Virus record (IMG/VR): IMGVR_UViG_3300045257_000499
Location: 1-62,479 of that record
DNA: 62,479 nucleotides
Reading direction: 5' to 3' (one strand)
From: a virus
The notes below the pieces were generated by a model. The model did not search any database and was not told the origin of the DNA. It saw nothing but the letters and a program-made list of their open reading frames with translations. The translations under genes and the position numbers were made by a program. Within the stretch, counting starts at the first letter, position 1, and each line of letters starts with the position of its first letter. Shown piece after piece: positions 1-62,479 of this stretch.

Positions 1-663
<663 letters not shown>

Positions 664-709
664 CGCGTCTTACGGCCGGCTGCCGCAGTCTCGTAGTAGC
701 ACAACGCTG
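664..709. other. Probable left prophage/host junction
   Basis: This short gap lies between the host proline iminopeptidase stop and the convergent end of the leftward phage gene array. If the element is integrated, the attachment site should be here or inside the 3' end of the host gene. No repeat of it could be identified at the right side because the right junction is not in the window. Inference only. Confidence 0.3.
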
Positions 710-970
710 TCAGGAGGATGCTGCTAATGCCTCTTGTTCGCCCAGTGGGGCGACGCATGGGCGGAAGCGACAACCGAATTTCCATCCAGCCGGGAGCGTC
801 AAGACGATCTCCGTCTGATCCTCATTGAAGTGGGTGCAGCCGCCGGCGGCGATGAACTCCTCCCACGTCCCGACCCACTTAGTGTTTCCTTCGGGCTGGC
901 CGTAGATGGTGGGGACGATTCTGCGCCCGCGGTGCCACACGGCATCGTCTCTCGATTTGAAGTGCGTCAT
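710..970 (-). CDS. Hypothetical small phage protein (86 aa)
   Basis: This is the last gene of the leftward array. The start is taken at 970, where the ATG overlaps the upstream gene's stop (967-970), a typical coupled junction. The protein has several Trp/Gly residues (VGTWEEF, GWKFGCRF) and looks like a small globular cytoplasmic protein. No family was recognised. A longer frame extends upstream to 1411 but would run through two other genes, so it was not used. Confidence 0.65.
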   Translation of the reverse strand: MTHFKSRDDAVWHRGRRIVPTIYGQPEGNTKWVGTWEEFIAAGGCTHFNEDQTEIVLTLPAGWKFGCRFRPCVAPLGEQEALAASS

Positions 971-1224
971 GGCGTGGCCTCTTGTTGAGCAGTGGTGACG
1001 AAGCGTCGCCAGATTTCGTGTCTTTTCGCGAAGTCCGGCTGCGCAAGGCGGTCTTTTCCTTCGGCTGTGGTGAGGAACTCCCCATCGCGGTACTCGATCG
1101 AGCCGAAGTGTTCGAGCCTGGCCTTGGTTCGGATGTTGCAGCCGTGCGGTAACCGGTGCTCGTAGTGGACCGACAGCAAGGTATAGCTTTGCGCGCCGGT
1201 GAGTCGTGCGGTTCGCTTTTTCAT
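967..1224 (-). CDS. Hypothetical small phage protein (85 aa)
   Basis: This lies in the leftward array with 4-base overlaps on both sides (967-970 and 1221-1224), indicating translational coupling. The N-terminus is basic (MKKRTARL). The middle section, with SIEYRDGEFLTTAEGKDRL, resembles the shape of small winged-helix or restriction-associated peptides, but no family can be named. Probably cytoplasmic. Confidence 0.7.
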   Translation of the reverse strand: MKKRTARLTGAQSYTLLSVHYEHRLPHGCNIRTKARLEHFGSIEYRDGEFLTTAEGKDRLAQPDFAKRHEIWRRFVTTAQQEATP

Positions 1225-1481
1225 GGCTCGGCCTGCGCGGGGTGAGAGGCGAGTGAGTAGGTGTCGTGGAAGCGGACGAAGCGTCGCTGCTGGCGGTGCT
1301 TGCGTCCCTCCTCAGTCTTGTTGAACGGCTCGTGGTGCCGTTTCCAGTAGGAGTTGGTGAGCAGGATGCGGAAGCCCTCGGCGGCGATCTGCGACTGAAC
1401 ACTCCCGACATCGCAGGGATGGCGGCGCAAGTTGCGTCGCCTCCACCAGTTGCGAGACTCAGAGTAGCGCATCGGAGTCAT
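1221..1481 (-). CDS. Hypothetical basic phage protein (86 aa)
   Basis: Very Arg/His-rich protein (WWRRRNLRRH, GRKHRQQRRFVRFH) in the leftward operon. It overlaps the upstream gene by 23 bases and the downstream gene by 4. An internal ATG at 1472 is an alternative start that would shorten the overlap. The charge suggests nucleic-acid contact, but this is inference only. Confidence 0.6.
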   Translation of the reverse strand: MTPMRYSESRNWWRRRNLRRHPCDVGSVQSQIAAEGFRILLTNSYWKRHHEPFNKTEEGRKHRQQRRFVRFHDTYSLASHPAQAEP

Positions 1482-2106
1482 CCTCCTCCTGGTCGTACAC
1501 CGTGCCCTGGTGGTCGGGGTCGTCGTCGGGCACGATCACGGGAGTGACTCCCTGCCGGCGCAGCTTCTCCATTTCCGCCTCGTCCTTGGCCATCGTCTCG
1601 GTGACGATTTTCTCGATGGCCGATGGGCGGAAGATGCGGAAGATGCCGGGGCCGAGCGTGTCGCTCTGGAGCAGGTCGTCGGACTTCTCCGGCACGACGT
1701 GCGGGTGGGCGAGGAACACCCAATGCTCGCCCAGCTTGAAGCCTTTGGGGACGGCGGTGATGCGGCGCGAGATCCCGAGATCGTTCGCCTCGCGCATGAA
1801 GTCATCGACCTTCGGGTAGAACTGCGCGCCGATCCACAGGAGCCCGACGCGCTTGCCGAGTCGCTCCGGGTAGGCGGCAGGGCAGAATGACAGGTCGCTC
1901 GGCGTCTCGCCCGTGCATTGTGCTTGCAACCACGGCTGCGGATCAATCCAAGTCCACCCGCGCGTCTGCTTCACGCCACCACCGCAGCACGGGCAGACCT
2001 TGAGGGGGATCGGGAGTTTGCAGCACGGGGCGCCGAGGGTGCCGCCGACGATGTAAAGGCCGCCGACTTTGCGGTAACCGCAGCCTCGTTTTGCTTCGAC
2101 TGCCAT
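1459..2106 (-). CDS. Hypothetical phage protein with Cys-rich zinc-ribbon-like N-terminus (215 aa)
   Basis: Residues 28-45 contain a CC-x8-C-x-CC cluster (PCCKLP...VCPCCGGG) that looks like a zinc ribbon. It is followed by further Cys (CTGE, FCPAAY), a globular middle (VGLLWIGAQFYPKVDDFMREA) and an acidic C-terminus (DDDPDHQ, QEEDDSD). No family was named. It is the largest of the downstream leftward genes and sits 10 bases after the preceding gene. Confidence 0.8.
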   Translation of the reverse strand: MAVEAKRGCGYRKVGGLYIVGGTLGAPCCKLPIPLKVCPCCGGGVKQTRGWTWIDPQPWLQAQCTGETPSDLSFCPAAYPERLGKRVGLLWIGAQFYPKVDDFMREANDLGISRRITAVPKGFKLGEHWVFLAHPHVVPEKSDDLLQSDTLGPGIFRIFRPSAIEKIVTETMAKDEAEMEKLRRQGVTPVIVPDDDPDHQGTVYDQEEDDSDALL

Positions 2107-2116
2107 GGCGCGCTCC

Positions 2117-2377
2117 TCAATCCAGAACTTTCACGTGGCGGGCGAAGTTCGCCAGCTCGCGGACCGCCTTGGCGGCGTCGGATGCGTGTGTGGCGTCCTC
2201 GAGCTTCATGCGGAGGACGGCAGCCTTGTCGCCGGCGATGCTCGTGAGAGCGAGCTTCGTCTCGTTGCCGCTGACGTACTCGACCTTGCCCTTCTTGATG
2301 ATGAGGTAGGTCGCGTGGCCCATCTCCGTGGTGACTTCGAGGCGAATGGTCGGCGGAGTTTTCGTTTTACTGGTCAT
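2117..2377 (-). CDS. Hypothetical small phage protein (86 aa)
   Basis: Short globular protein with alternating beta-like segments (ATYLIIKKGKVEYVSG) followed by a helical C-terminus (SDAAKAVRELANFARHV). It is 10 bases upstream of the Cys-rich gene in the leftward unit. No family recognised. Confidence 0.75.
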   Translation of the reverse strand: MTSKTKTPPTIRLEVTTEMGHATYLIIKKGKVEYVSGNETKLALTSIAGDKAAVLRMKLEDATHASDAAKAVRELANFARHVKVLD

Positions 2378-2383
2378 AGGGAG

Positions 2384-2581
2384 TCAGTCTCCTCGTTTGC
2401 AGTCGGCGCACGAGCACGCGACGACCCGTTTCATGGTTTCCTTGATCTCGGCGCGCGTTTCCGCGCCGAAGCAGTGTTGCGGAGGTGTCGAGAGCGAGTA
2501 CCCAGGCTTGAGGTAGACGAAGAAGTCTCCACCGCTGCCGCGCTCGTCTCTGAGCTCGGCGATGCGCCTATCGCTGGCCAT
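2384..2581 (-). CDS. Hypothetical small phage protein with C-terminal CxCxxC (65 aa)
   Basis: The start at 2581 is chosen because GAGG lies 6 bases upstream and because a hairpin plus CCCTACCC leader precedes it. The C-terminus ends in VACSCADCKRGD, a possible metal-binding Cys cluster. A longer upstream frame to 2752 would overlap the neighbouring gene and the leader. Function unknown. Confidence 0.7.
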   Translation of the reverse strand: MASDRRIAELRDERGSGGDFFVYLKPGYSLSTPPQHCFGAETRAEIKETMKRVVACSCADCKRGD

Positions 2582-2603
2582 GGGTGCCTCAGCTGAATGT
2601 CGG

Positions 2604-2643
2604 GGGTAGGGATGTAGAGGGCCGGTCGCGTTCGGCCCTCTAC
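2604..2643 (-). promoter_or_regulatory. Leader module: perfect 11-bp hairpin plus CCCTACCC
   Basis: On the leftward transcript an 11-bp perfect stem (arms 2614-2624 and 2633-2643, 8-base loop) is followed 2 bases later by CCCTACCC (2604-2611), then the GAGG ribosome site and the ATG at 2581. It is a variant copy of the CCCTACCA leader motif. Confidence 0.6.
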
Positions 2644-2658
2644 GGGGCTGAGCGGGGC

Positions 2659-2844
2659 TCACTCGATCTCGTTGCGGCAGCGGAAGAACTCGACGCCGGT
2701 CTCGCGGTCGCGAATCACGCACAATGAACCGGTGCGCTCGATAATGTCGCACTCGCGCTCCTCCGGGACCGGGATGTCATCGGTCCAGAACGTGTGAGCG
2801 ACGTTGCGTTGGACTTTGGGGTGGGGCGCGGAGATGGTGCGCAT
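2659..2844 (-). CDS. Hypothetical small phage protein (61 aa)
   Basis: Acidic protein with the sequence ECDIIERTGSLCVIRDRET, likely a small beta-rich fold. It is the first gene of its unit, with a CCCTACCA leader 21 bases upstream of the ATG. No family recognised. Confidence 0.7.
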   Translation of the reverse strand: MRTISAPHPKVQRNVAHTFWTDDIPVPEERECDIIERTGSLCVIRDRETGVEFFRCRNEIE

Positions 2845-2865
2845 TGTTTGCTCCGTTGCATTCGT

Positions 2866-2945
2866 TGGTAGGGGACACGTCGGGTATTCCCGATCGATGT
2901 TTGCAGTCTGGCAGGCGAGCGGACTACGTCAAGTCCTAAGCGTCG
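2866..2945 (-). promoter_or_regulatory. Long leader repeat, copy 1 (promoter-like block, hairpin, CCCTACCA)
   Basis: On the leftward strand: TAGGACTTGACG, then 14 bases after CTTG the block CCTGCCA, then the perfect hairpin TCGGGAATACCCGA, then CCCTACCA (2866-2873), leading to the ATG at 2844. The CTTG-N14-CCTGC spacing is identical in all four copies. The upstream end overlaps the stop codon of the previous gene. Promoter function is inferred. Confidence 0.6.
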
Positions 2946-3196
2946 AGCGGCTGAAGTTTTTCCTCAACCAGGATGCGGCTGACGCACGTGGCGACCAGGG
3001 ACGCAAAGGCAAGCTGCTCCCCGCCCGGGCTCGAGAGGAGGGCGCGCTCGTCGGCGTACTTGTCGCCGGCGATGAACTCTTTGAGCTCCTCGCGCATGAC
3101 GCGGCAAGCGATGTCGGCGTCGTCTGGTTTGATGACGCCGGTCGCGGCGACCGCGCGCATGAGTCGGTCGGCGACGGCGGCGATGGGATCGCTCAT
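2936..3196 (-). CDS. Hypothetical helical phage protein (86 aa)
   Basis: The start at 3196 has a GAGGA ribosome site a few bases upstream. The protein is predicted largely helical (VADRLMRAVAATGVIKP, MREELKEFIAG), with no membrane segment. Its stop codon lies inside long leader repeat copy 1. No family recognised. Confidence 0.75.
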   Translation of the reverse strand: MSDPIAAVADRLMRAVAATGVIKPDDADIACRVMREELKEFIAGDKYADERALLSSPGGEQLAFASLVATCVSRILVEEKLQPLDA

Positions 3197-3207
3197 GGGT
3201 GTCCTCC

Positions 3208-3612
3208 TCAGAACGAGAAATCGTGATAGTGAGCCCGTTCGCCGATGCGCAGGCCCTCGCCATGGGTCTTCCGCCACCGTTGAGTGCGGGAGTTGAATCG
3301 GACCTGGTGCCAGCTCCCATCGTCGGCGCGGCGGTAGGTCGATATGGCGCCTTGTGGGTTCGGTGAGAACTCGTACTCCTGCGACTCGCTCATGCCGTTC
3401 TTGTCGACGCGCCTGACGTGGTCCTCCTGGACGTTGATGTAGGTCTGCTTCCTGTTCGCCCAGACCTGGATGATGGTCGCCGCGTGGCGCTCGGTCCAAC
3501 ACAGGATGGTTGCGCCCATGCCGACCTGGGGCTCCGGCTGTCCAATGACGGAGCGGCTGAGAATATGGTTGGTCAGACTGCCGGTTTCCTTTCCAAGTTT
3601 CATTATTGCCAT
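3208..3612 (-). CDS. Hypothetical phage protein (134 aa)
   Basis: The start is taken at 3612 because a GAGG site lies just upstream; a start at 3660 would overlap the preceding gene by 58 bases. The middle (ILCWTERHAATIIQVWANRKQ) and later strands (ISTYRRADDGSWHQVRFNS) suggest a small beta-barrel fold. No family recognised. It is second to last in a four-gene unit that begins at 4112. Confidence 0.7.
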   Translation of the reverse strand: MAIMKLGKETGSLTNHILSRSVIGQPEPQVGMGATILCWTERHAATIIQVWANRKQTYINVQEDHVRRVDKNGMSESQEYEFSPNPQGAISTYRRADDGSWHQVRFNSRTQRWRKTHGEGLRIGERAHYHDFSF

Positions 3613-3848
3613 GTCCTCATTTGTTGTAGGAAGCTCGGAATAATAATCACGCGAAGGCATCCACCGGGGAGCGGCAAGCTGTGGCCGCAGTCTTCAAAGA
3701 ATGCCTGCACGCGCCATTCTCCGTTGCCGGGCGGCTCCAGGATGCGGCCGGCGACGAAGTCGACTTGGGTCTTGAGAAAGCCGAGGATTTCGGCGGCCTC
3801 GACATCGCTCTTTGCGGTGTCGATGAATTGGACCATGTAGTCGGCCAC
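3603..3848 (-). CDS. Hypothetical small phage protein (81 aa)
   Basis: Small protein with an acidic N-terminal helix (DTAKSDVEAAEILGFLKTQV). It lies 3 bases after the secreted His-rich gene and overlaps the next gene by 10 bases. No recognised family. Confidence 0.7.
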   Translation of the reverse strand: MADYMVQFIDTAKSDVEAAEILGFLKTQVDFVAGRILEPPGNGEWRVQAFFEDCGHSLPLPGGCLRVIIIPSFLQQMRTWQ

Positions 3849-3851
3849 GGC

Positions 3852-4112
3852 TCACCTCCCGCGCCGGCGGTGGTGATACCAGCGGTGATGATGCCAGTGG
3901 CGGTGTCCGCCAAACCGCACCACACGCACGCCGCGCGCCTGCGGGCAGCTGCAATGGCAGTCCACGCGGACCACGATTGGCGCCGGGGTTGGGACGGTCA
4001 CGGCGCGCTCGTGCGCGGGCGCCGGCGGCTTCGAGTCGCTGTAGGCCGAGTTGATGGCGCCAACGGCGAAAATGACAGTGCCGACCACGATTGCCAGACG
4101 GTCGAGGGTCAT
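3852..4112 (-). CDS. Hypothetical membrane/secreted His-rich protein (86 aa)
   Basis: An N-terminal hydrophobic segment (residues 6-22, LAIVVGTVIFAVGAINSAY) acts as a signal or anchor. It is followed by a Pro-rich linker and a Cys/His/Arg-rich tail (CHCSCP, HRHWHHHRWYHHRRR) that may bind metal. First gene of its unit, with a CCCTACCA leader 16 bases upstream. Probably at the inner membrane. Function unknown. Confidence 0.7.
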   Translation of the reverse strand: MTLDRLAIVVGTVIFAVGAINSAYSDSKPPAPAHERAVTVPTPAPIVVRVDCHCSCPQARGVRVVRFGGHRHWHHHRWYHHRRRGR

Positions 4113-4128
4113 GGATGGCTCCGTTGTT

Positions 4129-4168
4129 TGGTAGGGGTAAGGGCCGCGCGATTTGCTCGCGTCGGCCC
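4129..4168 (-). promoter_or_regulatory. Leader module: hairpin plus CCCTACCA
   Basis: CCCTACCA (4129-4136 on the leftward strand) lies 16 bases before the ATG at 4112. It is preceded by a stem-loop whose outer arms are GGGCCG (4141-4146) and CGGCCC (4163-4168), with an inner CGCG/CGCG pairing and one bulge. Confidence 0.55.
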
Positions 4169-4181
4169 GGCTTAGCGCGGC

Positions 4182-4964
4182 TTACCGATTGACCCAGCCG
4201 CCGAACCGGAAGCCGCTCTCCATCGCCGCGCGCGCCGCGTGCTTGGCGGTCTCGTCGCGGACGGTTCCCTCGCGGTCGGCGGCGGCGTCCATCTCCATCA
4301 TGCGGAGCTCGCCAGGGTCGATGCAGGCGAACATCTCGTCCGTGCGCTCGCAGCGCGCCGCGGCCTTGGCGCCCCAGGGCAGGCCGTAGTTCTTCGCGCA
4401 AGTTCGGCCGTAGCCGACTGCGGTCGAACGCTCGTCGGTGAGCGGGATATTGCAGAAGCAGCACTTGCCGGTCAGTCGGCCGTGCTCGGCCGCCACCTCG
4501 GAGGGTCGCTCCGCGAAGTTGCGCAGGGCAGGGAGGAGCGTGGCGGGAACATCGCACCGGTTCGACTCGTCGAACGAGCCGTCGCGTAGGATGCGGCCAA
4601 ACCAACGACCGACACCGTAGGGCGCGTTGTCGGCGACGTTGAGCGATCCCGGAACCCGGGCGCGCTCGCCGGCGACGCTCACGCGCACCTCGCCGACCTC
4701 GGCAATGTGCAGGACGATGGCGGGGGACTTGAGGTGCTGCTTGGCTCGCTCGAACAGCGCGAGGACGCCAGACAGGTCGCCAACCGACTCGCGCTGCTTT
4801 GGAGGCTGGCCGGCTTCGCGGGTCAACCGCTCGACCCAGTAGAGTTGCTTGCCGGATAGGCCGTGGCGCCGGCCCTTGCGGATCAGGTCGCGGGCAAAGT
4901 TCTGCTGGCTCGGGTTGAGCTGCTCGATGACCGCTTCGAGAGCGTTGATGGCTGCGTAGGACAT
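4182..4964 (-). CDS. Hypothetical phage protein with DUF6011-like zinc finger (260 aa)
   Basis: The N-terminal 60 residues are helical (LNPSQQNFARDLIRKG, GLSGKQLYWVERLT). The central part is beta-rich. Residues around 167-195 contain CCFCNIPLTDERS then VGYGRTCA, matching the small C-x2-C...GYG-x-xC zinc-binding module called DUF6011 in many phage proteins. The long helical C-terminus is charged. This is the largest gene of the leftward array. It has its own long leader repeat, so it is likely strongly expressed early. Exact role unknown; nucleic-acid binding is plausible. Confidence 0.8.
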   Translation of the reverse strand: MSYAAINALEAVIEQLNPSQQNFARDLIRKGRRHGLSGKQLYWVERLTREAGQPPKQRESVGDLSGVLALFERAKQHLKSPAIVLHIAEVGEVRVSVAGERARVPGSLNVADNAPYGVGRWFGRILRDGSFDESNRCDVPATLLPALRNFAERPSEVAAEHGRLTGKCCFCNIPLTDERSTAVGYGRTCAKNYGLPWGAKAAARCERTDEMFACIDPGELRMMEMDAAADREGTVRDETAKHAARAAMESGFRFGGWVNR

Positions 4965-4975
4965 TGCGTTGCTCC

Positions 4976-5068
4976 TGGTAGGGGTGCCCGTGGTTTTCCA
5001 CGTGACAAAGGAAGGATGGCAGGTACTACTCTGTTTGCAAGTCCTTTCCGGCCGAGCTCCAAAAAATG
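4976..5068 (-). promoter_or_regulatory. Long leader repeat, copy 2
   Basis: On the leftward strand: T-rich run, GGAGCTCGGCCG, AAGGACTTG, 14 bases, CCTGCCA, then the perfect hairpin CGTGG-AAAA-CCACG, then CCCTACCA directly followed by GGAG and the ATG at 4964. Closely related to the copies at 5708-5800 and 6854-6958. Confidence 0.65.
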
Positions 5069-5084
5069 TTCGAGCCCATTTGGC

Positions 5085-5438
5085 TCACTCGTAAACCGGC
5101 CGCGTCGCGGGGAAAGGCGCGGGCCACCCCGGGCAGACGACGGCCCTGTACTCGCCTTCGGACAGCACAGAGGAGATCGCGCGCCGTCCCTTGTTGATGT
5201 GGGCGTCGAGCGAGGCTTGCAGCGTTTCCCGGTAAGAGGTGGCCTCGTCCTCGTCGGTGAATACCGTCATCAGGTCGTGCGGGTTGATCCCGTCCGGAAT
5301 GTGCTCGATTGGGCGGCCGTGGTCGTACCACCAGCCTCCCTCCTCCGGGCCCCCGTAGGCGCGGTCGACCATAAAGATTGCGACCGTCCAGAACGCGGGC
5401 TTGGTTTCCTGGGTGTCGAGCTCGTTGTCGCGGGGCAT
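5085..5438 (-). CDS. Hypothetical phage protein (117 aa)
   Basis: The start at 5438 follows CCCTACCA and GGAG with correct spacing; an ATG 12 bases upstream falls inside the ribosome site. The N-terminal half contains the Trp/Gly-rich segment YGGPEEGGWWYDHGRP, followed by a helical region (TDEDEATSYRETLQASLDAHI). No family recognised. Single-gene unit. Confidence 0.7.
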   Translation of the reverse strand: MPRDNELDTQETKPAFWTVAIFMVDRAYGGPEEGGWWYDHGRPIEHIPDGINPHDLMTVFTDEDEATSYRETLQASLDAHINKGRRAISSVLSEGEYRAVVCPGWPAPFPATRPVYE

Positions 5439-5450
5439 TGGTTGCTCCAT

Positions 5451-5483
5451 TGGTAGGGAAGGATGGCCCCGGTTGACCGGGGC
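5451..5483 (-). promoter_or_regulatory. Leader module: 7-bp hairpin plus CCCTACCA
   Basis: A perfect GCCCCGG/CCGGGGC stem with a 4-base loop (5466-5483) precedes CCCTACCA (5451-5458), which lies 12 bases before the ATG at 5438. The hairpin may also end the upstream transcript. Confidence 0.55.
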
Positions 5484-5496
5484 AGATTTTTGGGCG

Positions 5497-5697
5497 TCAG
5501 CGATAGCGGCGGGTGTGCGGGAGGGGAGTTTGCAGCGAGTGGCGGTTGTGCCACGCGATTTGAATGGTGTGGAGGGCGATGGGGTCGCGCTCGGTGCGCG
5601 CGCAAGAGATGACCATTGCAGCAACAGAGGCCGGATAGCCCATGTTGTGCAGGATGCGGTGAAGCCGGGGGACAGCGCGGATGGTTTGGTGGGCCAT
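5497..5697 (-). CDS. Hypothetical small phage protein (66 aa)
   Basis: Small basic protein (MAHQTIRAVPRLHRILHNMG, then a helical stretch with ISCARTERDPIALH). The start at 5697 follows CCCTACCAGGAG. Upstream extensions of the frame would run through the leader. No family recognised. Confidence 0.65.
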   Translation of the reverse strand: MAHQTIRAVPRLHRILHNMGYPASVAAMVISCARTERDPIALHTIQIAWHNRHSLQTPLPHTRRYR

Positions 5698-5707
5698 TGT
5701 TTGCTCC

Positions 5708-5800
5708 TGGTAGGGGTGTCCGTGGTTTCCACGTGACAGGGGGAGCATGGCAGGGACTACGACTGATGCAAGCCCTATGCGGCCGAGCGAACAAAAAAGT
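5708..5800 (-). promoter_or_regulatory. Long leader repeat, copy 3
   Basis: On the leftward strand: CTTTTTT, GCTCGGCCGCATAGGGCTTG, 14 bases, CCTGCCA, then the perfect hairpin CGTGG-AAA-CCACG, then CCCTACCAGGAG 10 bases before the ATG at 5697. Confidence 0.65.
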
Positions 5801-5831
5801 GCGGCTCCGTGTACCCGGGGCCGGGGAGGAG

Positions 5832-6092
5832 TCAGAGGGGATCGGCAAACTCAAGCAGAGCCCAGGCTGCCTCGCATGTTGCGTCACACGCCTTGCACCA
5901 TGCCGGGTTCGAGGTGCTTGGAGTCCCGGCGGCCAGCATGCGCGCGGCGGCGTCGCGGACTGCGGCGATCTGTTTTACGAGCGCGCGCTTCTTGGCGCCG
6001 GCGACGTGCGCCAGCTTCGTGTTGGCCATCTTGATGACGTTGGTTGGGCATACCCCGTACCAATCGAGCGAGGATCTCTGCGGCTGTTTCAT
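5832..6092 (-). CDS. Hypothetical helical phage protein (86 aa)
   Basis: Mostly helical protein (VAGAKKRALVKQIAAVRDAAARML) with a Cys pair near the C-terminus (CKACDATC). The ATG overlaps the stop of the 25-residue ORF upstream by 4 bases. No family recognised. Confidence 0.7.
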   Translation of the reverse strand: MKQPQRSSLDWYGVCPTNVIKMANTKLAHVAGAKKRALVKQIAAVRDAAARMLAAGTPSTSNPAWCKACDATCEAAWALLEFADPL

Positions 6093-6166
6093 CTCAGTAG
6101 CTCCCGAGCGCCGTGCCGACCAGCCCGGCCGTGAACCGGGGCGAGGAGGAGAATGGCGAACATCAT
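6089..6166 (-). CDS. Possible 25-aa hydrophobic peptide
   Basis: Short ORF starting MMFAILLLAPVHG, whose stop overlaps the next gene's ATG (ATGA). A GAGGAAGGC stretch upstream could serve as its ribosome site. It may be a coupling peptide or simply a spacer. Weakly supported. Confidence 0.35.
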   Translation of the reverse strand: MMFAILLLAPVHGRAGRHGARELLR

Positions 6167-6176
6167 GGCGCCTTCC

Positions 6177-6440
6177 TCAGATCGTCTGGGCCGCGACGGT
6201 GCGTAGCTTGTCGGCCATCTGGAGCAGCTGGTCGGCGACGATCTCGGCGAGGTTCTCGTCGTCGTCGACGTCGGCCTGCACGAACGGCCAAAGGGAGCCA
6301 TTCATCGGGGCGGCGCCAACATCGAAGCCCTCGCGGCGGGTAATGTAGTGGCCGCTCAAAGCGACTCTCAGCGTTGAGACGAGCCGGTCGGCGCGCTCAC
6401 GGTTGAGGGCGGAACCGAATTGGACAGAGCGGATAGGCAT
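6177..6440 (-). CDS. Hypothetical small phage protein (87 aa)
   Basis: The start at 6440 has CCCTACCA then AGGAG immediately upstream. The protein has a basic first half and an acidic second half (QADVDDDENLAEIVADQLLQM). The longer frame to 6797 overlaps the neighbouring gene. No family recognised. Confidence 0.7.
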   Translation of the reverse strand: MPIRSVQFGSALNRERADRLVSTLRVALSGHYITRREGFDVGAAPMNGSLWPFVQADVDDDENLAEIVADQLLQMADKLRTVAAQTI

Positions 6441-6450
6441 GTTGTCTCCT

Positions 6451-6458
6451 TGGTAGGG
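6451..6458 (-). promoter_or_regulatory. CCCTACCA leader motif
   Basis: Exact copy 10 bases upstream of the ATG at 6440, abutting AGGAG. It overlaps the neighbourhood of the preceding gene's stop (6460), so there is no room for an intergenic promoter directly before it. Confidence 0.55.
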
Positions 6459-6459
6459 C

Positions 6460-6843
6460 TCAGTGAACCGGCAGGCGATAGGCTCGCGCGTCCTCGTGGC
6501 AGACAGCGAGATAGGGACGCTTGCTCGAGCCGGCGATGGTGCAGATGTAGGTGTACGGTTTGCCACGCCACGAGCGGACCTTTGTGGCATCGAGCGGGAC
6601 CGCGTAGCGCTTGCAGATGCCGGCAACGGTGCGCGCGACTCGGTCGGCGGTGCAGACCGTTGCGTCGGTCGCCTGCGCGGTGGCGCGCAGGGCGTCTTCC
6701 GACCGGTACGACTCAGCAAACTTGCGGGAGAGGAGGACGGGGTTGAGGCCGTATTCGGCCGCGATCTCGGCGACCACGTCGGCGGCGGCGGCGCCATTCA
6801 CCACTTCGGCCCGGAGATCTGAAAGAGCGGAGGCCAGTGACAT
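6460..6843 (-). CDS. Putative HTH-containing small phage protein (127 aa)
   Basis: Residues 20-45 (AADVVAEIAAEYGLNPVLLSRKF) look like a helix-turn-helix. The rest includes KRYAVPLDATKVRSWRG, followed by a beta-rich C-terminus containing YTYICTIAGSSKRP. The start follows CCCTACCAGGAG of long leader repeat copy 4. DNA binding is inferred only. Confidence 0.7.
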   Translation of the reverse strand: MSLASALSDLRAEVVNGAAAADVVAEIAAEYGLNPVLLSRKFAESYRSEDALRATAQATDATVCTADRVARTVAGICKRYAVPLDATKVRSWRGKPYTYICTIAGSSKRPYLAVCHEDARAYRLPVH

Positions 6844-6853
6844 TGTTTTCTCC

Positions 6854-6958
6854 TGGTAGGGTGGTCGCCCGGTTTCCAGGTCAACCATTCGAGGAGTCTT
6901 GCAGGCTACTGAGTTACGTCAAGTCCTATGCGGCCGAGCTCCAAAAAAAAGTCAAGAG
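6854..6958 (-). promoter_or_regulatory. Long leader repeat, copy 4
   Basis: On the leftward strand: CTTGAC and eight T, GGAGCTCGGCCGCATAGGAC, then TTGACG, CCTGC at the conserved spacing, then CCTGG-AAA-CCGGG (an imperfect version of the hairpin in copies 2 and 3), then CCCTACCAGGAG before the ATG at 6843. Confidence 0.65.
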
Positions 6959-6962
6959 AGGA

Positions 6963-7142
6963 TCAGCATGCGCTCCGCGCGGCGAGGCGGCGAAACATTG
7001 CCTTGCGCTCCTCGCGCAGCTCTGTGAGGTAGCGCCGCATGGAGGCCGCGCCGCGCGGCCGGTTCTCGCCCTCGGCGTTGGCCAGGACTTCCTTGGCGCG
7101 GTGAATCTCTCGATCAATCTCGGCGACTGTCTCGAAAGCCAT
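6963..7142 (-). CDS. Hypothetical small coiled helical protein (59 aa)
   Basis: Short ORF with a strong GAGGAGG ribosome site 5 bases before its ATG. The translation is highly charged and helical (ETVAEIDREIHRAKEVL, MRRYLTELREERKAMFRR), a likely coiled coil. It lies 10 bases after the gene at 7153. No family recognised. Confidence 0.7.
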   Translation of the reverse strand: MAFETVAEIDREIHRAKEVLANAEGENRPRGAASMRRYLTELREERKAMFRRLAARSAC

Positions 7143-7152
7143 GGTCCCCTCC

Positions 7153-7359
7153 TCACTTCGTGTCGACCAGATGCGGGCGCAGTTCGAACAGATCGCCCGC
7201 TGAAACTGCGTTCATGCCGAAGTAGGCTTGCAGAGCTTCGTGCTCGGCGTTGGGAAGGGTTGTCAGCTGGTCGGTGGCGACGACCTGACGGCCGTCAAGA
7301 AACAGATTGCCGCGGATGTAGTCGTGGCCGAGGCGCTCGGTGATGGGGAAGGTGGTCAT
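7153..7359 (-). CDS. Hypothetical small phage protein (68 aa)
   Basis: The start at 7359 is supported by GAGGAGG upstream. Content: LGHDYIRGNLFLDGRQVV followed by an acidic segment and FELRPHLVDTK. It is the middle of a three-gene leftward unit (7670, 7359, 7142). No family recognised. Confidence 0.7.
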   Translation of the reverse strand: MTTFPITERLGHDYIRGNLFLDGRQVVATDQLTTLPNAEHEALQAYFGMNAVSAGDLFELRPHLVDTK

Positions 7360-7370
7360 TGCCCACCTCC

Positions 7371-7670
7371 TCACCACTTCGCGACGCCGGCCGCGGCCAG
7401 AGCTAGAGCGGAGGCATGGTTGACAGCCAGATCGAGGCGGCCGCCCTGGCGGATATTGTTGACCTGGTTGACGGTCCAGCTCAGCACCTCGACCGGAGTG
7501 GTGTCGCGTTCGCCGGCGGTTTGTTTGGCGCAGGCTTCGACGAACCGAGCGCGGTAGCCTTCGAGATCGCGGGCAGCGCGCTTGTGGTGCTCGATCAGCT
7601 CGTCGATCCACGCCGTGGCGCCGTCGTGGGCCATCTTGAGCATCATGCTCTGCCGGTCTTGCTTGGTCAT
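7371..7670 (-). CDS. Hypothetical helical phage protein (99 aa)
   Basis: Largely helical protein (ATAWIDELIEHHKRAARDLEG; VLSWTVNQVNNIRQGGRLD) of 99 residues with GGAG upstream of the ATG. First gene of its unit, with leader variant CCCTACCT. No family recognised. Confidence 0.75.
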   Translation of the reverse strand: MTKQDRQSMMLKMAHDGATAWIDELIEHHKRAARDLEGYRARFVEACAKQTAGERDTTPVEVLSWTVNQVNNIRQGGRLDLAVNHASALALAAAGVAKW

Positions 7671-7688
7671 CGTAAGTCTCCGTTGCTC

Positions 7689-7696
7689 AGGTAGGG
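7689..7696 (-). promoter_or_regulatory. Leader motif variant CCCTACCT
   Basis: One-mismatch copy of the leader motif, 18 bases before the ATG at 7670. Upstream (7697-7797) is an AT-rich stretch likely to contain the promoter of this three-gene unit, but no clear -35/-10 pair stands out. Confidence 0.45.
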
Positions 7697-7797
7697 AAGT
7701 TCTCGTTTTCGTTAAGTGTAGTCTGAACCTGTACTATCGAAATTCAATGACTAACCTTGAAATAATACTTCTTTGTTCTTGCGTTCGTAGAATAGCG

Positions 7798-7824
7798 TGA
7801 CGCCCGGGTCGAGCCCGGGCGTCA
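7798..7824 (-). terminator. Strong stem-loop after the DUF488-like gene
   Basis: An 11-bp perfect GC-rich stem (7798-7808 with 7814-7824) and a 5-base loop, 50 bases beyond the stop of the leftward gene at 7873. No clear U-run follows, so it may act as a terminator or an RNA-stabilising hairpin. Confidence 0.5.
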
Positions 7825-7872
7825 GCGGCGGATGCGTGTATATAGTGTGGAACGGAGAGGGAACGAAAGTAA

Positions 7873-8382
7873 TCAGCCTCCGTGCAGGTCGAGGCGCATC
7901 TGCTTCCCCGTGGGCTTCGCTGGCGGCTCGACCGGAGAGTAGGAAGGGGCCGCGACCCCGTTCAGCCTGAGCAGGGCGAAGCGGTCCAGACCGGGGAAGT
8001 CCACCTCGGGGACCTTGATGCCGAGGGAGTCCTCGAGCCACTGCGCCACGATGTGTCGGTGGCACCACTTCACCCCGCATTGGACATCGCTCGCGCCCTC
8101 GAAGCAGAGGAGAGTGGGCGTGCGGCCGTCGCTGGCGAGTCGCTGCAAATCCGCGACGACCTTGTGGGGATCGAGGGAAGCGAGAATTTCCTTGTTGAAA
8201 CGCCGCAGGTATTCGGCGGGCGTGCACGACTTGAACCACGAGCCGGGACACAACGCACGATACTGCTTGAAGCCGGCAGCCTGGCCGCGCGGGGTTCCGC
8301 GAGAGATGCCCACCCGCAGGTGAGTCGCGGGGAGCTTCGCGAACCACGAGGCGGTCGCGATGATGGGCTGCGAGTCAGTCAT
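7873..8382 (-). CDS. DUF488-like protein (169 aa)
   Basis: The start at 8382 follows CCCTACCATGGAG. The segments ATASWFAKLPATHLRVGISRG, GSWF, LLCFEGASDVQ and KWCHRHIVAQWLE match the conserved pattern of the DUF488 family: beta-strand, Gly/Trp loop, then L-C-x-E...CHR. Family function is unsettled, and several members are nucleic-acid or stress related. It is the first leftward gene next to the divergent control region, so likely the earliest expressed. Confidence 0.75.
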   Translation of the reverse strand: MTDSQPIIATASWFAKLPATHLRVGISRGTPRGQAAGFKQYRALCPGSWFKSCTPAEYLRRFNKEILASLDPHKVVADLQRLASDGRTPTLLCFEGASDVQCGVKWCHRHIVAQWLEDSLGIKVPEVDFPGLDRFALLRLNGVAAPSYSPVEPPAKPTGKQMRLDLHGG

Positions 8383-8398
8383 GTGCGTGTTGTCTCCA

Positions 8399-8436
8399 TG
8401 GTAGGGTCGGTTTTTAGTTGATCCCATCATTATGGG
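8399..8436 (-). promoter_or_regulatory. CCCTACCA leader with upstream hairpin
   Basis: CCCTACCA (8399-8406) lies 16 bases upstream of the ATG at 8382. A 5-bp hairpin with a 4-base loop lies at 8423-8436. Confidence 0.5.
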
Positions 8437-8437
8437 T

Positions 8438-8450
8438 AGTTGCCAACAGG
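8438..8450. promoter_or_regulatory. Palindromic operator-like site (AGTTGCCAACAGG)
   Basis: Contains the perfect 9-base palindrome GTTGCCAAC. The same 13-base sequence occurs in the opposite orientation at 14075 and 59366, and with a single change at 9574. Its place between divergent genes suggests a binding site for a phage regulator. Confidence 0.5.
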
Positions 8451-8583
8451 TTTTCAAGAAGAAAATTTGTTAGCTCGCTCAAGCGCCTGCGCAAAATCGT
8501 CGCCGTCTGCTGCTGCGCACCTCTTGCGCGCGCGCACGCGCGCGACACACAAGCCCGGCCACAACGAAGAAAGAAAAACAACG

Positions 8584-9573
8584 ATGGTCTCGATCGCTCC
8601 CGCTTGCGTGATGGTGAGGGTTACCAGCCAGGGGCAAGGCCCGCTGGTGCTGGGTGATCCGATTCCCGGCAGCGGCTACCGCTCGTTTCAGGACGCGCAG
8701 ATTCAGAACGGAGCGTACATCGCCTACGAACTGTTCGAGGTCATCGGCAATGGCGTCCTCCAGCGCGAGCAGTCGAATGGCGTCTACGACGCTACGGTGG
8801 GCACGGTGACGCGAGAGGTCGACGCCTCGACCAACGGCGGGCAGCCGATCGCGCTCCAGGGCAACGGCGTGCTGCGCATGCAGTTCGGCCCGAGGGATTT
8901 GAAAGCCATCGACGGCGGGATCTTGGACGCGGTCGACAACGCCGACACGCCAGCGATCCTTGCGACGATTCAGCTGTTACGCTCCTCGACGCCGGGTCAC
9001 GCGCCGACCACGCTCGTGCCCGGGCAGATCGCCATCAACTCCGCCGACAGCATTCTCTATTGGCCGGACAAGGACGGCCATGTGCAGAACGCGCACCTGC
9101 TCGACGTGGCGGACATTCCGAACCTCGTTGAGCGAGTGGCCGCTCTCGAAGGCGAGGTGTCAACCCTCAACACCGAGATGGAGCAGGCGCAGGCCGACAT
9201 CTTGAGCCTCGATAATCGCGTGGCAGCTCTCGAGGCGCTGGGTTCGGTGGTGAAGGTCACGCCGGTCGCCTCGACGGAGACTCTCACGCTCGACGCGCGC
9301 ACCAAGCGCGTCATCGGTTTTGCCTGGGGCGGCAGCGCCGGCACCGATAGCGACAGCCCCGGCGGCGCGGGCGGCAACACCATGGTTGGCTCCTTTGTGA
9401 CCGCCCTCGGCGGCACGTCAAACGGCGCGCGCGGCGCGTTTGCGGTCGGTTCGGGCAGCGTCACCGGTGGTTCCGGCCTCACGGTTACGATTGGCGCCGG
9501 GGGCACGGCTGGTGGCGGCGCTGGCAGTCCAGGCGTCGCGGGCGGCGCGCTCGTCGTCGAGCTGAGTGCGTAG
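8584..9573 (+). CDS. Tail-fibre-like protein with coiled coil and Gly-rich C-terminus (329 aa)
   Basis: The ATG at 8584 is chosen; the upstream open frame has no ribosome site. Residues 1-130 are a beta-rich adaptor. Residues 140-170 contain the fibre module TTLVPGQIAINSADSILYW, shared in pattern with the fibre at 46547. Residues 185-225 form heptads of a coiled coil (NLVERVAALEGEVSTLN). The C-terminal 90 residues are Gly/Ala/Ser-rich, like phage polyglycine adhesin domains. It probably sits on the virion surface. It lies oddly far from the tail operon, beside the early control region. Confidence 0.75.
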   Translation: MVSIAPACVMVRVTSQGQGPLVLGDPIPGSGYRSFQDAQIQNGAYIAYELFEVIGNGVLQREQSNGVYDATVGTVTREVDASTNGGQPIALQGNGVLRMQFGPRDLKAIDGGILDAVDNADTPAILATIQLLRSSTPGHAPTTLVPGQIAINSADSILYWPDKDGHVQNAHLLDVADIPNLVERVAALEGEVSTLNTEMEQAQADILSLDNRVAALEALGSVVKVTPVASTETLTLDARTKRVIGFAWGGSAGTDSDSPGGAGGNTMVGSFVTALGGTSNGARGAFAVGSGSVTGGSGLTVTIGAGGTAGGGAGSPGVAGGALVVELSA

Positions 9574-9586
9574 AGTTACCAACAGG
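9574..9586. promoter_or_regulatory. Operator-like site variant (AGTTACCAACAGG)
   Basis: Differs by one base from the site at 8438. It begins 1 base after the fibre-like gene's stop and 89 bases before the tRNA. Possible regulator site or part of a 3' end signal. Confidence 0.4.
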
Positions 9587-9674
9587 TTCGTCGCGTACCC
9601 CCTTGCACATGCTGGGGGAGTCATCGCAAAAGCAGCACAACGAACAAACAAACAATCGTGAAGTAAGCGACTAC

Positions 9675-9748
9675 CCGCCCGTCGTCTAGTGCCAGGACAC
9701 CGATTCCCTCGGATCGGGACGCAGGTGCAAACCCTGCCGGGCGGCCCA
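9675..9748 (+). tRNA. tRNA-Glu (CUC anticodon likely; 8-base anticodon loop)
   Basis: Full cloverleaf: 7-bp acceptor (9675-9681 with 9738-9744), Glu-type D arm GTCTAGTGCCAGGAC, 5-bp anticodon stem CCGAT/ATCGG, T arm GCAGG/CCTGC, discriminator C and encoded CCA (9746-9748). The anticodon loop TCCCTCGG has 8 bases instead of 7. CUC with two following G is the most natural anticodon, but C replaces the universal U33. It could be a frameshift-suppressor-type, specialised or decaying tRNA. Confidence 0.7.
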
Positions 9749-9750
9749 TC

Positions 9751-9758
9751 CCCTACCA
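9751..9758 (+). promoter_or_regulatory. CCCTACCA leader motif
   Basis: Exact copy immediately after the tRNA CCA end and 12 bases before the GTG at 9771. Here the tRNA takes the place of the upstream hairpin. Confidence 0.55.
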
Positions 9759-9770
9759 AGGAAGACGGCC

Positions 9771-9929
9771 GTGGGATTTGCGGCGAAGCAGGTGTACGGC
9801 CCTGATTCCCCGGGCCACAAGCGCCGACAGCAAGGCACGACGCTGACCAAGGTCAAGGCGATGATTCGCGAGCGCACGTCGTCGCGTCGCGAGATGGTCA
9901 ACCTCGGCCTCCTCGGGAACAAGCGGTGA
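9771..9929 (+). CDS. Hypothetical basic phage peptide (52 aa)
   Basis: GTG start preceded by AAGGA. The small Arg/Lys-rich protein (GHKRRQQGTTLTKVKAMIRE) ends in LGLLGNKR. The basic helix could contact nucleic acid. First gene of a tightly packed rightward block. Confidence 0.55.
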   Translation: MGFAAKQVYGPDSPGHKRRQQGTTLTKVKAMIRERTSSRREMVNLGLLGNKR

Positions 9930-9940
9930 TCCGGAGACTC

Positions 9941-10000
9941 ATGGCCTTGCCGGCGCTCTATCGCTGGCTGCGCGACTTCGTCGAGGACGGAGCGCGCTGA
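9941..10000 (+). CDS. Possible 19-aa peptide
   Basis: ATG at 9941 with CGGAGA upstream. It encodes MALPALYRWLRDFVEDGAR, and its stop shares a base with the methyltransferase ATG (TGATG). A GTG 15 bases upstream would also work. Amphipathic and probably a coupling ORF. Confidence 0.35.
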   Translation: MALPALYRWLRDFVEDGAR

Positions 10001-10563
10001 TGGCTATCGGCGGTCACCACTCGCCAACCTCCAAGTCCGTCGACTGGCTCACGCCGCCGCGAATCATCGGGGCGCTCGGCAAGTTCGACCTCGACCCCGC
10101 GTGCCCGCCCAATATGCCGTGGCGCACGGCGACCGTGATGCTCACGCCGGAAGATGACGGCTTGGCGCACGATTGGTCGGTGTTTCCGCGCGTGTGGCTG
10201 AATCCGCCGTATGGGCAGGCAGAGGTACAGGGCCCGTGGCTGCGCAAGCTCGTGGAGCACGGCCGCGGCACCGCCCTGATTTTTGCGCGCACCGAGACCG
10301 AGCTGTTCTTCGAGTGCGTGTGGTCGAAGGCAACCGCGATCCTGTTTCTGGAGGGCCGGCTGTTCTTCCACTACGGCTGGCCGCATCACGACACCAAAAG
10401 CGGCCGCACCTACGCGGTAGGAGATCGGGCGGCGCACAACAGCGGCGCCCCCTCGGTGCTCGTGGCGTATGGCGGCGCGGACGCGGCCGCGCTCCACAGG
10501 AGCGGACTGCCCGGCCGCTACGTCCCGCTTTTCGTGACCACGCAGGTGAAGGCGGCGGCATGA
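10000..10563 (+). CDS. Phage DNA N6-adenine methyltransferase (Dam-like)
   Basis: SAM-dependent adenine methyltransferase of the phage N-6-adenine methyltransferase family. It is 187 residues, the usual family length. Key segments are WLTPPRIIGALGKFDLDPACP (residues 16-36) and the catalytic NPPYG at 68-72. It likely methylates adenine in phage DNA to block restriction or mark replication. It is coupled to both neighbours by overlaps and is the first sizeable gene of the early rightward block. Target sequence unknown. Confidence 0.9.
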   Translation: MAIGGHHSPTSKSVDWLTPPRIIGALGKFDLDPACPPNMPWRTATVMLTPEDDGLAHDWSVFPRVWLNPPYGQAEVQGPWLRKLVEHGRGTALIFARTETELFFECVWSKATAILFLEGRLFFHYGWPHHDTKSGRTYAVGDRAAHNSGAPSVLVAYGGADAAALHRSGLPGRYVPLFVTTQVKAAA

Positions 10564-10889
10564 CCGAGTTCGACGACGCGACCGAGCGAACCAAGCTCGC
10601 GCCGATCAAAATCCCCGACGAACGGCTCGCCCAGCTGAAGAGCGCGTTCGATGCGGAATCCCGCGATCGCGTCGACGGTCGCGAGGAAAAGGCCGCCGTT
10701 CGGCGCAAGGAAACAGTCGAGCAGGTCGTCATCGACCACAAGAGTCTGATTCGCGAGCTGGAGGTCGACGGGCTCGAGGAAATGACGGTAGAGCAACGCG
10801 ATTACGTCGAGCGCCAAATATCTGAGTTTATGGAGAAAATGACGACGCGGACAATCTTCGGCCTGTCCGTAACGGGGGGAACCGAATGA
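10560..10889 (+). CDS. Hypothetical charged phage protein (109 aa)
   Basis: The start at 10560 overlaps the methyltransferase stop (ATGA). Highly charged helical protein (DERLAQLKSAFDAESRDRVDG; EQRDYVERQISEFMEKM). Cytoplasmic, perhaps an oligomerising accessory factor. No family recognised. Confidence 0.7.
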   Translation: MTEFDDATERTKLAPIKIPDERLAQLKSAFDAESRDRVDGREEKAAVRRKETVEQVVIDHKSLIRELEVDGLEEMTVEQRDYVERQISEFMEKMTTRTIFGLSVTGGTE

Positions 10890-11089
10890 ACGAACCGATT
10901 GTCCTGCTGGTGCCGGTCGGTGTCAGCGTGATTCCGTCGTTGCTGACGTACGCGGCGTTCAGGCGCGCTCTGACGCACCCGGTCACCGACCGAATCGATC
11001 GCCCGATCTATCTCGGTTGCGCCACTATTCTCAGCGGCATCGCCTGGGTCGCGTACAGCGTGGTCGCGAGCGTCACGGGTAACTGGTGA
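10886..11089 (+). CDS. Small two-helix membrane protein (67 aa)
   Basis: Two hydrophobic segments (residues 5-25 and 42-62) with charged residues between, as in small inner-membrane proteins. The 4-base overlap with the previous gene suggests coupling. Too early in the map to be the main holin. Function unknown. Confidence 0.65.
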   Translation: MNEPIVLLVPVGVSVIPSLLTYAAFRRALTHPVTDRIDRPIYLGCATILSGIAWVAYSVVASVTGNW

Positions 11090-11313
11090 TGGCTCCGGCG
11101 TACCAAGTCCGCGGCACCGAGGATGGAGCCGAGCTGCTCGACCCCCGGGGAGAGCCGCTTGGCCGCATCCTTGGCGTTTCCTTCGTGCCGTCCAGAGATG
11201 GCCGGACGGAAAACGATTTCGCCTTCCGCGTCCTCAACGACGTCGGCCACTGCACGATCCAGGTCCGGACCATCGAGGGCTTTCACGCTCTGCCGCCCCG
11301 GCTGGTCGCGTGA
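11089..11313 (+). CDS. Hypothetical small phage protein (74 aa)
   Basis: The ATG shares a base with the upstream stop (TGATG). Beta-rich protein (RILGVSFVPSRDGRTENDFAF; CTIQVRTIEGFHAL). No family recognised. Confidence 0.6.
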   Translation: MAPAYQVRGTEDGAELLDPRGEPLGRILGVSFVPSRDGRTENDFAFRVLNDVGHCTIQVRTIEGFHALPPRLVA

Positions 11314-11399
11314 CCAAGGCATTCCCCATCGCCGTCATCGCTCTCCAGGCGGGATTGGTCTGCCTCGACGCGGATCGGCACGTGGTCATCCCGGAGTAG
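11310..11399 (+). CDS. Possible 29-aa peptide
   Basis: GTG start overlapping the upstream stop (GTGA). Encodes a short hydrophobic peptide ending VVIPE, 6 bases before the large gene that follows. Likely a coupling ORF. Confidence 0.4.
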   Translation: MTKAFPIAVIALQAGLVCLDADRHVVIPE

Positions 11400-11405
11400 A
11401 CGTTC

Positions 11406-12890
11406 ATGGTCGCCCGCCAGCAACTCGGGGACATCTTCCTCGGCATCACGCCCGCGGCAATCCGCTCCTACATGCTCAAAGCCTTCCAAGGCGCCAAAGC
11501 CTCGGGACGCTATGACCGCGTCGTGATTCCCTGCGCCGGCCGCTTCACCATTGCCGAGGCAGCCATCGATGCAGGATGGAAGCCCGAACAGATCGAGTGC
11601 TCCGACATCTCCCTGTTCTCCACCGTCCTCGGATACGCCTGTGCCGGGAGGGACTTGGAAGAATTGGGCGTGACGTTTCACGACCATTTGCAACATCTTC
11701 ACGCGCGCGCGCGGGCGCGAGGCGATTTGAGCCTGTTGCCGGCCGCGGTGCTCTACGGGCTGAAGGTCTGCCAGCTCAAGGAAGACGTGTTCTATGAGCG
11801 GATGGTGCGGGACGAGTTGCTGCGCGACCCGGACCACTACATCGCCCAGCTCGCCGAGCAGGTGGGGCAGCTGACCGAGAAGCTGAAGGGCATCCGGTAC
11901 AGCGTGGCGGACATCACGGCGGTGTGCCTGTCGGACGAGAGCGATCCGAGGGCGCTGATCTACTGCAACCCCCCGGGCTTTTCCCGGGGCTACGCGAAGA
12001 TGTTCGACACCAAGGGCGCGATCACCTGGCATGACCCGCGTATCCCGGAGTTCGACGCCAGAGCATCGCGGCTCAAGCTCTACCAGCTCCTCCTCCCGGA
12101 GAGGACGCCCGCATTGACCTTCATGTTCCGGTCGAAGGCGATCGAGGAGGGTTATGGGGGCAAGGGCGTCTTCGCCGCTGAGCGGAACCGAGCGGTCGAC
12201 TACGTGCTGTGCACCCGGCCGGATGAGGCGGAAACGCTGGTCAAGCAGAGGGGCGAGACGAAGATCGCGCCGGCGAAGATTCCGTTCCTGCCGGACGACT
12301 ACGAGATCACCCCGGAGTCCAAGATCGGCTTCATCGAGGTGACGAAGAACGTCGCGCTCTACTACCGCGACCTTTTTGCGCACAAGCTGCCGGCGACGCG
12401 GACCGAGCGCTACTTCCTGACCACGCTCGACGGCTACTTGATGGCCGTGCTCGGCATGCACTTCTCCGACCTGACGATGGGGAAGTCGACGACGGTGCAC
12501 GAGACGTTCGGCTTCACGGCGCCGAACAAGCGTTACCCGCGAATCAACCATCTGTTCATGATGGCGATCACGAACGACGACGCGCGCAAGTTCTTCGGCC
12601 GCATGGCCTATGGCGCGCTCTCTGAGCCGTGGCGGTTCCAGACGACCTGCATCTCGACGACGCCCGAGCAGAAATCGCACCGCTCGACCAAAATGAAGCT
12701 CATCACGCGAGAACCCTGGGGAGACGGGCGGTTCAAGCTTGTTTACGGCGGGCCGTTCCGGAAAGAGACGATGGCGGAGACGGTCGCGGCGTGGCTCAAG
12801 AAAATGCGCGCGGTCGAGAAGCAGACCGGTAGGCCGATGGGCGTGACGAAGATCCCGGACAAGCTGGTGAAGGACGACGAGGCGGCGTGA
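11406..12890 (+). CDS. Putative DNA-modification protein: methyltransferase-like N-terminus, Mom/GNAT-like C-terminus (494 aa)
   Basis: Residues 39-57 (VVIPCAGRFTIAEAAIDAG) resemble the SAM-binding motif I of adenine methyltransferases, and residues 186-191 (YCNPPG) resemble the catalytic NPP(Y) motif with Gly in place of Tyr. The C-terminal third (about 310-480: HFSDLTMGKSTTVHETFGF, LFMMAITNDDARKFF, FQTTCISTTPEQKSHRSTKM) recalls phage Mom-type acetyltransferase DNA-modification proteins, by pattern recollection only. It lies between methyltransferase genes in the early block, fitting an anti-restriction role. The missing Tyr means simple N6 methylation is not certain. Confidence 0.6.
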   Translation: MVARQQLGDIFLGITPAAIRSYMLKAFQGAKASGRYDRVVIPCAGRFTIAEAAIDAGWKPEQIECSDISLFSTVLGYACAGRDLEELGVTFHDHLQHLHARARARGDLSLLPAAVLYGLKVCQLKEDVFYERMVRDELLRDPDHYIAQLAEQVGQLTEKLKGIRYSVADITAVCLSDESDPRALIYCNPPGFSRGYAKMFDTKGAITWHDPRIPEFDARASRLKLYQLLLPERTPALTFMFRSKAIEEGYGGKGVFAAERNRAVDYVLCTRPDEAETLVKQRGETKIAPAKIPFLPDDYEITPESKIGFIEVTKNVALYYRDLFAHKLPATRTERYFLTTLDGYLMAVLGMHFSDLTMGKSTTVHETFGFTAPNKRYPRINHLFMMAITNDDARKFFGRMAYGALSEPWRFQTTCISTTPEQKSHRSTKMKLITREPWGDGRFKLVYGGPFRKETMAETVAAWLKKMRAVEKQTGRPMGVTKIPDKLVKDDEAA

Positions 12891-12994
12891 TGGCGACCTC
12901 GCTGCCGGCCTTCGTCTTCGACCGCATCTATGGGGAGAGGGGCAATGAAGGTGATTCGCTCGCTGTTCGACCGTTTGCGCAGGAAGGCGCATGA
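12890..12994 (+). CDS. Possible 34-aa ORF
   Basis: The ATG overlaps the upstream stop (TGATG), but the reading frame runs 50 bases into the well-supported gene starting at 12945. Its first part carries that gene's ribosome site. Probably a coupling or spurious ORF. Confidence 0.25.
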   Translation: MATSLPAFVFDRIYGERGNEGDSLAVRPFAQEGA

Positions 12995-13367
12995 CGCTGG
13001 CGCCAATGTCGGGCTCGCGCCCGATGGCTCGCCGGTGTCCTCCTGGATCGAGCACAGGTTCGAGCCGAAAGCCGACATCACCACGCAAGAGCTGGCGAAG
13101 ATCGTGCAATATTGCGTGCTGGGAGAGGTGCCGCTGTATTTCCCCAAGGCGCGCGAGTCGGTGAAGCGGACGTTCACTGATGAGCAGTGGGCCTGGCTCG
13201 ATCACCTGCGCCAGCGGCACTTCAGACCGCTGCGGCGGCGTGCGGAGGAGTTCGGGGGAACTCTCTGGACGTGCGCCACGCACGGCGGCGCCTTCAGGAA
13301 CATCGAGGGCTGCGCCGCGTGCATCGCGGAGGGTCGTACGTGCCCGGCGAGCCCGGTGAAGTCGTGA
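12945..13367 (+). CDS. Hypothetical phage protein (140 aa)
   Basis: The ATG follows GGGGAGAGGGG. Basic N-terminus (VIRSLFDRLRRKAHDAG), central helices (TTQELAKIVQYCVLGEV), then a Cys/His-rich end (LWTCATHGG...EGCAACIAEGRTC) that could bind zinc. The stop overlaps the next ATG. No family recognised. Confidence 0.7.
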   Translation: MKVIRSLFDRLRRKAHDAGANVGLAPDGSPVSSWIEHRFEPKADITTQELAKIVQYCVLGEVPLYFPKARESVKRTFTDEQWAWLDHLRQRHFRPLRRRAEEFGGTLWTCATHGGAFRNIEGCAACIAEGRTCPASPVKS

Positions 13368-13996
13368 TGCAGAGCGTGACCATCGCCTACGACCAAGCCT
13401 TCTACTCGGCCTATCTGCGCTACCTGGCTGAGCCTGTGGTGCGGAGGAATCACGACGAGATGTTCGAGTTCTTCCGCCGGTGGACCGGACCCTGCTCGTT
13501 GCAGGTCGGGCCCTGGCTCAGCGTGGTCGATCTCGGCTGCGGGCTCGGCGAGTTCGAGCGCCACGGCGACTGGCGCAGGTACGTGGGAGTTGACCGCAAC
13601 GATACCGGCAAGGTGAAGGATTTCATCCACGGCGACTACAGCGATCTCGCCGGCGTCAAGGCGCTCTTGCGCTGGGAGCCCGATGCCTTCGTGAGCCTGT
13701 TCTCGATTGAGGCGTGCTTTCTGCCGGACGAGCGCTACACGCTGTACGACCGCGTGTTCGACGCGTGGCCCTCGATCCGCTTCGGAATGGTCAGTGGCTT
13801 CTACTACCAGAACCGACTGGATGAGCCTGTGGTCAGCGAAGCGGGCGGCGCGATCGTGAGCTGCCAGACCATCGAGAAGCAGGCCGACTTCCTCTCGTCG
13901 CGGTTCTTCGAGGTGCGCACGTCTCTGCGCACGCCGTCTGAGCTGTTCGGCGACGACGTGGTCGAGGTGTGGAAGTTCTTTGCGCGCAGGGCGTGA
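13367..13996 (+). CDS. Class I SAM-dependent methyltransferase-like protein (209 aa)
   Basis: Residues 48-58 (VVDLGCGLGEFE) are a clear SAM-binding motif I. They are followed by YVGVDRND and DFIHGDYSD, consistent with motifs II and III of a Rossmann methyltransferase. The substrate is not evident: no NPPY-type catalytic motif was seen, so it may act on a small molecule or protein rather than DNA. Start at the ATG overlapping the upstream stop. Confidence 0.8.
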   Translation: MQSVTIAYDQAFYSAYLRYLAEPVVRRNHDEMFEFFRRWTGPCSLQVGPWLSVVDLGCGLGEFERHGDWRRYVGVDRNDTGKVKDFIHGDYSDLAGVKALLRWEPDAFVSLFSIEACFLPDERYTLYDRVFDAWPSIRFGMVSGFYYQNRLDEPVVSEAGGAIVSCQTIEKQADFLSSRFFEVRTSLRTPSELFGDDVVEVWKFFARRA

Positions 13997-14073
13997 TGGC
14001 GAAGCCGTGGGGCGCCTCGGAGATGCTTCGCCGCGCGGCTGAGTGCGCGGGGAGCGCGCGCGTCACCCCCTAA
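13996..14073 (+). CDS. Possible 25-aa ORF
   Basis: The ATG overlaps the methyltransferase stop (TGATG) and the frame ends at TAA 14073. Short Arg/Ala-rich peptide with no independent ribosome site. Low support. Confidence 0.3.
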   Translation: MAKPWGASEMLRRAAECAGSARVTP

Positions 14074-14074
14074 A

Positions 14075-14087
14075 CCTGTTGGCAACT
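14075..14087. promoter_or_regulatory. Operator-like site (CCTGTTGGCAACT)
   Basis: Identical, in opposite orientation, to the site in the divergent region at 8438. Contains the GTTGGCAAC palindrome. Lies just after the last ORF of the methyltransferase block. Confidence 0.5.
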
Positions 14088-14293
14088 TCTCGACGCGCAT
14101 GACGCGCGTCCGCGGCGCAACCTACAAGCCCGCTCGTCGTCATCGTCGTGCTGCCGCACGGCGGTTGCCGGGAGCGGAGACGGGGCTGCTGCCACTCAGC
14201 CCTCCGCTCCCGGCCGGCGACCAAACGCAGAGGGGAGCCTGAGGCGCGAGAGCGAACCTCCGCGCGCGTAACGACTTCCGCAGGTGGGTGAGA

Positions 14294-14331
14294 GAGGGGC
14301 CAACCCCTCCCGCCCGTCTGCGCCCCTACCA
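14294..14331 (+). promoter_or_regulatory. Leader module: hairpin plus CCCTACCA
   Basis: A GAGGGG/CCCCTC stem with a 4-base loop (14294-14309) is followed by CCCTACCA at 14324-14331, 20 bases before the ATG at 14352. The rightward counterpart of the leaders in the leftward array. Confidence 0.55.
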
Positions 14332-14351
14332 ACGAAGCAACGGAGACGGAG

Positions 14352-14819
14352 ATGAGGTTTTGGATTCGGCTCGTGGTCGACATCCTCATCGGCCTCGCGA
14401 TCCTTCTGGTGATCGGCTTGGTCTTCGGCGTGTGGTTCGGCATCCGCACTGCCCACGGCCGCGACCTCGGCCAGTGGGGTAACGCCGACCCGGCGATCTC
14501 GCGGTGGTTCAAGTCGCTCCAGCAGCCGGACGTCGAAGCGTCGTGCTGCGGCGAGGCCGACGCCTACTGGGCAGACGGATTCGATTCCAACAAAGACGGG
14601 AACTATATCGCGATCATCACGGATGAGCGCGACGACACCGCACTCGTGCGGCGCCACATCCCGGTCGGCACGCGCATCACGATCCCGAAAGAAAAGGTCA
14701 AGTGGGACCAAGGCAACCCGACCGGCCACGGCGTCGTGTTCGTCGCGTCGACTGACTACGACGCGAACACCCCGCAGGGGTTCTGGGTCTACTGCTACGT
14801 GCCGCCGGGAGGGGCGTGA
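14352..14819 (+). CDS. Membrane-anchored or exported hypothetical phage protein (155 aa)
   Basis: A strong N-terminal hydrophobic helix (residues 5-30, LVVDILIGLAILLVIGLVFG) is followed by a soluble domain with a CC pair (EASCCGEADAYWAD) and beta strands. The soluble part probably faces the periplasm. First gene of its unit with a CCCTACCA leader. Similar small proteins are common in alphaproteobacterial phages, but no function is known. Confidence 0.75.
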   Translation: MRFWIRLVVDILIGLAILLVIGLVFGVWFGIRTAHGRDLGQWGNADPAISRWFKSLQQPDVEASCCGEADAYWADGFDSNKDGNYIAIITDERDDTALVRRHIPVGTRITIPKEKVKWDQGNPTGHGVVFVASTDYDANTPQGFWVYCYVPPGGA

Positions 14820-14820
14820 G

Positions 14821-14967
14821 ATGTGGACGGTGTTTTATCTGAAGTGGCCGCGGGATGGCTGGGCTGCGTTCGGCGTGTGCGGATACCAGGATTGTTGCGA
14901 GGTGTTCGGGACGGCCGAGCAGGTCCTCCTCCTCGGGCTGACGTACGCCGAGGCGGCGGGGCTGTGA
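14821..14967 (+). CDS. Hypothetical small phage protein (48 aa)
   Basis: The ATG comes 1 base after the previous stop, and upstream is GGGAGGGGCGTGAG. Contains FGVCGYQDCCEVFG and a short C-terminal helix. No family recognised. Confidence 0.55.
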   Translation: MWTVFYLKWPRDGWAAFGVCGYQDCCEVFGTAEQVLLLGLTYAEAAGL

Positions 14968-14985
14968 GCCCCGGGAGGGGCGGTG

Positions 14986-15168
14986 ATGGCGACGGCGCAG
15001 CAAATCGAGAGGGCAGCGCAAGCCATATGGATCGCGCGGCGCGCCAAGCTCGCGCTGCAAGGCGTCACCAGGGCGTGCCTGCCGTGGTCGCAGGAAGACG
15101 AGAGGGTGAAGGAGGCGGTGCGGCTCGAGGCGGCCGCGGCTCTCAATAGCTACGAGGAGGCGGAATGA
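14986..15168 (+). CDS. Hypothetical small helical protein (60 aa)
   Basis: The ATG at 14986 is preceded by GGGAGGGGCGGTG. Helical protein (QQIERAAQAIWIARRAKLALQ) similar in size and shape to small phage accessory proteins. The stop overlaps the next ATG. Confidence 0.6.
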   Translation: MATAQQIERAAQAIWIARRAKLALQGVTRACLPWSQEDERVKEAVRLEAAAALNSYEEAE

Positions 15169-15386
15169 GCAAGCGAACCAAACAAGTTACGTGGCGTGAC
15201 GCCGAGCTCGGCGTGCTGCGTACGTGCTGGGGACGCATCTCGTTGCTGTCGATCGCGGAGCGGCTTGGCTGGCGCCGCTCTGTCAATGCGCTGCTCGGCA
15301 AGGCTCTGCGGATCGGGCTCTCGGTGAAGCCATACCGCGAAGCCTACGCGCAGAGCCCGTACCGAAACGCGGTGCTCGTGTCGTGA
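15165..15386 (+). CDS. Small HTH-like DNA-binding protein (73 aa)
   Basis: Residues 10-50 (WRDAELGVLRTCWGRISLLSIAERLG, then RSVNALLGKALRIGL) have the layout of a SANT/GcrA-like helix-turn-helix. It is a candidate transcription regulator given its place in the early block. The partner site is unknown; the GTTGNCAAC palindrome is one possibility. Confidence 0.6.
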   Translation: MSKRTKQVTWRDAELGVLRTCWGRISLLSIAERLGWRRSVNALLGKALRIGLSVKPYREAYAQSPYRNAVLVS

Positions 15387-15505
15387 GGTCGTCGACGGGA
15401 CAATCCCTGGTTCCTGCCGGGGCTGCAACGCTGTTTCGCTGAGGCGCCTGGCAGCGGCCGTGAGCGCCGTCGTGGCGCGTCTGCTGGATCTCGGAGGGGG
15501 AAGTG

Positions 15506-15910
15506 ATGGGAGAGAACCTGCACGCCGATGGATGCCTCGAAGTGGGCATCGGGGAGGGGGCGTCGGTTGACGGCACGCTCTACCTCAATGGCAAGCAACT
15601 GCCGGTCCATGACGTGCGGCTGGGGCACGCCGGCCCGGTCGAAGCGGTCAAGTTGTGGCAGCTCATCGTGAACGCGCGCCAGCTCGTCATCGACGGCGGC
15701 GGCTCGCGCTCGCGCGCGGTCGAGTTCGTGCGGCGCGCGGTCGTTGACGCCTTCGGCGATTACCCGCTCACGGTCGTCAACACGAGCGGCGAGACCTGGT
15801 CGTTGAACGGTGTCATCGAGACGCCCGGGCGCGCCGGCTACCTTACGGTGCTCTGCGCCGACGACGGCGGCCGCTACGCGCTGCACCTGCCCGACTCGAT
15901 TGTGGAGTGA
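15506..15910 (+). CDS. Hypothetical phage protein (134 aa)
   Basis: The ATG follows GGAGGGGGAAGTG. A beta-rich first half (SVDGTLYLNGKQLPVHDVRLG) is followed by a helix and LTVVNTSGETWSLNGVIETPG. No family recognised. The 119-base gap before it holds no gene. Confidence 0.7.
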   Translation: MGENLHADGCLEVGIGEGASVDGTLYLNGKQLPVHDVRLGHAGPVEAVKLWQLIVNARQLVIDGGGSRSRAVEFVRRAVVDAFGDYPLTVVNTSGETWSLNGVIETPGRAGYLTVLCADDGGRYALHLPDSIVE

Positions 15911-15916
15911 CCAGGC

Positions 15917-16228
15917 GTGAGCAAACCCTCCGGCCTGCGCCACCGCGACGACAATCTCTGGAGCCGCAGTCACGCCTACCGCAAAGGCTACCACGCTGGC
16001 CGCATGGACGAGCGCGAAGACAAGATGGCGCGCCCGGTGCTGATTCAGTTTCGTTTTGAGGACGGCCGCGTGGTCAATCTCAACGAAGCTGTTGGCAACT
16101 TGGCGAAAGTTGGACTCAAGATCGTTCCGGTCGATCAGCCTGACATGCAACCCCGACTCAGAGCGGGGGAAGTCCCTACCGAGGAGACAGCATGTCGGAC
16201 ACCAAATACTACGTCGTCGGCTTCTTGA
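15917..16228 (+). CDS. Hypothetical phage protein (103 aa)
   Basis: GTG start. A basic, Tyr/His-rich N-terminus (LWSRSHAYRKGYHAGRMDERE) is typical of small phage peptides with an RxxY..GYxxG pattern. It then contains FEDGRVVNLNEAVGNLAKVG. Its last 37 bases overlap the Nudix gene, including the CCCTACCG leader, so the C-terminus may be shorter in reality. It also contains a copy of the GTTGGCAAC palindrome. Confidence 0.55.
   Translation: MSKPSGLRHRDDNLWSRSHAYRKGYHAGRMDEREDKMARPVLIQFRFEDGRVVNLNEAVGNLAKVGLKIVPVDQPDMQPRLRAGEVPTEETACRTPNTTSSAS
16089..16100. promoter_or_regulatory. Operator-like palindrome inside a coding region (CTGTTGGCAACT)
   Basis: Twelve bases identical to the intergenic copies at 14075 and 59366. 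It lies inside the 103-aa ORF, about 100 bases upstream of the Nudix gene start, so it could regulate that gene or be coincidental. Confidence 0.35.
16151..16181 (+). promoter_or_regulatory. Leader module: hairpin plus CCCTACCG
   Basis: A CCCCG/CGGGG stem (16151-16155 with 16164-16168) is followed by CCCTACCG (16174-16181) and GAGGAG, 10 bases before the Nudix ATG at 16192. Confidence 0.5.
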
Positions 16229-16653
16229 GGGAGAAGGCCACCGGCGACGTCATCTTCATTCGCAAACAAAAGCCGCAGTGGCAGAAGGGCAGGCTCAACG
16301 GCGTCGGCGGGAAGATCGAACAGGGCGAGACGCCGCTTCAGGCGATGGCTCGCGAGTTCCACGAGGAAGTCGGCTTCGAGCACAGGGAGTGGCGCCAGTT
16401 TGCGCTCCTGACGGATCGCACGCCCAGCGATAACCGCTCGGTCGTCTACTGCTTCGCAGCCGAGGTCGATGAGTTTCCGGGCTGGCCGGATCAAGACCTG
16501 CCCCGGCGCGTGACGGACGTAGGCGAGGGGATCGAGCTGCACGATCCGCTCAAAATCCCCGGCCGGCTCGACATCATTCCGAACCTGGCGTGGCTCGTGC
16601 CGCTCGCGTTTTTCGATCAAGACGCGCCGGTGGTGGTCGCACAGGCGGCTTGA
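16192..16653 (+). CDS. Nudix hydrolase (153 aa)
   Basis: The Nudix box spans residues 40-62 (GGKIEQGETPLQAMAREFHE then EVGF), matching the Gx5Ex7REuxEExGu signature. The N-terminus VVGFLREKATGDVIFIRKQ is the usual first strand of MutT-type enzymes. It likely hydrolyses a nucleoside diphosphate linked to another group. In phages such enzymes clean up oxidised or excess (d)NTPs or decap RNA. Good GAGGAG ribosome site and CCCTACCG leader. The neighbouring deaminase gene suggests a nucleotide-metabolism cluster. Confidence 0.9.
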   Translation: MSDTKYYVVGFLREKATGDVIFIRKQKPQWQKGRLNGVGGKIEQGETPLQAMAREFHEEVGFEHREWRQFALLTDRTPSDNRSVVYCFAAEVDEFPGWPDQDLPRRVTDVGEGIELHDPLKIPGRLDIIPNLAWLVPLAFFDQDAPVVVAQAA

Positions 16654-16660
16654 GTTCGCT

Positions 16661-17605
16661 GTGACCGAGACCTGCCCGGCCTGCCGAGGCGAGAGCGCCG
16701 ACATGGCTAACCCTCCTTGTGACCAGTGTCACTGCACGGGGCGGCAGTCGCGCACGATGAAGTGGGATCGCCGCTTTCTGCGCATGGCGTGCGAGGTGTC
16801 GACCTGGTCGAAGGACCCGAGCACGAAGGTTGGCGCCGTCATCGTCGACGCCGAGCGTAACCCGGTCAGCTGGGCGTTCAACGATTTCCCGCACGGCATC
16901 GAGTCGACGGAGGAGCGCTGGAACGACCGGCCGACCAAATACGGGCTGGTGCTACACGCCGAAGTCGGCGCCATCCTCAAAGGCGACCGCGCGCGCATGC
17001 GCGGCGCGACGCTGTATGTCTCGGGCGCGCCGCCGTGCGCCGATCAGTGCGCTCGCCCGATCATCGCGGCCGGCATCCTGCGCGTGGTGGGACCGCACCG
17101 GCCGTGGAAGGGGCGCGAGGAAGACTGCCAGCGCGGTGCGGACATGCTGCGCGAGGCCGGCATCGAAATCAGCTACGTCGACTTGCCGCTGGATGGTCGC
17201 TTCGTCGGCATCGACATGGGTAAGCCGGGCGACGACACGACCGTCGTAACAACGATCGAGCACGGAGTCGTAACCGGCGTTCTGGTCGATCCGCCGCGCG
17301 AGTATCTCGAGATGCTCGAGCGCGACGCGTCCAGCGAACGCTTCCGCGACCTGTATCTGCAAACGCCGGTGCCCGCCGACATCGTCGTGGTGGGCCAGTC
17401 AGAGGCTCGCGCGCGCCGCTGGGCCGAGAAGAACATGAAACACTCGTTCGATGTCATGTCGTTCGAGCAACTCGTGGCTGCTCGCCCGGCGCGTCGGTAC
17501 GCGGCGGCCCTCGTTGTCGACCATCCGTCGGCAACGCTTGATCTTCCTGCTCTCGACGCGGCGCTGCGCAGCCTCGCTGATGTTGTCGAAGTTCATCGAG
17601 GGTGA
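16661..17605 (+). CDS. dCMP deaminase-like protein with N-terminal Cys cluster and C-terminal extension (314 aa)
   Basis: GTG start 7 bases after the Nudix gene. Residues 5-28 hold CPAC and CDQCHC, a small zinc-ribbon-like cluster. Residues 34-175 are a deoxycytidylate deaminase domain with zinc ligands and catalytic Glu in HAE (99-101) and PPCADQC (125-130). This domain usually ends the protein at 140-180 residues. Here 135 further residues begin GRFVGIDMGKPGDDTT, shaped like an RNase-H-fold start, and match no family known to me. It would supply dUMP for dTTP synthesis. The extension is unexplained. Confidence 0.85.
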   Translation: MTETCPACRGESADMANPPCDQCHCTGRQSRTMKWDRRFLRMACEVSTWSKDPSTKVGAVIVDAERNPVSWAFNDFPHGIESTEERWNDRPTKYGLVLHAEVGAILKGDRARMRGATLYVSGAPPCADQCARPIIAAGILRVVGPHRPWKGREEDCQRGADMLREAGIEISYVDLPLDGRFVGIDMGKPGDDTTVVTTIEHGVVTGVLVDPPREYLEMLERDASSERFRDLYLQTPVPADIVVVGQSEARARRWAEKNMKHSFDVMSFEQLVAARPARRYAAALVVDHPSATLDLPALDAALRSLADVVEVHRG

Positions 17606-17607
17606 CC

Positions 17608-17943
17608 ATGGAAAACGTCTTCGATTTACAGCGCCGCCGGGCTCTCGCCCCGGCCGCAAAGCCGAAGGGGCCGCCCGAGTTCATGCTCCGCCTGCCTCAC
17701 GCCGGCAACGTGGGGCGCGTCGATCAAGTCCAGTTGCCCAAGGCGGAGCTCAAAGCCGCGTTCGAGGCGATGCGCGGGTTCAAGCGCATAGCCGAGCGCG
17801 CCGGCGAGTTCTCGAAGGTCGCGTGGTTCCTGCGCGCGGCCGTGCCTGAGATCGACGTAGACAAGGCCGTCGCGGTCGGGATCTGCATCTCGACCTGGAT
17901 CATCACGGGCGAAATGCCAAAGACCGAAAAGGAAGGCCAATGA
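17608..17943 (+). CDS. Hypothetical phage protein (111 aa)
   Basis: The ATG at 17608 follows GAGGGTGACC. Basic N-terminus, then helical segments (LKAAFEAMRGFKRIAERAG; VDKAVAVGICISTWIITG) giving a possible membrane-associated amphipathic helix. No family recognised. The stop overlaps the next ATG. Confidence 0.65.
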   Translation: MENVFDLQRRRALAPAAKPKGPPEFMLRLPHAGNVGRVDQVQLPKAELKAAFEAMRGFKRIAERAGEFSKVAWFLRAAVPEIDVDKAVAVGICISTWIITGEMPKTEKEGQ

Positions 17944-18125
17944 CGCCGCAGGAAAAGAGCTGGCTCGCGCTGGCCTTCATTCTTCTGATGGGTGCCGCTG
18001 GCGCGCTCGCCACACGTTGGCTCCTCAACAAGTTCGACAGCAAGTTCGACAAGTCCAACTCCGGCTCCGAAGACGCCGCCGCTCTCGCAGTCGAGGAAAC
18101 CGAAACGGCGGCGGGGAGGTGGTAA
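17940..18125 (+). CDS. Small single-pass membrane protein (61 aa)
   Basis: One hydrophobic helix (LALAFILLMGAAGALAT) near the N-terminus and a charged acidic tail. The ATG overlaps the upstream stop. It could be an inner-membrane accessory protein. Function unknown. Confidence 0.65.
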   Translation: MTPQEKSWLALAFILLMGAAGALATRWLLNKFDSKFDKSNSGSEDAAALAVEETETAAGRW

Positions 18126-18127
18126 CC

Positions 18128-18433
18128 ATGTTCAAAATCATCATCGCCGCTGCCGCGCTCATCGCGGCCGCAGCCCTCACGCAAACCGCGCCGGCGCAGA
18201 CGATCGCCCACCGCTATCCGGTCTATCCGCCGAAGGCGCGGCCGAGCGCGGAAGACAGCGCGCCGCAGCTTACGGTGGATGCGCTCAAGGGCGCGCTCTC
18301 GCTCTCCGGCTTCAAAATCGGCGCGCAGTTTCCGATTGGCCAGTGGCAATACCGGGTCACGCGGTTTGATCTGCGGGCCGGCCGCAACGCCGGCGAGTTC
18401 GTCGCCGACGTCGTCGTCGTTCCTGTCCGGTGA
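18128..18433 (+). CDS. Exported hypothetical protein (101 aa)
   Basis: A clear signal peptide (MFKIIIAAAALIAAAALTQT, cleavage near APAQT) is followed by a small soluble domain containing LKGALSLSGFKIGAQFPIG. The start has GGGGAGGTGG upstream. Likely periplasmic. No family recognised. Confidence 0.7.
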   Translation: MFKIIIAAAALIAAAALTQTAPAQTIAHRYPVYPPKARPSAEDSAPQLTVDALKGALSLSGFKIGAQFPIGQWQYRVTRFDLRAGRNAGEFVADVVVVPVR

Positions 18434-18633
18434 CCGCCGTCTCCGCCCGTTGCAGCGCCGATATCGCCGCGATGCTCGGCGCGCGGTGCTTCGTCCCCGG
18501 GATGCACAACCCATCATTCGCGGCGGCGACCGTGAAGTCCGGCCGCTGCATCCTGCTCCACGCGCACGAGGGCACGATGTGGTTATGGCCGGTTGTGCAG
18601 GAAATGCGGCACGTCAAAAGAACAATCCGGTGA
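18430..18633 (+). CDS. Hypothetical small phage protein (67 aa)
   Basis: GTG start overlapping the upstream stop (GTGA). Small Cys-containing protein (ARCSADIAAMLGARCFVPG; GRCILLHAHEG). No family recognised. Confidence 0.5.
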   Translation: MTAVSARCSADIAAMLGARCFVPGMHNPSFAAATVKSGRCILLHAHEGTMWLWPVVQEMRHVKRTIR

Positions 18634-18663
18634 TAAGCCGACCGCTGACCCAAGAGAACGGAA

Positions 18664-19419
18664 ATGGCTCAACTCATCGCCGACCTCGGCGCGAACCTTG
18701 CGCTTTACAAGGTGCATGTCGACGAGCTGGTCGAACAAGACATCAACGCTCACGTCATGTCGCCCGAGATGTTCGAGCGGCTGGCGGCGAACGTCAAGAG
18801 GGAGCAGCGACTCGAGCAGCTCCCCTTCACGGTGGCGCGGCCCACCGGCAAGTTCGAGCTTATCAGCGGTCACCACCGCGTGCGCGCCGCGCGCACCGCC
18901 GGCCTGGTCGAAATCTACGTGCTTGCCGACACGCGCGATCTCTCGCGCTCGACGACTGTGGCGAAACAACTGGCGCACAACTCGATCTTCGGCCGCGACG
19001 ATCCGCAGACCCTCGCCAAGCTCTATGACGAACTCGACAGCATCGAAGACATCATGGAGTCCTTCCTCAAGCCCGAGGACTTCGACGACGTGAAGCAGCT
19101 CTCGCGCGCGGAGATCACGGACATTTCGGTTGCGATCCCGTGGAAGCACCTCACGCTGGTGTTCGTCCCGCGCACCATGGACGCGCTCGACCGGATCGAC
19201 GCCTGGGTGAAAAAGACGCCGAAGGAAACCGACACCATCGGCGTGGTGGCGCACGAAATCCTCGAACGCTTCCGCGCCGCAGCGCTCTCGCTCGGCCGCA
19301 CCGAGGACATCCGCTCGCTCGGCGCGATCATGACCCGCATGACCGAGATCGTCGAGGGGCATATCGCAGCAAGCGCTCCGCCCGAGCTGCCGCTCGCTGA
19401 GGAGACGGAGACGGCTTGA
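18664..19419 (+). CDS. ParB/Srx-type nuclease-domain protein (251 aa)
   Basis: The N-terminal 75 residues match the ParB/Srx fold: HVDELVEQDINAHVMSPEMF, then the nucleotide-binding GHHRVRAARTAGL (residues 60-73). The rest is helical with no recognisable CTD of chromosomal ParB. In phages such proteins sit just upstream of the terminase and are thought to be DNA-binding or nicking factors. GGAA ribosome site. It directly precedes the small terminase, coupled by a 1-base overlap. A ParA-like ATPase occurs 7 kb away (26355), not beside it. Confidence 0.8.
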   Translation: MAQLIADLGANLALYKVHVDELVEQDINAHVMSPEMFERLAANVKREQRLEQLPFTVARPTGKFELISGHHRVRAARTAGLVEIYVLADTRDLSRSTTVAKQLAHNSIFGRDDPQTLAKLYDELDSIEDIMESFLKPEDFDDVKQLSRAEITDISVAIPWKHLTLVFVPRTMDALDRIDAWVKKTPKETDTIGVVAHEILERFRAAALSLGRTEDIRSLGAIMTRMTEIVEGHIAASAPPELPLAEETETA

Positions 19420-19934
19420 TGAACGAGCGGATCATCACCCCCGACGTTCCCAAGCCGCCTAGCTGGCTCGAGGATGACGCCAAGCGCAAGTGGTATGAGC
19501 TGATGGGCTCTATCGATCGCGGCCGTGTACGGGGCGCAGCGCTCGATACCTTGGCATTGTACTGTCAGACATACGCCGCGTGGCGCAAGTCGGCCGAGGC
19601 GCTGCAAACCCAAAGCATCATCCTGAAGGATCAAGCCGGGCGCGTGGTCGCGAACCCGCACGTGCAGGCGCGCGACGCGACGGGAAAGCAGCTCAACGAG
19701 CTCGCGAAGCAGCTCGGCATCCGCCCCGATCACCTGATGGCCAAGGTCACTCCCTGGGAGGATGTGGCGGCCATCCTCGCAGACGACGAAGAAGAAGAAA
19801 ATGACGGAGCAATCCCAGCTCCCGGCGACCACTCCGCCGGAGGACAACAAGCGCCCCGTGCCGATCCGGAGGCCGTTCTGGACCCTGGAGAAGGTCAAGC
19901 CGGTTCTGATCGCGACTGCGGGAAGCGCGGCTGA
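19419..19934 (+). CDS. terS: Terminase small subunit, P27 family
   Basis: The ATG at 19419 is used. Residues 10-95 (KPPSWLEDDAKRKWYELM, LDTLALYCQTYAAW, NPHVQARDATGKQLNELAKQ, LGIRPDH) follow the P27-type small terminase pattern. This subunit recognises phage DNA for packaging by the large subunit. After residue 128 the sequence turns into a Gly/Asp/Pro-rich tail that shares 134 bases with the next gene in another frame. The true end may be earlier in evolutionary terms, but no stop occurs until 19932. Confidence 0.8.
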   Translation: MNERIITPDVPKPPSWLEDDAKRKWYELMGSIDRGRVRGAALDTLALYCQTYAAWRKSAEALQTQSIILKDQAGRVVANPHVQARDATGKQLNELAKQLGIRPDHLMAKVTPWEDVAAILADDEEEENDGAIPAPGDHSAGGQQAPRADPEAVLDPGEGQAGSDRDCGKRG

Positions 19935-20418
19935 GACCGCGCGGCGGCTCGCCAAAGCGTACGGCCGCAAGTGCTCGCGCCAAACGGTCTGGCGTCTGAT
20001 TCAAGACAACCCCGAGCTTCAGCGCATCCTGCAAGAGGTCGACGAAGCCACGCTCGACATCGCCGAGCGCACGATTCGCGACGGCGTGCTCGCCGGCGAC
20101 AAGGACGCCACCCGCTTCTTCCTGATGACGAAGGGAAAGGATCGCGGCTGGACGAAGCGTGTTGAAAGCACTGGCGCGAACGGCGGCCCGCAGCAGCACG
20201 AGCATATCCACAGGGTCGCGCACCAGACTCCACCCGGCTTCCTCGAGAGTCTCTCGCCGGACGAGTTCGAGGCTTACTGGGCTTTGAAAGAAAAAGAAGC
20301 GGCATTCAATGCAGCCCCACCTCAACCAGCCCCAAGCCTACCGGCCCCAGCCGACTCAGGCACCGCTCCCGCGGTCGCACCTGACCGAGATGGAGCTGGT
20401 GAGGACAGAGAGGGCTGA
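19801..20418 (+). CDS. HTH phage protein, possible second small-terminase-like factor (205 aa)
   Basis: The ATG at 19801 lies inside the small terminase gene. Residues 26-70 (FWTLEKVKPVLIATAGSAAETARRLAKAYG, then SRQTVWRLIQDNP; split here) form a resolvase/terminase-type helix-turn-helix. They are followed by a helical region (VDEATLDIAERTIRDGVLAG) and a Pro-rich tail. The tail overlaps the large terminase gene by 110 bases. It could recognise packaging sites together with TerS. Two overlapping DNA-binding genes before TerL is unusual. Confidence 0.7.
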   Translation: MTEQSQLPATTPPEDNKRPVPIRRPFWTLEKVKPVLIATAGSAAETARRLAKAYGRKCSRQTVWRLIQDNPELQRILQEVDEATLDIAERTIRDGVLAGDKDATRFFLMTKGKDRGWTKRVESTGANGGPQQHEHIHRVAHQTPPGFLESLSPDEFEAYWALKEKEAAFNAAPPQPAPSLPAPADSGTAPAVAPDRDGAGEDREG

Positions 20419-21952
20419 GCGGAAGCTCAACTTCTTCATCCGTGAAGGCTGGCGCTATGTCGAGCCGGCGGCGTTCTCGTCGAACTGGCACATCGACTGC
20501 ATGTGCGAGCACTATGAGGCGATCGCACTCGGTCAGCTCAAGCGCGTGATTTTCGTGTTGCCGCCGCGGCACATGAAGTCGCTCGGCGGCAACGTGTTCT
20601 TTCCGCCGTGGGTCTGGGCGCAGGACCCGGAGCGCCATCCGATCAAACGGGAGCTGATGAATCACGGCTTCCAGGTCACCCCCGGGATGTTCCGCGGCCC
20701 CGGCGTCAAGTTCGCCTACCTCTCCTATGCCCAAGATCTCTCCAACGAGCATTCGGTCAAATCTCGCCAGCTGATCGACTCGTCCTGGTATCAGGAGCGC
20801 TGGGGGCATCGCTTCAAGCTGCGCGACGACTCCAATCGCATCACACGCTTCGACACCATCGAGGGCGGCCACCGCCTGGCGCTGGCGTTCGGCGGCAAGA
20901 TCACCGGCTTCGGCGCCGACATCATCAACATCGACGACGCGCACAACATCAAGGACGTCGAGTCCGATCCGGTGCGCGAGGAAGTGCTCCGCGTCTGGGA
21001 CGAGGTGCTACCCACGCGTTTGAACGATCCGAAGACCGGCGTCTTCATCGTCTCGATGCAGCGGTCGCACCCGCGAGACCTCATCGGCCATATCCTGGCG
21101 AAGGACGGTGCCTATCACTTGGTCGACGTCTCCGAGCGCAAGAGTTGGACTGTGGTGTGCTTGCCGGCGCGCTACGAGCCGGACCACCCGACGCCGTTGC
21201 GCACCCTCACGGTCAACTCGAAGACCGGGCATCCGTGGCAGGACCCGCGCGCGCCCGGCGAACCGTTGTGGCAAGAGCGGTTCCCCGATGACGTGCTCGC
21301 CGACTGGTTCAAGAGCATGACGTCGCACGCCGCGGCCGGGCAGCTCCAGCAGCGTCCGACCGCTCGTGAAGGCGGCATGTTCAAGAAACACTGGTGGGGC
21401 GCGCCGGTCACGGCTGCGCCGGCGGCGGCTTCGTTCAACCGCGTGCGCGCCTGGGACTTGGCGGGCACGGAGGAATCAAACAAGGCGGACCCGGATTGGA
21501 CGGTCGGCGCACTCATGTCACGCGATCCGACCACCAACATCATCTACATCGAGGACGTGATTCGCTTCCGCGGCACGCCCGGCGAGGTCGAGAAAAACAT
21601 CCTCGCCGCGGCCGGGCGCGATACGCGCGCAACCCGCATCCGCCTTCCTCGCGATCCCGGACAGGCCGGCAAGTTTCAGGTTGCGCATCTCGCCGGCAAG
21701 CTCGCCGGCTGGATCGTGCATCCGGAGTCGGAATCGCAGGGCAAGACGGTGCGCGCCGAGCCCTACGCGGCGCAAGTCGAGGCCGGAAACGTCAGGCTCG
21801 TGGCGGGTCCGTGGAATGAGGAGTTCGTCAACGAGCACGCGGCGTTCCCCAACGCACATCACGACGACCAAGTTGACGCGTCGAGCGGCGGCTTCCGTGT
21901 CCTGTGTTCGATCCCGCAGCAAACTCTCACCGGAACCATGAGTCAGCACTAA
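20309..21952 (+). CDS. terL: Terminase large subunit (547 aa)
   Basis: Packaging motor ATPase and nuclease. The Walker-A-like segment is at residues 84-92 (LPPRHMKSL), Walker B at 205-212 (IINIDDAH), the first nuclease acidic residue in AWDLAGTEE (381-389) and the C-terminal nuclease metal site in HHDDQVDA (517-524). Length is normal for the family. The ATG at 20309 is used. An internal ATG at 20390 would avoid most of the overlap with the HTH gene but has no better ribosome site. The protein cuts DNA and threads it through the portal encoded next. Confidence 0.93.
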   Translation: MQPHLNQPQAYRPQPTQAPLPRSHLTEMELVRTERAERKLNFFIREGWRYVEPAAFSSNWHIDCMCEHYEAIALGQLKRVIFVLPPRHMKSLGGNVFFPPWVWAQDPERHPIKRELMNHGFQVTPGMFRGPGVKFAYLSYAQDLSNEHSVKSRQLIDSSWYQERWGHRFKLRDDSNRITRFDTIEGGHRLALAFGGKITGFGADIINIDDAHNIKDVESDPVREEVLRVWDEVLPTRLNDPKTGVFIVSMQRSHPRDLIGHILAKDGAYHLVDVSERKSWTVVCLPARYEPDHPTPLRTLTVNSKTGHPWQDPRAPGEPLWQERFPDDVLADWFKSMTSHAAAGQLQQRPTAREGGMFKKHWWGAPVTAAPAAASFNRVRAWDLAGTEESNKADPDWTVGALMSRDPTTNIIYIEDVIRFRGTPGEVEKNILAAAGRDTRATRIRLPRDPGQAGKFQVAHLAGKLAGWIVHPESESQGKTVRAEPYAAQVEAGNVRLVAGPWNEEFVNEHAAFPNAHHDDQVDASSGGFRVLCSIPQQTLTGTMSQH

Positions 21953-21962
21953 GAACAAGAAG

Positions 21963-23612
21963 ATGAAAAGAACTCGCAAGGTCAGCAAGCGTGACGGCGT
22001 CAAGAACGTCACCCCGGTCCAGGGACCATTCGCGCAAGTGGCGGGCGACAAGCTCGTCGAGCTCGGCGGCGATCCCTCCGTCCCGTCGCTCGCCTGCGTC
22101 GCGGCGCTGCCGGATTGGAGTTTGATTCGCGACATCCTCGGCGGTGCGCGCACGATCCGGCTCGCCGGCGAAAAGTATCTCCCCAAGTTCCCGAACGAGA
22201 GCGACAAGGACTACGACTTCCGTGTTCGGTTTGCTCCGTTCGTCAATCACTTCAAGGACAGCGTCGGGACGGTCGCGTCGAAACCGTTCTCCAAGGAAGT
22301 GTCGTTACAGGGCAACGTCACGGAAGAAATGAAGGAGGTCGCTGAGGACATCGACGGGCACGGCACTTCGCTGCACAAGTTCGCGCGCGACGTTTACGAA
22401 GAATCAGTGGGCTTCGGCGTTACCGGCATCCTGGTGGATTTCCCCCAGCTCACGCAGGGTATGACGCTGGAGGACGAGCGCCGGCTCGCGCCGCGCCCAT
22501 ATTGGGTGTGGTATCGCCCGGAGGACATCATCGCGATGTTCACGGAGTTCCGGGCAGGCCGGCGCTATGTGACGCACGTGCGCCTGCGCGAGGACGCGGT
22601 ACGCCGCATGGGCTTTACCGAGCGCCAAGTGAAGCGCGTGCGCGTGCTCGACGATGACGGGCAGGGCACCATCACCTGGGCGCTGTGGGAGATGGCCGGT
22701 ACCGGCTGGAACCTGCTGGGGCAAGGCCCGATCACCCTCGACGAAATCCCGTTCCGCCTCGTCAAGTTCGGCAGGCGCGAGTGGTGGACGAATCACACCA
22801 TCCCGCCGATGGTCGATCTCGCGCATCTCCAGATCGAGCACTATCAGCAGAGCTCGAACCTCAAGCACGTGCTCAACCTCACCGGCTTCCCGATGCTCAC
22901 GGGCGATGGCGTGCAGGCGCCGGTGGACAAGGATGGGAACCCGCAGAGCATCAAGGTGGGTCCGCACGTCGTGTTGTTTGCCCCGCCCATGCCTGGGATG
23001 ACCACGTTCCCGCAGTGGCGCTTCATCGAACCGACAGCGCAGAGCATCAAGGCGCTCCAGGATCAGATCGAGAAGATCGAAACGCAGATGGCGAAGATCG
23101 GCATGCTGCCGCTGATTCGCAACAAGGGCGGCATCACCGCGACGACCGAGGCGACCAACTCGGCGAAGGCGCATGCGTCCGCGGAAGCCTGGGCCTCGGA
23201 CGAAAAGGACATGCTCGAGCAGTGCTTCGTCTTCACGGCGAAGTGGCTCAGGCAGAACCCGAAGACCGCTCCCGAGGTCTATATCCACACCGACTTCGGC
23301 GTGGAGTTGCGTGAAAACGCCGAAAACACCGAGCTCATGTCCGGCGCCAAGATCGGCGCCATCTCGCGCAGGACGCTGTGGAACGAGTGGCAGCGCCGCG
23401 GCTTCCTCGGCCCGCAGTTCGACCCGGAGGAGGAGGAGAAGCAGCTCGCGAAGGAACGCAAGGACGGCGTCGATCTCAATCCCGACCTCACGGCCAAGAT
23501 CGTCGGCCGCAACGCGAGCGGCAATACCTGGGATGCCCGGCCGAGCAAAGACTCCGGCGCGGCGGGCGACGTCGAAAGCCAGCGCAAAGACCGCGCACTC
23601 GCGTCCGCGTGA
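21963..23612 (+). CDS. Portal protein, DUF4055 family (549 aa)
   Basis: Forms the dodecameric ring at the head vertex through which DNA passes. The early segment LPDWSLIRDILGGARTIRL and then NHFKDSVGTVASKPFSKEV are characteristic of DUF4055 portal proteins, followed by the long central helical stem region and LKHVLNLTGFPMLTG. The length matches the family. It follows TerL by 10 bases. The next essential head genes (scaffold, capsid) are 11 kb away, separated by an inserted cargo block. Confidence 0.85.
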   Translation: MKRTRKVSKRDGVKNVTPVQGPFAQVAGDKLVELGGDPSVPSLACVAALPDWSLIRDILGGARTIRLAGEKYLPKFPNESDKDYDFRVRFAPFVNHFKDSVGTVASKPFSKEVSLQGNVTEEMKEVAEDIDGHGTSLHKFARDVYEESVGFGVTGILVDFPQLTQGMTLEDERRLAPRPYWVWYRPEDIIAMFTEFRAGRRYVTHVRLREDAVRRMGFTERQVKRVRVLDDDGQGTITWALWEMAGTGWNLLGQGPITLDEIPFRLVKFGRREWWTNHTIPPMVDLAHLQIEHYQQSSNLKHVLNLTGFPMLTGDGVQAPVDKDGNPQSIKVGPHVVLFAPPMPGMTTFPQWRFIEPTAQSIKALQDQIEKIETQMAKIGMLPLIRNKGGITATTEATNSAKAHASAEAWASDEKDMLEQCFVFTAKWLRQNPKTAPEVYIHTDFGVELRENAENTELMSGAKIGAISRRTLWNEWQRRGFLGPQFDPEEEEKQLAKERKDGVDLNPDLTAKIVGRNASGNTWDARPSKDSGAAGDVESQRKDRALASA

Positions 23613-23695
23613 TAAAGGTAACTCGGTGGGGATTGTGCCGGTCGGGCTGATCGGGCTAAAGACGAGTCACAGTCGACGCATTGCACCTGAGGGCC

Positions 23696-23723
23696 GGCCC
23701 GTGGCGCTACCGCGCTGCGGGCC
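23696..23723. terminator. Convergent stem-loop terminator
   Basis: A 12-bp stem (two G-U pairs) with a 4-base loop lies between the rightward portal gene and the leftward gene at 23733. It can stop transcription from both sides. Confidence 0.55.
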
Positions 23724-23732
23724 GCGCCGCTT

Positions 23733-23990
23733 TCAGGCCACAAGCGTCAGGCGCGGTGCTTCGGCATCGAGCTGCTCGACACAGTCGGCGACCTCCTGGT
23801 CGGGCGGGATGATGTAGATGCAGTTGTCTGTGCCCGCGAGGCCCGGAAAGGCGCGATCAAGCTTGATGTGAGTTTGACCGATCGTCGGGTCGCTGAGTAT
23901 GACCGTACCGCGTTCTCCTGGGGGAATGGTTGTTTCCTGGTTGAATTTCAACGCACGAGTAACGTGCACGCGTTGACCGACGCGTAACAT
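23733..23990 (-). CDS. Hypothetical phage protein on the opposite strand (85 aa)
   Basis: The start at 23990 has AGGA 6 bases upstream; a start at 24050 would add 20 residues and place the ATG inside the palindrome region. Content: MLRVGQRVHVTRALKFNQ, GERGTVILSDP, HIKLDRAF. This is a beta-barrel-like small domain reminiscent of KOW/SH3-like folds, by shape only. It is the only leftward gene in the structural region, with a regulator-type palindrome 60 bases upstream. It might be a moron gene expressed from its own promoter. Confidence 0.65.
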   Translation of the reverse strand: MLRVGQRVHVTRALKFNQETTIPPGERGTVILSDPTIGQTHIKLDRAFPGLAGTDNCIYIIPPDQEVADCVEQLDAEAPRLTLVA

Positions 23991-24048
23991 CGCGGTTCCT
24001 TGTTTTGCTTCGCTGTCGCGCCCGGGCTTTTTCAAGCAACGCGGCGCC

Positions 24049-24061
24049 ATGTTGTCAACAT
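24049..24061. promoter_or_regulatory. Perfect 13-bp palindrome (ATGTTGTCAACAT), operator-like
   Basis: Contains GTTGTCAAC, the same arms as GTTGNCAAC sites at 8439, 14079, 16091 and 59369. It lies upstream of the leftward gene at 23990 in a divergent gap. Likely a repressor or activator site. Confidence 0.5.
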
Positions 24062-24226
24062 TCGGTTGGTCGATTTTCGCCGTCTGCGCCTAAATGATTA
24101 GCGGTATTGCTTATGGCTCATAACGGACAAGGCCAGCTCCTCTGCGCGAGCGCGAACAAGGCACAATACAACGGTATGTGATCCGCTGTGTCGTGCATGG
24201 GCTGGTCATGTGATTGAGAGGCCGAC

Positions 24227-24634
24227 ATGGGGACCACCGTTTCCACGTCGGCCTCATCGTCACTTGACGCAACGAGAGGGGCCGCGACGATCATGCCGAA
24301 GACGGTCGTGCGCGGTAATCGGGTGACGATCACGGTAACCTTCCGAGACTACGACGGAAGCGTTCTCGTGGTCTCGGCCGCGAACCTGACGCTGTCCTAC
24401 GACAAGCTGGGGCGCACGCATAAGGACACCGTCGCGCTGGTCGCTGGGGCGAACAATTCCTGGTCATACGAGTTCGACACCGCCAATTGCGGTTCCGGCG
24501 AGGTATTTTGGTCCGCTCGCGCGGTCGACCCGACCGCAGCCGAGGACGGCTGTTTCGTGGTGCGGGCGAACCAAGCGAATCCGTCGCCGACCATGGCGAG
24601 CACGCTCAACGACGGAGACATCCTCAATGGCTAA
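24227..24634 (+). CDS. Hypothetical Ig-like beta protein (135 aa), paralogue of the 34271 gene
   Basis: The ATG at 24227 has GAGAGG upstream. After a Ser/Thr-rich start, residues 28-120 form a beta-sandwich-like pattern (VVRGNRVTITVTFRDYDGS; WSYEFDTANCGSGEVFWSARA). The same order of motifs (RGxxVxVxxxF, DG, SYxxxG, WSxxxD, GxVxWxxRA, NPxP) recurs in the protein at 34271, so the two are paralogues. Probably a capsid or tail decoration protein. It may start a transcription unit facing the cargo block. Confidence 0.65.
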   Translation: MGTTVSTSASSSLDATRGAATIMPKTVVRGNRVTITVTFRDYDGSVLVVSAANLTLSYDKLGRTHKDTVALVAGANNSWSYEFDTANCGSGEVFWSARAVDPTAAEDGCFVVRANQANPSPTMASTLNDGDILNG

Positions 24635-24931
24635 GGCATCCGGACCGCGCCATCCCTCGTCCTGATTTTGTATGCAACTTCGGGCAGAATGAATCCCGTG
24701 CTCGCTCCGGGGGAATCGCTGGGCGCGAGGCTTGAAGGCTCCGGCGGAGGGGCCGTCGTTTCCGACGCGATGAGATCGGACAGCCGAGTGAAAGATCGGC
24801 GCAACCAACCTCTCAGAAAACGGGGCCTGCCGAAAACGCCGACGCGGATGTCGGCGCTGCCCGATCCCGGATAGGCGGGCCCCCATAAATAGCGTTGATC
24901 CGACCCGCGTGTGAGCATCGGGGCGGGGAGC
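24635..24931. other. 297-base region without a recognised gene
   Basis: No ORF with a good start was seen; a 68-codon frame (24668-24874) lacks a ribosome site and any family pattern. A small CGCCGAC/GTCGGCG hairpin occurs around 24838-24857. No tRNA-like fold was found. Confidence 0.35.
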
Positions 24932-25081
24932 ATGAAGACTCACCTCGGGCGCGGCCTGCTTGTAGGGACGCCGCCGCGCCCGCCAGTTTCAGTCGCGAGC
25001 ACGGATGTACTGCCGCGGCGGTCGTGTCTGCTGGCTGCGTGCGTGGCCGGGCTGACACGACTTTCTCTTTTCGCAGGGTGA
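24932..25081 (+). CDS. Possible 49-aa protein
   Basis: The ATG is preceded by GGGGCGGGGAGC. The peptide has a basic N-terminus, a Pro-rich centre and a hydrophobic end (CLLAACVAGLTRLSLFAG). It ends 7 bases before the next gene. Plausible but unsupported by family. Confidence 0.4.
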   Translation: MKTHLGRGLLVGTPPRPPVSVASTDVLPRRSCLLAACVAGLTRLSLFAG

Positions 25082-25088
25082 CCGGCGC

Positions 25089-25280
25089 ATGGCGAGCCTC
25101 TTGATCTACGTCGCTCTGGTGGTTGCCCTGATCGCGTGCCTCGCTTTCGCCGGTCACTGGGCCGTTGGCCTCGGACTCGGCGTCATCCTCATGTTGTTGG
25201 CGGCCATGCCGACCGGCAAGCTGGGCGGGTCCGGAATGTTTGATGTTGAGCTGGCGCCAGGACAGAAGCCCTGGTTCTGA
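25089..25280 (+). CDS. Small membrane protein (63 aa)
   Basis: Two adjacent hydrophobic stretches (residues 3-22 and 25-41: LLIYVALVVALIACLAF; GLGLGVILMLLAAM) and a short soluble tail. Probably inner membrane. Unknown role. It precedes the tRNA-Ser gene by 19 bases. Confidence 0.6.
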   Translation: MASLLIYVALVVALIACLAFAGHWAVGLGLGVILMLLAAMPTGKLGGSGMFDVELAPGQKPWF

Positions 25281-25299
25281 CAGCTCTCCGGGCTCCATC

Positions 25300-25389
25300 G
25301 GAGAGATGGGCGAGAGGCTGATGCCGGCTGTCTCGAAAACAGCAAGACCGTAACGGGTCTCGTAGGTTCGAATCCTACTCTCTCCGCCA
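25300..25389 (+). tRNA. tRNA-Ser (CGA anticodon, reads UCG)
   Basis: 90 bases including encoded CCA: acceptor GGAGAGA/TCTCTCC, anticodon stem GCTGT/ACAGC with loop CTCGAAA, a long variable arm typical of tRNA-Ser, T loop TTCGAAT, discriminator G. A clear canonical type II tRNA. Confidence 0.93.
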
Positions 25390-25393
25390 AAAC

Positions 25394-25409
25394 ATACGCG
25401 CAAGCGTAT
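25394..25409 (+). repeat. GNRA hairpin 1 (ATACGC-GCAA-GCGTAT)
   Basis: A perfect 6-bp stem closed by a GCAA tetraloop, 4 bases after the tRNA-Ser CCA. It has the same stem as the hairpin at 25421. Confidence 0.6.
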
Positions 25410-25420
25410 ATCTCCAAAAA

Positions 25421-25436
25421 ATACGCGAAAGCGTAT
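25421..25436 (+). repeat. GNRA hairpin 2 (ATACGC-GAAA-GCGTAT)
   Basis: Identical stem to the preceding hairpin but with a GAAA tetraloop, 11 bases downstream. Two stacked GNRA hairpins suggest an RNA element or an imperfect tandem repeat that kept the stem and varied the loop. Confidence 0.6.
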
Positions 25437-25518
25437 GCGTGAACGGAGTGCGCCATGAAAGACGTTGTCGCGCGGCGCCGTAGAAATCCTCGTCAAAGCA
25501 CTCAGGGAGTACCACACC

Positions 25519-25866
25519 ATGTCCAGCGCTGCCACCGAAGCTCTCCGCGCCGAAGTCGCGGAGGTGAAAGCCACCGACGCAGCGGTGCTTGCGCTCGTGC
25601 AGGCGCAGTCCGCGACCATCGCCGATCTGACCGCCAGGTTCGCGGACGTGAGCGCGAAGCTCGCGAGCGCTGCGCCCGACGAGTCGGCCGAGATCGCCGC
25701 GCTCGCCGCCGAGCTCAAGGCGTCCAACGACCAGCTCAAGGCCGTGCTGCCGGCTCCGGCGCCTGCGGCTCCGGCCGCCCCCGCTCCGGCTTCGGTCGAT
25801 CCCGCCGTCGAGGCGCCGGCTTCGGCTTCGGCGCCGGCTTCCGCGCCGGCTCCCGCGGCGCAGTAA
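25519..25866 (+). CDS. Coiled-coil phage protein with Ala/Pro-rich tail (115 aa)
   Basis: The ATG at 25519 has AGGGAG upstream. Residues 1-75 are a long charged coiled coil (ATEALRAEVAEVKATDAAV; LAAELKASNDQLKAVL). The last 40 are Ala/Pro-rich (repeated APAP/ASAPAS). Common shape in small phage structural or scaffolding proteins of alphaproteobacterial phages. Function unknown. Confidence 0.7.
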   Translation: MSSAATEALRAEVAEVKATDAAVLALVQAQSATIADLTARFADVSAKLASAAPDESAEIAALAAELKASNDQLKAVLPAPAPAAPAAPAPASVDPAVEAPASASAPASAPAPAAQ

Positions 25867-25883
25867 CGCGATCGGACTGCACG

Positions 25884-26351
25884 ATGATAGAGGGCATCGT
25901 CGGCAATTCGGGGCGCATGCGCGCCGGGTTCTTCGGCGCGATTGGCGGCGCGGCCGCCATGTGCGCGGTGATGCTTCTTCTGGGCTCGGCGCCGTCGTCG
26001 CAGGACGATGGCCCCGACCCGGAGGGCGCCGCGCTGGTGGCTCCGACCATGTCGATTCCACCGGAGAGCGCGCCCGGCTTTGTGGCGCCCGCGCCATCTC
26101 CGGCCCCGATCCAGCCTGCTTCCGCTCCCGCCCCGGCCCCCGCGCCAGCGCTGACTCCGCCACCGCCGCTGCCCGTGCCGAAGCCGCATCATGTGAGACC
26201 GAAGCTTCCGGCCAAGCCGAAGCCGAAGACGAAGCCTCACCCTCATCCTCTACCCAAAGGACCGGCGCGCGCGCCGGCCGCGAAGAAACCGGCTCCCGCC
26301 CCGGTGAAGCCTGCGCAGCAGCCCTGCCATTTTTTCTGCAACACGAGCTGA
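25884..26351 (+). CDS. Membrane-anchored Pro/Lys-rich TonB-like protein (155 aa)
   Basis: An N-terminal hydrophobic helix (residues 14-33, GFFGAIGGAAAMCAVMLLLG) is followed by an extended Pro/Ala/Lys-rich region (PVPKPHHVRPKLPAKPKPKT) like the periplasm-spanning part of TonB or of spanin-type proteins. It ends with a Cys pair (CHFFCNTS). It could span the periplasm. Not TonB: the C-terminal domain is absent. Alternatives are a lysis spanin or an envelope-acting moron. Longer upstream frames are shadows. Confidence 0.6.
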   Translation: MIEGIVGNSGRMRAGFFGAIGGAAAMCAVMLLLGSAPSSQDDGPDPEGAALVAPTMSIPPESAPGFVAPAPSPAPIQPASAPAPAPAPALTPPPPLPVPKPHHVRPKLPAKPKPKTKPHPHPLPKGPARAPAAKKPAPAPVKPAQQPCHFFCNTS

Positions 26352-26354
26352 CCC

Positions 26355-27077
26355 ATGTCGAAGGCAACGATTGTCATTGTCGGCGCCGACAAGGGCGGCA
26401 CCGGCAAGACCACGGTGACGCGCGCGCTGCTTGATTTCCTCGACGCGCACCGCGTCGTCTATCGCGCCTTCGACACGGAGTCGCCGGCCGGCGACCTCGT
26501 GCGCTTTGCGACGAAGGCCAAAGTCATCGACATCAGCAAGGTGCAGTCGCAGATGGAAGTGTTCGATGGCGCGAATGCGTCGGTCGTCACTGTCGTCGAC
26601 CTGCGGGCCGGCATGCTGTCGGAGACCATCAAGGCGCTCGAGGAGGCTTGCCTGCTTGAGGACGTGCGCGCCGGCGACATGAACCTGGTGCTCCTGCACG
26701 TGCTGGGCCCGACCATCTCCTCGCTCGGCGAGATCACCTCGGTCGTTGAGCGGATCGGCGGTGGCGCTCGCCACCTCCTGGTGAAGAACCACATCAACGA
26801 CACGACGTTCTTCGAGTGGGACGCTGCGGGCTCCCCGCTGCGCAGCATGAACGACGTGACGATCAACGTGCCGCAGCTCGTCGAGATCGCCTGCGAGGCG
26901 GTCCAGAAGGTCGGCGGCACTTTCGTCGATTTCACGAAGAATGCGACGCAATCCCGATTGCTTCGGGGCCGCGTCAAAACGTGGGTCGAAGCTGTGTGGG
27001 TGGAGTTCTCCCGCGTCGGCATCCTCTCGCCTGCGCCGGCCGGCGTGCCGGCCGACGTTGAGGCCCCGCACGCTTAA
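26355..27077 (+). CDS. ParA-like P-loop ATPase (240 aa)
   Basis: Deviant Walker A at residues 9-19 (GADKGGTGKTT), the KGGxGKT signature of the ParA/MinD family, followed by FDTESPAGDLVRFA and VTVVDLRAG (Walker-B-like). It would bind ATP and probably dimerise on DNA or a surface. A ParB-like gene lies at 18664, but the two are not adjacent, so a partition cassette is not shown. Many alphaproteobacterial plasmids and phages carry such orphan ATPases. The stop is directly followed by tRNA-Met. Confidence 0.85.
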   Translation: MSKATIVIVGADKGGTGKTTVTRALLDFLDAHRVVYRAFDTESPAGDLVRFATKAKVIDISKVQSQMEVFDGANASVVTVVDLRAGMLSETIKALEEACLLEDVRAGDMNLVLLHVLGPTISSLGEITSVVERIGGGARHLLVKNHINDTTFFEWDAAGSPLRSMNDVTINVPQLVEIACEAVQKVGGTFVDFTKNATQSRLLRGRVKTWVEAVWVEFSRVGILSPAPAGVPADVEAPHA

Positions 27078-27154
27078 AGCAGGGTAGAGCAGCCTGGTAG
27101 CTCGTCTGGCTCATAACCAGAAGGTCGCCGGTTCAAATCCGGTCCCTGCAACCA
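27078..27154 (+). tRNA. tRNA-Met, initiator-like (CAU)
   Basis: 77 bases with encoded CCA. The D arm (AGCAGCCTGGTAGCTCGTC) and T arm follow the bacterial initiator tRNA-fMet very closely. The 1-72 pair is mismatched (A1 with A72), as in initiators (usually C1-A72). The anticodon stem is TCTGG/CCAGA, so it keeps two of the three G-C pairs typical of initiators. Directly after the ParA-like stop codon. Confidence 0.85.
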
Positions 27155-27170
27155 ACATGCGGAGAGCCAC

Positions 27171-27713
27171 ATGCTCACGTCAGATCGTGAGCTGTGGCTC
27201 ACCTATTTTTTCAAGCTGACGCGCCGCGAATACTTCGCCGACTTCTTCATCACTCCTCCCATCACATTGGCCCTCGCAATCTTCTCGGTCACCGCGAGCT
27301 TCTCGTGGCTGTGGCCGGTTACGTTTGTCGGTGGCCTGCTTTTCTGGACGCTGTGGGAGTACGCGACGCATCGCTGGATTAGCCACCGCTGGTGGATCTT
27401 ACGCGAGGCTCACTGGCTGCATCACAAGCGCCAGAAAGACTACATCGCGATTCATCCCGCAGTCACGCTTGGGCTCTATGCGGTGTTCTGGCTGTTGTTC
27501 GGCATCCAGAGCAGCGCCTTCATGATCGGCTTTTCGTGTGGGTACATCGCCTACGCGACTCTGCACACGATGTTCCATTACGCCGCGATCCGCGGCGACT
27601 CGTGGCTGTGGACGCTCAAGCGTCACCACGCGCTTCATCACCGTTTTCACGACGTGAACTTCGGTGTTGTCACGACCTTCTGGGATCGCGTCCTGCGCAC
27701 GCACGTCGTGTAA
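27171..27713 (+). CDS. Fatty acid hydroxylase/sterol desaturase-like membrane protein (180 aa)
   Basis: Diiron membrane oxygenase-like protein. Hydrophobic helices span residues 30-60, 95-125 and 118-135. His motifs are HRWIS-H (67-72), HWLHH (81-85), HTMFH (132-136) and HHALHH (152-157), close to the pattern of the FA hydroxylase superfamily, which uses two irons to add hydroxyl groups to lipids. The ATG follows GGAGAG just after tRNA-Met. A lipid-modifying enzyme is a plausible auxiliary metabolic gene, for example to change host lipid or LPS and exclude other phages. The substrate is unknown. Confidence 0.8.
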   Translation: MLTSDRELWLTYFFKLTRREYFADFFITPPITLALAIFSVTASFSWLWPVTFVGGLLFWTLWEYATHRWISHRWWILREAHWLHHKRQKDYIAIHPAVTLGLYAVFWLLFGIQSSAFMIGFSCGYIAYATLHTMFHYAAIRGDSWLWTLKRHHALHHRFHDVNFGVVTTFWDRVLRTHVV

Positions 27714-27720
27714 ATCCGAT

Positions 27721-27796
27721 GCCGGGGTAGCTCAGTCGGTAGAGCATCACGTCGCCAACGTGAAGGTCGCGGGTTCGATCCCCGCCCCTCGCTCCA
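27721..27796 (+). tRNA. tRNA-Gly (GCC anticodon, reads GGC)
   Basis: 76 bases with encoded CCA. Anticodon stem TCACG/CGTGA, loop TCGCCAA, T arm GCGGG/CCCGC with TTCGATC loop. The acceptor stem has one C-C mismatch (3-70) and one G-T pair, otherwise canonical. It begins 8 bases after the hydroxylase stop. Confidence 0.88.
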
Positions 27797-27822
27797 AAAA
27801 AAGAACCCGCAAAGGGCGCCAT

Positions 27823-28047
27823 ATGGCTGGCAAGCACAGCACTCCCCACCACTCCCACTTCATTCAGCGCGCGGTGCCGAAGTCTCGCCGCGGGATCTTC
27901 TCCGCAAAGGCCAAGCGCGCCGGCATGAGCACGCACGCTTACGCGGAGAAGGAAAAGAACAGTTCGAATCCGAGGCTGCGTCATGAGGCCCAGCTCGCGC
28001 TCGTGCTGGAGCGTCTTGGCCGCAAGGGCCGACGCAAACGCAAATGA
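27823..28047 (+). CDS. Small basic phage protein (74 aa)
   Basis: The ATG at 27823 is chosen because the longer frame to 27664 would run backwards through tRNA-Gly. Very basic protein (RAVPKSRRGIFSAKAKRAG; LERLGRKGRRKRK). Probably binds nucleic acid or a protein partner. Its neighbour at 28055 is separated by 7 bases. Confidence 0.65.
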   Translation: MAGKHSTPHHSHFIQRAVPKSRRGIFSAKAKRAGMSTHAYAEKEKNSSNPRLRHEAQLALVLERLGRKGRRKRK

Positions 28048-28054
28048 GGTTCAA

Positions 28055-28297
28055 ATGAGCGAAGGTGCCGAAGACAAGAAGGAAAGCACCGTCGTTCCAA
28101 CGACCTCCGCGCGCCTCACGTTGTGCCGGATGCCGAACGGTTTGCTCATGCCCGTCGTCGACGGCGCTCTCCTCGAGGGCGTGATTGCTGTGCAGGTCGC
28201 GTCGGACCCGCAGAACACGACGATTGTGCTCGCGTTCAATCCGAAGTTCGTTCTGTTCGACAGCGCGCCCGATCTCGATCGCCGCAAGTTGAACTGA
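28055..28297 (+). CDS. Hypothetical small phage protein (80 aa)
   Basis: The ATG at 28055 follows GAGG. Beta-rich protein (LTLCRMPNGLLMPVVDG; QNTTIVLAFNPKFVLF). No family recognised. Confidence 0.65.
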   Translation: MSEGAEDKKESTVVPTTSARLTLCRMPNGLLMPVVDGALLEGVIAVQVASDPQNTTIVLAFNPKFVLFDSAPDLDRRKLN

Positions 28298-28454
28298 GCT
28301 CGCGCGACCCGATTGTCTCCTCGGGGACCGCGCGTTGACGGGAGCCGCGCACCCTCTCGCGGCGCCGCGCACCACGACCGGCATAACTGGCAGAGCCCTA
28401 ACAAGCCCGCGGACCGGCCCCGTCGTCAATTCCGAACACCGGAGCTTTACGGCA

Positions 28455-29093
28455 ATGAGAGTGTACGTCGTCGCGCTGGTGTTGTCGGCGCTTGCTCTGT
28501 GCGTTGCCGCGCCCGCGGGCGCCGGCGACGAACCTGCCAGTCCGCCGTCGTTCTCGACCATCAAGCTGGAAGGCGCGGCGAGAGGCAAGCGTAAGGGTGT
28601 GGTGTCGAGTGGCTCTGCCGTGCATCTCGGCAATGGCGTGGCGCTCACGGCCGCGCATGTTCCGGAGGCGATACGCGGGCCGATCAGCGCCAAGCTCGAC
28701 AATGGCGGCGAGAGCAAAGTCGTAGTGCTCTGGGTGAGCAAGCCCTACGACGTGGCGCTCGTCCGTCTCGAAAAATTCGACCGCCTCCCGGCATCCCAGC
28801 TCTCGTGCAAGGACCCGGAGATCGGCGCCCCGCTCGAATCGGTCGGCAACCCCTACGATCTCGAGTTCATTCACACGTGGGGCCACGTCGCCGGCAACGT
28901 CGACAAGATCGGCTATTGGGAGCGGGTTTATCCAGCGAGCCTGACAGTCGCGCCCGGGATGAGCGGCGGTCCGGTGTTCAACGCGGGCGGCAAGATCGCG
29001 GGGCTCAACGTCGGTACCTATCAGCTGCCGATCTCTCTCATCGTCGCCCCATCCACCATCTGCATGCTGCTTGGACGCGGCGTCGAGGAGTGA
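28455..29093 (+). CDS. Secreted trypsin-like serine protease (212 aa)
   Basis: Signal peptide at residues 1-22 (VALVLSALALCVAAPAGAG). The serine protease triad is H68 (LTAAHVP), D99 (KPYDVALV) and S170 (GMSGGPVF). Length fits a compact chymotrypsin-fold protease without a PDZ domain. It would act in the periplasm or outside the cell, cutting peptide bonds. The ATG at 28455 is preferred because signal-peptide and ribosome-site (GGAGC) context fit. A role in protecting the lysogen or the virion is possible; the target is unknown. Confidence 0.85.
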   Translation: MRVYVVALVLSALALCVAAPAGAGDEPASPPSFSTIKLEGAARGKRKGVVSSGSAVHLGNGVALTAAHVPEAIRGPISAKLDNGGESKVVVLWVSKPYDVALVRLEKFDRLPASQLSCKDPEIGAPLESVGNPYDLEFIHTWGHVAGNVDKIGYWERVYPASLTVAPGMSGGPVFNAGGKIAGLNVGTYQLPISLIVAPSTICMLLGRGVEE

Positions 29094-29097
29094 TGCG

Positions 29098-29412
29098 ATG
29101 CCCTACGACCCCAATCGCGACAAGCTCAAGTTCGCCGACGCCAAGCTGCGTCCGATGATGCCGGCGCGCGACGCTGTCGCGGTGGCGCCCAGCGACACGG
29201 ATGACCTGCCGTTCTACGGCAAACTGTTTTTGTTCAACGCTGGCGCCGCACCGGAGATCATTCGGGTCGTCACCGCCGCCCAACAGGACGACACCGTGCA
29301 CGTCGACCTAAAGGTCCCGGTCGGGCCGTATCTAATCGACTGGTTGATCGTGCGCGCGGTGCGTGTCGCCGGGACCGGCGCCGACATCTCGGCCTGGCTT
29401 CTCACTCCCTGA
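29098..29412 (+). CDS. Head-spike-base-like virion protein (104 aa)
   Basis: The ATG at 29098 is preceded by GAGGAG. The pattern AVAVAPSDTDDLPFYGKLFLFNAG, followed later by LKVPVGPYLIDW and RAVRVAGTGADI (split here), resembles the spike base proteins seen in rhodobacteral gene transfer agents and alphaproteobacterial phages, which sit on the capsid. Family match by recollection of the pattern only. Confidence 0.6.
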   Translation: MPYDPNRDKLKFADAKLRPMMPARDAVAVAPSDTDDLPFYGKLFLFNAGAAPEIIRVVTAAQQDDTVHVDLKVPVGPYLIDWLIVRAVRVAGTGADISAWLLTP

Positions 29413-29489
29413 CCGAATAGCGCGGTACTTCGCCTTTCGTCACCTGAAGACATAGGGTCGGCGAAGCTAAGCGGCGAGCAAATGCGCAC

Positions 29490-29517
29490 GGCCGCGCGGC
29501 CATTCTTTTCCCTACCA
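29490..29517 (+). promoter_or_regulatory. Leader module: GGCCGCGCGGCC palindrome plus CCCTACCA
   Basis: A 12-base palindrome (29490-29501), a short pyrimidine tract and CCCTACCA (29510-29517), 17 bases before the ATG at 29535. The palindrome with ATTCTTTT can also terminate upstream transcription. Confidence 0.5.
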
Positions 29518-29534
29518 GAAAACAAAAAGGATCG

Positions 29535-29948
29535 ATGGCAATGACCATCAAGCTCTCCGTCGCCGTGCGCAACGCCGAGCTCGACGCGATCGAGACCGCG
29601 ATCGGCACGAGCGCCAAGCTCATGATCTACACGGGCTCGGCTCCCGCGAACATCACCGACGCCGCGACCGGAACGAAGCTCGCCGAGTTCGATCTGGCGG
29701 CCGATTGGGCCGCGAATGCGTCAGGCGGCTCGAAGAACTTCAACAATCTGCCGCTCGCGACCACTGGTCTCGCCGCCGGCAACTGCGGCTACTACCGCAT
29801 CTACGCCTCGGACGGCACGACCTGCCACTGGCAGGGCACGGTGACTGCGACGGGCGGTGGCGGCGACATGACGGTCGACAACGTCTCGGTCGCGGTCGGT
29901 CAGAACATCCAGGTCACCTCCTTCTCTCTCACCGCCGGCAATGCCTAA
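29535..29948 (+). CDS. Hypothetical virion protein (137 aa)
   Basis: The ATG follows AAGGATCG. Content rich in Ala/Thr/Gly with beta patterns (KLMIYTGSAPANITDA; YYRIYASDGTTCHWQGTV; TVDNVSVAVGQNIQ). Such proteins are frequent in alphaproteobacterial phage structural blocks. Probably a capsid or fibre decoration protein. Confidence 0.65.
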   Translation: MAMTIKLSVAVRNAELDAIETAIGTSAKLMIYTGSAPANITDAATGTKLAEFDLAADWAANASGGSKNFNNLPLATTGLAAGNCGYYRIYASDGTTCHWQGTVTATGGGGDMTVDNVSVAVGQNIQVTSFSLTAGNA

Positions 29949-30003
29949 GGCGGCCGCGGCGCGCTGACCATGCGGGTGTCCAGCAGATAAATGAGGTTCA
30001 CCC

Positions 30004-31806
30004 ATGGCGCTCGTCGACAACGCCTGGTACGTCAACTACGGCGACGGCTCGACGACGGGCTATTACGCGCTCACCAAGTGGGCCGCGAGCGCGTCCAAGC
30101 TGTGCGGCAACATCGTCCGCCAGAATGCGGCGCCCACGTTCGGCAACGAGCGCTGCTTCGTGTGCGTCGCGTCGACCGGTGGTACGGGGCAAACCGGTGC
30201 GGCCGAGCCGACGTGGACCGTCACCCGCGGCGCCAAGATCACGGACAACACCGTCACGTGGCAGGAAGCCACGGGTGTAGCCGCTCTCAACGGCGACCTG
30301 ACCAACACGCCGACGTGGAATAGCGTTAAGAACACGTCGGTCACGCTCGGTCAGGTGATACAGAGCAACGACGGTACGAAGATTTTGATCTGCACCACGG
30401 CGGGGACCGCCGGCAACGGTGCCGAGCCGTCGTGGGCCGCTTTCACCAATGCGGGTGCCACCACGGTCGATAGCACCGTCACGTGGACGACGATTGGCTC
30501 GAGCTTTTCCGCGTGGGCCGCGCCGCACGCCCGGCTCGCCAACGCCTTCGCGGCGAATTGGGGGCAGGCGGGAAATACGTTTTTCGTCGGCGACAACCAC
30601 GCCGAGGTCGGTTCGTCGACCTCGAACACGACGCTGACGAGCCCCGGGACGGCCGCGAGTCCCTGCTACGTCTACTCAGTCGATCACACAGCGGCCGTGC
30701 CTCCCTCTGGTGCCGTTGTGAAATCTGGAGCGAACATTCTGTCCGCGACGTCCGGCGGACAGAACATCGTATTTCAGAAATACGCTTATTACAAAAGCAT
30801 CACCGTTACGATGCAATCAACCGGCGCGATCCAGTTTGGCAGTTCGGGCACGGTGTCTCGGTTCGACGATTGTTCTTTTGTTTCCTCGAACTCCGGTACG
30901 ACATTCGTCATCAAAATGGGATTCGCCACGGGTGGCAACTCGCCAAATCGCATCGACTGGAACAACTGCACGGTCACGTTTGCATGGGCCGGCCAATCGA
31001 TGGGCATGCAAGGCGGGGAATTTCGGTGGTGCAAAACGCCGTCGGCGATCAACGGAACACTGCCCACAACGCTGTTTACCGCGTTCTCGTCGGGCGGCAT
31101 GCTGAACGTTTTTGAAGGCGTCGACTTCTCTGCTTTGGGTTCCGGCAAGACGCTGGTGTCTGCCATGGTGGCGCCGGCTCGATACGTCTTCAAAGATTGT
31201 AAGCTGGGCGCTTCGGTCACGGTGGCCGCGACGCCGACCGACATCAACGGCGCGCGCACCGATGTCATTCGTTCAGACAGTGCCGGCACGAACTATCGTT
31301 GCGAGAGTTATCAGTACGGCGGCACGCACACGACCGAAACCTCGATCGTGCGCACCGGCGGGGCGTCCGACGGCACGACGGCGATTAGCTGGAAACTCGC
31401 CACCACGGCGAACGCGCGCTGGATTTTCCCGCTCGAAGCCGCTGGCTCGATTGCCGTTTGGAACAACACGGTAGGCTCGTCCGTAACCGTCACGGTGGAA
31501 GGAACGATTAACGCTGGCGCCGTCCCGAACAACGACGACATCTGGATCGAGGTCGAGTACCTCGGCGACTCTGCCAGCCCGCAAGGTTCTTTGGCCAGCG
31601 GCACCAAGTCGAATGGCCTTGCGTCCGGCTCGGCGCTTACCTCCAGCGCCTCTACCTGGGGCGGCGGCGGGTCTGGGGCGGGATGGTCCCCGTTCAAGAT
31701 GTCGGTGACGGTCACCCCTCAGCAGAAGGGTTACATCTACGTCTATGTGAAGGCGGCAAAACCCTCGACCACGTTCTATGTCGACCCGCTGATTACCCTG
31801 TCGTAA
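30004..31806 (+). CDS. Large beta-rich surface/fibre-like protein (600 aa)
   Basis: Two repeated modules near the N-terminus share the pattern EPxW...VTW (AEPTWTVTRGAKITDNTVTW at about 55-80 and AEPSWAAFTNAGATTVDST at about 138-160). A beta-helix-like region and a C-terminal Gly/Ser-rich stretch follow. This layout is common in phage fibres or capsid-attached adhesins. It lies directly before the 814-residue repeat protein. Function as a host-contact protein is inferred. Confidence 0.7.
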   Translation: MALVDNAWYVNYGDGSTTGYYALTKWAASASKLCGNIVRQNAAPTFGNERCFVCVASTGGTGQTGAAEPTWTVTRGAKITDNTVTWQEATGVAALNGDLTNTPTWNSVKNTSVTLGQVIQSNDGTKILICTTAGTAGNGAEPSWAAFTNAGATTVDSTVTWTTIGSSFSAWAAPHARLANAFAANWGQAGNTFFVGDNHAEVGSSTSNTTLTSPGTAASPCYVYSVDHTAAVPPSGAVVKSGANILSATSGGQNIVFQKYAYYKSITVTMQSTGAIQFGSSGTVSRFDDCSFVSSNSGTTFVIKMGFATGGNSPNRIDWNNCTVTFAWAGQSMGMQGGEFRWCKTPSAINGTLPTTLFTAFSSGGMLNVFEGVDFSALGSGKTLVSAMVAPARYVFKDCKLGASVTVAATPTDINGARTDVIRSDSAGTNYRCESYQYGGTHTTETSIVRTGGASDGTTAISWKLATTANARWIFPLEAAGSIAVWNNTVGSSVTVTVEGTINAGAVPNNDDIWIEVEYLGDSASPQGSLASGTKSNGLASGSALTSSASTWGGGGSGAGWSPFKMSVTVTPQQKGYIYVYVKAAKPSTTFYVDPLITLS

Positions 31807-31816
31807 GGAGCGCGAC

Positions 31817-34261
31817 GTGTCCCGGCAGGCAATCGTTGCGGGGTCACTCGCTCCCGTCTTCCTGAACGAGACCGGATCGAATGATGCGTTTTTGCACGGG
31901 GTGTACGTCGACCAGACTTCGGCTGGGACGGGCCGCACGGCTACTGTTTCGTCGACTCTTGGCGATGTTGTTTCGAGTGCCGCGGGCGCCGTTTGGGTAA
32001 AGGCGAGTTCCGGCCCGACTCTTGACAACACCTCCGCATCGGTGGAGGCGGCCGCCGTTGTGGTTACGGCCAGCGCCAGCGCGGCGCTTGACGACGTTGC
32101 CGTGACGGTTGTGGGGCAGGTCGAGGTGTCCGCGAGCGCGGGCTCGGCGCTCGATTCGTTTGCTGCGTCGGAGACCGCTCAGGTCACGGTCGGCACCGGC
32201 AAGGTTGTCATCTTCCTGCGCGCCGGAGTGGACACGTCGCCGTTTGTGGTTCCGGCCGACTGCTACGCGTTCGACAAGATCGAGTGCATTGGCGGCGCTG
32301 CTGGCGGCGGCCATGGCGTCAGCGGCTCGCCGTCTGACAGCGGCGGCGCTGGCGGCGCTGGTGCGTTTGCGGCGATCTACAATCGCCCCGTAACCCCCGG
32401 CTCGAGGCTCTCTTTTCAGGTTGGGCAGAAGGGCGTTGGCGCTGCACCAAATGGCGCGGCGACCGATGCTACGCCGACTTGGTTCATCGATCCAACCGTG
32501 GTCTTTGCGGACTACGGTCGGGCCGGGAACAATGCGATCTCCATCGCTTCCGGCTCTGGTGCCGCAGGTCTGAGTGGCCAAGCCTCGAACAGCATAGGCG
32601 ACGTCGTCTACAGCGGGGGTGTGGGCTCCGGACGTTTTGCTGGCGGCGCGGCCGGGCCTCACGGTGCCGGTCTCAATGCTATTGCCGGGTCCGGCGGTAG
32701 CGGTGGAGCTGGCGACGCTGGATACGGTGGCGTTGGCGGTGCGTTTGGCGGTTCCTCCGGAAATCCCGGCGGGGACGGCGCGGAGTGGGTGCAGACGAGC
32801 GATGGGGCCGTAGCCGGCCCTGGTGGCGGGGCATCTGCCGGCGGCGCAAACGCGACCGGCGCGAATGGTGGCAAGTACGGCGGCGGCGGCTCTGGCTCCA
32901 ACGGCAATCATCAAGCCGGCGATGGTGCGAACGGCCTGATCGTCCTCACTTATACGCCGACGCGGACGCTCGATGCGGTTACCTCCTTGGCGACCGCTCT
33001 GGTTGAGACGGCGATCAACGGGTCTCATGCTCTGGCTGATGCCTCTGCGGGCCCAGTTAACGTCGCGCTGACCATTCTCGCGGACGGAACCATCGATCTT
33101 GCCGACCATGCTTCGAGCGCGGTCGGGCACGTCTCCATCGTTGGAGCGGGTGTTGCCTCCACGGATAACGTAGCGGGCGCGCAAGCCGCGCAGCTAGAAA
33201 TTCTGGGCGTCGCCTCGACGACGCTCGACGCTGTGTCCTCGACTGGCCAGCTCGATGCGATTGTCGGGCTGGCTTCGAGTAATCCGATCGACTCGGTCGT
33301 GAGCAGCGCGTCCGCGCTCGCCGTCGTGGGGGTGAGCGGCGACCGCACGCTGGCGGATGCGTACGGCTCTGGCTCTGCGATCTTTACCGTTGGGGCCTGG
33401 GGCTCCACCACCCTCGGCGACGCGAGCGGCGCGCAGGCGGCGCAGGTTGAGATTGTGGGGGCGGCGAACGCCGCGCTCGAGAACACGACTGCGCCGGCAA
33501 GCCTGTTCATCGCTACCTTGGCGGAAGCTGCATCGCAGCTTGCCGATGTCGCGGAGAGTAACGCGGGCAGCCTGGTCGATACGGCGACCGAAACCTCTGG
33601 CCTCGACAGCATTGCGTCTACCGCGGCCGGCCTGGTCAAGGTCGGCGTGGCGGGCGACGCGTTTCTTGATGGCGTATCTCCCGCTGCCGGCGCCCTCGTC
33701 TCGGTTGCGGCGAACGGGAGCGCTACGCTCGGCGACGCTACCTCCATTGTGACCGCACTGGTCGAAATGGAGGTGGCTGGCTCGGCCGTGCTGGGCGATT
33801 GCTTCGGTGGCGCCGCGGCCGCGCTGGAGATTCTGGCCGGCGCAGCGGTTGAGCTCGGCGATGCTTTGTCGCGAGCGGCGACGGCGGCGCGCGTTGCAGC
33901 GTCCGGGTCGGCCAGCCTCGACGACGTGTCCAGTGTCGAGGCTGCGACGATCCTGGTCACCTTGCGGCAGATCGTTGCCGCGACCGATGACGTTGTATCC
34001 TCCTCGACCGTGGAGATTCCCGCTTCGCTCGGTGGCGAAGCACGTCTCGACGGGGTCTATCCCAGCGTGCGGGCTACGGCCATCGTCGACGGCTATGCCG
34101 TGACAGCGCTCGACGACATTATGGTCGTGACGGTCGTGCGGCACGTGATCCCAGTCAGGGGCGTATTCACGGTCTCGGTGGCCAGCGTCAACGTTGACAT
34201 TTCTTCGCCCCAGATCACGGCGGGACTCACGGTGCCCGGCGTGATGGTCTCCATCTCGTGA
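31817..34261 (+). CDS. Repeat adhesin with inserted polyglycine domain (814 aa)
   Basis: GTG start with AAGGAG upstream. Residues about 30-140 and 385-770 are built from tandem units of roughly 20-27 residues around the pattern LDDVxSxAxxxVxVxGxAxx (for example ALDDVAVTVVGQVEVSASAG). Residues about 150-375 are a Gly-rich insert (GGAAGGG, GGGGSGS) that follows VTPGSRLSFQVGQKG, the shape of phage polyglycine adhesin domains. Likely exposed on the virion and involved in attachment. Codon use is like its neighbours. Confidence 0.75.
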   Translation: MSRQAIVAGSLAPVFLNETGSNDAFLHGVYVDQTSAGTGRTATVSSTLGDVVSSAAGAVWVKASSGPTLDNTSASVEAAAVVVTASASAALDDVAVTVVGQVEVSASAGSALDSFAASETAQVTVGTGKVVIFLRAGVDTSPFVVPADCYAFDKIECIGGAAGGGHGVSGSPSDSGGAGGAGAFAAIYNRPVTPGSRLSFQVGQKGVGAAPNGAATDATPTWFIDPTVVFADYGRAGNNAISIASGSGAAGLSGQASNSIGDVVYSGGVGSGRFAGGAAGPHGAGLNAIAGSGGSGGAGDAGYGGVGGAFGGSSGNPGGDGAEWVQTSDGAVAGPGGGASAGGANATGANGGKYGGGGSGSNGNHQAGDGANGLIVLTYTPTRTLDAVTSLATALVETAINGSHALADASAGPVNVALTILADGTIDLADHASSAVGHVSIVGAGVASTDNVAGAQAAQLEILGVASTTLDAVSSTGQLDAIVGLASSNPIDSVVSSASALAVVGVSGDRTLADAYGSGSAIFTVGAWGSTTLGDASGAQAAQVEIVGAANAALENTTAPASLFIATLAEAASQLADVAESNAGSLVDTATETSGLDSIASTAAGLVKVGVAGDAFLDGVSPAAGALVSVAANGSATLGDATSIVTALVEMEVAGSAVLGDCFGGAAAALEILAGAAVELGDALSRAATAARVAASGSASLDDVSSVEAATILVTLRQIVAATDDVVSSSTVEIPASLGGEARLDGVYPSVRATAIVDGYAVTALDDIMVVTVVRHVIPVRGVFTVSVASVNVDISSPQITAGLTVPGVMVSIS

Positions 34262-34270
34262 GGTTGCCCC

Positions 34271-34585
34271 ATGACGGATTGTTTCGTTCGTGGGGCAACT
34301 GTTCACGTCGGCGGCACGTTCCTCAACAAGGACGGCAACATCGCCAACCCACCGAGCGCCAAACTCTACGTCTCCTACATCGAGAACGGCGCGCGGACCG
34401 AGGCGGCTCCAATAGACCTGACGATCAATAGCGGCGCCTGGTCGGCGTCGTGGGATTCGAGCGTTGCCGATCCCGGCACGGTGTACTGGTGCGTTCGCGC
34501 GGATGGCCTCGACAAGGCGGCCGGGCAAGGCGAGTTCACCCTCACTGCCAATCCAGCAAATCCGGCGCCGCCTCCGGCGCCATGA
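34271..34585 (+). CDS. Hypothetical Ig-like beta protein (104 aa), paralogue of the 24227 gene
   Basis: Shares the same motif order as the protein at 24227 (RGATVHVGGTF, DGN, YVSYIENGA, WSASWDSSVADPGTVYW, NPANPAPP). It follows the repeat adhesin by 9 bases. Probably a virion decoration or fibre accessory protein. The start is the ATG at 34271. Confidence 0.65.
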   Translation: MTDCFVRGATVHVGGTFLNKDGNIANPPSAKLYVSYIENGARTEAAPIDLTINSGAWSASWDSSVADPGTVYWCVRADGLDKAAGQGEFTLTANPANPAPPPAP

Positions 34586-34923
34586 GTTTCTCCCCGCGAC
34601 TCTCTCTCCAGAGGCGCGGACACGCCGGACCCCCGGGGCCCGGCGTTTCTTCTCTCTGAGGTGAGAACAGCCTCCTCACGCGCGGTGTGACAGCCGTCAG
34701 TAGCGATGGCGCTCGAATCGGCGCCCGCGAAGTGATGCCGGCGTCGGCGCCCGGCCAGAGAGAACCCCTTTTCACCCGTCTCCATGGCGGACCGTCGCGG
34801 CGAGCGATGCTCGCGCGCGCGGCTGGAGCCTGTCCAGCAAACAGGTAACCGCGGCCGAGCGCCGCCCGCTGCCGGACGGCCTCCGGTCACCGAGGCGACG
34901 CCTCAAAGTAAGGACTACACCAA
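34586..34923. other. 338-base gap without a recognised gene
   Basis: A terminator-like hairpin occurs near the start (34622-34646). The rest shows no credible ORF or tRNA fold; short frames lack ribosome sites. It probably holds the promoter of the head gene unit that begins at 34924, but no clear -35/-10 pair was seen. Confidence 0.4.
34622..34646 (+). terminator. Stem-loop terminator with pyrimidine tail
   Basis: An ACGCCGG/CCGGCGT stem with an internal mismatch and inner C-G pairs, followed by TTTCTTCTCTCT, 36 bases after the 34271 gene's stop. It closes the cargo block. Confidence 0.6.
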
Positions 34924-35748
34924 GTGTTGAAGGCCATTGTCGACTCCATCGACGACCTCCCGGAACCGATCAAGGCGCTCTACAAGCAGATCGAAGACGA
35001 AGGCGACCTCAAGGGCAAGTGGCTGCTCCAGGTCGAAGGCGTGAACGGCTTCTCCCTCGAGGATGTTGCGGGGCTGAAGAACGCTCTCGTCGCGACCAAG
35101 GGCGAGCTCGAGCAGGCGAGGGCCGCCGTCGACGGTTTCAAAGGACTCGACGCCAAGAAGGTCCGGAAAGACCTACAAGAACTCGAGCGTCTCAAGAAGC
35201 TCAATCCGGAGACCGAGGCCGACCGTCTGGCCGAGGCCAAGATTGCCGCTCAGGTCGAGGCGCTTTCGCAGCAGCACGCGACCGAGATCGAAGTGCGCAA
35301 CAAGCGCGAGACGACCCTTATGGGCGAGATCAACCGCGTCCTCGTCGACAACGAGGCGCGCGCAGCCATTCTCGAAGCCAAGGGCGTTCCCGAGCTTCTG
35401 TTGCCGACGATGAGGTCGCGGCTGAAGGTCGTGGAGACCGATGGGAAGTTCGGCGTGCAAGTGCTGAACGACCGCGGCAATCAGGACTACGTCGTGAAGG
35501 GCGGCAACACCGTTCCTTCGACCATTGCCGACCTGGTCGCGAAGTTCAAGGCGGACCCGAAGTTCGGTCGTGCCTTCGATGCTTCCGAGCGGTCGGGTGG
35601 CGGCGCGAACCCTCCTGGCCAGGGTGGCGGCGGCCGTCCGAATCCGTGGGCCAAGGACACCTTCAACCTTACCGAACAGATGAAGCTTCTTCGGAGCGAT
35701 CCCGCGCTTGCGGCTGCGATGAAGCAGCAAGCCGGCATCACCAGCTGA
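34924..35748 (+). CDS. Capsid scaffolding protein (274 aa)
   Basis: TTG start at 34924. Residues 45-140 are a long coiled coil (LVATKGELEQARAAVDGF; DRLAEAKIAAQVEALSQQ), then a Gly-rich linker (GGGANPPGQGGGG) and a helical C-terminus (FNLTEQMKLLRSDPALAA) that should contact the capsid protein. Position directly before the major capsid gene fits a scaffold. No protease was seen, so removal may not involve cleavage. Confidence 0.8.
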   Translation: MLKAIVDSIDDLPEPIKALYKQIEDEGDLKGKWLLQVEGVNGFSLEDVAGLKNALVATKGELEQARAAVDGFKGLDAKKVRKDLQELERLKKLNPETEADRLAEAKIAAQVEALSQQHATEIEVRNKRETTLMGEINRVLVDNEARAAILEAKGVPELLLPTMRSRLKVVETDGKFGVQVLNDRGNQDYVVKGGNTVPSTIADLVAKFKADPKFGRAFDASERSGGGANPPGQGGGGRPNPWAKDTFNLTEQMKLLRSDPALAAAMKQQAGITS

Positions 35749-35779
35749 TCGGCTTCACCAAACGCCAACGAGAAGAAGA

Positions 35780-35798
35780 GGCCGCCCACTGGGCGGCC
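35780..35798 (+). terminator. GC-rich hairpin between scaffold and capsid genes
   Basis: A perfect GGCCGCCC/GGGCGGCC stem with a 3-base loop followed by TTCTGATT. It may attenuate or process RNA so that capsid expression differs from scaffold expression. Confidence 0.55.
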
Positions 35799-35805
35799 TT
35801 CTGAT

Positions 35806-35813
35806 TCCTACCA
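35806..35813 (+). promoter_or_regulatory. Leader motif variant TCCTACCA before the capsid gene
   Basis: A one-mismatch copy of CCCTACCA, 7 bases after the hairpin and 15 bases before the ATG of the major capsid gene (AGAGAG site between). Confidence 0.5.
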
Positions 35814-35828
35814 GAGAGAACAAGAACA

Positions 35829-36797
35829 ATGGCCGACATCGGTCAAACCGTTCTCGCGGACGTGATCGTCCCCGAGGTTTTCGATAAGTACGTCCAGGTC
35901 AAGACGACCGAGCTGTCCCGCTTCCGACAGTCGGGCATCCTCGCCGACCTAACGACGCAGCTCATGCCGCAGATGGGCGGCACGACCGTCAACATGCCGT
36001 TCTTCGACGACCTGACGGGCGACGCCGACATCGTCGACGACCAGACTGATCTGGCCGTGAACTCGATCGGCACCGGTCTCGACGTCTCGGTGAAGCTGTA
36101 CCGCGCCAAGGCGTTCGGCTCGTCCGACCTCGCCGCGGACCTCGCCGGCGCCGACCCGATGGCCGTCATCGGCGATCGCTTCGCCGCGTTCTGGGTGCGT
36201 CACGAGCAGCACACGTTGCTTGCGGCCGTGGCCGGCCAGATCGGCGCGGTGAACGAGAACATCCTCGACATCTCGAGCCTCGGCGGCGCTTCGGCGAACT
36301 TCGACCCTCACTCCTTCATCGACGCGTGCGGCCTGCTGGGAGACCACCAGGACGCGCTGGCTGGCGTGGCCGTCCACTCGGACACGTACAAACAGATGAA
36401 GAAGCAGGATCTCATCGATTTCATCCAGCCGTCGAAGGAAGGCGAGGAGATCCCGGTCTATCAGGGCAAGTTCGTCGTCGTCGACGACACCATGCCCAAG
36501 TCTGGCGGCGTCTATACGACATACGTGTTCGGTCCGGGCGCCGTCGGCTACGCGACGGCTTCGCCGAAGCGTCCCGTCGAGCTGGAGCGCCGTGCGCTCA
36601 TCGGCGGCGGCACCGAGTACCTGGTGCATCGTCGCTGGTTCTGCGTGCATACGCGCGGCGTGAAGTGGCACCCGGCGAATGGCGTCCCCGCGAAACCGAC
36701 TCCGAGCAATACCGAGCTCCAGGACCCGGGCAACTGGTCGAAGGTCTACGACCACAAGCTCATCCGCGTCGTCCAGTTCAAGCACAAGCTCGGCTAA
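35829..36797 (+). CDS. Major capsid protein (322 aa)
   Basis: It follows the scaffold. The N-terminus DVIVPEVFDKYVQVKTTELSR (split here) and the later GTTVNMPFFDDLTGD are typical of HK97-fold capsid proteins of this group. It also contains VYQGKFVVVDDTMP near the C-terminal third. It forms the icosahedral head. Its own hairpins before and after fit high expression. The capsid family is recognised by pattern, not by search. Confidence 0.8.
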   Translation: MADIGQTVLADVIVPEVFDKYVQVKTTELSRFRQSGILADLTTQLMPQMGGTTVNMPFFDDLTGDADIVDDQTDLAVNSIGTGLDVSVKLYRAKAFGSSDLAADLAGADPMAVIGDRFAAFWVRHEQHTLLAAVAGQIGAVNENILDISSLGGASANFDPHSFIDACGLLGDHQDALAGVAVHSDTYKQMKKQDLIDFIQPSKEGEEIPVYQGKFVVVDDTMPKSGGVYTTYVFGPGAVGYATASPKRPVELERRALIGGGTEYLVHRRWFCVHTRGVKWHPANGVPAKPTPSNTELQDPGNWSKVYDHKLIRVVQFKHKLG

Positions 36798-36815
36798 GGC
36801 TTAGGTGAATAGCGG

Positions 36816-36835
36816 GGGAGGGGGCGCCCCCTCCC
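36816..36835 (+). terminator. GC-rich palindromic hairpin after the capsid gene
   Basis: A perfect 20-base palindrome GGGAGGGGGC/GCCCCCTCCC 19 bases after the capsid stop. Probably a terminator or mRNA-stabilising structure; no T run follows. Confidence 0.5.
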
Positions 36836-36860
36836 TCTGCTGTTCGGAAAGGTGATCACA

Positions 36861-37292
36861 ATGACGACCATTACGCGGAACGGCTTCGACCGCACGCACC
36901 TGCCGGCGACGCTGAAGTCGTTCTACGACGTCCTTCAGGCGCATCCCGAGCTGCTTCAGGAGTCGAACTTCGTCACGCTCACGCACGCCGGCGCCAATGC
37001 GCTGCCGGTCGATGCGTACCAGATCAACGTCGTGTCGTCCGGCGGCGGCGCCGGCGACCCGGCCGCGCTGCCCGATCCCACCACGATCGGCATCATCGGC
37101 CAGCGGCATGTGCTCAAGCTTGTGACGCGCACCGGCGGTGCCGATACCGTCGCGATCGACAAGACGAAGCTGCACATGGGCGCGACCACGATCAACGCTG
37201 TGATCCTCACCAACGCCGGCGACTGGCTGCTCGTGGAGCATCGCGGCACGGTGTGGGAGATCGTCGGCGCGGCTGCGGGCGTGGTTTCCTAA
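36861..37292 (+). CDS. Head decoration/structural protein (143 aa)
   Basis: The ATG at 36861 has GGAAAGG upstream. Beta-rich with ESNFVTLTHAGANALPVDAY and LLVEHRGTVWEIVGAAAG. It is placed between capsid and head completion genes, where decoration proteins commonly lie. No named family. Confidence 0.65.
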   Translation: MTTITRNGFDRTHLPATLKSFYDVLQAHPELLQESNFVTLTHAGANALPVDAYQINVVSSGGGAGDPAALPDPTTIGIIGQRHVLKLVTRTGGADTVAIDKTKLHMGATTINAVILTNAGDWLLVEHRGTVWEIVGAAAGVVS

Positions 37293-37342
37293 GCCACGTT
37301 AGCGCTCGCTGACACCTCGTAGAGTCAGCGCTCAGTGACATC

Positions 37343-37373
37343 GGGACGCCTCAGCGAGGCGTCCCTCTTTTTT
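37343..37373 (+). terminator. Strong intrinsic terminator
   Basis: A perfect 10-bp stem GGGACGCCTC/GAGGCGTCCC with a 3-base loop and a TCTTTTTT tail. A textbook rho-independent terminator that ends the head unit. Confidence 0.9.
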
Positions 37374-37390
37374 CGGAGACGAGAACGACC

Positions 37391-37801
37391 ATGGCTCATA
37401 TTCAATCCCCGTTCGGCTGGAGTAAGCGATATCTCGCCGCTCAGCAGCGCGCGGAAGGCGACCCGGTCAAGCAGGCGAGCGATCAAGCGCGACTTGCGCT
37501 CCTGCGCAAGAAGGACGCCGACCTCGACCTCGCCGCCAAGAAGATCGACCGCGCCGAGCACCGGCGCAGGCACGAGGAGGCGGATGCGGCGATCGCGGAC
37601 GCCGCAGCCAAACACGAGGAGCTTGCCGGCGAGGACGCGGACGAAGCCGCGGAGCCGGCGCGTAGCGAGCCCGAGAAGCGCGAGCCCGAGCGCAAGGGTG
37701 AAGGTAGGCCCAAGCCGCAGGCGCGCGCCAGCGGGGCGCCCAACGCCAATGCGAAGCCGGCGGACAAGCAGGGCAAAGACGAGCTCTTGATGGTCGACTG
37801 A
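37391..37801 (+). CDS. Hypothetical charged coiled-coil phage protein (136 aa)
   Basis: The ATG is preceded by GGAGAC. Strongly charged and helical, Lys/Glu/Ala-rich (LALLRKKDADLDLAAKKID; EPEKREPERKGEGRPKP). Low complexity suggests a linker or scaffold-like role in head or neck assembly. No family recognised. Confidence 0.6.
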   Translation: MAHIQSPFGWSKRYLAAQQRAEGDPVKQASDQARLALLRKKDADLDLAAKKIDRAEHRRRHEEADAAIADAAAKHEELAGEDADEAAEPARSEPEKREPERKGEGRPKPQARASGAPNANAKPADKQGKDELLMVD

Positions 37802-37816
37802 TAGCGGGAGAGTGCC

Positions 37817-38263
37817 ATGGCCGACGCGCCGACGCCGTACGCGACGCGCGCCGACGTCTTGGCGCGCTACGAGAAGGAAGTCGTCGACCGGATTTGCTGG
37901 GATCACGATCAGGAACTCGCGAGCCTGGACAAACTCGATGCGGGCCTGGTGGATGCCTCGACGGAAATCGACAGCTACCTCTCGGCTCGCTACGCGGTGC
38001 CGGTCAACCCGGCGCCAGCGATCCTGCGCTCGATCAACGTCGACCTCGGGCTCTACTACACGGCACTCACGAGCGAGAAGCTGTTCTCCGAGCTCTCGGT
38101 GCGCGTCGAGAACTGGCGCAAGCACCTCAAGATGATCGCGGAGGGCAAGGTCGGTCTCGGCGTTCGCGTCGATCAAGAGCCCGATCCTTCTTCGGGCGGC
38201 CCGACTCTCCCTGAGGGGACCGGCACGCAGACCGGTCTCTTTGTGACCGCCGTGAGGGTGTGA
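37817..38263 (+). CDS. Head completion protein, DUF1320 (Mu gp36-like)
   Basis: YATRADVLARYEKEVVDRI, then DASTEIDSYLSARYAVPVN with ILRSINVDLGLYYT, are diagnostic of DUF1320 (Mu gp36) proteins. These sit at the head-tail interface. Followed by the Mu gpG-like and gp37-like genes in the usual order. Confidence 0.85.
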   Translation: MADAPTPYATRADVLARYEKEVVDRICWDHDQELASLDKLDAGLVDASTEIDSYLSARYAVPVNPAPAILRSINVDLGLYYTALTSEKLFSELSVRVENWRKHLKMIAEGKVGLGVRVDQEPDPSSGGPTLPEGTGTQTGLFVTAVRV

Positions 38264-38718
38264 TGATTGAGGTCGAGGTTCGCGGGCTCGACCGACTCGA
38301 GCGCTTCCTCGCCAACCTCGCCAACTTCTCCTCGCGCCGCTCTGCTCTCCTCAAGGAGCTGGGGGATCTGGTGCGCAAGCACCACCTCAAGCGCGTGCTG
38401 AGCGAGAAGACCTCTCCGTCCGGCGCCGCCTGGGCGGCCGACCTGCCGGCGACTGTCGCCAAGAAGGGCAACGGCAACATCCTGGTCGAGAGCGGCCGGA
38501 TGGCGTGGGCGTGGCAGCTTCATTACGGCGCCAGCATGTTCACGATGAAGAACACGGCGACCTCTCCACGCGGCGGCGCGAAGTATCTCGGGTTTCACCA
38601 GTTCGGCACTCGCAAGATGGTGATGCGCGAGGTGATGGGCTATTCGCAGGCCAACCTCAAGGAGATCGCCGACGTGGTCAACGCGTTCGTCGCGTCGCGC
38701 ATGGGGCTTGCAGCATGA
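38263..38718 (+). CDS. Phage virion morphogenesis protein (Mu gpG / P2 gpS-like)
   Basis: The ATG at 38263 shares a base with the upstream stop. RLERFLANLANFSSRRSALLKE (split here) and then KYLGFHQFGTRKM, with the typical basic F-x-FG motif, mark the tail completion family. It helps join head and tail. 151 residues, normal for the family. Confidence 0.85.
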   Translation: MIEVEVRGLDRLERFLANLANFSSRRSALLKELGDLVRKHHLKRVLSEKTSPSGAAWAADLPATVAKKGNGNILVESGRMAWAWQLHYGASMFTMKNTATSPRGGAKYLGFHQFGTRKMVMREVMGYSQANLKEIADVVNAFVASRMGLAA

Positions 38719-39287
38719 GTCTCATCCTGACTTACCGCGACAACGTCATCAAAAGCCTGCGCCGCGCGATTCCGCAGTTCAAGCTGGTTGAGGATCACCC
38801 CGGCAAGTTCGCAATCGAAGACATCGACCGCCTGTGCCTGAAGACGCCGGCAGCTTTCGTTTCAGTGCTGCATGTACCGCAGCCCAGGGGCGAACGAGGC
38901 GGCTACATCGGCACCGGGCAGATTCTCGCCGACGTGTGTGTGAGCGTGTTCATCGCGACGCGCAGCCGCGGCGTCGGTAAGGAGAAAAACGCGGACGCGC
39001 AGGGCTGGGCGCTGGCGGAGGCTGTCTATTCGCTCGCGGTGTGGAGCTACTTCGACACGCCGCAGTTCCCTGCGACTAATCCCGAAATCCAGAATCTCTG
39101 GTCGCGCGAGCAAGACAAGCAGGCGACCTGCATTATGGCAGTCGCCTGGGACAGCCAAGTCGCCTTCGGCGCGGATCGCACCGCCCAAATCAACGCCATC
39201 AAGGTCGGTGAGGGCTTCAAGTTCTCGGCCGACGTTGCCGGAACCCTTTTTGGCGAAGACGCCGAGGAAGCGACCGTTGCGCCATGA
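38715..39287 (+). CDS. DUF1834 (Mu gp37-like) tail protein (190 aa)
   Basis: The ATG at 38715 overlaps the upstream stop. The segment FVSVLHVPQPRGERGG and the following ILADVCVSVFIATRS fit the gp37/DUF1834 family next to gpG in Mu-like tails. The order (gp36, gpG, gp37) supports the call. Confidence 0.75.
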   Translation: MSLILTYRDNVIKSLRRAIPQFKLVEDHPGKFAIEDIDRLCLKTPAAFVSVLHVPQPRGERGGYIGTGQILADVCVSVFIATRSRGVGKEKNADAQGWALAEAVYSLAVWSYFDTPQFPATNPEIQNLWSREQDKQATCIMAVAWDSQVAFGADRTAQINAIKVGEGFKFSADVAGTLFGEDAEEATVAP

Positions 39288-40246
39288 GCACCGATCCGAT
39301 CGCCCAACTGGTGCGCCGCGTCGAGGAACTCGAGCGACGCCTGCGGCGGACGATCGTGCGTGGTGTGGTTACGGACGTCGACCACAAGAAGGGCCTCGTT
39401 CGCGTCGACGACGGTCTCGGCACAGAGGATGGTGACCCGAACATCACCGATTGGCTGCCGTGGGCCGAGCACGCGGGAAAGATCAAGACGCGCACCATGC
39501 CCTCGAAAGGGCAGGGCGTGACGATCCTCGCGCCGTCCGGCGCGTACGAAGACGCCATCGTTATGAAGGGCTGGTTCAACGAAAACAACAAGATGCCCAA
39601 GGCCGACAAGGGCGAGCACGTCTTCATCAACGGGACGCGCTACAAGAAGGTCATCAAGAACGGTCCGGAAGATCAGGGCCAGAGCGGCGACGGCTCGGAC
39701 TCGACGGCCGGACAGCAGGCAAGCCCCGCGCAGGACGAGAAGCGCAATCAGAATGCCAGCGGTGTCGAGGAAATCCGTCTCGGCAAGCTTGGCGACGATG
39801 AGGGCTCCTGGGGCGACGGCGGTCAGAACCAGGTTCGTCCGCAAGGCGACGACAAGCACGTCGTCGAGCACGCCAAGGACGAGAACACGCACACCGATTG
39901 GGCGACGGACGGCGACCAGCACCACTCGAAGATCACTCAGCAAGCTCCGGTCATCAACCACAACGTCGACGACAAGGCGACGCGGGATCACACCGGGCAG
40001 CACATCGTCAACACTGTCCTGGATGACTCCAACAAGTCGGTGCACACGGTTCTCGCGGCCAACATCAACGCGACCGTGAACGACAGCAAACAGGTCGACA
40101 TCAATCCTGAACGAGTCAATACGGTCGGCAAGACCACGCTGAATAACGGCGATCGCCGCGTCGTGTTCGTCGGCTCGATCGACTCGGGCGGCGACCTTAA
40201 CGCGCAAGGCTCGACGGATAACGGCGGCGTCTGGGTCCCGACGTAA
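39284..40246 (+). CDS. Baseplate assembly protein V, spike-like (320 aa)
   Basis: IAQLVRRVEELERRLRRTIVRG is the usual N-terminal helix, followed by the OB-fold start VVTDVDHKKGLVRVDDGL and WLPWAEHAGKIKTR, as in gpV/gp45 baseplate spike proteins. The C-terminal half is repeat-like with many Asp/Asn/His, consistent with the triangular beta-prism. It penetrates the host outer membrane. Confidence 0.85.
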   Translation: MSTDPIAQLVRRVEELERRLRRTIVRGVVTDVDHKKGLVRVDDGLGTEDGDPNITDWLPWAEHAGKIKTRTMPSKGQGVTILAPSGAYEDAIVMKGWFNENNKMPKADKGEHVFINGTRYKKVIKNGPEDQGQSGDGSDSTAGQQASPAQDEKRNQNASGVEEIRLGKLGDDEGSWGDGGQNQVRPQGDDKHVVEHAKDENTHTDWATDGDQHHSKITQQAPVINHNVDDKATRDHTGQHIVNTVLDDSNKSVHTVLAANINATVNDSKQVDINPERVNTVGKTTLNNGDRRVVFVGSIDSGGDLNAQGSTDNGGVWVPT

Positions 40247-40275
40247 GTACGCCCGGCAAACGAAAGAAGAAAGAA

Positions 40276-40485
40276 ATGGCGAAGCTCATCAAAGGACTGC
40301 CCCGCTACAGCCGCAACCGCATGGTGGCGGTGCGCCGCGTGAAGTCGAGGCTTCCGGCCAAGGAATACATCAAGGTCGGCGACGGCTTTCTGATGAATAC
40401 CCACTACGCGGACGGCGCTCCTGTGCGTCTCAACGAGCGGCAGGCGAAGTACCCGCTTCTTCATGGTTTGATCCGAGAGAAGTGA
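40276..40485 (+). CDS. Small baseplate-region protein (69 aa)
   Basis: Basic N-terminus (KLIKGLPRYSRNRMVAVRRVK). Small proteins such as DUF2635 and Mu gp38 occupy this slot between V and W, but the match is not clear. Confidence 0.6.
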   Translation: MAKLIKGLPRYSRNRMVAVRRVKSRLPAKEYIKVGDGFLMNTHYADGAPVRLNERQAKYPLLHGLIREK

Positions 40486-40488
40486 CCG

Positions 40489-40941
40489 ATGCCCACGACC
40501 GCCTCGGTCGGCGTCATCAAGGCGCCGGAGTCGCGTGTGGGCACCAATCGCGTCACCGGCAAGCTTCTGACCGGCTTTGCTCACGTGGTGCAGTCGCTTT
40601 GGGTGCTGTTCACGACGCGCGTCAACACGCGCGTCATGCGCCTGAGGTACGGCAGCGACATCCCCGGCCTGATTGACCATCCCGGCAACCGCGCTTCGAT
40701 CGCGCTGCTCTACAGCGCGCTCGTGAGCGCGACGATCCAGTGGGAGCCGGGGTTCCGTTTCACCCAGCTGTCGATCGATTCGGCCGGAGCGGACGGCCAC
40801 TTCGTTCTCAGCTTCAACGGCATCTACTACCCGCGCGGACACCTCGGCGACTACTCGGTCGCCGAGAACGCGACGCTGCGCTTCCTCGCGGCGGCAACCG
40901 CCAACGGGCTCATCTTCACCGGCACGCAGGCGGTGCAATAG
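40489..40941 (+). CDS. Baseplate wedge protein W / gp25-like (150 aa)
   Basis: TRVNTRVMRLRYGSDIPGLI matches the conserved region of gp25-like baseplate proteins, which anchor the sheath at the baseplate. The order V, small protein, W, J, I is standard for P2/Mu-like phages. Confidence 0.85.
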   Translation: MPTTASVGVIKAPESRVGTNRVTGKLLTGFAHVVQSLWVLFTTRVNTRVMRLRYGSDIPGLIDHPGNRASIALLYSALVSATIQWEPGFRFTQLSIDSAGADGHFVLSFNGIYYPRGHLGDYSVAENATLRFLAAATANGLIFTGTQAVQ

Positions 40942-40955
40942 CGGAGGGGCTGGTC

Positions 40956-41906
40956 ATGGACGCGCCGCTGAGCACGCGCTTCTCGACCATCGACCTCTCG
41001 CAGCTCCCGGCGCCGCAGGTCATCGACCCTCTCTCCTTCGAGGGCGTGCTGGCCGATCAGAAGGCGTATGTGCTCGCGGCCTGGGCGCAGTTCCAGGAGC
41101 GGGACCCGACGCTGCCCGACCTCGACACGCTGATGATCGAGGGCGAGCCCATCACCATCGTTCTGGAAGCCTACGCCTATCGCGAGACGTTGCTGCGCGG
41201 CCTTATCAACGACAAGGCCAAGGCGCTCCTGCTTGCATTCGCGGTTGGCAACGACCTCGACCAGATCGGCGCGGACTACGAAGTTGAGCGGCTGACGGTC
41301 ACGCCGGCCGACCCCACGACCAACCCGCCCACGTTGGCGGTGATGGAGGACGACGACCGCTACCGCCGGCGCATCCAGCTCGCGCCGAACGCGTTCTCGA
41401 TGGGCGGACCGCGCGGCGCCTACATCTACTGGGCGCTCACGAGCGACCCATCCATCGCCGATGCCAACGCGATCAGCCCCGGCGTGGCAGGACAGGCGGA
41501 CGGCAAGGTCAACGTCTACGTTGCCGGCTACAACGGGCAGCCTGTTGCCGACGCGGTCATCACGAACCTCTACGAGTTCTTCCAGCGCGACGACGTGCGG
41601 CCGCTGACCGACGTGGTGTCGGTGGTGCGCGCCGGAGTCGTTTCCTTCGCCGTGAGCGGCACGCTGTGGCTGCCGCGCGGTCCGGACCCGACCTTGCTTA
41701 AGGCGCAGGCGCAGGCGGCGGTCCTGAAATACGGCGCTGGTGTCTACAAGATCGGCGGCGCCGCCTATCGCAACGCGATCATCGCGGCCGGCATTGTCGG
41801 CGGCGTGCAGAATTTCGTGCTCGACGGTCCGGCGCAGGATCAAATCTGCGACGCAACGCAGGTCCCGTACCTCAACGGCGTGAGCCTCGCTACTCGGGTC
41901 CAATAG
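40956..41906 (+). CDS. Baseplate protein J (316 aa)
   Basis: The ATG at 40956 has GGAGGGG upstream. The N-terminus (STIDLSQLPAPQVIDPLSFE, then PTLPDLDTLMIEGEPITIVLE; split here) and the fragment GGPRGAYIYWALTSDPSIAD are typical of P2 gpJ-like proteins that form the baseplate wedge ring. Length is normal. Confidence 0.9.
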   Translation: MDAPLSTRFSTIDLSQLPAPQVIDPLSFEGVLADQKAYVLAAWAQFQERDPTLPDLDTLMIEGEPITIVLEAYAYRETLLRGLINDKAKALLLAFAVGNDLDQIGADYEVERLTVTPADPTTNPPTLAVMEDDDRYRRRIQLAPNAFSMGGPRGAYIYWALTSDPSIADANAISPGVAGQADGKVNVYVAGYNGQPVADAVITNLYEFFQRDDVRPLTDVVSVVRAGVVSFAVSGTLWLPRGPDPTLLKAQAQAAVLKYGAGVYKIGGAAYRNAIIAAGIVGGVQNFVLDGPAQDQICDATQVPYLNGVSLATRVQ

Positions 41907-41916
41907 GGGATGTGCT

Positions 41917-43182
41917 GTGAACGCGGTCGTCCCCTACGCGGACAGCTTGCTGCCGCGCAACTCGACGCCGCTGGAGCAAACGCTCGCGGGCGCCGGCAAG
42001 CGCTTTCAGCAAATTGCAGCGCCGATCGACCTCATCAAACGGCCGCGGCAAACGCCGTCCTCGTTTGTGCCGTTCCTCGCGTGGGAGCGCGCGGTCGACA
42101 TTTGGAATGAGGACTGGGACGAGGATACCAAGCGCAGCGTTATCGCGCGCTCGCTCCCGCTGCATTTCAAGAAGGGCACGGCATACGCGATCGGCGAATA
42201 CGTGCGCTACGTCGGCGGCAGGGTCGTCGGCTGGACGCGCCCGCCCTCCAAAGTGTTCTCCGGCCCCTCGCTCACGGCGGCCGAGCGCGAAGCCTGGCTC
42301 GAGACGCTGCCGCAGGTGCGCGTCTACTTCTTCTACAACGCGGGCAACGCGGGCGTCGCCAAGGCGTTTATGGGCTCGCCGTGGTCGACCCTGAACAAGA
42401 GCCGCAGCTTCTTTTTCAAGGGCAAGTTCTGCGTCCCTTCGGAAGCCAAGAAGCATCTCGTTCGCAAGGCGACGTGGAACGTCAACGGCGTCGACACCGA
42501 CACGCCGGTCCAGGACTTCGGCAGCCAATACCAGCTGCACTTGCTTGGGATGGCCGGCGAAAAGGTCTTCAGCGACACGCCGTCGAACGCGAAGAAGTTC
42601 TTCATCCCATCCGACGCGTGGCGACGGATTGTGACGATTGCTCCCAAGAGCGTCACACCGTGGCGCATTCCGGTCGGACCGACGCTTCAAGCGATCCAGG
42701 CGCAGCCGGATCTTGTCGCGATGCCGGGGCAGCGTGGGTACGGCGTCTACACGGGCTCGAACCTGAAGCACGGCACCGGCTCGTTGATGAGCCATAAGAA
42801 CTTCTTCATCCCGTCGACCTCCAAGTTCCGACTGTTCGAACGGTACGCGGTGTTCGACGGCTCGGTTCCACTCAAGCGACCGAACGTGCAGTTCATGGGC
42901 GTCGGGCGCTACGGCTTCCCCGGCCACACCTCGATCATGCACGTGTCCGTGCCCGGCAAGCGCAGCCGGTGGGCGGCAGCGAGCGACGGAGTGTTCATTC
43001 CGAAGACGCGCTTCTGGGTGCCGCACGATCCGCGGCCGATGGAGCTTGTGCGCTGGTCGACGCAAGCCGCGATGCGGCTCTCCGACAAGATTCTCATCCA
43101 ATCCGGGCCGCTCGCTCAATTCGTGGCGGGCAAGCCTTTCCTCGCGGGCACCGGCTTCATCGTCGGCAAGCCTTCCGCGTAG
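41917..43182 (+). CDS. Tail protein I fused to extended C-terminal region (421 aa)
   Basis: GTG start. Residues 1-125 ([59 protein letters not shown]; non-contiguous, split here) are P2 gpI-like. P2 gpI ends near 180 residues. Here 240 residues follow, with recurrent KKFFIP / KNFFIPS / FWVPHDP stretches that look like repeats and may hold fibres. It is the last baseplate gene before the fibre protein. Confidence 0.85.
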
Positions 43183-43190
43183 AGGTCCAA

Positions 43191-45803
43191 ATGGAAAAGA
43201 CGGTCATCTTCCGCGACTATCAGGAACAGCAAAGCGCCGACCACAACAACATCCAGGTTTACGCGCGCGCGTCGTTCGACGATCTGGTCAACGACGCGGT
43301 CACGGCCACGCTGCGTTACTCGGGCTTCGCGGTTACGAGGTCGAACCAGGCCGAAATCACGATCGGCCCGGGTCGCTTCTACGGCAAGAACGTGAACGGT
43401 CAGGTAGGCGCGGTCTACTCGCTGCCCGTGCAGACCGTGGAATCGATGGTCCAGTACCTTGCGGCCGCGTCGCAGCGCATCGTCACCGTCGTCGCCTATG
43501 GCAACGAGGATCAGGTCGACGTCCAGACTCGCGATTTCCTCACCAACGTCACGACCGGCCAGACCGAGCCGCAGGCGATCGCGATGACCGACTCGCGCGA
43601 TGCCGTTCTGGCCATCGTTCAGGGTGCTGAGGGTGCGGACCCGCAGCCGCCGGCGATCGCGACGACGCAGGTGGCGATTGCCAACGTACTGCTCGACAAG
43701 AACGGCGTGGTGAGCATCACGCAGCTTACGGCAGGCTTGGTTTCCTCCACCGAGGGCCTCAATAACCGCCTTATTAGCGTCGAGGAGTTCGACGCGCAAA
43801 TTGCGCCGCGCGTGGCGGCGCTTGCCGCCGACCTGGCGGCGCTCGCCAACAAACTCAACAAGACCGGCCAGCAGGGCGACATCATCGCCATCTATCAGGA
43901 CTTGGCGAAAGTCAAAGAGAAGGTGGGCCTGCCGGAGTCGTACTCGCAGTACGGCGCGGACTACTTCATGTGGCCCGACCCGTCGCAGAGCGACCTGAAC
44001 AACTCGCAAGCGCTCGGCTTCAACGCGCTGGTCGAGGAAGGCTGCCGTTTCCCGTCGCAGAACGCCAGCACGTTCGCGCTGAGCCTGTTCAACACGCTCG
44101 ACCCGAACGCGGCCTACAGCAACGGCCTGCTGCTGCCGGCCTACGATTCGGTGCTCAAGCTGGAGACCGGCGCATACAACTCGTCGCTCACCATCGGGCA
44201 GTACGGCTTCCAGACTTACAATCTGGTGCAGAAGGAGATCGCCTACTCGCGCATTCGCGACGGCGGCTCCTACACCGTGTGCTCGAACGGCGTGACTTCA
44301 TTCACGCCCGGCGATACGACGGTCGCGTGGTGGCTCCCGAACTTCTCGACCTACGAGACCTCGGAAACGACGGTCGTCGAGAACCTTCCGGGCCACTACG
44401 TCACCAAGACCCAGTATTTCTGGCACGACTCGTGGAACGAGCCCTACTGGGAGCTCGACACGATCAACCATACCATCAACGGGGCGCAGGTCGCGCAGAC
44501 CTTTCTCGCCTCGAGCGATATGTGGGTGACCAAGCTCGGCATCTATCTCACGAGCGTTGCTTCGGCGACCGACGTGTGGCTGTCGCTGACCAAGGTGGTC
44601 AACGGCGTCCCCGACCTCAAGCAGGTCGTCGCGCACGTGAATATCCCGGGCGCGTCCCTCGTCCAAGGCTGGAACGAAATCGCGGTTGTGCCCGCTTTCC
44701 TGTCGAAGGGCGACCGCATGGGCGTGGTCGTCACTTCGGCGGCGAACCATGGGCTCGGCATGGCGGCCGGGGGCTCGTATCTCGACGGCACGTTCATGTA
44801 CAGCACCGATGGTGCGTACTTCTTGGGCGATTTGACGAAAGAGATGATGCTGCGCGTCTACTCGGCGCAGTTCCGTAGCTCGCAGGTCACCATCGAGTTC
44901 GGCGCCATCAACCTCCAGGGCGGAATCCGCGACATCGACCTGACGGCGCGGATGATCCTGCCGCCTTCGTGCCAGCTCGTGTTTGAAGTTTTGCCGGATG
45001 GGACGGGCACGTGGCTGCCGATCACTGAGGACAGCCCGCTCGTGCCTTTTGCGAACGCGCCGGTGTTGTGCCGCTTCCGCGGCCGCTTCATCGGCACGCC
45101 CGCCATTGCGCCCGGCATCGTTCTGCCAGACTCGATCTGCAAGATTTGGTGCCCGGGCCCGACATTCCGGCATATCTCGGAAGTCGAGACGCTGAGTGCC
45201 TCGACGATGAATCTGTCGGTGCAGGCGGTCGTCGAGAACTTCAATCCGGTCGCTCACACGCTCGCCATCTCCATCGATGGCCCGGTGGCAGCGAAGGGCT
45301 CGATTACGTTCACGTTGAACCCCGCGAACGGCACGACCATCACGCTCGGCGGCACCGCCGTCACGTTCGTCAACAGCGGAGCGACCGGCAACCAGGTCAA
45401 CATCGGCGCGAGCCTCGCGGCGACGCTGACCGCGCTTCAGACGCTCTTGGCTTCCTCGGCCGACGTGAACATCGTCAAGTGCGGTTACACGACCACATCG
45501 ACGGTCCTCAACGTCACGTACAAGGGCCGCGGCACGGCAGGCAACTCGTTCACGCTGGCGACGACCGTCACGGGGGCCACGGTCTCCGGGGCGACGCTGT
45601 CGGGCGGTGCGGCGGTGGGCAACATCGCCGCCACGTCGACCACCACGACCTTGGTCGATGCCTCGAAGGGTCAGTACAAGATCACGGCGAACTTCGTTCC
45701 GACCGTCAATCCGATCTCGACCTTCTCGATCCAGATCGACGGCACGACCAACTCCGTCGCCAACACGTTCCACGTCGCCCAGCGGTTGTTCTGGGCGCTG
45801 TGA
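43191..45803 (+). CDS. Large tail/baseplate-associated protein with sheath-type insertion domain (870 aa)
   Basis: The start at 43191 has GAGG upstream; the longer frame from 42969 overlaps gpI. The N-terminal 140 residues ([19 protein letters not shown]) match the DUF4815-like part of Mu-type baseplate fibre anchors by memory. A large central beta region follows. Residues 690-800 contain [20 protein letters not shown] and [11 protein letters not shown], the same domain found in the sheath protein at 48126. Likely a fibre network or baseplate hub extension. Confidence 0.75.
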
Positions 45804-45821
45804 TTGCCTGACCAGAAATAA

Positions 45822-45851
45822 GCAGAGCGCCGGCGCAAGCCGGCGTTCTGC
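45822..45851 (+). terminator. 13-bp stem-loop with GCAA loop
   Basis: A long near-perfect stem (13 pairs, one G-U) with a GNRA tetraloop and then CGTCTCTCCC. Probable terminator after the 870-residue gene. Confidence 0.7.
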
Positions 45852-45886
45852 GTCTCTCCCACATTCCCTTTCGAGGAGACTGGCCA

Positions 45887-46153
45887 ATGGCCACTGTCAA
45901 TACGCCCGCCGTGCTGCGCGGCGGCAAGGCGGCCGAGCGCGCCGCGCGTGATGCGCTCGCTTCGCTCTCCGCGAACCTTCCGCCCGCACCCGATAGCTTC
46001 GAGCATGGCGCTCAGTATCGCGTGCGGCTCACGCGCTCGGTCCCGGCCGGCGCCGGCGGGCACTGGCTGCGCCCCAGCGATGACGTGGTGGTGTCCGGCG
46101 AGTTTGCGGAAACCATTCGTGACGCGATCACAGGTGCGCAGAAGATCGGGTAA
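45887..46153 (+). CDS. Small fibre-region protein (88 aa)
   Basis: The ATG follows GAGGAGACTGGCC. Contains AERAARDALASLSANLPPAPDS followed by YRVRLTRSVPAGAGGHWLRP (split here). Likely an accessory to the fibre locus. No family recognised. Confidence 0.6.
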   Translation: MATVNTPAVLRGGKAAERAARDALASLSANLPPAPDSFEHGAQYRVRLTRSVPAGAGGHWLRPSDDVVVSGEFAETIRDAITGAQKIG

Positions 46154-46158
46154 CCGCC

Positions 46159-46533
46159 ATGGCTCGCCGCTTTGAGGTTGCCTACCAAATCAAGGTCGGC
46201 GACAACCTGGGCGATCCCCAGTTCTGGAATCCGCGACTCCAGGACATTGACCTGCGCCTCGCCGCCGTCGAGGTGAGCTTCGGGAAGATCGACGCCGCTG
46301 CCGCCGACGTTACGGCCGCCGGCATCAATCGCATCAACAATTCGCTCCAGCCGCTCATCGACACCCTTACCGCTCAGGTCAACTCGCTGAGTTCGACCGT
46401 GGCGACGCTTACTCAGTCGATCGAGGGCGAAACCGGCAGCGTGACGTCGCAGCTCGACGCTTTGCTCGCGACCGCCGAAGCGCTGGTTTCCTCTCTGGAA
46501 GGACTGGGCACCGTCGACGGCGGAACGTTCTGA
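46159..46533 (+). CDS. Fibre coiled-coil protein (124 aa)
   Basis: Starts with VAYQIKVGDNLGDPQFWN and then a long heptad region (IDTLTAQVNSLSSTVATLTQ; SQLDALLATAEALVSSLEG) predicted to be a trimeric coiled coil. It is placed between the tail hub and the fibre; it may be an adaptor. Confidence 0.65.
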   Translation: MARRFEVAYQIKVGDNLGDPQFWNPRLQDIDLRLAAVEVSFGKIDAAAADVTAAGINRINNSLQPLIDTLTAQVNSLSSTVATLTQSIEGETGSVTSQLDALLATAEALVSSLEGLGTVDGGTF

Positions 46534-46546
46534 CAAGTGGGGCACC

Positions 46547-47419
46547 ATGGCCGTCAACAAAATTCTGCGGTCGACGGTGTCTGGGCACGTGCCGCCGTCA
46601 CTCCAGTCCGGTCAGGTTGCGATCAACGAAGCGGACGGGATCTTCTTCTGGCTCGACGCGGACGGTACGACTATCCATTCGTTCAACTTCAAGAGCCCGA
46701 CCGCGCCGACGCCGACCGCCGGCGACAACAGCACGAAGGTTGCCACCACCGCATTCGTCGCAGCAGCTATCGCAGCGATCGTCAACAGCGCGCCGGGCGC
46801 GCTCGATACGCTCAACGAGTTGGCGGCCGCCCTCGGCGATGACGCCAACTTCGCCACCACAGTTAATAACGCGCTGGCGCTGCGGCTGCGCTTCGACGCG
46901 GTCCAGTCGCTCACGGCGGGCCAGAAGGCGCAGGCGCTCGCGAACCTCGGCATCACCGGCGTTGTGCTGCTGAGCCAACTCGCCAGTGTCGCCACGAGCG
47001 GCGCCTATTCCGACCTAAGCGGCAGACCAGCCAACGCGACCGCCGCGCAAATTATGGCCGACACAGGCGCAGGCGGCGTCGTCACCACCGACCAGCTCTG
47101 GGCTGCGGCAGCTTGGCAGGACCGGGGCTCGCTTGGACCAGGCGCCAACCTCTCGCTCGACACTCGGTTGGGTCTGAACCAGAAGTACCTTGTCACCGGC
47201 AACATTACGGTTGGCGCGGTCACTTATCTGATCGATGGTCAGTCCGGCGCGTTCAGCTTCAAACAGGATGGGACGGGCGGACACAACATCACGTTCTCCG
47301 GCTGGAGCCCGATCGGGCAGACCGCTCCTCCCGTCAACACGGCGCCGAACGGTCTTACCTACATCTCGTGGCACTATGAGGCCGGCGTCGCGCTTTACTA
47401 CAGCGGGGGCAAGGTCTGA
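46547..47419 (+). CDS. Tail fibre protein (290 aa)
   Basis: The N-terminus SGHVPPSLQSGQVAINEADGIF (split here) matches the fibre module also present at 8584. Then DNSTKVATTAFVAAAIAAI is the phage tail fibre repeat common to T4-like and lambda-like fibres. The rest is a beta-structured C-terminal head with LDTRLGLNQKYLV. It probably contacts the host receptor with the Gly-rich adhesin that follows. Confidence 0.8.
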   Translation: MAVNKILRSTVSGHVPPSLQSGQVAINEADGIFFWLDADGTTIHSFNFKSPTAPTPTAGDNSTKVATTAFVAAAIAAIVNSAPGALDTLNELAAALGDDANFATTVNNALALRLRFDAVQSLTAGQKAQALANLGITGVVLLSQLASVATSGAYSDLSGRPANATAAQIMADTGAGGVVTTDQLWAAAAWQDRGSLGPGANLSLDTRLGLNQKYLVTGNITVGAVTYLIDGQSGAFSFKQDGTGGHNITFSGWSPIGQTAPPVNTAPNGLTYISWHYEAGVALYYSGGKV

Positions 47420-48045
47420 TGGGCCTGCCTGTGTTGAGTCGAGCGATGTTGCCGCGCGTGCGCATCGTGACACCAGGGGGCGCAAGCTACGGACCCGGCA
47501 CTGTTTCCTGGACTTGCCCGGAGTACAACACTCTTACCATCGATTTGTTTGGTACAGGTGCAGGAGGCGGCGGCGCCGGCTCGTATTCGAGCGTTGGGCA
47601 AAGCGGCAGCGATGGCTTGCCCACGACATTTGCGGCCGGTGGCGTCATGCTGACCGCCAACGGCGGTCACGGCGGTCCCGGCGGGCCTCAAGTTACCGAG
47701 AACTACGACCTCGACAATACGTTCCTCGGTTACGGGGGCGGCAACGCTTCGGACGGCGCGGACGGCACGGCTTCGGGCGGCGACACTAATACGACTGGTG
47801 GAGGCGAATCGGGCGGTTCCGGCGGCGGCAATCCCACCGGGAATGGCGCCGGCGGAAAAGGCGGCAATGGCGGCCGCTGCACGAAGACCTTCACGTACGG
47901 CGCGCCTGGCGCGCCTATCCCCGGCAACGCCTACACAATCGTCGTCGCGGCAGGCGGCTCGCGCGGCGTAGCAGCCGGAGGGAGCGACTCTGGCTCGTCC
48001 GGAAACCCCGGCACCAATGCCGTAGCAAACCTCTCCTGGAGCTGA
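47419..48045 (+). CDS. Gly-rich receptor-binding adhesin (208 aa)
   Basis: After residue 45 the protein is dominated by Gly-rich segments (GTGAGGGGAGSYSSVGQSG; GGESGGSGGGNPTGNGAGG), with strands between. This resembles the polyglycine sandwich adhesins that T-even phages attach to fibre tips. The ATG overlaps the fibre stop (TGATG), so fibre and adhesin are made together. A third Gly-rich tip in this phage, after 8584 and 31817. Confidence 0.75.
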   Translation: MGLPVLSRAMLPRVRIVTPGGASYGPGTVSWTCPEYNTLTIDLFGTGAGGGGAGSYSSVGQSGSDGLPTTFAAGGVMLTANGGHGGPGGPQVTENYDLDNTFLGYGGGNASDGADGTASGGDTNTTGGGESGGSGGGNPTGNGAGGKGGNGGRCTKTFTYGAPGAPIPGNAYTIVVAAGGSRGVAAGGSDSGSSGNPGTNAVANLSWS

Positions 48046-48080
48046 TTGCTCCTTTAGACAAACAAGAACCGCAACCCGAT

Positions 48081-48104
48081 GAAAGCCGCCGTAAGGCGGC
48101 TTTC
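48081..48104 (+). terminator. 10-bp stem-loop with GTAA loop
   Basis: A perfect GAAAGCCGCC/GGCGGCTTTC stem with a GNRA-type tetraloop, between the adhesin and sheath genes. Confidence 0.7.
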
Positions 48105-48125
48105 GGCATTTGGAGGGACCAACAA

Positions 48126-49958
48126 GTGGTCACCGAATTCCGCCACGGCATCGAGATCATCGAAGTCGATGACGATATTCGTCCGATTCAGGTCGGGCCG
48201 TCGAACATCATCGGCGTCATCGGCACCGCGCCCGACGCGGACGAGACGCTGTTCCCGCTCAACGAGCCGCTTCTGATCGCGGGCGATCCGCGTCAGGCTG
48301 CACTGCTCGGCACGAGCGGTACGCTGCCCGACGCCATCAACGCCATCTTTTCGGAGTTCGGCGCCGACATCGTGATGATCCGCGTCACTGAGACCAATCA
48401 GCTCATGACGCAGTTCTCGAACCTGATCGGTCTTCAGACGACTCTTACTGGCCTGTTCGCCTTCAAAAAGGCGAAAACCACCTTGGGCCTCATTCCCAAG
48501 ATGCTGATCGCGCCGGGCTTCACCGCCCAGCGTCCGACCGATGGCGTCGACCACGTTCTCGTGAACGACGGCGGGGTCTTCTACAACCCGGCGACGACGC
48601 AGGTCTCGTTTTCCGGCGGGACCGGCCAGGGCGTCCAAGGCAAGGTGTCCGTGATTGCGGGCTCCGTGTCCGCCATCATCATGGTGCACAGGGGCTTCGG
48701 CTTCGGCTTTACGCCCCCGACCGTCACCATCACGGACACCTCGGCGCTTGCCGCGAAGGCCACGCTGACCTTCGCCGCCCAGCCGTCCAATGGCGATACG
48801 GTCACCATGGACGCGAAGACCTACACCTTCAAGACCGCGCTCACTCCGGCGGCGAACGAGGTGCTGATCGGCGTCGACGTTGCGGGGAGCATCGCGAACC
48901 TCGTCGCGGCGGTCACGGCCGGCGCCGGCGCGGGCACGGTCTATGGCGCCGGCACCACGGCGAATGCGACCATCGCGGCCGCCGCCGGTGCGACCGGCAC
49001 GCTCGTCGCAACTGCGAAGACGGCGGGCCAGGCGGGCAACGCTCTCGCCACCACGAAAACCAGCGCGAACCTGAGCTGGGACAATCCAACGCTCTCCGGC
49101 GGTCAGGGCGGCTCCGGCGCGGTGTGCACGGCGGTGCTCGGCACCGTGGCGAACCCGGTCGTCACCAACATGCTCACCGTTTGCCAGGACATGCGGTCGA
49201 TCATGATCGTTGACACGCCCGGCACGAGCTACGTCGACGCCATCTCCTACCGCCAGGACTTCGACAGCCAGCGCCTCTGGCTGGTCGAGGGCGGCGTGCA
49301 GGAGTTCGACGTCATCTCCTCGAGCGTCGTTCCCGCGCCCGTGGCTGGCTTCCTCGCCGGCAAGCAGGCGTACATCGATCAGACGCGCGGGTTTTGGTGG
49401 TCTGCCTCGAACCAGCCGCTCAACGCGGTGGTCGGCGTCAACCGGTCGATCGACTGGTCGTTCACCAGTTCCACCGTGGAAGGCCAGCTCCTCAACTCGT
49501 TGGGCATCGCGGTAGTGGTGCACGAGGACGGCTTCCGCGTCCTCGGCGTCGAGTCGCCCACCAGCGACTCGCTGTGGAAGTTCATTTCCGTCCGTCGCAC
49601 GGCCGACATGGTCTACGACGCGATCGAGGAAGCGCTCCGCATCGCGATCGACCGTCCGATCACGCTCGGCACGATCGACTTCATCGAGGGTTCGGTCAAC
49701 GCGTTCCTTCGGTATCTCGCCAACCTCGGCGCGATCATCGACGGCCGCGCGTGGCTCGACCGCACGATCAACTCCCCGACCCAGCTTCAGGCCGGGCATC
49801 TGGTGATCGACTTCGACCTCGAGCCCCCGGCGCCGTTGGAGCGGCTCACGTTCCGCGCGCACCGTAACGCGGGGTACTACACCGAGGTCATCGACTCCGT
49901 CCTCCTCAACGCGTCGACCGGGACGAGCGCGACGGCCGCGGGCCATCCGGCGCCATAA
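48126..49958 (+). CDS. Tail sheath protein (610 aa)
   Basis: GTG start with GGAGGG upstream. The N-terminus EIIEVDDDIRPIQVGPSNII and GVIGTAPDADETLFPLN match P2 gpFI-like sheath proteins. Residues 215-330 carry an inserted domain (AAQPSNGDTVTMDAKTYTF; TAGQAGNALATTKTSAN) also found in the 870-residue protein. The C-terminal domain (DMRSIMIVDTPGTSYVDAI; GFWWSASNQPLNAVVGV) is the conserved sheath fold that contracts. Length is above the P2 value (396) because of the insertion. Confidence 0.93.
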   Translation: MVTEFRHGIEIIEVDDDIRPIQVGPSNIIGVIGTAPDADETLFPLNEPLLIAGDPRQAALLGTSGTLPDAINAIFSEFGADIVMIRVTETNQLMTQFSNLIGLQTTLTGLFAFKKAKTTLGLIPKMLIAPGFTAQRPTDGVDHVLVNDGGVFYNPATTQVSFSGGTGQGVQGKVSVIAGSVSAIIMVHRGFGFGFTPPTVTITDTSALAAKATLTFAAQPSNGDTVTMDAKTYTFKTALTPAANEVLIGVDVAGSIANLVAAVTAGAGAGTVYGAGTTANATIAAAAGATGTLVATAKTAGQAGNALATTKTSANLSWDNPTLSGGQGGSGAVCTAVLGTVANPVVTNMLTVCQDMRSIMIVDTPGTSYVDAISYRQDFDSQRLWLVEGGVQEFDVISSSVVPAPVAGFLAGKQAYIDQTRGFWWSASNQPLNAVVGVNRSIDWSFTSSTVEGQLLNSLGIAVVVHEDGFRVLGVESPTSDSLWKFISVRRTADMVYDAIEEALRIAIDRPITLGTIDFIEGSVNAFLRYLANLGAIIDGRAWLDRTINSPTQLQAGHLVIDFDLEPPAPLERLTFRAHRNAGYYTEVIDSVLLNASTGTSATAAGHPAP

Positions 49959-49985
49959 CCGCAAGACGCAATTCGCCAACCTCCA

Positions 49986-50008
49986 GGGGCCGCCCACGTG
50001 GCGGCCCC
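49986..50008 (+). terminator. 9-bp GC-rich stem-loop between sheath and tube genes
   Basis: A perfect GGGGCCGCC/GGCGGCCCC stem with a 5-base loop. No T run; it probably adjusts relative sheath/tube expression or protects mRNA. Confidence 0.55.
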
Positions 50009-50027
50009 AAACTGTTTGGAGAACTAG

Positions 50028-50555
50028 ATGGCTCTCGGCGCCATTCGCGACATCTTTCGCGACTACACGCTGTTCATCGATGGCGTGCTCTACTCCGGCG
50101 ACGTCGAATCGGTCGAGCTGCCCAAGCTCAAGTGGAAGATCGAGGAGTACCGCGGCGGCGGCATGGACGTGCCCGTGGCGGTCAAACTCGGCCACGAAAA
50201 GCTGGAGATCAGCTTCACTCTCACGTGCCACGACAAGAACCTGCTCGGCATCTACGGCCTGGGGCAGGGGAACAACAAAATCTTCAAGTTCTTTGGCGCG
50301 CTCATCTCGTACGACGGAACCGAGAAGGGCGTTCAGCTCGAAGTGCACGGCTTCCCGCACGAGCACGACATGGGAACCGTGAAGGCCGGCCACAAGACGG
50401 AAGCCAAGTACATGGTGTGCTGCGATTACCTCAAGCACACCATCGACAACACCGTCGTGCTCGAGATCGACGCCCTCAACAAGAAGTTCATCGTGAACGG
50501 CGTCGACCAAGCCGCCAACACGCGCTTGCTGCTCGGGATCGGCGCCTCCGCCTGA
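50028..50555 (+). CDS. Major tail tube protein (P2 FII-like)
   Basis: The start FRDYTLFIDGVLYSGDVESVE and the central LKWKIEEYRGGGMDVPVAVK (both patterns of P2 gpFII-like tube proteins) sit directly after the sheath gene, as in P2. 175 residues, normal length. It forms the inner tube through which DNA passes. Confidence 0.9.
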   Translation: MALGAIRDIFRDYTLFIDGVLYSGDVESVELPKLKWKIEEYRGGGMDVPVAVKLGHEKLEISFTLTCHDKNLLGIYGLGQGNNKIFKFFGALISYDGTEKGVQLEVHGFPHEHDMGTVKAGHKTEAKYMVCCDYLKHTIDNTVVLEIDALNKKFIVNGVDQAANTRLLLGIGASA

Positions 50556-50598
50556 TCCCGGTTCTAACTCCATCCATCCGCAACAATAAGGAGACCTC

Positions 50599-50892
50599 AT
50601 GAGCGGAACCAACCCCGCGGGCAATGCCGCGCCCCGCCACGACATCCCCCTCGAAGTCCCGGTCACCCACCAGGGCACGACCTACACGAAGCTTTCGCTG
50701 CGGCGTCCGAAGGTGAAGGACACGCGGTTACTCGCCAGCAAGGCGGACAAGGACCCGATCGGCGCAAACAACGACTTCATCGCGTCGCTCGCCGAGGTGC
50801 CTCCGGCCGTCATCGACGAGCTCGACCTCGTCGACATGGGCAAGATTTCGGACTGGGTCGACGGTTTTACGAAGCGCACCGAGAAGCCCTGA
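50599..50892 (+). CDS. Tail assembly chaperone E (97 aa)
   Basis: IPLEVPVTHQGTTYTKLSLR, followed by VKDTRLLASKADKDPI, match the gpE/gp41 family of tail assembly chaperones. As in P2, a second frame continues beyond the stop at 50890 (see the E' entry), reached by a -1 shift. It assists tape measure folding. Confidence 0.85.
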   Translation: MSGTNPAGNAAPRHDIPLEVPVTHQGTTYTKLSLRRPKVKDTRLLASKADKDPIGANNDFIASLAEVPPAVIDELDLVDMGKISDWVDGFTKRTEKP

Positions 50893-51047
50893 GCTGCGAC
50901 TGGCGTCTAACCGCCATTCCGTTATTTGAACGGTGGGGTTGGACGCCGGACGTTGTGCTCGATCTCGGTGTGGATGACTTTGCTTTCTACGTCCAGTGCT
51001 GCCGGGAAATCAACGAGGCAGAACGAAAAGCAGCCGAGGGAGGATGA
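50868..51047 (+). CDS. E' extension, probably made by -1 translational frameshift
   Basis: In the -1 frame relative to E, an open frame runs through the E stop codon to TGA at 51047 and encodes CDWRLTAIPLFERWGWTPDV and a helical tail ending EAERKAAEGG, similar to P2 GpE'. Its own ATG/GTG start is not evident. The slip could occur near GGT TTT ACG (50863-50871), where tRNA-Phe re-pairs with TTT one base back. The exact start coordinate is approximate. Confidence 0.65.
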   Translation, partial: YEAHREALSCDWRLTAIPLFERWGWTPDVVLDLGVDDFAFYVQCCREINEAERKAAEGG

Positions 51048-51050
51048 CGC

Positions 51051-53414
51051 ATGTCCAACCTGGACGTCTCTGTCATCCTCCGACTGGTTGACCAGCTTTC
51101 GGGTCCTGCGAAGAAGGCCGCCGATAACATCAAGGGGATGGTCAAACAGTTCGAGGCGCTCAAGAAGGTCGGCGGCTTCGACTCTGCGCGGCGGCAGGCC
51201 GACAGCTTCCACAAGTCCATCAAGCCGCTTGTCAAAGACCTCTCGGCGATTGCGACCGAGTTGCGCAGGATCACCGGGCTCTCGCGCACGGCGCTCGGCG
51301 GGATGAATGTTGCGGCCGGCAATGCCGGCTTGGCGGCGCAAGCTTCGCATCTGCGGCAGATCGCGAATCTCCAGCAGCAGATGATCCGCAACCAGGCGCG
51401 CCTTGGGCATGGTGGCGGCGGCCGCGGGTATCACGGCATTCCGCTCGGGCTCGGGTATGCGCTGACCGCCCATCGGATCGGTCACGGTGTCGCTGCCGGC
51501 TTCGGCAAGGCCGGGACGCTCGATTCCGAGATGGCGATGCTTGAAGTCGCCGGTTACAACGCTGGCGAGCGCCGGCGCATGCTCGAGCAGGCGCGTGCGA
51601 CCTCGAACATTGTTCCGCAGACCACCACCGCGCAGAATCTCCACCGTCTGCGCGAGTTGACGTACGCCTTCGGCGACGTCGGGCATGCGCTCGAGTCGCT
51701 GACCGACGTCGCGAAAGTGATGCAGGTCGTAAAGTCTGCCCTCGGCGAGCAAAAGGGCGGCTCCTTCCACGATCAGGCGATGGAGATCGTGAAGGGCGGC
51801 GAGCTCAAGAACTACATTTCGAGTCCGGAGGAGTTCAAGAAGTGGCTGGATATGTCGGCGCGGTCTTCGATCGCGACCGGCGGTCTCGTCACCCCGGCGG
51901 CGACGTTTCAGGCGCTCAAATATGCGCGCTCGGCGATCCACGGGTACAACGACGAGTTCATGTCGAGGTACCTGCCCGAGATCATTCAGGAAATGGCGAC
52001 GGGCAGGGGTGGTGGCGCGCGCGGCGGCGCGGGTCCGAGCCTTGCCTCGTTCAAGCGCATGTTCGTCGACTCCACGGTGGCGGCGAAATACATCCCGGCT
52101 CTGCTCAAGTCCGGACTGATCGACAAGGATCACATCGACTACGACAGCAAGGGCAAACCCAAGGCTTTGCTCCCAGGCGCGTTTTTCGGCAATGACATCG
52201 CCTCCAAGAACCCGTTCCAGTACATGGAGCAATACCTCAAGCCCGCTCTGGAGCTAGCCGGGGTCGATTTGAAAGACCACTCCGCGGTCGTCAGAAAGAT
52301 CTCCGAGTGGGGCGGTACTGACATCGCCAAACAGCTCAACCAGTTGATGGTGATTCAGCGCGATCAGATGAAGAAGCGCGCGGAGCTCAATCAGCGCTCG
52401 ATGGGCTTTGAGGAAGCGTACGAGCGAGTCCAGGGCACCTACAATCAGACGCTCGAGTCTTTGAAAAAGACCACTGACGACCTGATCGCGAATGCGCTCG
52501 TGCACTTCGAGCCGATGCTCGTGCCGGCGATGAAGGGCCTTCAGAACTTCCTTGGCGGTCTGCGCAATGTCTTTTCAGGACCGGGCGGAGGCTTGTTGGC
52601 TGCGGGCGGCGCGCTCGCAGGCGCCGGTCTGCTCGCGGGACTGCTACCGCGCCTGCTCGGTGGCGGGCTGCTCGGGCGGCTTATCGTCGGCGGCGCGGGC
52701 ATGGCCTTACTTGGCCCCGGCGGCGCCTTACTCGGCGCATTCACCGGGCTCGGCACGGCGGTGACCACAGCCGCGGCTGGGTTGACGGCCTTGTCGGGCG
52801 TCCTCATTGCCACTGGCGTCGCGCTCACTGCCGCGTACGGCGTGAGCAAGGCGTGGGAGATGGCGAAGAAAGCGCCGGATCGGCTGGCTGAGGAGTACCG
52901 CAAACCGGGCACGTTCTTCGTCGATCCGATGAGCGGGATTCCGCTTGCCAACCCGACGCGCGGCCATATCGAGTCGACCTTCGGCCCAGAGATGGGCAAG
53001 AAGGCCGAGTCGAGCGGCGCGAGCGCGGGCTCTGGTTGGTTCACCTCGTTCTGGGACACCGTCAAGAGCGGGATGGCCAGCGTCGGCAACGTGGTCCCGG
53101 CCGGCAATATGTCCGGAGAGGGATCGAAGTCCGGCTCGGCGTGGGCGAACGCCTTCCTTGCCGCCGCGCGAGCGATCTCCAGCGCCACGATCCCGGGGCC
53201 GAGCGTTACTCCATCGGGAGGCGGCGGCGCCAGCGGCGCAGTTCCCGCCACGGGGGCGAAGCCCGGCAAGAGTTCGGCGCTGCATCGCAACGTCAACGTG
53301 GCCGCGATGCACATTCACGTCCACGGCGCGCACGAGCCGGCCAAGGTCGCCGATGCCGTGCACCGCAAGTTCGCGCGCGCGGTCGAGAAGCAGCTCTCGG
53401 ACATTTACGCATAA
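51051..53414 (+). CDS. Tail tape measure protein (787 aa)
   Basis: The longest gene in the tail locus. Residues 5-80 are helical (DVSVILRLVDQLSGPAKKA). The Gly/Ala hydrophobic zone spans about 510-610 (GGGLLAAGGALAGAGLLAG), with multiple membrane-like stretches, then a basic linker and a C-terminal helical tail. 787 residues would set a tail of medium length. It is preceded by the E/E' chaperones, as is typical. Confidence 0.9.
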   Translation: MSNLDVSVILRLVDQLSGPAKKAADNIKGMVKQFEALKKVGGFDSARRQADSFHKSIKPLVKDLSAIATELRRITGLSRTALGGMNVAAGNAGLAAQASHLRQIANLQQQMIRNQARLGHGGGGRGYHGIPLGLGYALTAHRIGHGVAAGFGKAGTLDSEMAMLEVAGYNAGERRRMLEQARATSNIVPQTTTAQNLHRLRELTYAFGDVGHALESLTDVAKVMQVVKSALGEQKGGSFHDQAMEIVKGGELKNYISSPEEFKKWLDMSARSSIATGGLVTPAATFQALKYARSAIHGYNDEFMSRYLPEIIQEMATGRGGGARGGAGPSLASFKRMFVDSTVAAKYIPALLKSGLIDKDHIDYDSKGKPKALLPGAFFGNDIASKNPFQYMEQYLKPALELAGVDLKDHSAVVRKISEWGGTDIAKQLNQLMVIQRDQMKKRAELNQRSMGFEEAYERVQGTYNQTLESLKKTTDDLIANALVHFEPMLVPAMKGLQNFLGGLRNVFSGPGGGLLAAGGALAGAGLLAGLLPRLLGGGLLGRLIVGGAGMALLGPGGALLGAFTGLGTAVTTAAAGLTALSGVLIATGVALTAAYGVSKAWEMAKKAPDRLAEEYRKPGTFFVDPMSGIPLANPTRGHIESTFGPEMGKKAESSGASAGSGWFTSFWDTVKSGMASVGNVVPAGNMSGEGSKSGSAWANAFLAAARAISSATIPGPSVTPSGGGGASGAVPATGAKPGKSSALHRNVNVAAMHIHVHGAHEPAKVADAVHRKFARAVEKQLSDIYA

Positions 53415-53435
53415 AGAGATCGAAGGAGGCTCGGC

Positions 53436-53864
53436 ATGAGCGGCAACGACGTGCTGCTCGCGCTGGGCCCCTTCGCTTTCTACGCCACGGCGCCGAGCTT
53501 CGAGAAGCTGAAGTTTGCCGCAGACTTTCGTTGGGAGGGGCAGAAGCGACTCGGCAGAGAACCCGCGCAGCAGTTCCTCGGCCCGGGTGAACGCGATGTG
53601 CACATCGAAGGCGTGATGTATCCGGAGGCGTTCGGCGGCGCCGAGCTGCTGACCGCGATGCACGCGGCCGCGCGCAGCGGCGCGGTCTATCCGCTCATCG
53701 CCATGTCCGACGCCGGCTTTGCGGGGCAGGTGATGGGCCTCTGGGTCGTCAAGAACCTGGAGAACACGCGACAATACTTCGGGCGCAACGGCGCGCGCAA
53801 GATCGATTTCGACATTCACCTACGGTCCTACGGCGAGGACGGAATCACCGGAGGGCTGTTCTGA
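53436..53864 (+). CDS. Tail protein U (P2 gpU-like)
   Basis: ALGPFAFYATAPSFEKLKF, followed by the basic FRWEGQKRLGREP and QFLGPGERDVHIEG, match P2 gpU proteins that act near the tape measure and tail tip. 142 residues, normal. It precedes X and D in the standard order. Confidence 0.9.
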   Translation: MSGNDVLLALGPFAFYATAPSFEKLKFAADFRWEGQKRLGREPAQQFLGPGERDVHIEGVMYPEAFGGAELLTAMHAAARSGAVYPLIAMSDAGFAGQVMGLWVVKNLENTRQYFGRNGARKIDFDIHLRSYGEDGITGGLF

Positions 53865-54082
53865 TGGGCGTGACGTATTTCACGATCCAAGATGATCGGC
53901 TCGACCAAATCTGCTCCCGCTATTACGGCGCCGAGGGCAACGGCAACGTCGAGATGGTGCTCAACGCTAACCGCGGCCTCGCGGGCCTCGGTCCAATCTA
54001 CGAAGCCGGCGTTCTGATCTTTCTGCCAGACCTTCCCGCCCCGACCTTGCCTGTCCGACAGGTGGTGCACCTCTGGAGCTGA
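53864..54082 (+). CDS. Tail protein X (LysM-like, P2 gpX-like)
   Basis: The ATG overlaps the U stop. LDQICSRYYGAEGNGNVEMV and ANRGLAGLGPIYEAGVLIFL (LysM-type fold) with VVHLWS at the end are typical of gpX. It likely binds peptidoglycan or the baseplate centre. Confidence 0.88.
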   Translation: MGVTYFTIQDDRLDQICSRYYGAEGNGNVEMVLNANRGLAGLGPIYEAGVLIFLPDLPAPTLPVRQVVHLWS

Positions 54083-54085
54083 TCC

Positions 54086-55087
54086 ATGACCACGCCCGCC
54101 TGGCAAATCAGCGTGGGCGGTGCGGCGGTCGGCGGGTCCCTCAATGACCGTTTGCTCGAGCTGACACTCACGCTCCACGACGGGCACGAGAACGACGAGC
54201 TCGAAATCAAAGTCGATGACCGTGATTTTGCGGTGGCCGATCCCAACACCGGCGACACCATCTCGATCTCTCTCGGTTATCGCGAGACCGGTCTGGTCTT
54301 TATGGGAACCTACATCGTCGATGAGGTCGAGGTGGAGGGCCCTCCGAAAAGCATGGTGATTCGCGCCAAGGCGGCCGACCAGGGCAAGGCACAAAAGCAG
54401 CATCGGACCAAAAAATATCAGAAGAAAAAGCTCAAGGACATCGCAGGCGAGGTCGCCAACCGGCACGGACTCAAGCTGTTCGTCTCGGATGAGGTGGGGA
54501 ACGTCGGGTATCCCTACCTGCACCAGTCGGAGGAGTCCGACTGGCATTTCCTGACGCGCCTATCGCGCGACCATGATGCGCTGTTCTCGATCAAGAACGG
54601 CACGCTGTTGTTCGTCAAGCGCGGCGATAGCGCGAGCGCGAGCGGTTTGTCGATGCCGCAGGTCCAGGTGGCCGAATGGGGCCTCGTCAAATACCGAGCG
54701 ACCAAAAAGGACCGCCCGAAGCACGATAAGGCCAAGGGGCACTGGCACGACCGCAAGAAGTCCAAGCACAAGATCGAGGACTCCACCGAGTCGGGCGACG
54801 GGAAGGCAACCTTCACGCTACGCCACCCGCACCAGAACAAAGACCTCGCCCAGCGCGCCGCAAACGCAAAGATCAACGAACTCAAGCGCGCTGAGGGCTC
54901 GATCGAAATCTCCATCATTGGCGATCCCTCCGTGCAGCCGGAAGGAACGCTCTCGGTTTCCACCGGGCGCAGCGTGCTCGATGGCACGTGGCTCATCAAG
55001 ACCGTCACGCACAAGTGGACCAACTCGGGCGCCGAGACGTCGATCTCCGGTGAGCGGCCCAAGGACGGCGGCGGTGGGAGCAAATGA
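54086..55087 (+). CDS. Late control protein D / baseplate hub (333 aa)
   Basis: The start is 3 bases after X. LLELTLTLHDGHENDELEIK, IVDEVEVEGPPKSMVIRAK and SDWHFLTRLSRDHDALFSI mark P2 gpD-like proteins, which form the baseplate hub around the spike. Normal length (about 330). Confidence 0.9.
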   Translation: MTTPAWQISVGGAAVGGSLNDRLLELTLTLHDGHENDELEIKVDDRDFAVADPNTGDTISISLGYRETGLVFMGTYIVDEVEVEGPPKSMVIRAKAADQGKAQKQHRTKKYQKKKLKDIAGEVANRHGLKLFVSDEVGNVGYPYLHQSEESDWHFLTRLSRDHDALFSIKNGTLLFVKRGDSASASGLSMPQVQVAEWGLVKYRATKKDRPKHDKAKGHWHDRKKSKHKIEDSTESGDGKATFTLRHPHQNKDLAQRAANAKINELKRAEGSIEISIIGDPSVQPEGTLSVSTGRSVLDGTWLIKTVTHKWTNSGAETSISGERPKDGGGGSK

Positions 55088-56061
55088 AACGCGTCCTCGA
55101 CCGAGTCGTGACGGTTCTCATTTGGCTCATCGCTCGGTGTGTGGCCGCCCGGCTCAAATTATCAAAACGATGCGGCAATGCACTGCGTCGTGTTCACCGC
55201 GTGGAGCGCGTCCAGCGCCGAGTATCAGAGGAAATCATGGACATCTCGAAAGAAGCCTTCGACCTCATCGTCACCGAGGAAGACGGCAGCCCGGCCTACT
55301 ACATGAAGCACTACCGCCACCCCGAATGGCCGGGTGGCGCGTCGGGCGTCACGATTGGCGTTGGCTACGACTGCGGCTATGCGACCCATCAAGAGCTGAT
55401 CTCCGATTGGGCTGGGCACATCCCCAGCTCCATGATCGGCGCGCTCACGCACGTCATCGGGATTCACGGTGCAGCCGCGCACGCGCTCGCCATCGAGCTG
55501 CGCGACAGCGTCGACATTCCGTGGGATGCGGCGCTTGCGGTGTTCTCTGAGCGCGACGTGCCGAAGTGGGTGGACAAGTGCCGAAAGGCGCTACCCAACT
55601 TCGACAAGCTGCATCCACACAGCCGAGGCGCAATCGCCTCGCTCGCGTTTAACCGGGGCGCCTCGTTCACGAAAGAGGGCGACCGCTACCGCGAGATGCG
55701 CGCGATCCGAGACCACATGATCGCGTGCGAGTTCGCGAAAATTCCCGCCGAGTACATGTCGATGCGGCGCCTGTGGCCGGAGGGCGGAGACCTCTGGAAG
55801 CGGCGCGGGCACGAAGCGGCGCTGTTCGAGAAGGGGCTGAGCGCCCTTCCGGTCATTGCGTCTCCACCGATCGCGCCGGGGGCGCCCGCCCACGAACCTG
55901 AATCAGTCAAGCCGGCCGCAGAGCCGGTGAAAGAGCCGGCGCCGAAGCCGGCCGAACCGCCGCCGGCGCCAGCGCCGGCTTCCCAGCCGGCCGAGCCGGC
56001 ACACGCCAACCCGCTCGAAACTCTCCTCACGGAGATCGAGCACATCATCGGCGTGAAGTAA
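55084..56061 (+). CDS. Endolysin, GH24/T4-lysozyme-like, with hydrophobic N-terminal extension (325 aa)
   Basis: The ATG at 55084 overlaps the D stop. Residues 8-22 (VVTVLIWLIARCVAA) are hydrophobic, followed by a basic region; a second ATG at 55237 has a strong AGAGGA site and starts MDISKEAFDLIVTEEDGS. The catalytic core TEEDGS...SGVTIGVGYDCGY follows the T4-lysozyme E-D-T layout. The middle contains FNRGAS and the tail is Pro/Ala-rich (PAPKPAEPPPAPAPASQPAE). The two starts could give a membrane-held and a soluble form. It cuts peptidoglycan at the end of infection. Confidence 0.8.
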   Translation: MKRVLDRVVTVLIWLIARCVAARLKLSKRCGNALRRVHRVERVQRRVSEEIMDISKEAFDLIVTEEDGSPAYYMKHYRHPEWPGGASGVTIGVGYDCGYATHQELISDWAGHIPSSMIGALTHVIGIHGAAAHALAIELRDSVDIPWDAALAVFSERDVPKWVDKCRKALPNFDKLHPHSRGAIASLAFNRGASFTKEGDRYREMRAIRDHMIACEFAKIPAEYMSMRRLWPEGGDLWKRRGHEAALFEKGLSALPVIASPPIAPGAPAHEPESVKPAAEPVKEPAPKPAEPPPAPAPASQPAEPAHANPLETLLTEIEHIIGVK

Positions 56062-56077
56062 TCAACCGGAGAACCAA

Positions 56078-56284
56078 ATGAACAGTTTCGCTGCCGTGGC
56101 GGCCCACGTGGCCGCCCGTTTCAAAGAGCCCTCGTCCTGGGCTGCGCTCGCCGGCGTGGCCGCGCTGGTCGGTGTCAACGTGCCGGCCGCCGAGTGGCAG
56201 CTCATCGCGAACGCGGGTGCTGGCATCATGGCCCTCGTGGCGTTCTTCCTGCCGGAAAACAGCACTGCCCCGGCCGCGAAGTAA
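56078..56284 (+). CDS. Holin-like two-helix membrane protein (68 aa)
   Basis: Helices around residues 20-36 (SWAALAGVAALVGVNVPA) and 41-58 (LIANAGAGIMALVAFFL) with a short loop, and a charged start, fit a small holin. It sits between endolysin and lipoprotein genes, the usual lysis cassette. The ATG follows CGGAGA. Confidence 0.75.
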   Translation: MNSFAAVAAHVAARFKEPSSWAALAGVAALVGVNVPAAEWQLIANAGAGIMALVAFFLPENSTAPAAK

Positions 56285-56320
56285 CACTCGCGTCTCTCAC
56301 TCTCCAGCGAAAGTAGACAA

Positions 56321-56725
56321 ATGAAGAAGCCGATTTTCGCGGCTCTGCTTGCCGCCGCGTTCGCGCTCGGCGGCTGTGCGACGTTCCAGCAAAAGCTGGA
56401 GCACTTCAACGATCAGGTCAACAAGTACGCGCCCGTCGTGGGCAAGGACTTGCTGATGATCGGCAACATCCTGGTGCAGGCGGAGTGCTCGCCTGCGCTT
56501 TCGCCCACGTCGCAGACGGCGGTGAACATTCTCAACGTCGTGGCGCCCAACTCGGCTTCGGCCAGCAAGGTCGCCTCGTTCCTCGGCACCAACCAGCAGG
56601 TGGCTTCTCAGCTCTGCCCGCTGGTGGAGGCGATCAAGACGGCGGTCGGCAAGGTGCCACAGGGCCAGCCGTCCCAGATCATCGCAGCTCCGGTCGCGGC
56701 TCCGTCCGCGCCGGCAACGAAGTAA
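56321..56725 (+). CDS. Lipoprotein, lysis-cassette spanin-like (134 aa)
   Basis: Signal peptide with lipobox LGGC (residues 16-19, cleavage before Cys19). The mature part is helical (ATFQQKLEHFNDQVNKYAPV). Its position after the holin suggests an outer-membrane spanin-like role, though an inner-membrane partner is not certain (the gene at 57071 is one candidate). Confidence 0.75.
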   Translation: MKKPIFAALLAAAFALGGCATFQQKLEHFNDQVNKYAPVVGKDLLMIGNILVQAECSPALSPTSQTAVNILNVVAPNSASASKVASFLGTNQQVASQLCPLVEAIKTAVGKVPQGQPSQIIAAPVAAPSAPATK

Positions 56726-56736
56726 AGGAGGTCTCG

Positions 56737-57066
56737 ATGTCTCTCATCAGCGGACTCTTGTCCCTGGTCTCCATTGCCTATCCGCCGGCCGCGCCGGTGA
56801 TCGGCATCTTGGAGAAGGTTGCGCCGATGGTCGAGGAAGCGGCGCCCGTCATCAAGGCGGCGATCAGCGAGGGGCCGAGCGCTTTCAAGGCGGCGCAGAG
56901 AGCCGCGCCGGATCTCGCCAAGGCGATCGAAGAACTGGCCGGTCACGTGTTCGGTCATACGGGCGAGGACGCGCTCGAGAAGGTCACCCGCACGCTCGTC
57001 GGGCACAAGATGACGCCCGATGACGAGCAGCGCTGGTTCGAGCGTGCCTCCGGGCATTGGGGCTAA
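56737..57066 (+). CDS. Hypothetical lysis-region protein (109 aa)
   Basis: The ATG at 56737 has AAAGGAGG upstream. The N-terminus is weakly hydrophobic (SGLLSLVSIAYPPAAPVIG), then helical with AAPVIKAAISEGPSAFKAA. Possibly a membrane-associated accessory. No family recognised. Confidence 0.65.
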   Translation: MSLISGLLSLVSIAYPPAAPVIGILEKVAPMVEEAAPVIKAAISEGPSAFKAAQRAAPDLAKAIEELAGHVFGHTGEDALEKVTRTLVGHKMTPDDEQRWFERASGHWG

Positions 57067-57070
57067 ACCG

Positions 57071-57343
57071 ATGGCAGAGCCTCTCCCGACGCCCGTCACC
57101 TGGACGGAGGTGCAGATCGTCTCCTCCGTCGCCGGCGTCGTTGTGCTCGTGGTGAGCGCGGTCGTGGGGTGGCTCTGGCGACAGCTGGGGTCGGTGAGGA
57201 AAGACCTCGCCGACCACCGCGTCGAGGTCGCTCGCGACTACGTCTCGAAGCTCGACATGGGACGGATCGAGAAGAACGTGCTCGACGCCATCGATGCCAT
57301 CGCTCGGCGCCTTGATTCGCTGCTCATGCGCAAGAACGACTAG
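57071..57343 (+). CDS. Single-pass membrane protein, spanin-like (90 aa)
   Basis: The ATG at 57071 follows the previous stop by 4 bases. One strong membrane helix (residues 16-35, VSSVAGVVVLVVSAVVGWLW; approximate), then a charged coiled-coil tail (LGSVRKDLADHRVEVARDYV). This fits an inner-membrane spanin component or a similar lysis factor. Confidence 0.65.
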   Translation: MAEPLPTPVTWTEVQIVSSVAGVVVLVVSAVVGWLWRQLGSVRKDLADHRVEVARDYVSKLDMGRIEKNVLDAIDAIARRLDSLLMRKND

Positions 57344-57442
57344 GAGTTCTGTCCCCACGTTATTTGTTGTGGATGCAGGGCGCGCGCGTGAGCTGCGCGC
57401 TGATAATGGCGGCAATCGCTGAGTCGCGCCAAGCGGCCAGCT

Positions 57443-57450
57443 CCCTACCA
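57443..57450 (+). promoter_or_regulatory. CCCTACCA leader motif
   Basis: Exact copy 13 bases before the ATG at 57464, followed by GTGAGG. Confidence 0.55.
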
Positions 57451-57463
57451 GTGAGGTCAACGG

Positions 57464-59362
57464 ATGCCCACGCCGCCCGTCTCTCGCCAGCAGGCGAGAG
57501 AAGCCGTCTCGTTCGTCAACAAGGCCCTTAAGCAGGGCTTCAAGCTGAAGGGCGCGCCGAGCGCGATCGAGGAGGCGGCGCGGACGTTCCGCGCCGAGAC
57601 CGGGGTCCCGCTCAACCGGCAAGCCTTTCGCCAGCGCGTTCAGGCGGCAGAGTTCCGCTACGGCATCCTCCCCAGGGCCACAAAAAAACAGACCGCGGAA
57701 CCAGCCGCGGCGACTCCATCGGCAGAGGACCACGCGCACGCGCGCGCGCGGTCCCTGTCCGAGGAGATCACGCGTCTGGTCACGCGCTCGCGTTACCCGC
57801 TTGTGAACCCCGACGCCATCCTCGTCGAGTCGTATCTGTCGCGGCGCTATGACCGCAATATCGGCAAGCACGTGGTGGTCGAGGGCACCCCTCGCACCTG
57901 GCTATCCGGCACGCTCCAGGTTGCGCCCGTCGCCAAGCCGAAGGGCCGCAAGTTCCTGTTCACTGGAGCGCAGAATGACGCGCCGATCCACGAAGCGTTC
58001 TGGGCAAACCTCCAAGCCTATGCCGCGCACATTGGCGCGGAGATCGTCGTCGGTCCCTGGACCTACGAGACGCAATGGTGGTCGGAGAACAACCCGACCT
58101 CGCGCGCTTACGACACCGCGTTGTCCGATCATCTGTGCTTTGGTCAGATGCCGGTCAGCGATCACTTCGTGTTCTGCGGGGAGATGAATACGCTGCCAAC
58201 GGCAGCGCGCCCCATCTCCGACCTCGTGACGTACTCGCGCGGCCGCTGGGCCGTGTTCCCTCACGCCAAGCTACAGCTCAAGAGCGTGCCGTCGACCGAT
58301 CCGCGGATTCAAGCGCATCAAGTCATGACGTCGGGCGCCGTCACGCGCCCCAAGGTGATCCCGCGCAAGGCGGGTGTGAAGTCGATCTTCCACCACATCA
58401 TCGGTGCCACCATCGTCGAGTTCGACCGTGACGGCGACATCTTTTGCCGGCAGATCAACGCTAACGACGCGGATGGCAGCTTCTACGACCTCGACGTCTT
58501 CGCGTCGAAGGGAAATGTGACCGCCGGTCACCGTGTGCGCTCCATCGTCACCGGCGACATCCACTGTGCCAAGCTGCGGCCGCGGAACACGATCGCGACG
58601 TTCGGCTACGATCCGCACACCGGCAAGATCGTTCGCGACGTGAGCCTTCTCGATACGCTACGGCCCGAGTTGGTGTTCCTGCACGACATCTTCGATATGC
58701 AGGCGCGCAACCACCATCACGTCGGCGACAACGCCTACTCGTACGAGCAGGCCGTGCGCAAAAAGGAGTCTGTGCTCGGCGAGATCGCCGGGGTGGCTGA
58801 TTTTCTGAAAGCCATCTCGCGGCCGTGGCTGCGCCCCATCGTGGTTGAGTCCAATCACGACCTGGCGCTGGAGCGCTACGTTCGTGAGGGTCGCTACCGC
58901 AACGACGGCGAGAACATCCGCATCGGGATTCAGCTGGAGGACGCCTACCTCGCCTACCGCGAACAGGTCGCGCACGCGCTCGACCGCTACGAGTCTCCGC
59001 CGACCTTCAGCGTACTCGAGCACGCCATCCGGAAGTTCTGGGGCGACGACATTGGCAATGTCGAGTGGGTGCACGACGGCCAGTCGTTCATCGTGGACGG
59101 CGTCGAGTGCGGTCATCACGGTTTCCGCGGCACCAACGGCGCGAAGGCAACCATCAACACGTTCGCTCGCATCGGCCGGAAGATCACGTTCGCCGACAAG
59201 CACACAGCCGAGATCATGGACGCCGCCTACTGTGTCGGCGCGATGGAACTCCAGCACGGTTACAACAAGGGGCCGTCGAGCTGGACGGTATCTGATTGCG
59301 TCCAATACCCCAACGGGAAGCGGACGCTCCTCACGATGCAGAACGGTAAGTGGCGGGGGTGA
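57464..59362 (+). CDS. Metallophosphoesterase-like phage protein resembling T5 A1 (632 aa)
   Basis: The N-terminal 70 residues hold a helix-turn-helix-like region (GAPSAIEEAARTFRAETGVP). The central/C-terminal part has metallophosphoesterase-type motifs: VTGDIHCAK (about 361-369), HDIFDM (about 407-412), ESNHDLALE (about 463-471, the GNHD-like box with Ser) and GHHGFRGTNG (about 545-554). The layout resembles the T5 pre-early protein A1 (implicated in host DNA degradation and DNA transfer), by memory of the family. It is in a separate late/early unit with its own leader. Nuclease activity is inferred. Confidence 0.7.
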   Translation: MPTPPVSRQQAREAVSFVNKALKQGFKLKGAPSAIEEAARTFRAETGVPLNRQAFRQRVQAAEFRYGILPRATKKQTAEPAAATPSAEDHAHARARSLSEEITRLVTRSRYPLVNPDAILVESYLSRRYDRNIGKHVVVEGTPRTWLSGTLQVAPVAKPKGRKFLFTGAQNDAPIHEAFWANLQAYAAHIGAEIVVGPWTYETQWWSENNPTSRAYDTALSDHLCFGQMPVSDHFVFCGEMNTLPTAARPISDLVTYSRGRWAVFPHAKLQLKSVPSTDPRIQAHQVMTSGAVTRPKVIPRKAGVKSIFHHIIGATIVEFDRDGDIFCRQINANDADGSFYDLDVFASKGNVTAGHRVRSIVTGDIHCAKLRPRNTIATFGYDPHTGKIVRDVSLLDTLRPELVFLHDIFDMQARNHHHVGDNAYSYEQAVRKKESVLGEIAGVADFLKAISRPWLRPIVVESNHDLALERYVREGRYRNDGENIRIGIQLEDAYLAYREQVAHALDRYESPPTFSVLEHAIRKFWGDDIGNVEWVHDGQSFIVDGVECGHHGFRGTNGAKATINTFARIGRKITFADKHTAEIMDAAYCVGAMELQHGYNKGPSSWTVSDCVQYPNGKRTLLTMQNGKWRG

Positions 59363-59365
59363 TTC

Positions 59366-59378
59366 CCTGTTGGCAACT
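59366..59378. promoter_or_regulatory. Operator-like site (CCTGTTGGCAACT) after the A1-like gene
   Basis: Identical to the site at 14075. Part of it also forms a GGCAACTC/GAGTTGCC hairpin (59372-59401), so it could be a terminator and a regulator site together. Confidence 0.45.
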
Positions 59379-59441
59379 CGGCCCGCAAGGGTTGAGTTGC
59401 CCCGGGTCTCTCCGCCATAGTCCGGACCAACAAAGAACGAT

Positions 59442-59449
59442 CCCTACCA
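59442..59449 (+). promoter_or_regulatory. CCCTACCA leader motif
   Basis: Exact copy 15 bases before the GTG at 59465. Confidence 0.55.
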
Positions 59450-59464
59450 GCGAGACGACGGAGC

Positions 59465-59875
59465 GTGCCTGTGAGGTTTTCGGTCGAGCTGTCCCAGCTC
59501 ACGGCTGGTGACGGGTTTTGGTACGTCGGCACTCCCTACACAAAATTCGAGGAAGGAATCGACGCGGCGGCCGAGGCTGCGTGTCGAGTCACCGGCGCTC
59601 TCATGAAAGAGGGCGTGGCGGTCTTTTCGCCTATCGCGCATTGTCATTGGATCGCGAAGTTTTCAGGCATCGATCCTCTCGACGTTGATCTCTGGCTCGA
59701 GCAGCAAAGCCCATTCATTGCGACCGCGCGCGGCTTGATTGTCGCGATGTTGCCGGGCTGGGACGGAAGTGACGGCGTGCGGCATGAGATCCGAAAGTTC
59801 GCTCAAGCCAGCAAGCCCATCGTCCACTTCGATCCCTTCTACGGTCAGCGAGTTCGTGGCCGCGTGGCTGGCTGA
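59465..59875 (+). CDS. DUF1937 protein (nucleoside 2-deoxyribosyltransferase-like) (136 aa)
   Basis: GTG start. FWYVGTPYTKFEEGIDAAAE, VAVFSPIAHCHWIAKFSGID and PGWDGSDGVRHEIRKFAQA follow the DUF1937 pattern, a relative of nucleoside deoxyribosyltransferases. In phages it likely trades bases between nucleosides or removes them. Its partner and exact substrate are unknown. The enzyme fits the nucleotide-metabolism theme with the Nudix and deaminase genes. Confidence 0.75.
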   Translation: MPVRFSVELSQLTAGDGFWYVGTPYTKFEEGIDAAAEAACRVTGALMKEGVAVFSPIAHCHWIAKFSGIDPLDVDLWLEQQSPFIATARGLIVAMLPGWDGSDGVRHEIRKFAQASKPIVHFDPFYGQRVRGRVAG

Positions 59876-60008
59876 GCACGATCACGATCCCATGAAGGCC
59901 CTTCACACGCTCGCCGCGGCGTACATCAGCGCCGAACAAGAAGCAGAGCGACTTAGCCGGCTGCTGACTGGCGGGTTCGCCCGCAAAGGTCCCTTGCCGG
60001 CCAACTGA
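59856..60008 (+). CDS. Hypothetical small protein (50 aa)
   Basis: GTG at 59856 (or ATG at 59892) inside the end of the DUF1937 gene. Helical (DPMKALHTLAAAYISAEQEA; ERLSRLLTGGFARKGPLPAN). Start uncertain; the longer frame to 59739 is not supported. Confidence 0.45.
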   Translation: MAAWLAEHDHDPMKALHTLAAAYISAEQEAERLSRLLTGGFARKGPLPAN

Positions 60009-60013
60009 CAGCG

Positions 60014-60061
60014 CGCCCCATCGCTTCGCGACTCGTACGCGGAGCGGTGGGGCGTTTTTTT
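60014..60061 (+). terminator. Strong intrinsic terminator
   Basis: A 12-bp stem CGCCCCATCGCT/AGCGGTGGGGCG (one G-T) followed by TTTTTTT. Clear rho-independent terminator. Confidence 0.88.
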
Positions 60062-60185
60062 GTTTCGTCGGCCGTGTGACGCGGCCAAAGGCTCTGGAGA
60101 GGTCTCACGACCTCGAAGGGGTGATGAGAAGGAGAACGGGCGTATCGTCACTGTACGGGCAAACGCGCGGCACAGCGCCCCCGAT

Positions 60186-60193
60186 CCCTACCA
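60186..60193 (+). promoter_or_regulatory. CCCTACCA leader motif
   Basis: Exact copy 15 bases before the ATG at 60209, followed by AAGAAGGA. Confidence 0.55.
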
Positions 60194-60208
60194 AGAAGGA
60201 ACCAACGG

Positions 60209-60799
60209 ATGCTCCGCAAAGCCATTGCGGCCGCGCTCGCGGTCGCCGCGGTGGTTGTCGTGGCAAACGTCAGCGCCGACTCGAGACCTCGCCATCATCA
60301 CCGGCATTGGAGGGTCTCTCAGCTGCACCGACACCACCACGTCCACCGACGTCACTATGTGCGTCGGCGGCACGTCCGCCGCTATGCAGCCGTCAATCCG
60401 GTGAACCCGCGAGGCGGGGTTTCCGAGATCTTCTCGGGCCTGCTTCAGGGCGGTGCACACGGCATGGAGTCGGTCATCAACATCGGACGGCAGACGCTCG
60501 GCGCCGGCGCCAGCCAGCTCGGTCTTCGCCGCACGCTGTGGTGCGCCGCCTGGGTCAACAAGATGCTGGCGCGCGTGGGGCTGCGTGGCACCGGCTCGGA
60601 TGCGGCGATCTCGTTTGCCCGCTGGGGCAAGCCGTCCGGCCCGGTGCGCGGTGCGATCATGGTGATGCCGCATCACGTCGGCGTGGTCACCGGCTCGTGC
60701 GGCCCGGGCAGCGTTCGTCTGCTCTCGGGCAACCACGGCCACCGCGTAGGCGAAGGCTGCTACTCGATCCGGCGCGCGGTCGCGTTCCGAAGCGCGTAA
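60209..60799 (+). CDS. Exported His/Arg-rich protein with peptidoglycan-hydrolase-like domain (196 aa)
   Basis: Signal peptide (residues 5-22, AIAAALAVAAVVVVANVSA), then a very His/Arg-rich stretch (RPRHHHRHWRVSQLHRHHHV), then a C-terminal domain. Its LWCAAWVNKMLARVGL with GTGSDAAISFARWGK follows the TIGR02594/NlpC-P60-like phage hydrolase pattern (catalytic Cys113 in WCAAW; His in GNHGHRVGEG). It may open peptidoglycan in the periplasm or protect the lysogen. Final gene of the phage-like block. Confidence 0.75.
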   Translation: MLRKAIAAALAVAAVVVVANVSADSRPRHHHRHWRVSQLHRHHHVHRRHYVRRRHVRRYAAVNPVNPRGGVSEIFSGLLQGGAHGMESVINIGRQTLGAGASQLGLRRTLWCAAWVNKMLARVGLRGTGSDAAISFARWGKPSGPVRGAIMVMPHHVGVVTGSCGPGSVRLLSGNHGHRVGEGCYSIRRAVAFRSA

Positions 60800-60824
60800 A
60801 ACATCGCCGAAGACGCTGCGCACC

Positions 60825-60929
60825 GTGGATTGCAACGTGTGGGTATGCCTCAAGTCCAAGGCGGGCAAGATGGTCGAGAACGTCGCCCAAGGCATGCCCG
60901 CGCGCTGGCGCCTCATTGCCCGCGAATAG
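60825..60929 (+). CDS. Possible 34-aa ORF
   Basis: A short frame with GTG at 60825 (no ribosome site seen) encodes VDCNVWVCLKSKAGKMVENV and ends LIARE. Its content (two Cys, SKAGKM) is protein-like, but the start is unsupported. Confidence 0.35.
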   Translation: MDCNVWVCLKSKAGKMVENVAQGMPARWRLIARE

Positions 60930-60957
60930 CGAATCACAGCCCTTTACCCGAAACCCG

Positions 60958-60990
60958 GGGAAAATCGTCCCTCAGGGGGACGATTTTCCC
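60958..60990. terminator. Strong bidirectional terminator at the phage/cargo boundary
   Basis: A perfect 14-bp stem (60958-60971 with 60977-60990, 5-base loop) flanked by A- and T-rich arms, so it can act in both directions. It separates the late phage genes from the DprA-like/phosphoribosyltransferase pair. Confidence 0.88.
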
Positions 60991-61007
60991 TTGGTTAGGC
61001 GCAATAT

Positions 61008-61811
61008 GTGGTATGTGACCATGGAACGATGGCTTATCGCCTGTCGTTGTCGCGGCGAGTCGGTGCCATGCTCATGACCCGTGCTCAGCCGGCACCCCGT
61101 CGAGGGGGTTACAACGCGCCGACGCATACGCGGTCGGTGCCCCTCTTGGATTTACTGGCATCGGTGAGGCGTGGCCCGTCGTGGGCCACCCATCAACTCG
61201 ACATCTTCAAGGGCGACGCTAGCGAACCTGAGGACGTGCGCCTGTTCTATGCTGGCGATATTGCGTTGGTCGCGCAGCCATGCGTTTCGATTGTCGGGAA
61301 GCGGATGGCGAGCCCTGAGGGCGAGCGGCGCGCGGATCGGCTTGCGCGCGAGCTGGTCCAGGCCGGCATCGTGGTTGTTTCCGGTCTGGCCAGGGGCATC
61401 GACGCGGCAGCGCAGCTAAGCGCCATCCAGAACAGCGGCCGGACCATCGGCGTGATTGGCACTCCGCTTTCCAAGGCGTATCCCCCAGAAAACGCCTTCC
61501 TTCAAGAGAATGTCTGGCGAGATCATCTTTTGATTTCGCCGTTCCCTGAAGGTGCCCGGGTCTATCGCTCAAATTTTCCCGAGCGCAACGGCATTATGGC
61601 CGCGATCTCCGACGCTACCGTGATCGTCGAGGCGGACGACAATTCTGGTACCCTTCACCAAGCCGTCGCATGCCAGAAATACGGGCGATGGCTGTTCATC
61701 CTCAAGAGCGTCGCGGACAACCAAGCGTGGCCAAAACGCTTCCTTCACATCAAAAATACTGTCATTCTAGAGCGAACGGGACAGATACTTGACGCGCTCA
61801 GAGACCGATGA
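61008..61811 (+). CDS. DprA-like protein, ShosA-type candidate antitoxin (267 aa)
   Basis: The DprA/Smf Rossmann core is at residues 92-135 (SIVGKRMASPEGERRADRLA; LVQAGIVVVSGLARGIDAAA), followed by GVIGTPLSKAYPPEN and later NGIMAAISDATVIVEADDNS. This family binds single-stranded DNA in transformation. Here there are no competence neighbours, and the gene overlaps a phosphoribosyltransferase gene by 4 bases, as in ShosTA. GTG at 61008 is used; ATG at 61029 or 61068 are alternatives. A role as antitoxin is inferred. Confidence 0.75.
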   Translation: MVCDHGTMAYRLSLSRRVGAMLMTRAQPAPRRGGYNAPTHTRSVPLLDLLASVRRGPSWATHQLDIFKGDASEPEDVRLFYAGDIALVAQPCVSIVGKRMASPEGERRADRLARELVQAGIVVVSGLARGIDAAAQLSAIQNSGRTIGVIGTPLSKAYPPENAFLQENVWRDHLLISPFPEGARVYRSNFPERNGIMAAISDATVIVEADDNSGTLHQAVACQKYGRWLFILKSVADNQAWPKRFLHIKNTVILERTGQILDALRDR

Positions 61812-62479
61812 AGGTCATTTCCTATTGCGGCTATTACCCCGAACGCCCGCACAACGAGATTGCGAGGCGGCCTGAGCCTTATTGGAACGCCTATTTTTAC
61901 GTCTGGGGCGTCAAGGTCGGATCGCATCGCCGGGACTTCTGGATTCAGAGGGAATCCGGCAACCGCATCAACATCACGAAGGCGAATTTCGCAACCGTGC
62001 GCAAAACGTTTGGGGCATGGGCCACGCGACAGATACCGACGCTTGCGGGTGACATAGCCGAGCCCGCGCTAATTCCCGTGCCATCGAAAGATGGCGTGGT
62101 CGGTGCAGATACCTACCGGTCGCTCAAGATGGTGGAAGAGGCTTTTGCCGGAACGGCTTATGAACATTGCGTCGTTGACGGCCTTCGCTGGACCGAAAAA
62201 TTGACGCAAGCGCACCTTGGCGGGTCGCGAAACCGGGCACGGCTTCTGCCGTTTCTGACAACCAATGCGGACGTTAAAGACGATCATGCGATCCTCGTTG
62301 ATGAGCTTTATTCGACTGGCGGCTCGTTACTCGCCTGCGCCGACAGAGTTGAAGCATCGGGCGCTACGGTTCTCGGCGCGATCTCATTGGGCAAGACTGT
62401 CTATGACTTCAACACACCCGCGTTCGGCACCACCGAGGTTGACTTGACCGCCGAGCTGGCAGACTGGCCACACGGTTAA
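61808..62479 (+). CDS. Phosphoribosyltransferase-like protein, ShosT-type candidate toxin (223 aa)
   Basis: The ATG overlaps the DprA-like stop (ATGA). Residues 160-175 (HAILVDELYSTGGSLL) match the PRPP-binding loop of type I phosphoribosyltransferases (acidic pair replaced by DE). The N-terminal part (SYCGYYPERPHNEIARRPEP; RRDFWIQRESGNRINITKAN) is of unknown fold. In ShosTA the phosphoribosyltransferase is the toxic partner, perhaps acting on nucleotides. The stop coincides with the last bases of the window, so nothing downstream is visible. Confidence 0.75.
   Translation: MKVISYCGYYPERPHNEIARRPEPYWNAYFYVWGVKVGSHRRDFWIQRESGNRINITKANFATVRKTFGAWATRQIPTLAGDIAEPALIPVPSKDGVVGADTYRSLKMVEEAFAGTAYEHCVVDGLRWTEKLTQAHLGGSRNRARLLPFLTTNADVKDDHAILVDELYSTGGSLLACADRVEASGATVLGAISLGKTVYDFNTPAFGTTEVDLTAELADWPHG

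Follow-up and report, generated by a model that had tools for sequence, protein, structure and literature searches.

A probable start-associated 5'-leader module with a constant eight-base word and an optional hairpin: a reading of a viral genome

Start-associated sequences (SAS) were described in mycobacteriophages in 2011, and their function has been open since. In cluster K phages, SAS is a short asymmetric word found in 11–19 copies per genome, in one orientation and just upstream of starts (PMC11373665). The 62,479 nucleotides of viral DNA analysed here (the window) carry a word, CCCTACCA, which is like SAS in fronting genes of different families in one orientation, and the likeness to ESAS lies in a subset of sites with an upstream inverted repeat and a putative promoter. 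The whole is best read as analogous to SAS/ESAS, with unrelated sequence. The SAS consensus GGGATAGGAGCCC, allowing up to two deviations, is not enriched in the window (2 matches versus 1.34 expected, none at a leader). SAS holds its Shine–Dalgarno sequence inside, whereas CCCTACCA adjoins it, the two being nearly fused (CCCTACCACGGAG) in the related contig G1159 only. The ESAS inverted repeats are conserved in sequence, measure 15–17 bp and contain a SigA-like promoter; in the window, by contrast, the promoter block comes first and the hairpin downstream of it, with variable arms and a bulged A. Cluster K phages and the window phage also differ in host group and phage type.

Phage translational operators likewise place a hairpin upstream of the ribosome-binding site. 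The operator of the RNA phage MS2 is a bulged-A hairpin, and the bulged A and A-rich loop of the window hairpins are typical protein-recognition features. The gene 43 operator of T4 and RB69 is also a translational operator hairpin (PMC3014915). The T4/RB69 and MS2 operators are single, with one protein each, whereas the window layout is common to several genes. In T4-type phages, the promoter stem-loop cassettes known as PeSL (Arbiol 2010; Comeau 2014) are cited as promoter–terminator motifs in PMC4503421. As far as that citation characterises them, they resemble the window's units in repeatedly combining a stem-loop with a promoter at the borders of genes, where these are small and variable; the window hairpin differs in lying between promoter and start codon, adjoining a fixed word and having no U-tract. 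A terminator-like hairpin with T6, as a PeSL-type joining of terminator and early promoter would have, stands upstream of leader 2 and is not clear at leaders 1, 3 and 4. A likeness to lambda boxB was set aside, as the hairpin loop sequences vary. Other phages have their own words before many starts, namely BDU-MI-1 (TTTGCTTGAATGCAAA), RHph_I4 (GGAGAACCAC), L023 (ATGAAAGG) and L025 (AACACCAC); some of these follow a hairpin or a repeated promoter, and their sequences are unrelated to CCCTACCA.

Promoter-like block and start-associated word

The four leaders that a sequence-only reading had located between 2866 and 6958 are indeed present, all on the minus strand, as composites of separable parts. 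Their order is constant: promoter-like block, hairpin, then CCCTACCA with a Shine–Dalgarno sequence and a start codon (Table 1). The identical CTTG-N14-CCTGC spacing claimed for them also holds, since the window contains four matches to GGRCTTG-N14-CCTGC, all of them at the leaders, and the reversed control contains none; with other gaps, from 8 to 23, GGRCTTG and CCTGC give 0 or 1 occurrences each. The promoter-like block consists of CTTGMN, a 16-nt spacer, TGC and MANNCT, a combination found within the window only at the four leaders. Its geometry is the same in all four, with TTGACG or TTGCAN, 16 nt, TGC and a −10 hexamer having A2 and T6. By its sequence, the CTTG/CCTGC block would fit an extended −10 sigma-70 promoter, in line with the proposal of a promoter read by host or phage polymerase; the leader block scores under the sigma-70 threshold of the tool in a generic promoter scan. 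Reading by a phage RNA polymerase is not supported, none having been found among the proteins scanned, a subset of the genes. The genes behind the leaders may be early and switched together. The upstream block GAGCTCGGCCGCATAGG, at up to three mismatches, gives four matches versus 0.47 expected; three fall at leaders 2, 3 and 4, and the fourth is an unrelated site. Leaders 2 and 3 share 74% identity over 78 nt and look like recent duplicates.

The promoter-like block, hairpin and word had been taken for a single leader repeat. All four leaders do contain them, but the repeat is composite: the promoter is its variable part, confined to four sites, and CCCTACCA with Shine–Dalgarno sequence and start codon is its phage-wide part. 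The window carries 14 copies of CCCTACCA versus 0.38 expected, every one sense-oriented and 5' of an ORF start, at 4–21 nt from the start codon (median 12.5). The Shine–Dalgarno sequence normally follows on the 3' side at variable distance. The core of the word is sharp, with two one-mismatch forms before GGAG-ATG in the window, and no obvious pairing of it with the 16S 3' end is seen.

Table 1. Positions of leader parts, words and hairpins in the window
Feature	Position	Strand	Context
Leader 1 promoter-like block CTTGAC-N14-CCTGC + CAGACT	2905-2933	-	
Leader 1 hairpin ACAUCG[A]UCGGG(AAUA)CCCGA CGUGU	2875-2900	-	one extra bulged U
Leader 1 CCCTACCA	2866-2873	-	before gene 2659-2844
Leader 2 terminator-like hairpin + T6	5071-5087	-	just upstream of leader 2
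Leader 2 upstream block GAGCTCGGCCGCATAGG	5043-5059	-	T-run farther upstream
Leader 2 promoter-like block CTTGCA-N14-CCTGC + CATCCT	5013-5041	-	
Leader 2 hairpin TGTC[A]CGTGG(AAAA)CCACG GGCA	4985-5007	-	
Leader 2 CCCTACCA	4976-4983	-	before DUF6011 gene 4182-4964
Leader 3 upstream block GAGCTCGGCCGCATAGG	5774-5790	-	T-run farther upstream
Leader 3 promoter-like block CTTGCA-N14-CCTGC + CATGCT	5744-5772	-	
Leader 3 hairpin TGTC[A]CGTGG(AAA)CCACG GACA	5717-5738	-	
Leader 3 CCCTACCA	5708-5715	-	before gene 5497-5697
Leader 4 upstream block GAGCTCGGCCGCATAGG	6925-6941	-	T-run farther upstream
Leader 4 promoter-like block CTTGAC-N14-CCTGC + AAGACT	6895-6923	-	-35, 16-nt spacer, TGC, -10
Leader 4 hairpin TGGTTG[A]CCTGG(AAA)CCGGG CGACCA	6862-6887	-	adjoins CCCTACCA; -14.6 kcal/mol
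Leader 4 CCCTACCA	6854-6861	-	before gene 6460-6843
Promoter-less hairpin GGGCCG[A]CGCGA(GCAAA)TCGCG CGGCCC	4141-4168	-	
CCCTACCA after that hairpin	4129-4136	-	before gene 3852-4112
Promoter-less hairpin GCTG[A]GTCGC(GCCAA)GCGGC CAGC	57418-57441	+	
CCCTACCA after that hairpin	57443-57450	+	before DNA-transfer (A1-like) protein gene 57464-59362
CCCTACCA	5451-5458	-	before gene 5085-5438, after plain 7-bp hairpin
CCCTACCA	6451-6458	-	before gene 6177-6440
CCCTACCA	8399-8406	-	before gene 7873-8382 (DUF488-like)
CCCTACCA	9751-9758	+	before ORF 9771-9929
CCCTACCA	14324-14331	+	before gene 14352-14819, after strong hairpin
CCCTACCA	29510-29517	+	before gene 29541-29948 (virion structural)
CCCTACCA	59442-59449	+	before gene 59471-59875 (DUF1937)
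CCCTACCA	60186-60193	+	before gene 60209-60799
CCTACCA, one base short	35807-35813	+	after perfect hairpin, before major capsid gene 35829-36797
Variant CCCTACCT	7689-7696	-	before gene 7371-7670
Variant CCCTACCC	2604-2611	-	after 11-bp hairpin
Variant CCCTACCG	16174-16181	+	before gene 16192-16653 (NUDIX)

The bulged-A hairpin

The leader hairpin begins 4–7 nt past the −10 hexamer, at or near the predicted 5' end of the transcript, and is built of an outer stem, one bulged A, a 5-bp inner stem and an A-rich loop. This layout is common to all four leaders, and pairing is retained while the arm sequences vary. The fourth copy had been described as imperfect; it pairs throughout when the outer stem and the single bulged A are taken into account. 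Two further sites (4136 minus and 57443 plus) combine a bulged-A hairpin with CCCTACCA without the promoter block. Across these six window copies all 30 of 30 inner pairs are formed, a result equalled by 2 of 720 permutations of the arms; this supports the earlier argument that the structure matters, made from arms that differ between copies yet remain complementary. The pairs were counted by script, MAFFT having failed to align by structure. Because of the recent-duplicate look of leaders 2 and 3, the six hairpins correspond to about five independent cases. Together with two hairpins of the related contig G1151, all eight fold alike. A conserved structure of RNA type is thus supported; Rfam covariance models gave no match at E up to 1 over positions 2600–8500.

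A descriptor of the bulged-A layout matches 5 of 18 word sites, versus a shuffle mean of 0.025, and 1 of 75 other gene starts; the same descriptor with a bulged C, G or T matches none. Folding energy 5' of CCCTACCA is weakly below random (z −1.39 versus −0.13, p 0.004); against other intergenic regions it is not clearly lower (p 0.07). What stands out is the specific bulged-A layout, not general folding energy. In base-pairing models the Shine–Dalgarno sequences of leaders 2–4 have low accessibility, being paired with neighbouring sequence. The bulged-A hairpin is missing from most word sites, and most are without a strong hairpin. Since most word sites and the whole of G1159 do without the bulged-A hairpin, it is dispensable for whatever CCCTACCA does.

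Related phages

Two related viral contigs, G1151 and G1159, were identified via other proteins. The major capsid protein of G1151 is 74% identical to that of the window, and G1159 is akin through its terminase (54% identity) and portal (61%). They carry 19 and 21 copies of CCCTACCA, of which 16 and 20, respectively, stand before a start, and their one-mismatch forms before GGAG-ATG number one and none. The refutation offered for the leader repeat, relatives without the spacing, holds for the promoter block of the four leaders, which is absent from both contigs; the complementary hairpin and the word nevertheless recur in G1151, where the bulged-A hairpin is found at 2 sites versus a null of 0.01. 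G1159 has the sharpest word and few hairpins, none of the bulged-A type at its word sites.

The word fronts mostly different genes in different phages, and 12 of 17 tagged window genes are without homolog in G1151. Among homologous pairs of G1151 and G1159, it stands before both members in 4 of the 5 pairs where either has it, and 12 pairs are without it (Fisher p 0.002). As the two related phages set it in front of largely different genes, the tag has the look of a common handle by which protein production is controlled. CCCTACCA was absent from more than 50 other relatives. Relatives found via capsid, DUF6011 and A1-like proteins do not carry it, nor do rhizobial-order prophages with 35–44% capsid identity. 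Searching at family level around the nearest match to a host gene gave no capsid relative, and viral contigs scanned with the portal and a 494-aa protein yielded nothing. A composite promoter and word pattern had 64 viral-contig matches, which were put down to chance, none of them having a second set of start-associated words. A 215-aa protein (1459–2106) is the only non-structural protein clearly common to all three tagged phages; as a candidate partner of CCCTACCA it is insufficient, since at least eight contigs that lack the word have it too.

Possible roles of the module

With a probability of about 0.55, these elements form a start-associated 5'-leader module with interchangeable parts, in which CCCTACCA is constant and a hairpin 5' of it is optional. 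The module probably acts on translation or mRNA stability via a trans-acting factor. Host RNA polymerase would initiate at the leader promoter, and the hairpin would cover the 5' end, leading to slower RppH/RNase E-dependent decay, to protein binding or to both; mRNA is stabilised by 5' structures against RppH and RNase E (PMC3997798). Single-stranded CCCTACCA beside the Shine–Dalgarno sequence may then be recognised by a trans-acting factor, of host or phage, which would determine how fast 30S subunits load on all the tagged genes at once. More tentatively, CCCTACCA and the bulged-A hairpin could be the address of a promoter-independent phage regulon at the RNA level, served by one RNA-binding factor. 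If so, this factor would control at least a dozen genes per phage, most of them unrelated, through their translation or stability, in a group of probable alphaproteobacterial phages. The constant 8-base core before non-homologous genes and the hairpin kept by compensatory change would make a second start-tag case, unrelated to the mycobacteriophage one and in a different host group, which speaks for genome-wide start tags having arisen repeatedly in phage evolution. The leader module also offers short, well-defined parts for testing.

CCCTACCA could instead work as DNA, bound by a phage repressor or some other DNA-binding protein that blocks or sets transcription close to gene starts, the RNA leader being incidental. 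It is asymmetric, oriented along transcription, mostly intergenic and present in many copies, which are the properties of the cluster A mycobacteriophage stoperators that have been contrasted with SAS (PMC3203893). This stoperator-like role is nevertheless unlikely: the tight coupling of the word to Shine–Dalgarno sequence and start (median 11.5–16 nt) and the persistence of pairing while the arms vary point to RNA, and the word also fronts structural genes (29510, and a variant at 35807). Recombination linkers or mobile regulatory cassettes, with conserved borders for small-gene swaps as in T4-type promoter stem-loop cassettes, would agree with the scarcity of G1151 homologs among tagged genes (12 of 17 without one), with the different genes fronted in each phage and with the terminator-like hairpin immediately upstream of leader 2. 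However, gene shuffling can be a by-product, the sequence conserved from site to site frequently spans no more than 8 bp, which ordinary homologous recombination could hardly use, near-misses of CCCTACCA are rare and the word is retained at homologous genes in G1151 and G1159, so that we regard such cassettes as improbable.

The hairpin and CCCTACCA might also serve chiefly in mRNA processing or stability, as an intercistronic structure that is cut or protected and so gives each cistron its own 5' end. The hairpin does lie at the predicted transcript start in the four leaders and between genes elsewhere, and 5' structure stabilises mRNA (PMC3997798), but most word sites lack a strong hairpin, G1159 joins the sharpest word to few hairpins, and the fixed word would be left unexplained; as the main role this appears quite improbable. 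Plain descent, by which a promoter and ribosome-binding leader was duplicated and its copies stayed similar without special function, would account for the 74% identity of leaders 2 and 3 over 78 nt. It is hardly credible for the module, given hairpin arms that differ yet pair and a word that is exact at dozens of sites and fronts non-homologous genes in three diverged phages.

A start-associated word and the phages that carry it

The word CCCTACCA occurs 14 times in the window, versus 0.38 copies expected, and ranks top among its start-associated 8-mers. All copies are in the sense orientation, 4-21 nt upstream of a start. It precedes genes on both strands, among them one for an A1-like DNA-transfer protein and one for a virion protein, and a one-base-short form stands before the major capsid gene.

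The word is absent from more than 50 relatives found through the capsid, DUF6011 and A1-like proteins. Two other viral contigs contain it. G1151 (IMGVR_UViG_3300050821_024094), reached through the baseplate-region protein (71% identical; capsid 74%), has 19 copies, 16 of them before a start and mostly as TCCCTACCAC. G1159 (IMGVR_UViG_3300048578_000200), reached through a 215-aa protein (terminase 54%, portal 61%), has 21, of which 20 precede a start, nearly all as TCCCTACCACGGAG. Twelve of the 17 tagged window genes have no homolog in G1151; among the G1151/G1159 homologous pairs, the tag is kept in four of the five where either member has it, and 12 pairs have none (p 0.002). The word thus belongs to the phage group, often kept at shared genes and found before different genes otherwise. 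The 215-aa protein is the only non-structural protein clearly common to all three phages. Ten further viral contigs have homologs 43-67% identical to it, GenBank phages have none, and there is no match in Pfam or PHROG; it has conserved cysteines and, by eye, looks zinc-ribbon-like.

Coordinates of the features discussed, in the window
Feature	Position	Strand
215-aa protein	1459-2106	-
Leader 1	2866-2945	-
Hairpin and word, no promoter block	4136	-
Leader 2	4976-5068	-
Terminator-like hairpin, before the tag at 5458	5466-5483	+
Leader 3	5708-5800	-
Leader 4	6854-6958	-
tRNA genes Ser-CGA, Met-CAT, Gly-GCC	25300-27796	+
Fatty-acid-hydroxylase-like gene	27171-27713	
Skipping-rope RNA (RF02924)	34651-34763	+
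Baseplate-region protein	43191-45803	
Hairpin and word, no promoter block	57443	+
DprA-like gene	61074-61811	+

Putative promoter block and bulged-A hairpin of the leaders

Since the word is phage-wide and present on both strands, the four leaders are its promoter-bearing subset. Their minus-strand order is T-run, GAGCTCGGCCGCATAGG (in leaders 2-4), CTTG-N14-CCTGC, hairpin, CCCTACCA, Shine-Dalgarno (SD) and ATG. The fixed spacing claimed by the sequence-only reading holds: GGRCTTG-N14-CCTGC matches four times in the window, always at the leaders, and at other gap lengths there is one match at most. Viewed as a promoter, the block has a -35 TTGACG/TTGCAN, a 16-nt spacer ending with TGC and a -10 hexamer CAGACT, CATCCT, CATGCT or AAGACT, a layout resembling an extended -10 promoter that retains the key A and T. 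Because it scores weak in a generic scan, its promoter activity is something we infer.

Each leader hairpin has an outer and an inner stem separated by a single bulged A, with inner arms UCGGG/CCCGA, CGUGG/CCACG (twice) and CCUGG/CCGGG. This layout also precedes two word sites devoid of the promoter block. Over the six copies 30 of 30 inner pairs form, which bears out the proposal that the arms differ yet stay complementary; copies 2 and 3, apparent recent duplicates, were treated as non-independent in weighing this pairing. When arms are exchanged among the six sites, 2 of 720 arrangements reach all 30 pairs, as expected since two copies have identical arms. Under a strict descriptor, which requires 4 outer and 5 inner pairs, a bulged A and a loop of 3-6, 5 of 18 word sites qualify (shuffles: mean 0.025, maximum 1), against 1 of 75 other gene starts; a bulged C, G or T yields none. 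The conserved property is the structure, the sequence being variable. Read on the opposite strand, the hairpin preceding the tag at 5458 is terminator-like and has a T-run, and may thus stop antisense transcription.

Sought in the relatives, the composite repeat was recovered in part: the word recurs in both contigs and the hairpin before two G1151 copies (AGCCG[A]CGCGG(AAAA)CUGCG-CGGCU and GAGG[A]GCCGG(AUCAA)CCGGC-CCUC), the promoter block being absent from both. By eye, they have repeated blocks of their own, TGGTACATATACGTACCA in G1151 and TAAGTTATTGA in G1159. The former, a near-palindrome upstream of several tagged genes (L170, 15486; L167, 4009 and 6360) with TTGAC nearby, is likely G1151's own promoter/operator.

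Possible function and comparable systems

Exact, in sense orientation, beside the SD and common to several phages, the word suits a recognition site in mRNA. Control would act on translation initiation, the hairpin contributing added stability or a second contact and, at promoter-bearing genes, capping the transcript; 5' structures retard RppH/RNase E decay (PMC3997798). Binding and translational effect, like promoter activity, are steps that we infer, the sequence facts alone being observed. A DNA site of stoperator type and an mRNA-processing site are less likely readings, as is a recombination linker, which is weakened by the 8-bp length of the conserved core and the rarity of near-misses.

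The closest behaviour is that of the start-associated sequences (SAS/ESAS) of cluster K mycobacteriophages: 11-19 copies of a 13-bp word lie upstream of starts, and half of them have inverted repeats in which putative promoters were later seen; their function is unknown (PMC3203893, PMC11373665). Membership of the window tag was rejected because the SAS consensus is absent, the SD lies inside the word in SAS but outside CCCTACCA, and the inverted repeats of ESAS are organised differently from the window hairpins. Since other phages compared have their own start words, the habit is wider than cluster K, with letters differing case by case. In Bradyrhizobium phage BDU-MI-1, a TTTGCTTGAATGCAAA-type hairpin is repeated directly before the SDs of many genes, and AATGCAAA is also enriched in related 120-kb-class contigs (L101, L111-L113). 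Synechococcus phage MinM2 has the palindrome GGTTCAGNCTGAACC at many gene borders and 26 copies of CTGAACCG in 45 kb; in Rhizobium phage RHph_I4 a promoter and leader, TTGACAAAGGATCGG...TATAA...GGAGAACCAC, is repeated ahead of many genes. L025 and L023, contigs with DUF6011 relatives, use start words of their own: AACACCAC, in some cases preceded by a hairpin, and ATGAAAGG.

Phage type, genome edges and probable host

The window, an IMG/VR record of 62,479 bp (64% GC), is a contractile-tailed phage, given its terminase, portal, capsid, scaffold, tail sheath and baseplate genes. Its first 25 kb have no near DNA match among GenBank phages. The closest named phage is BDU-MI-1 (capsid 54%, A1-like protein 60%), which makes a rhizobial-type host likely. 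The left-end gene has homologs 66-74% identical across many proteobacterial genomes, and this end is thus probably a provirus edge; from its sequence, read by eye, we take the product to be a proline iminopeptidase. Close to the right end, the DprA-like gene could be of host or phage origin. The fatty-acid-hydroxylase-like gene sits between the last two of the three tRNA genes, and the Rfam match to skipping-rope RNA (46.7 bits, above gathering) lies between virion genes, directly upstream of the scaffold gene.
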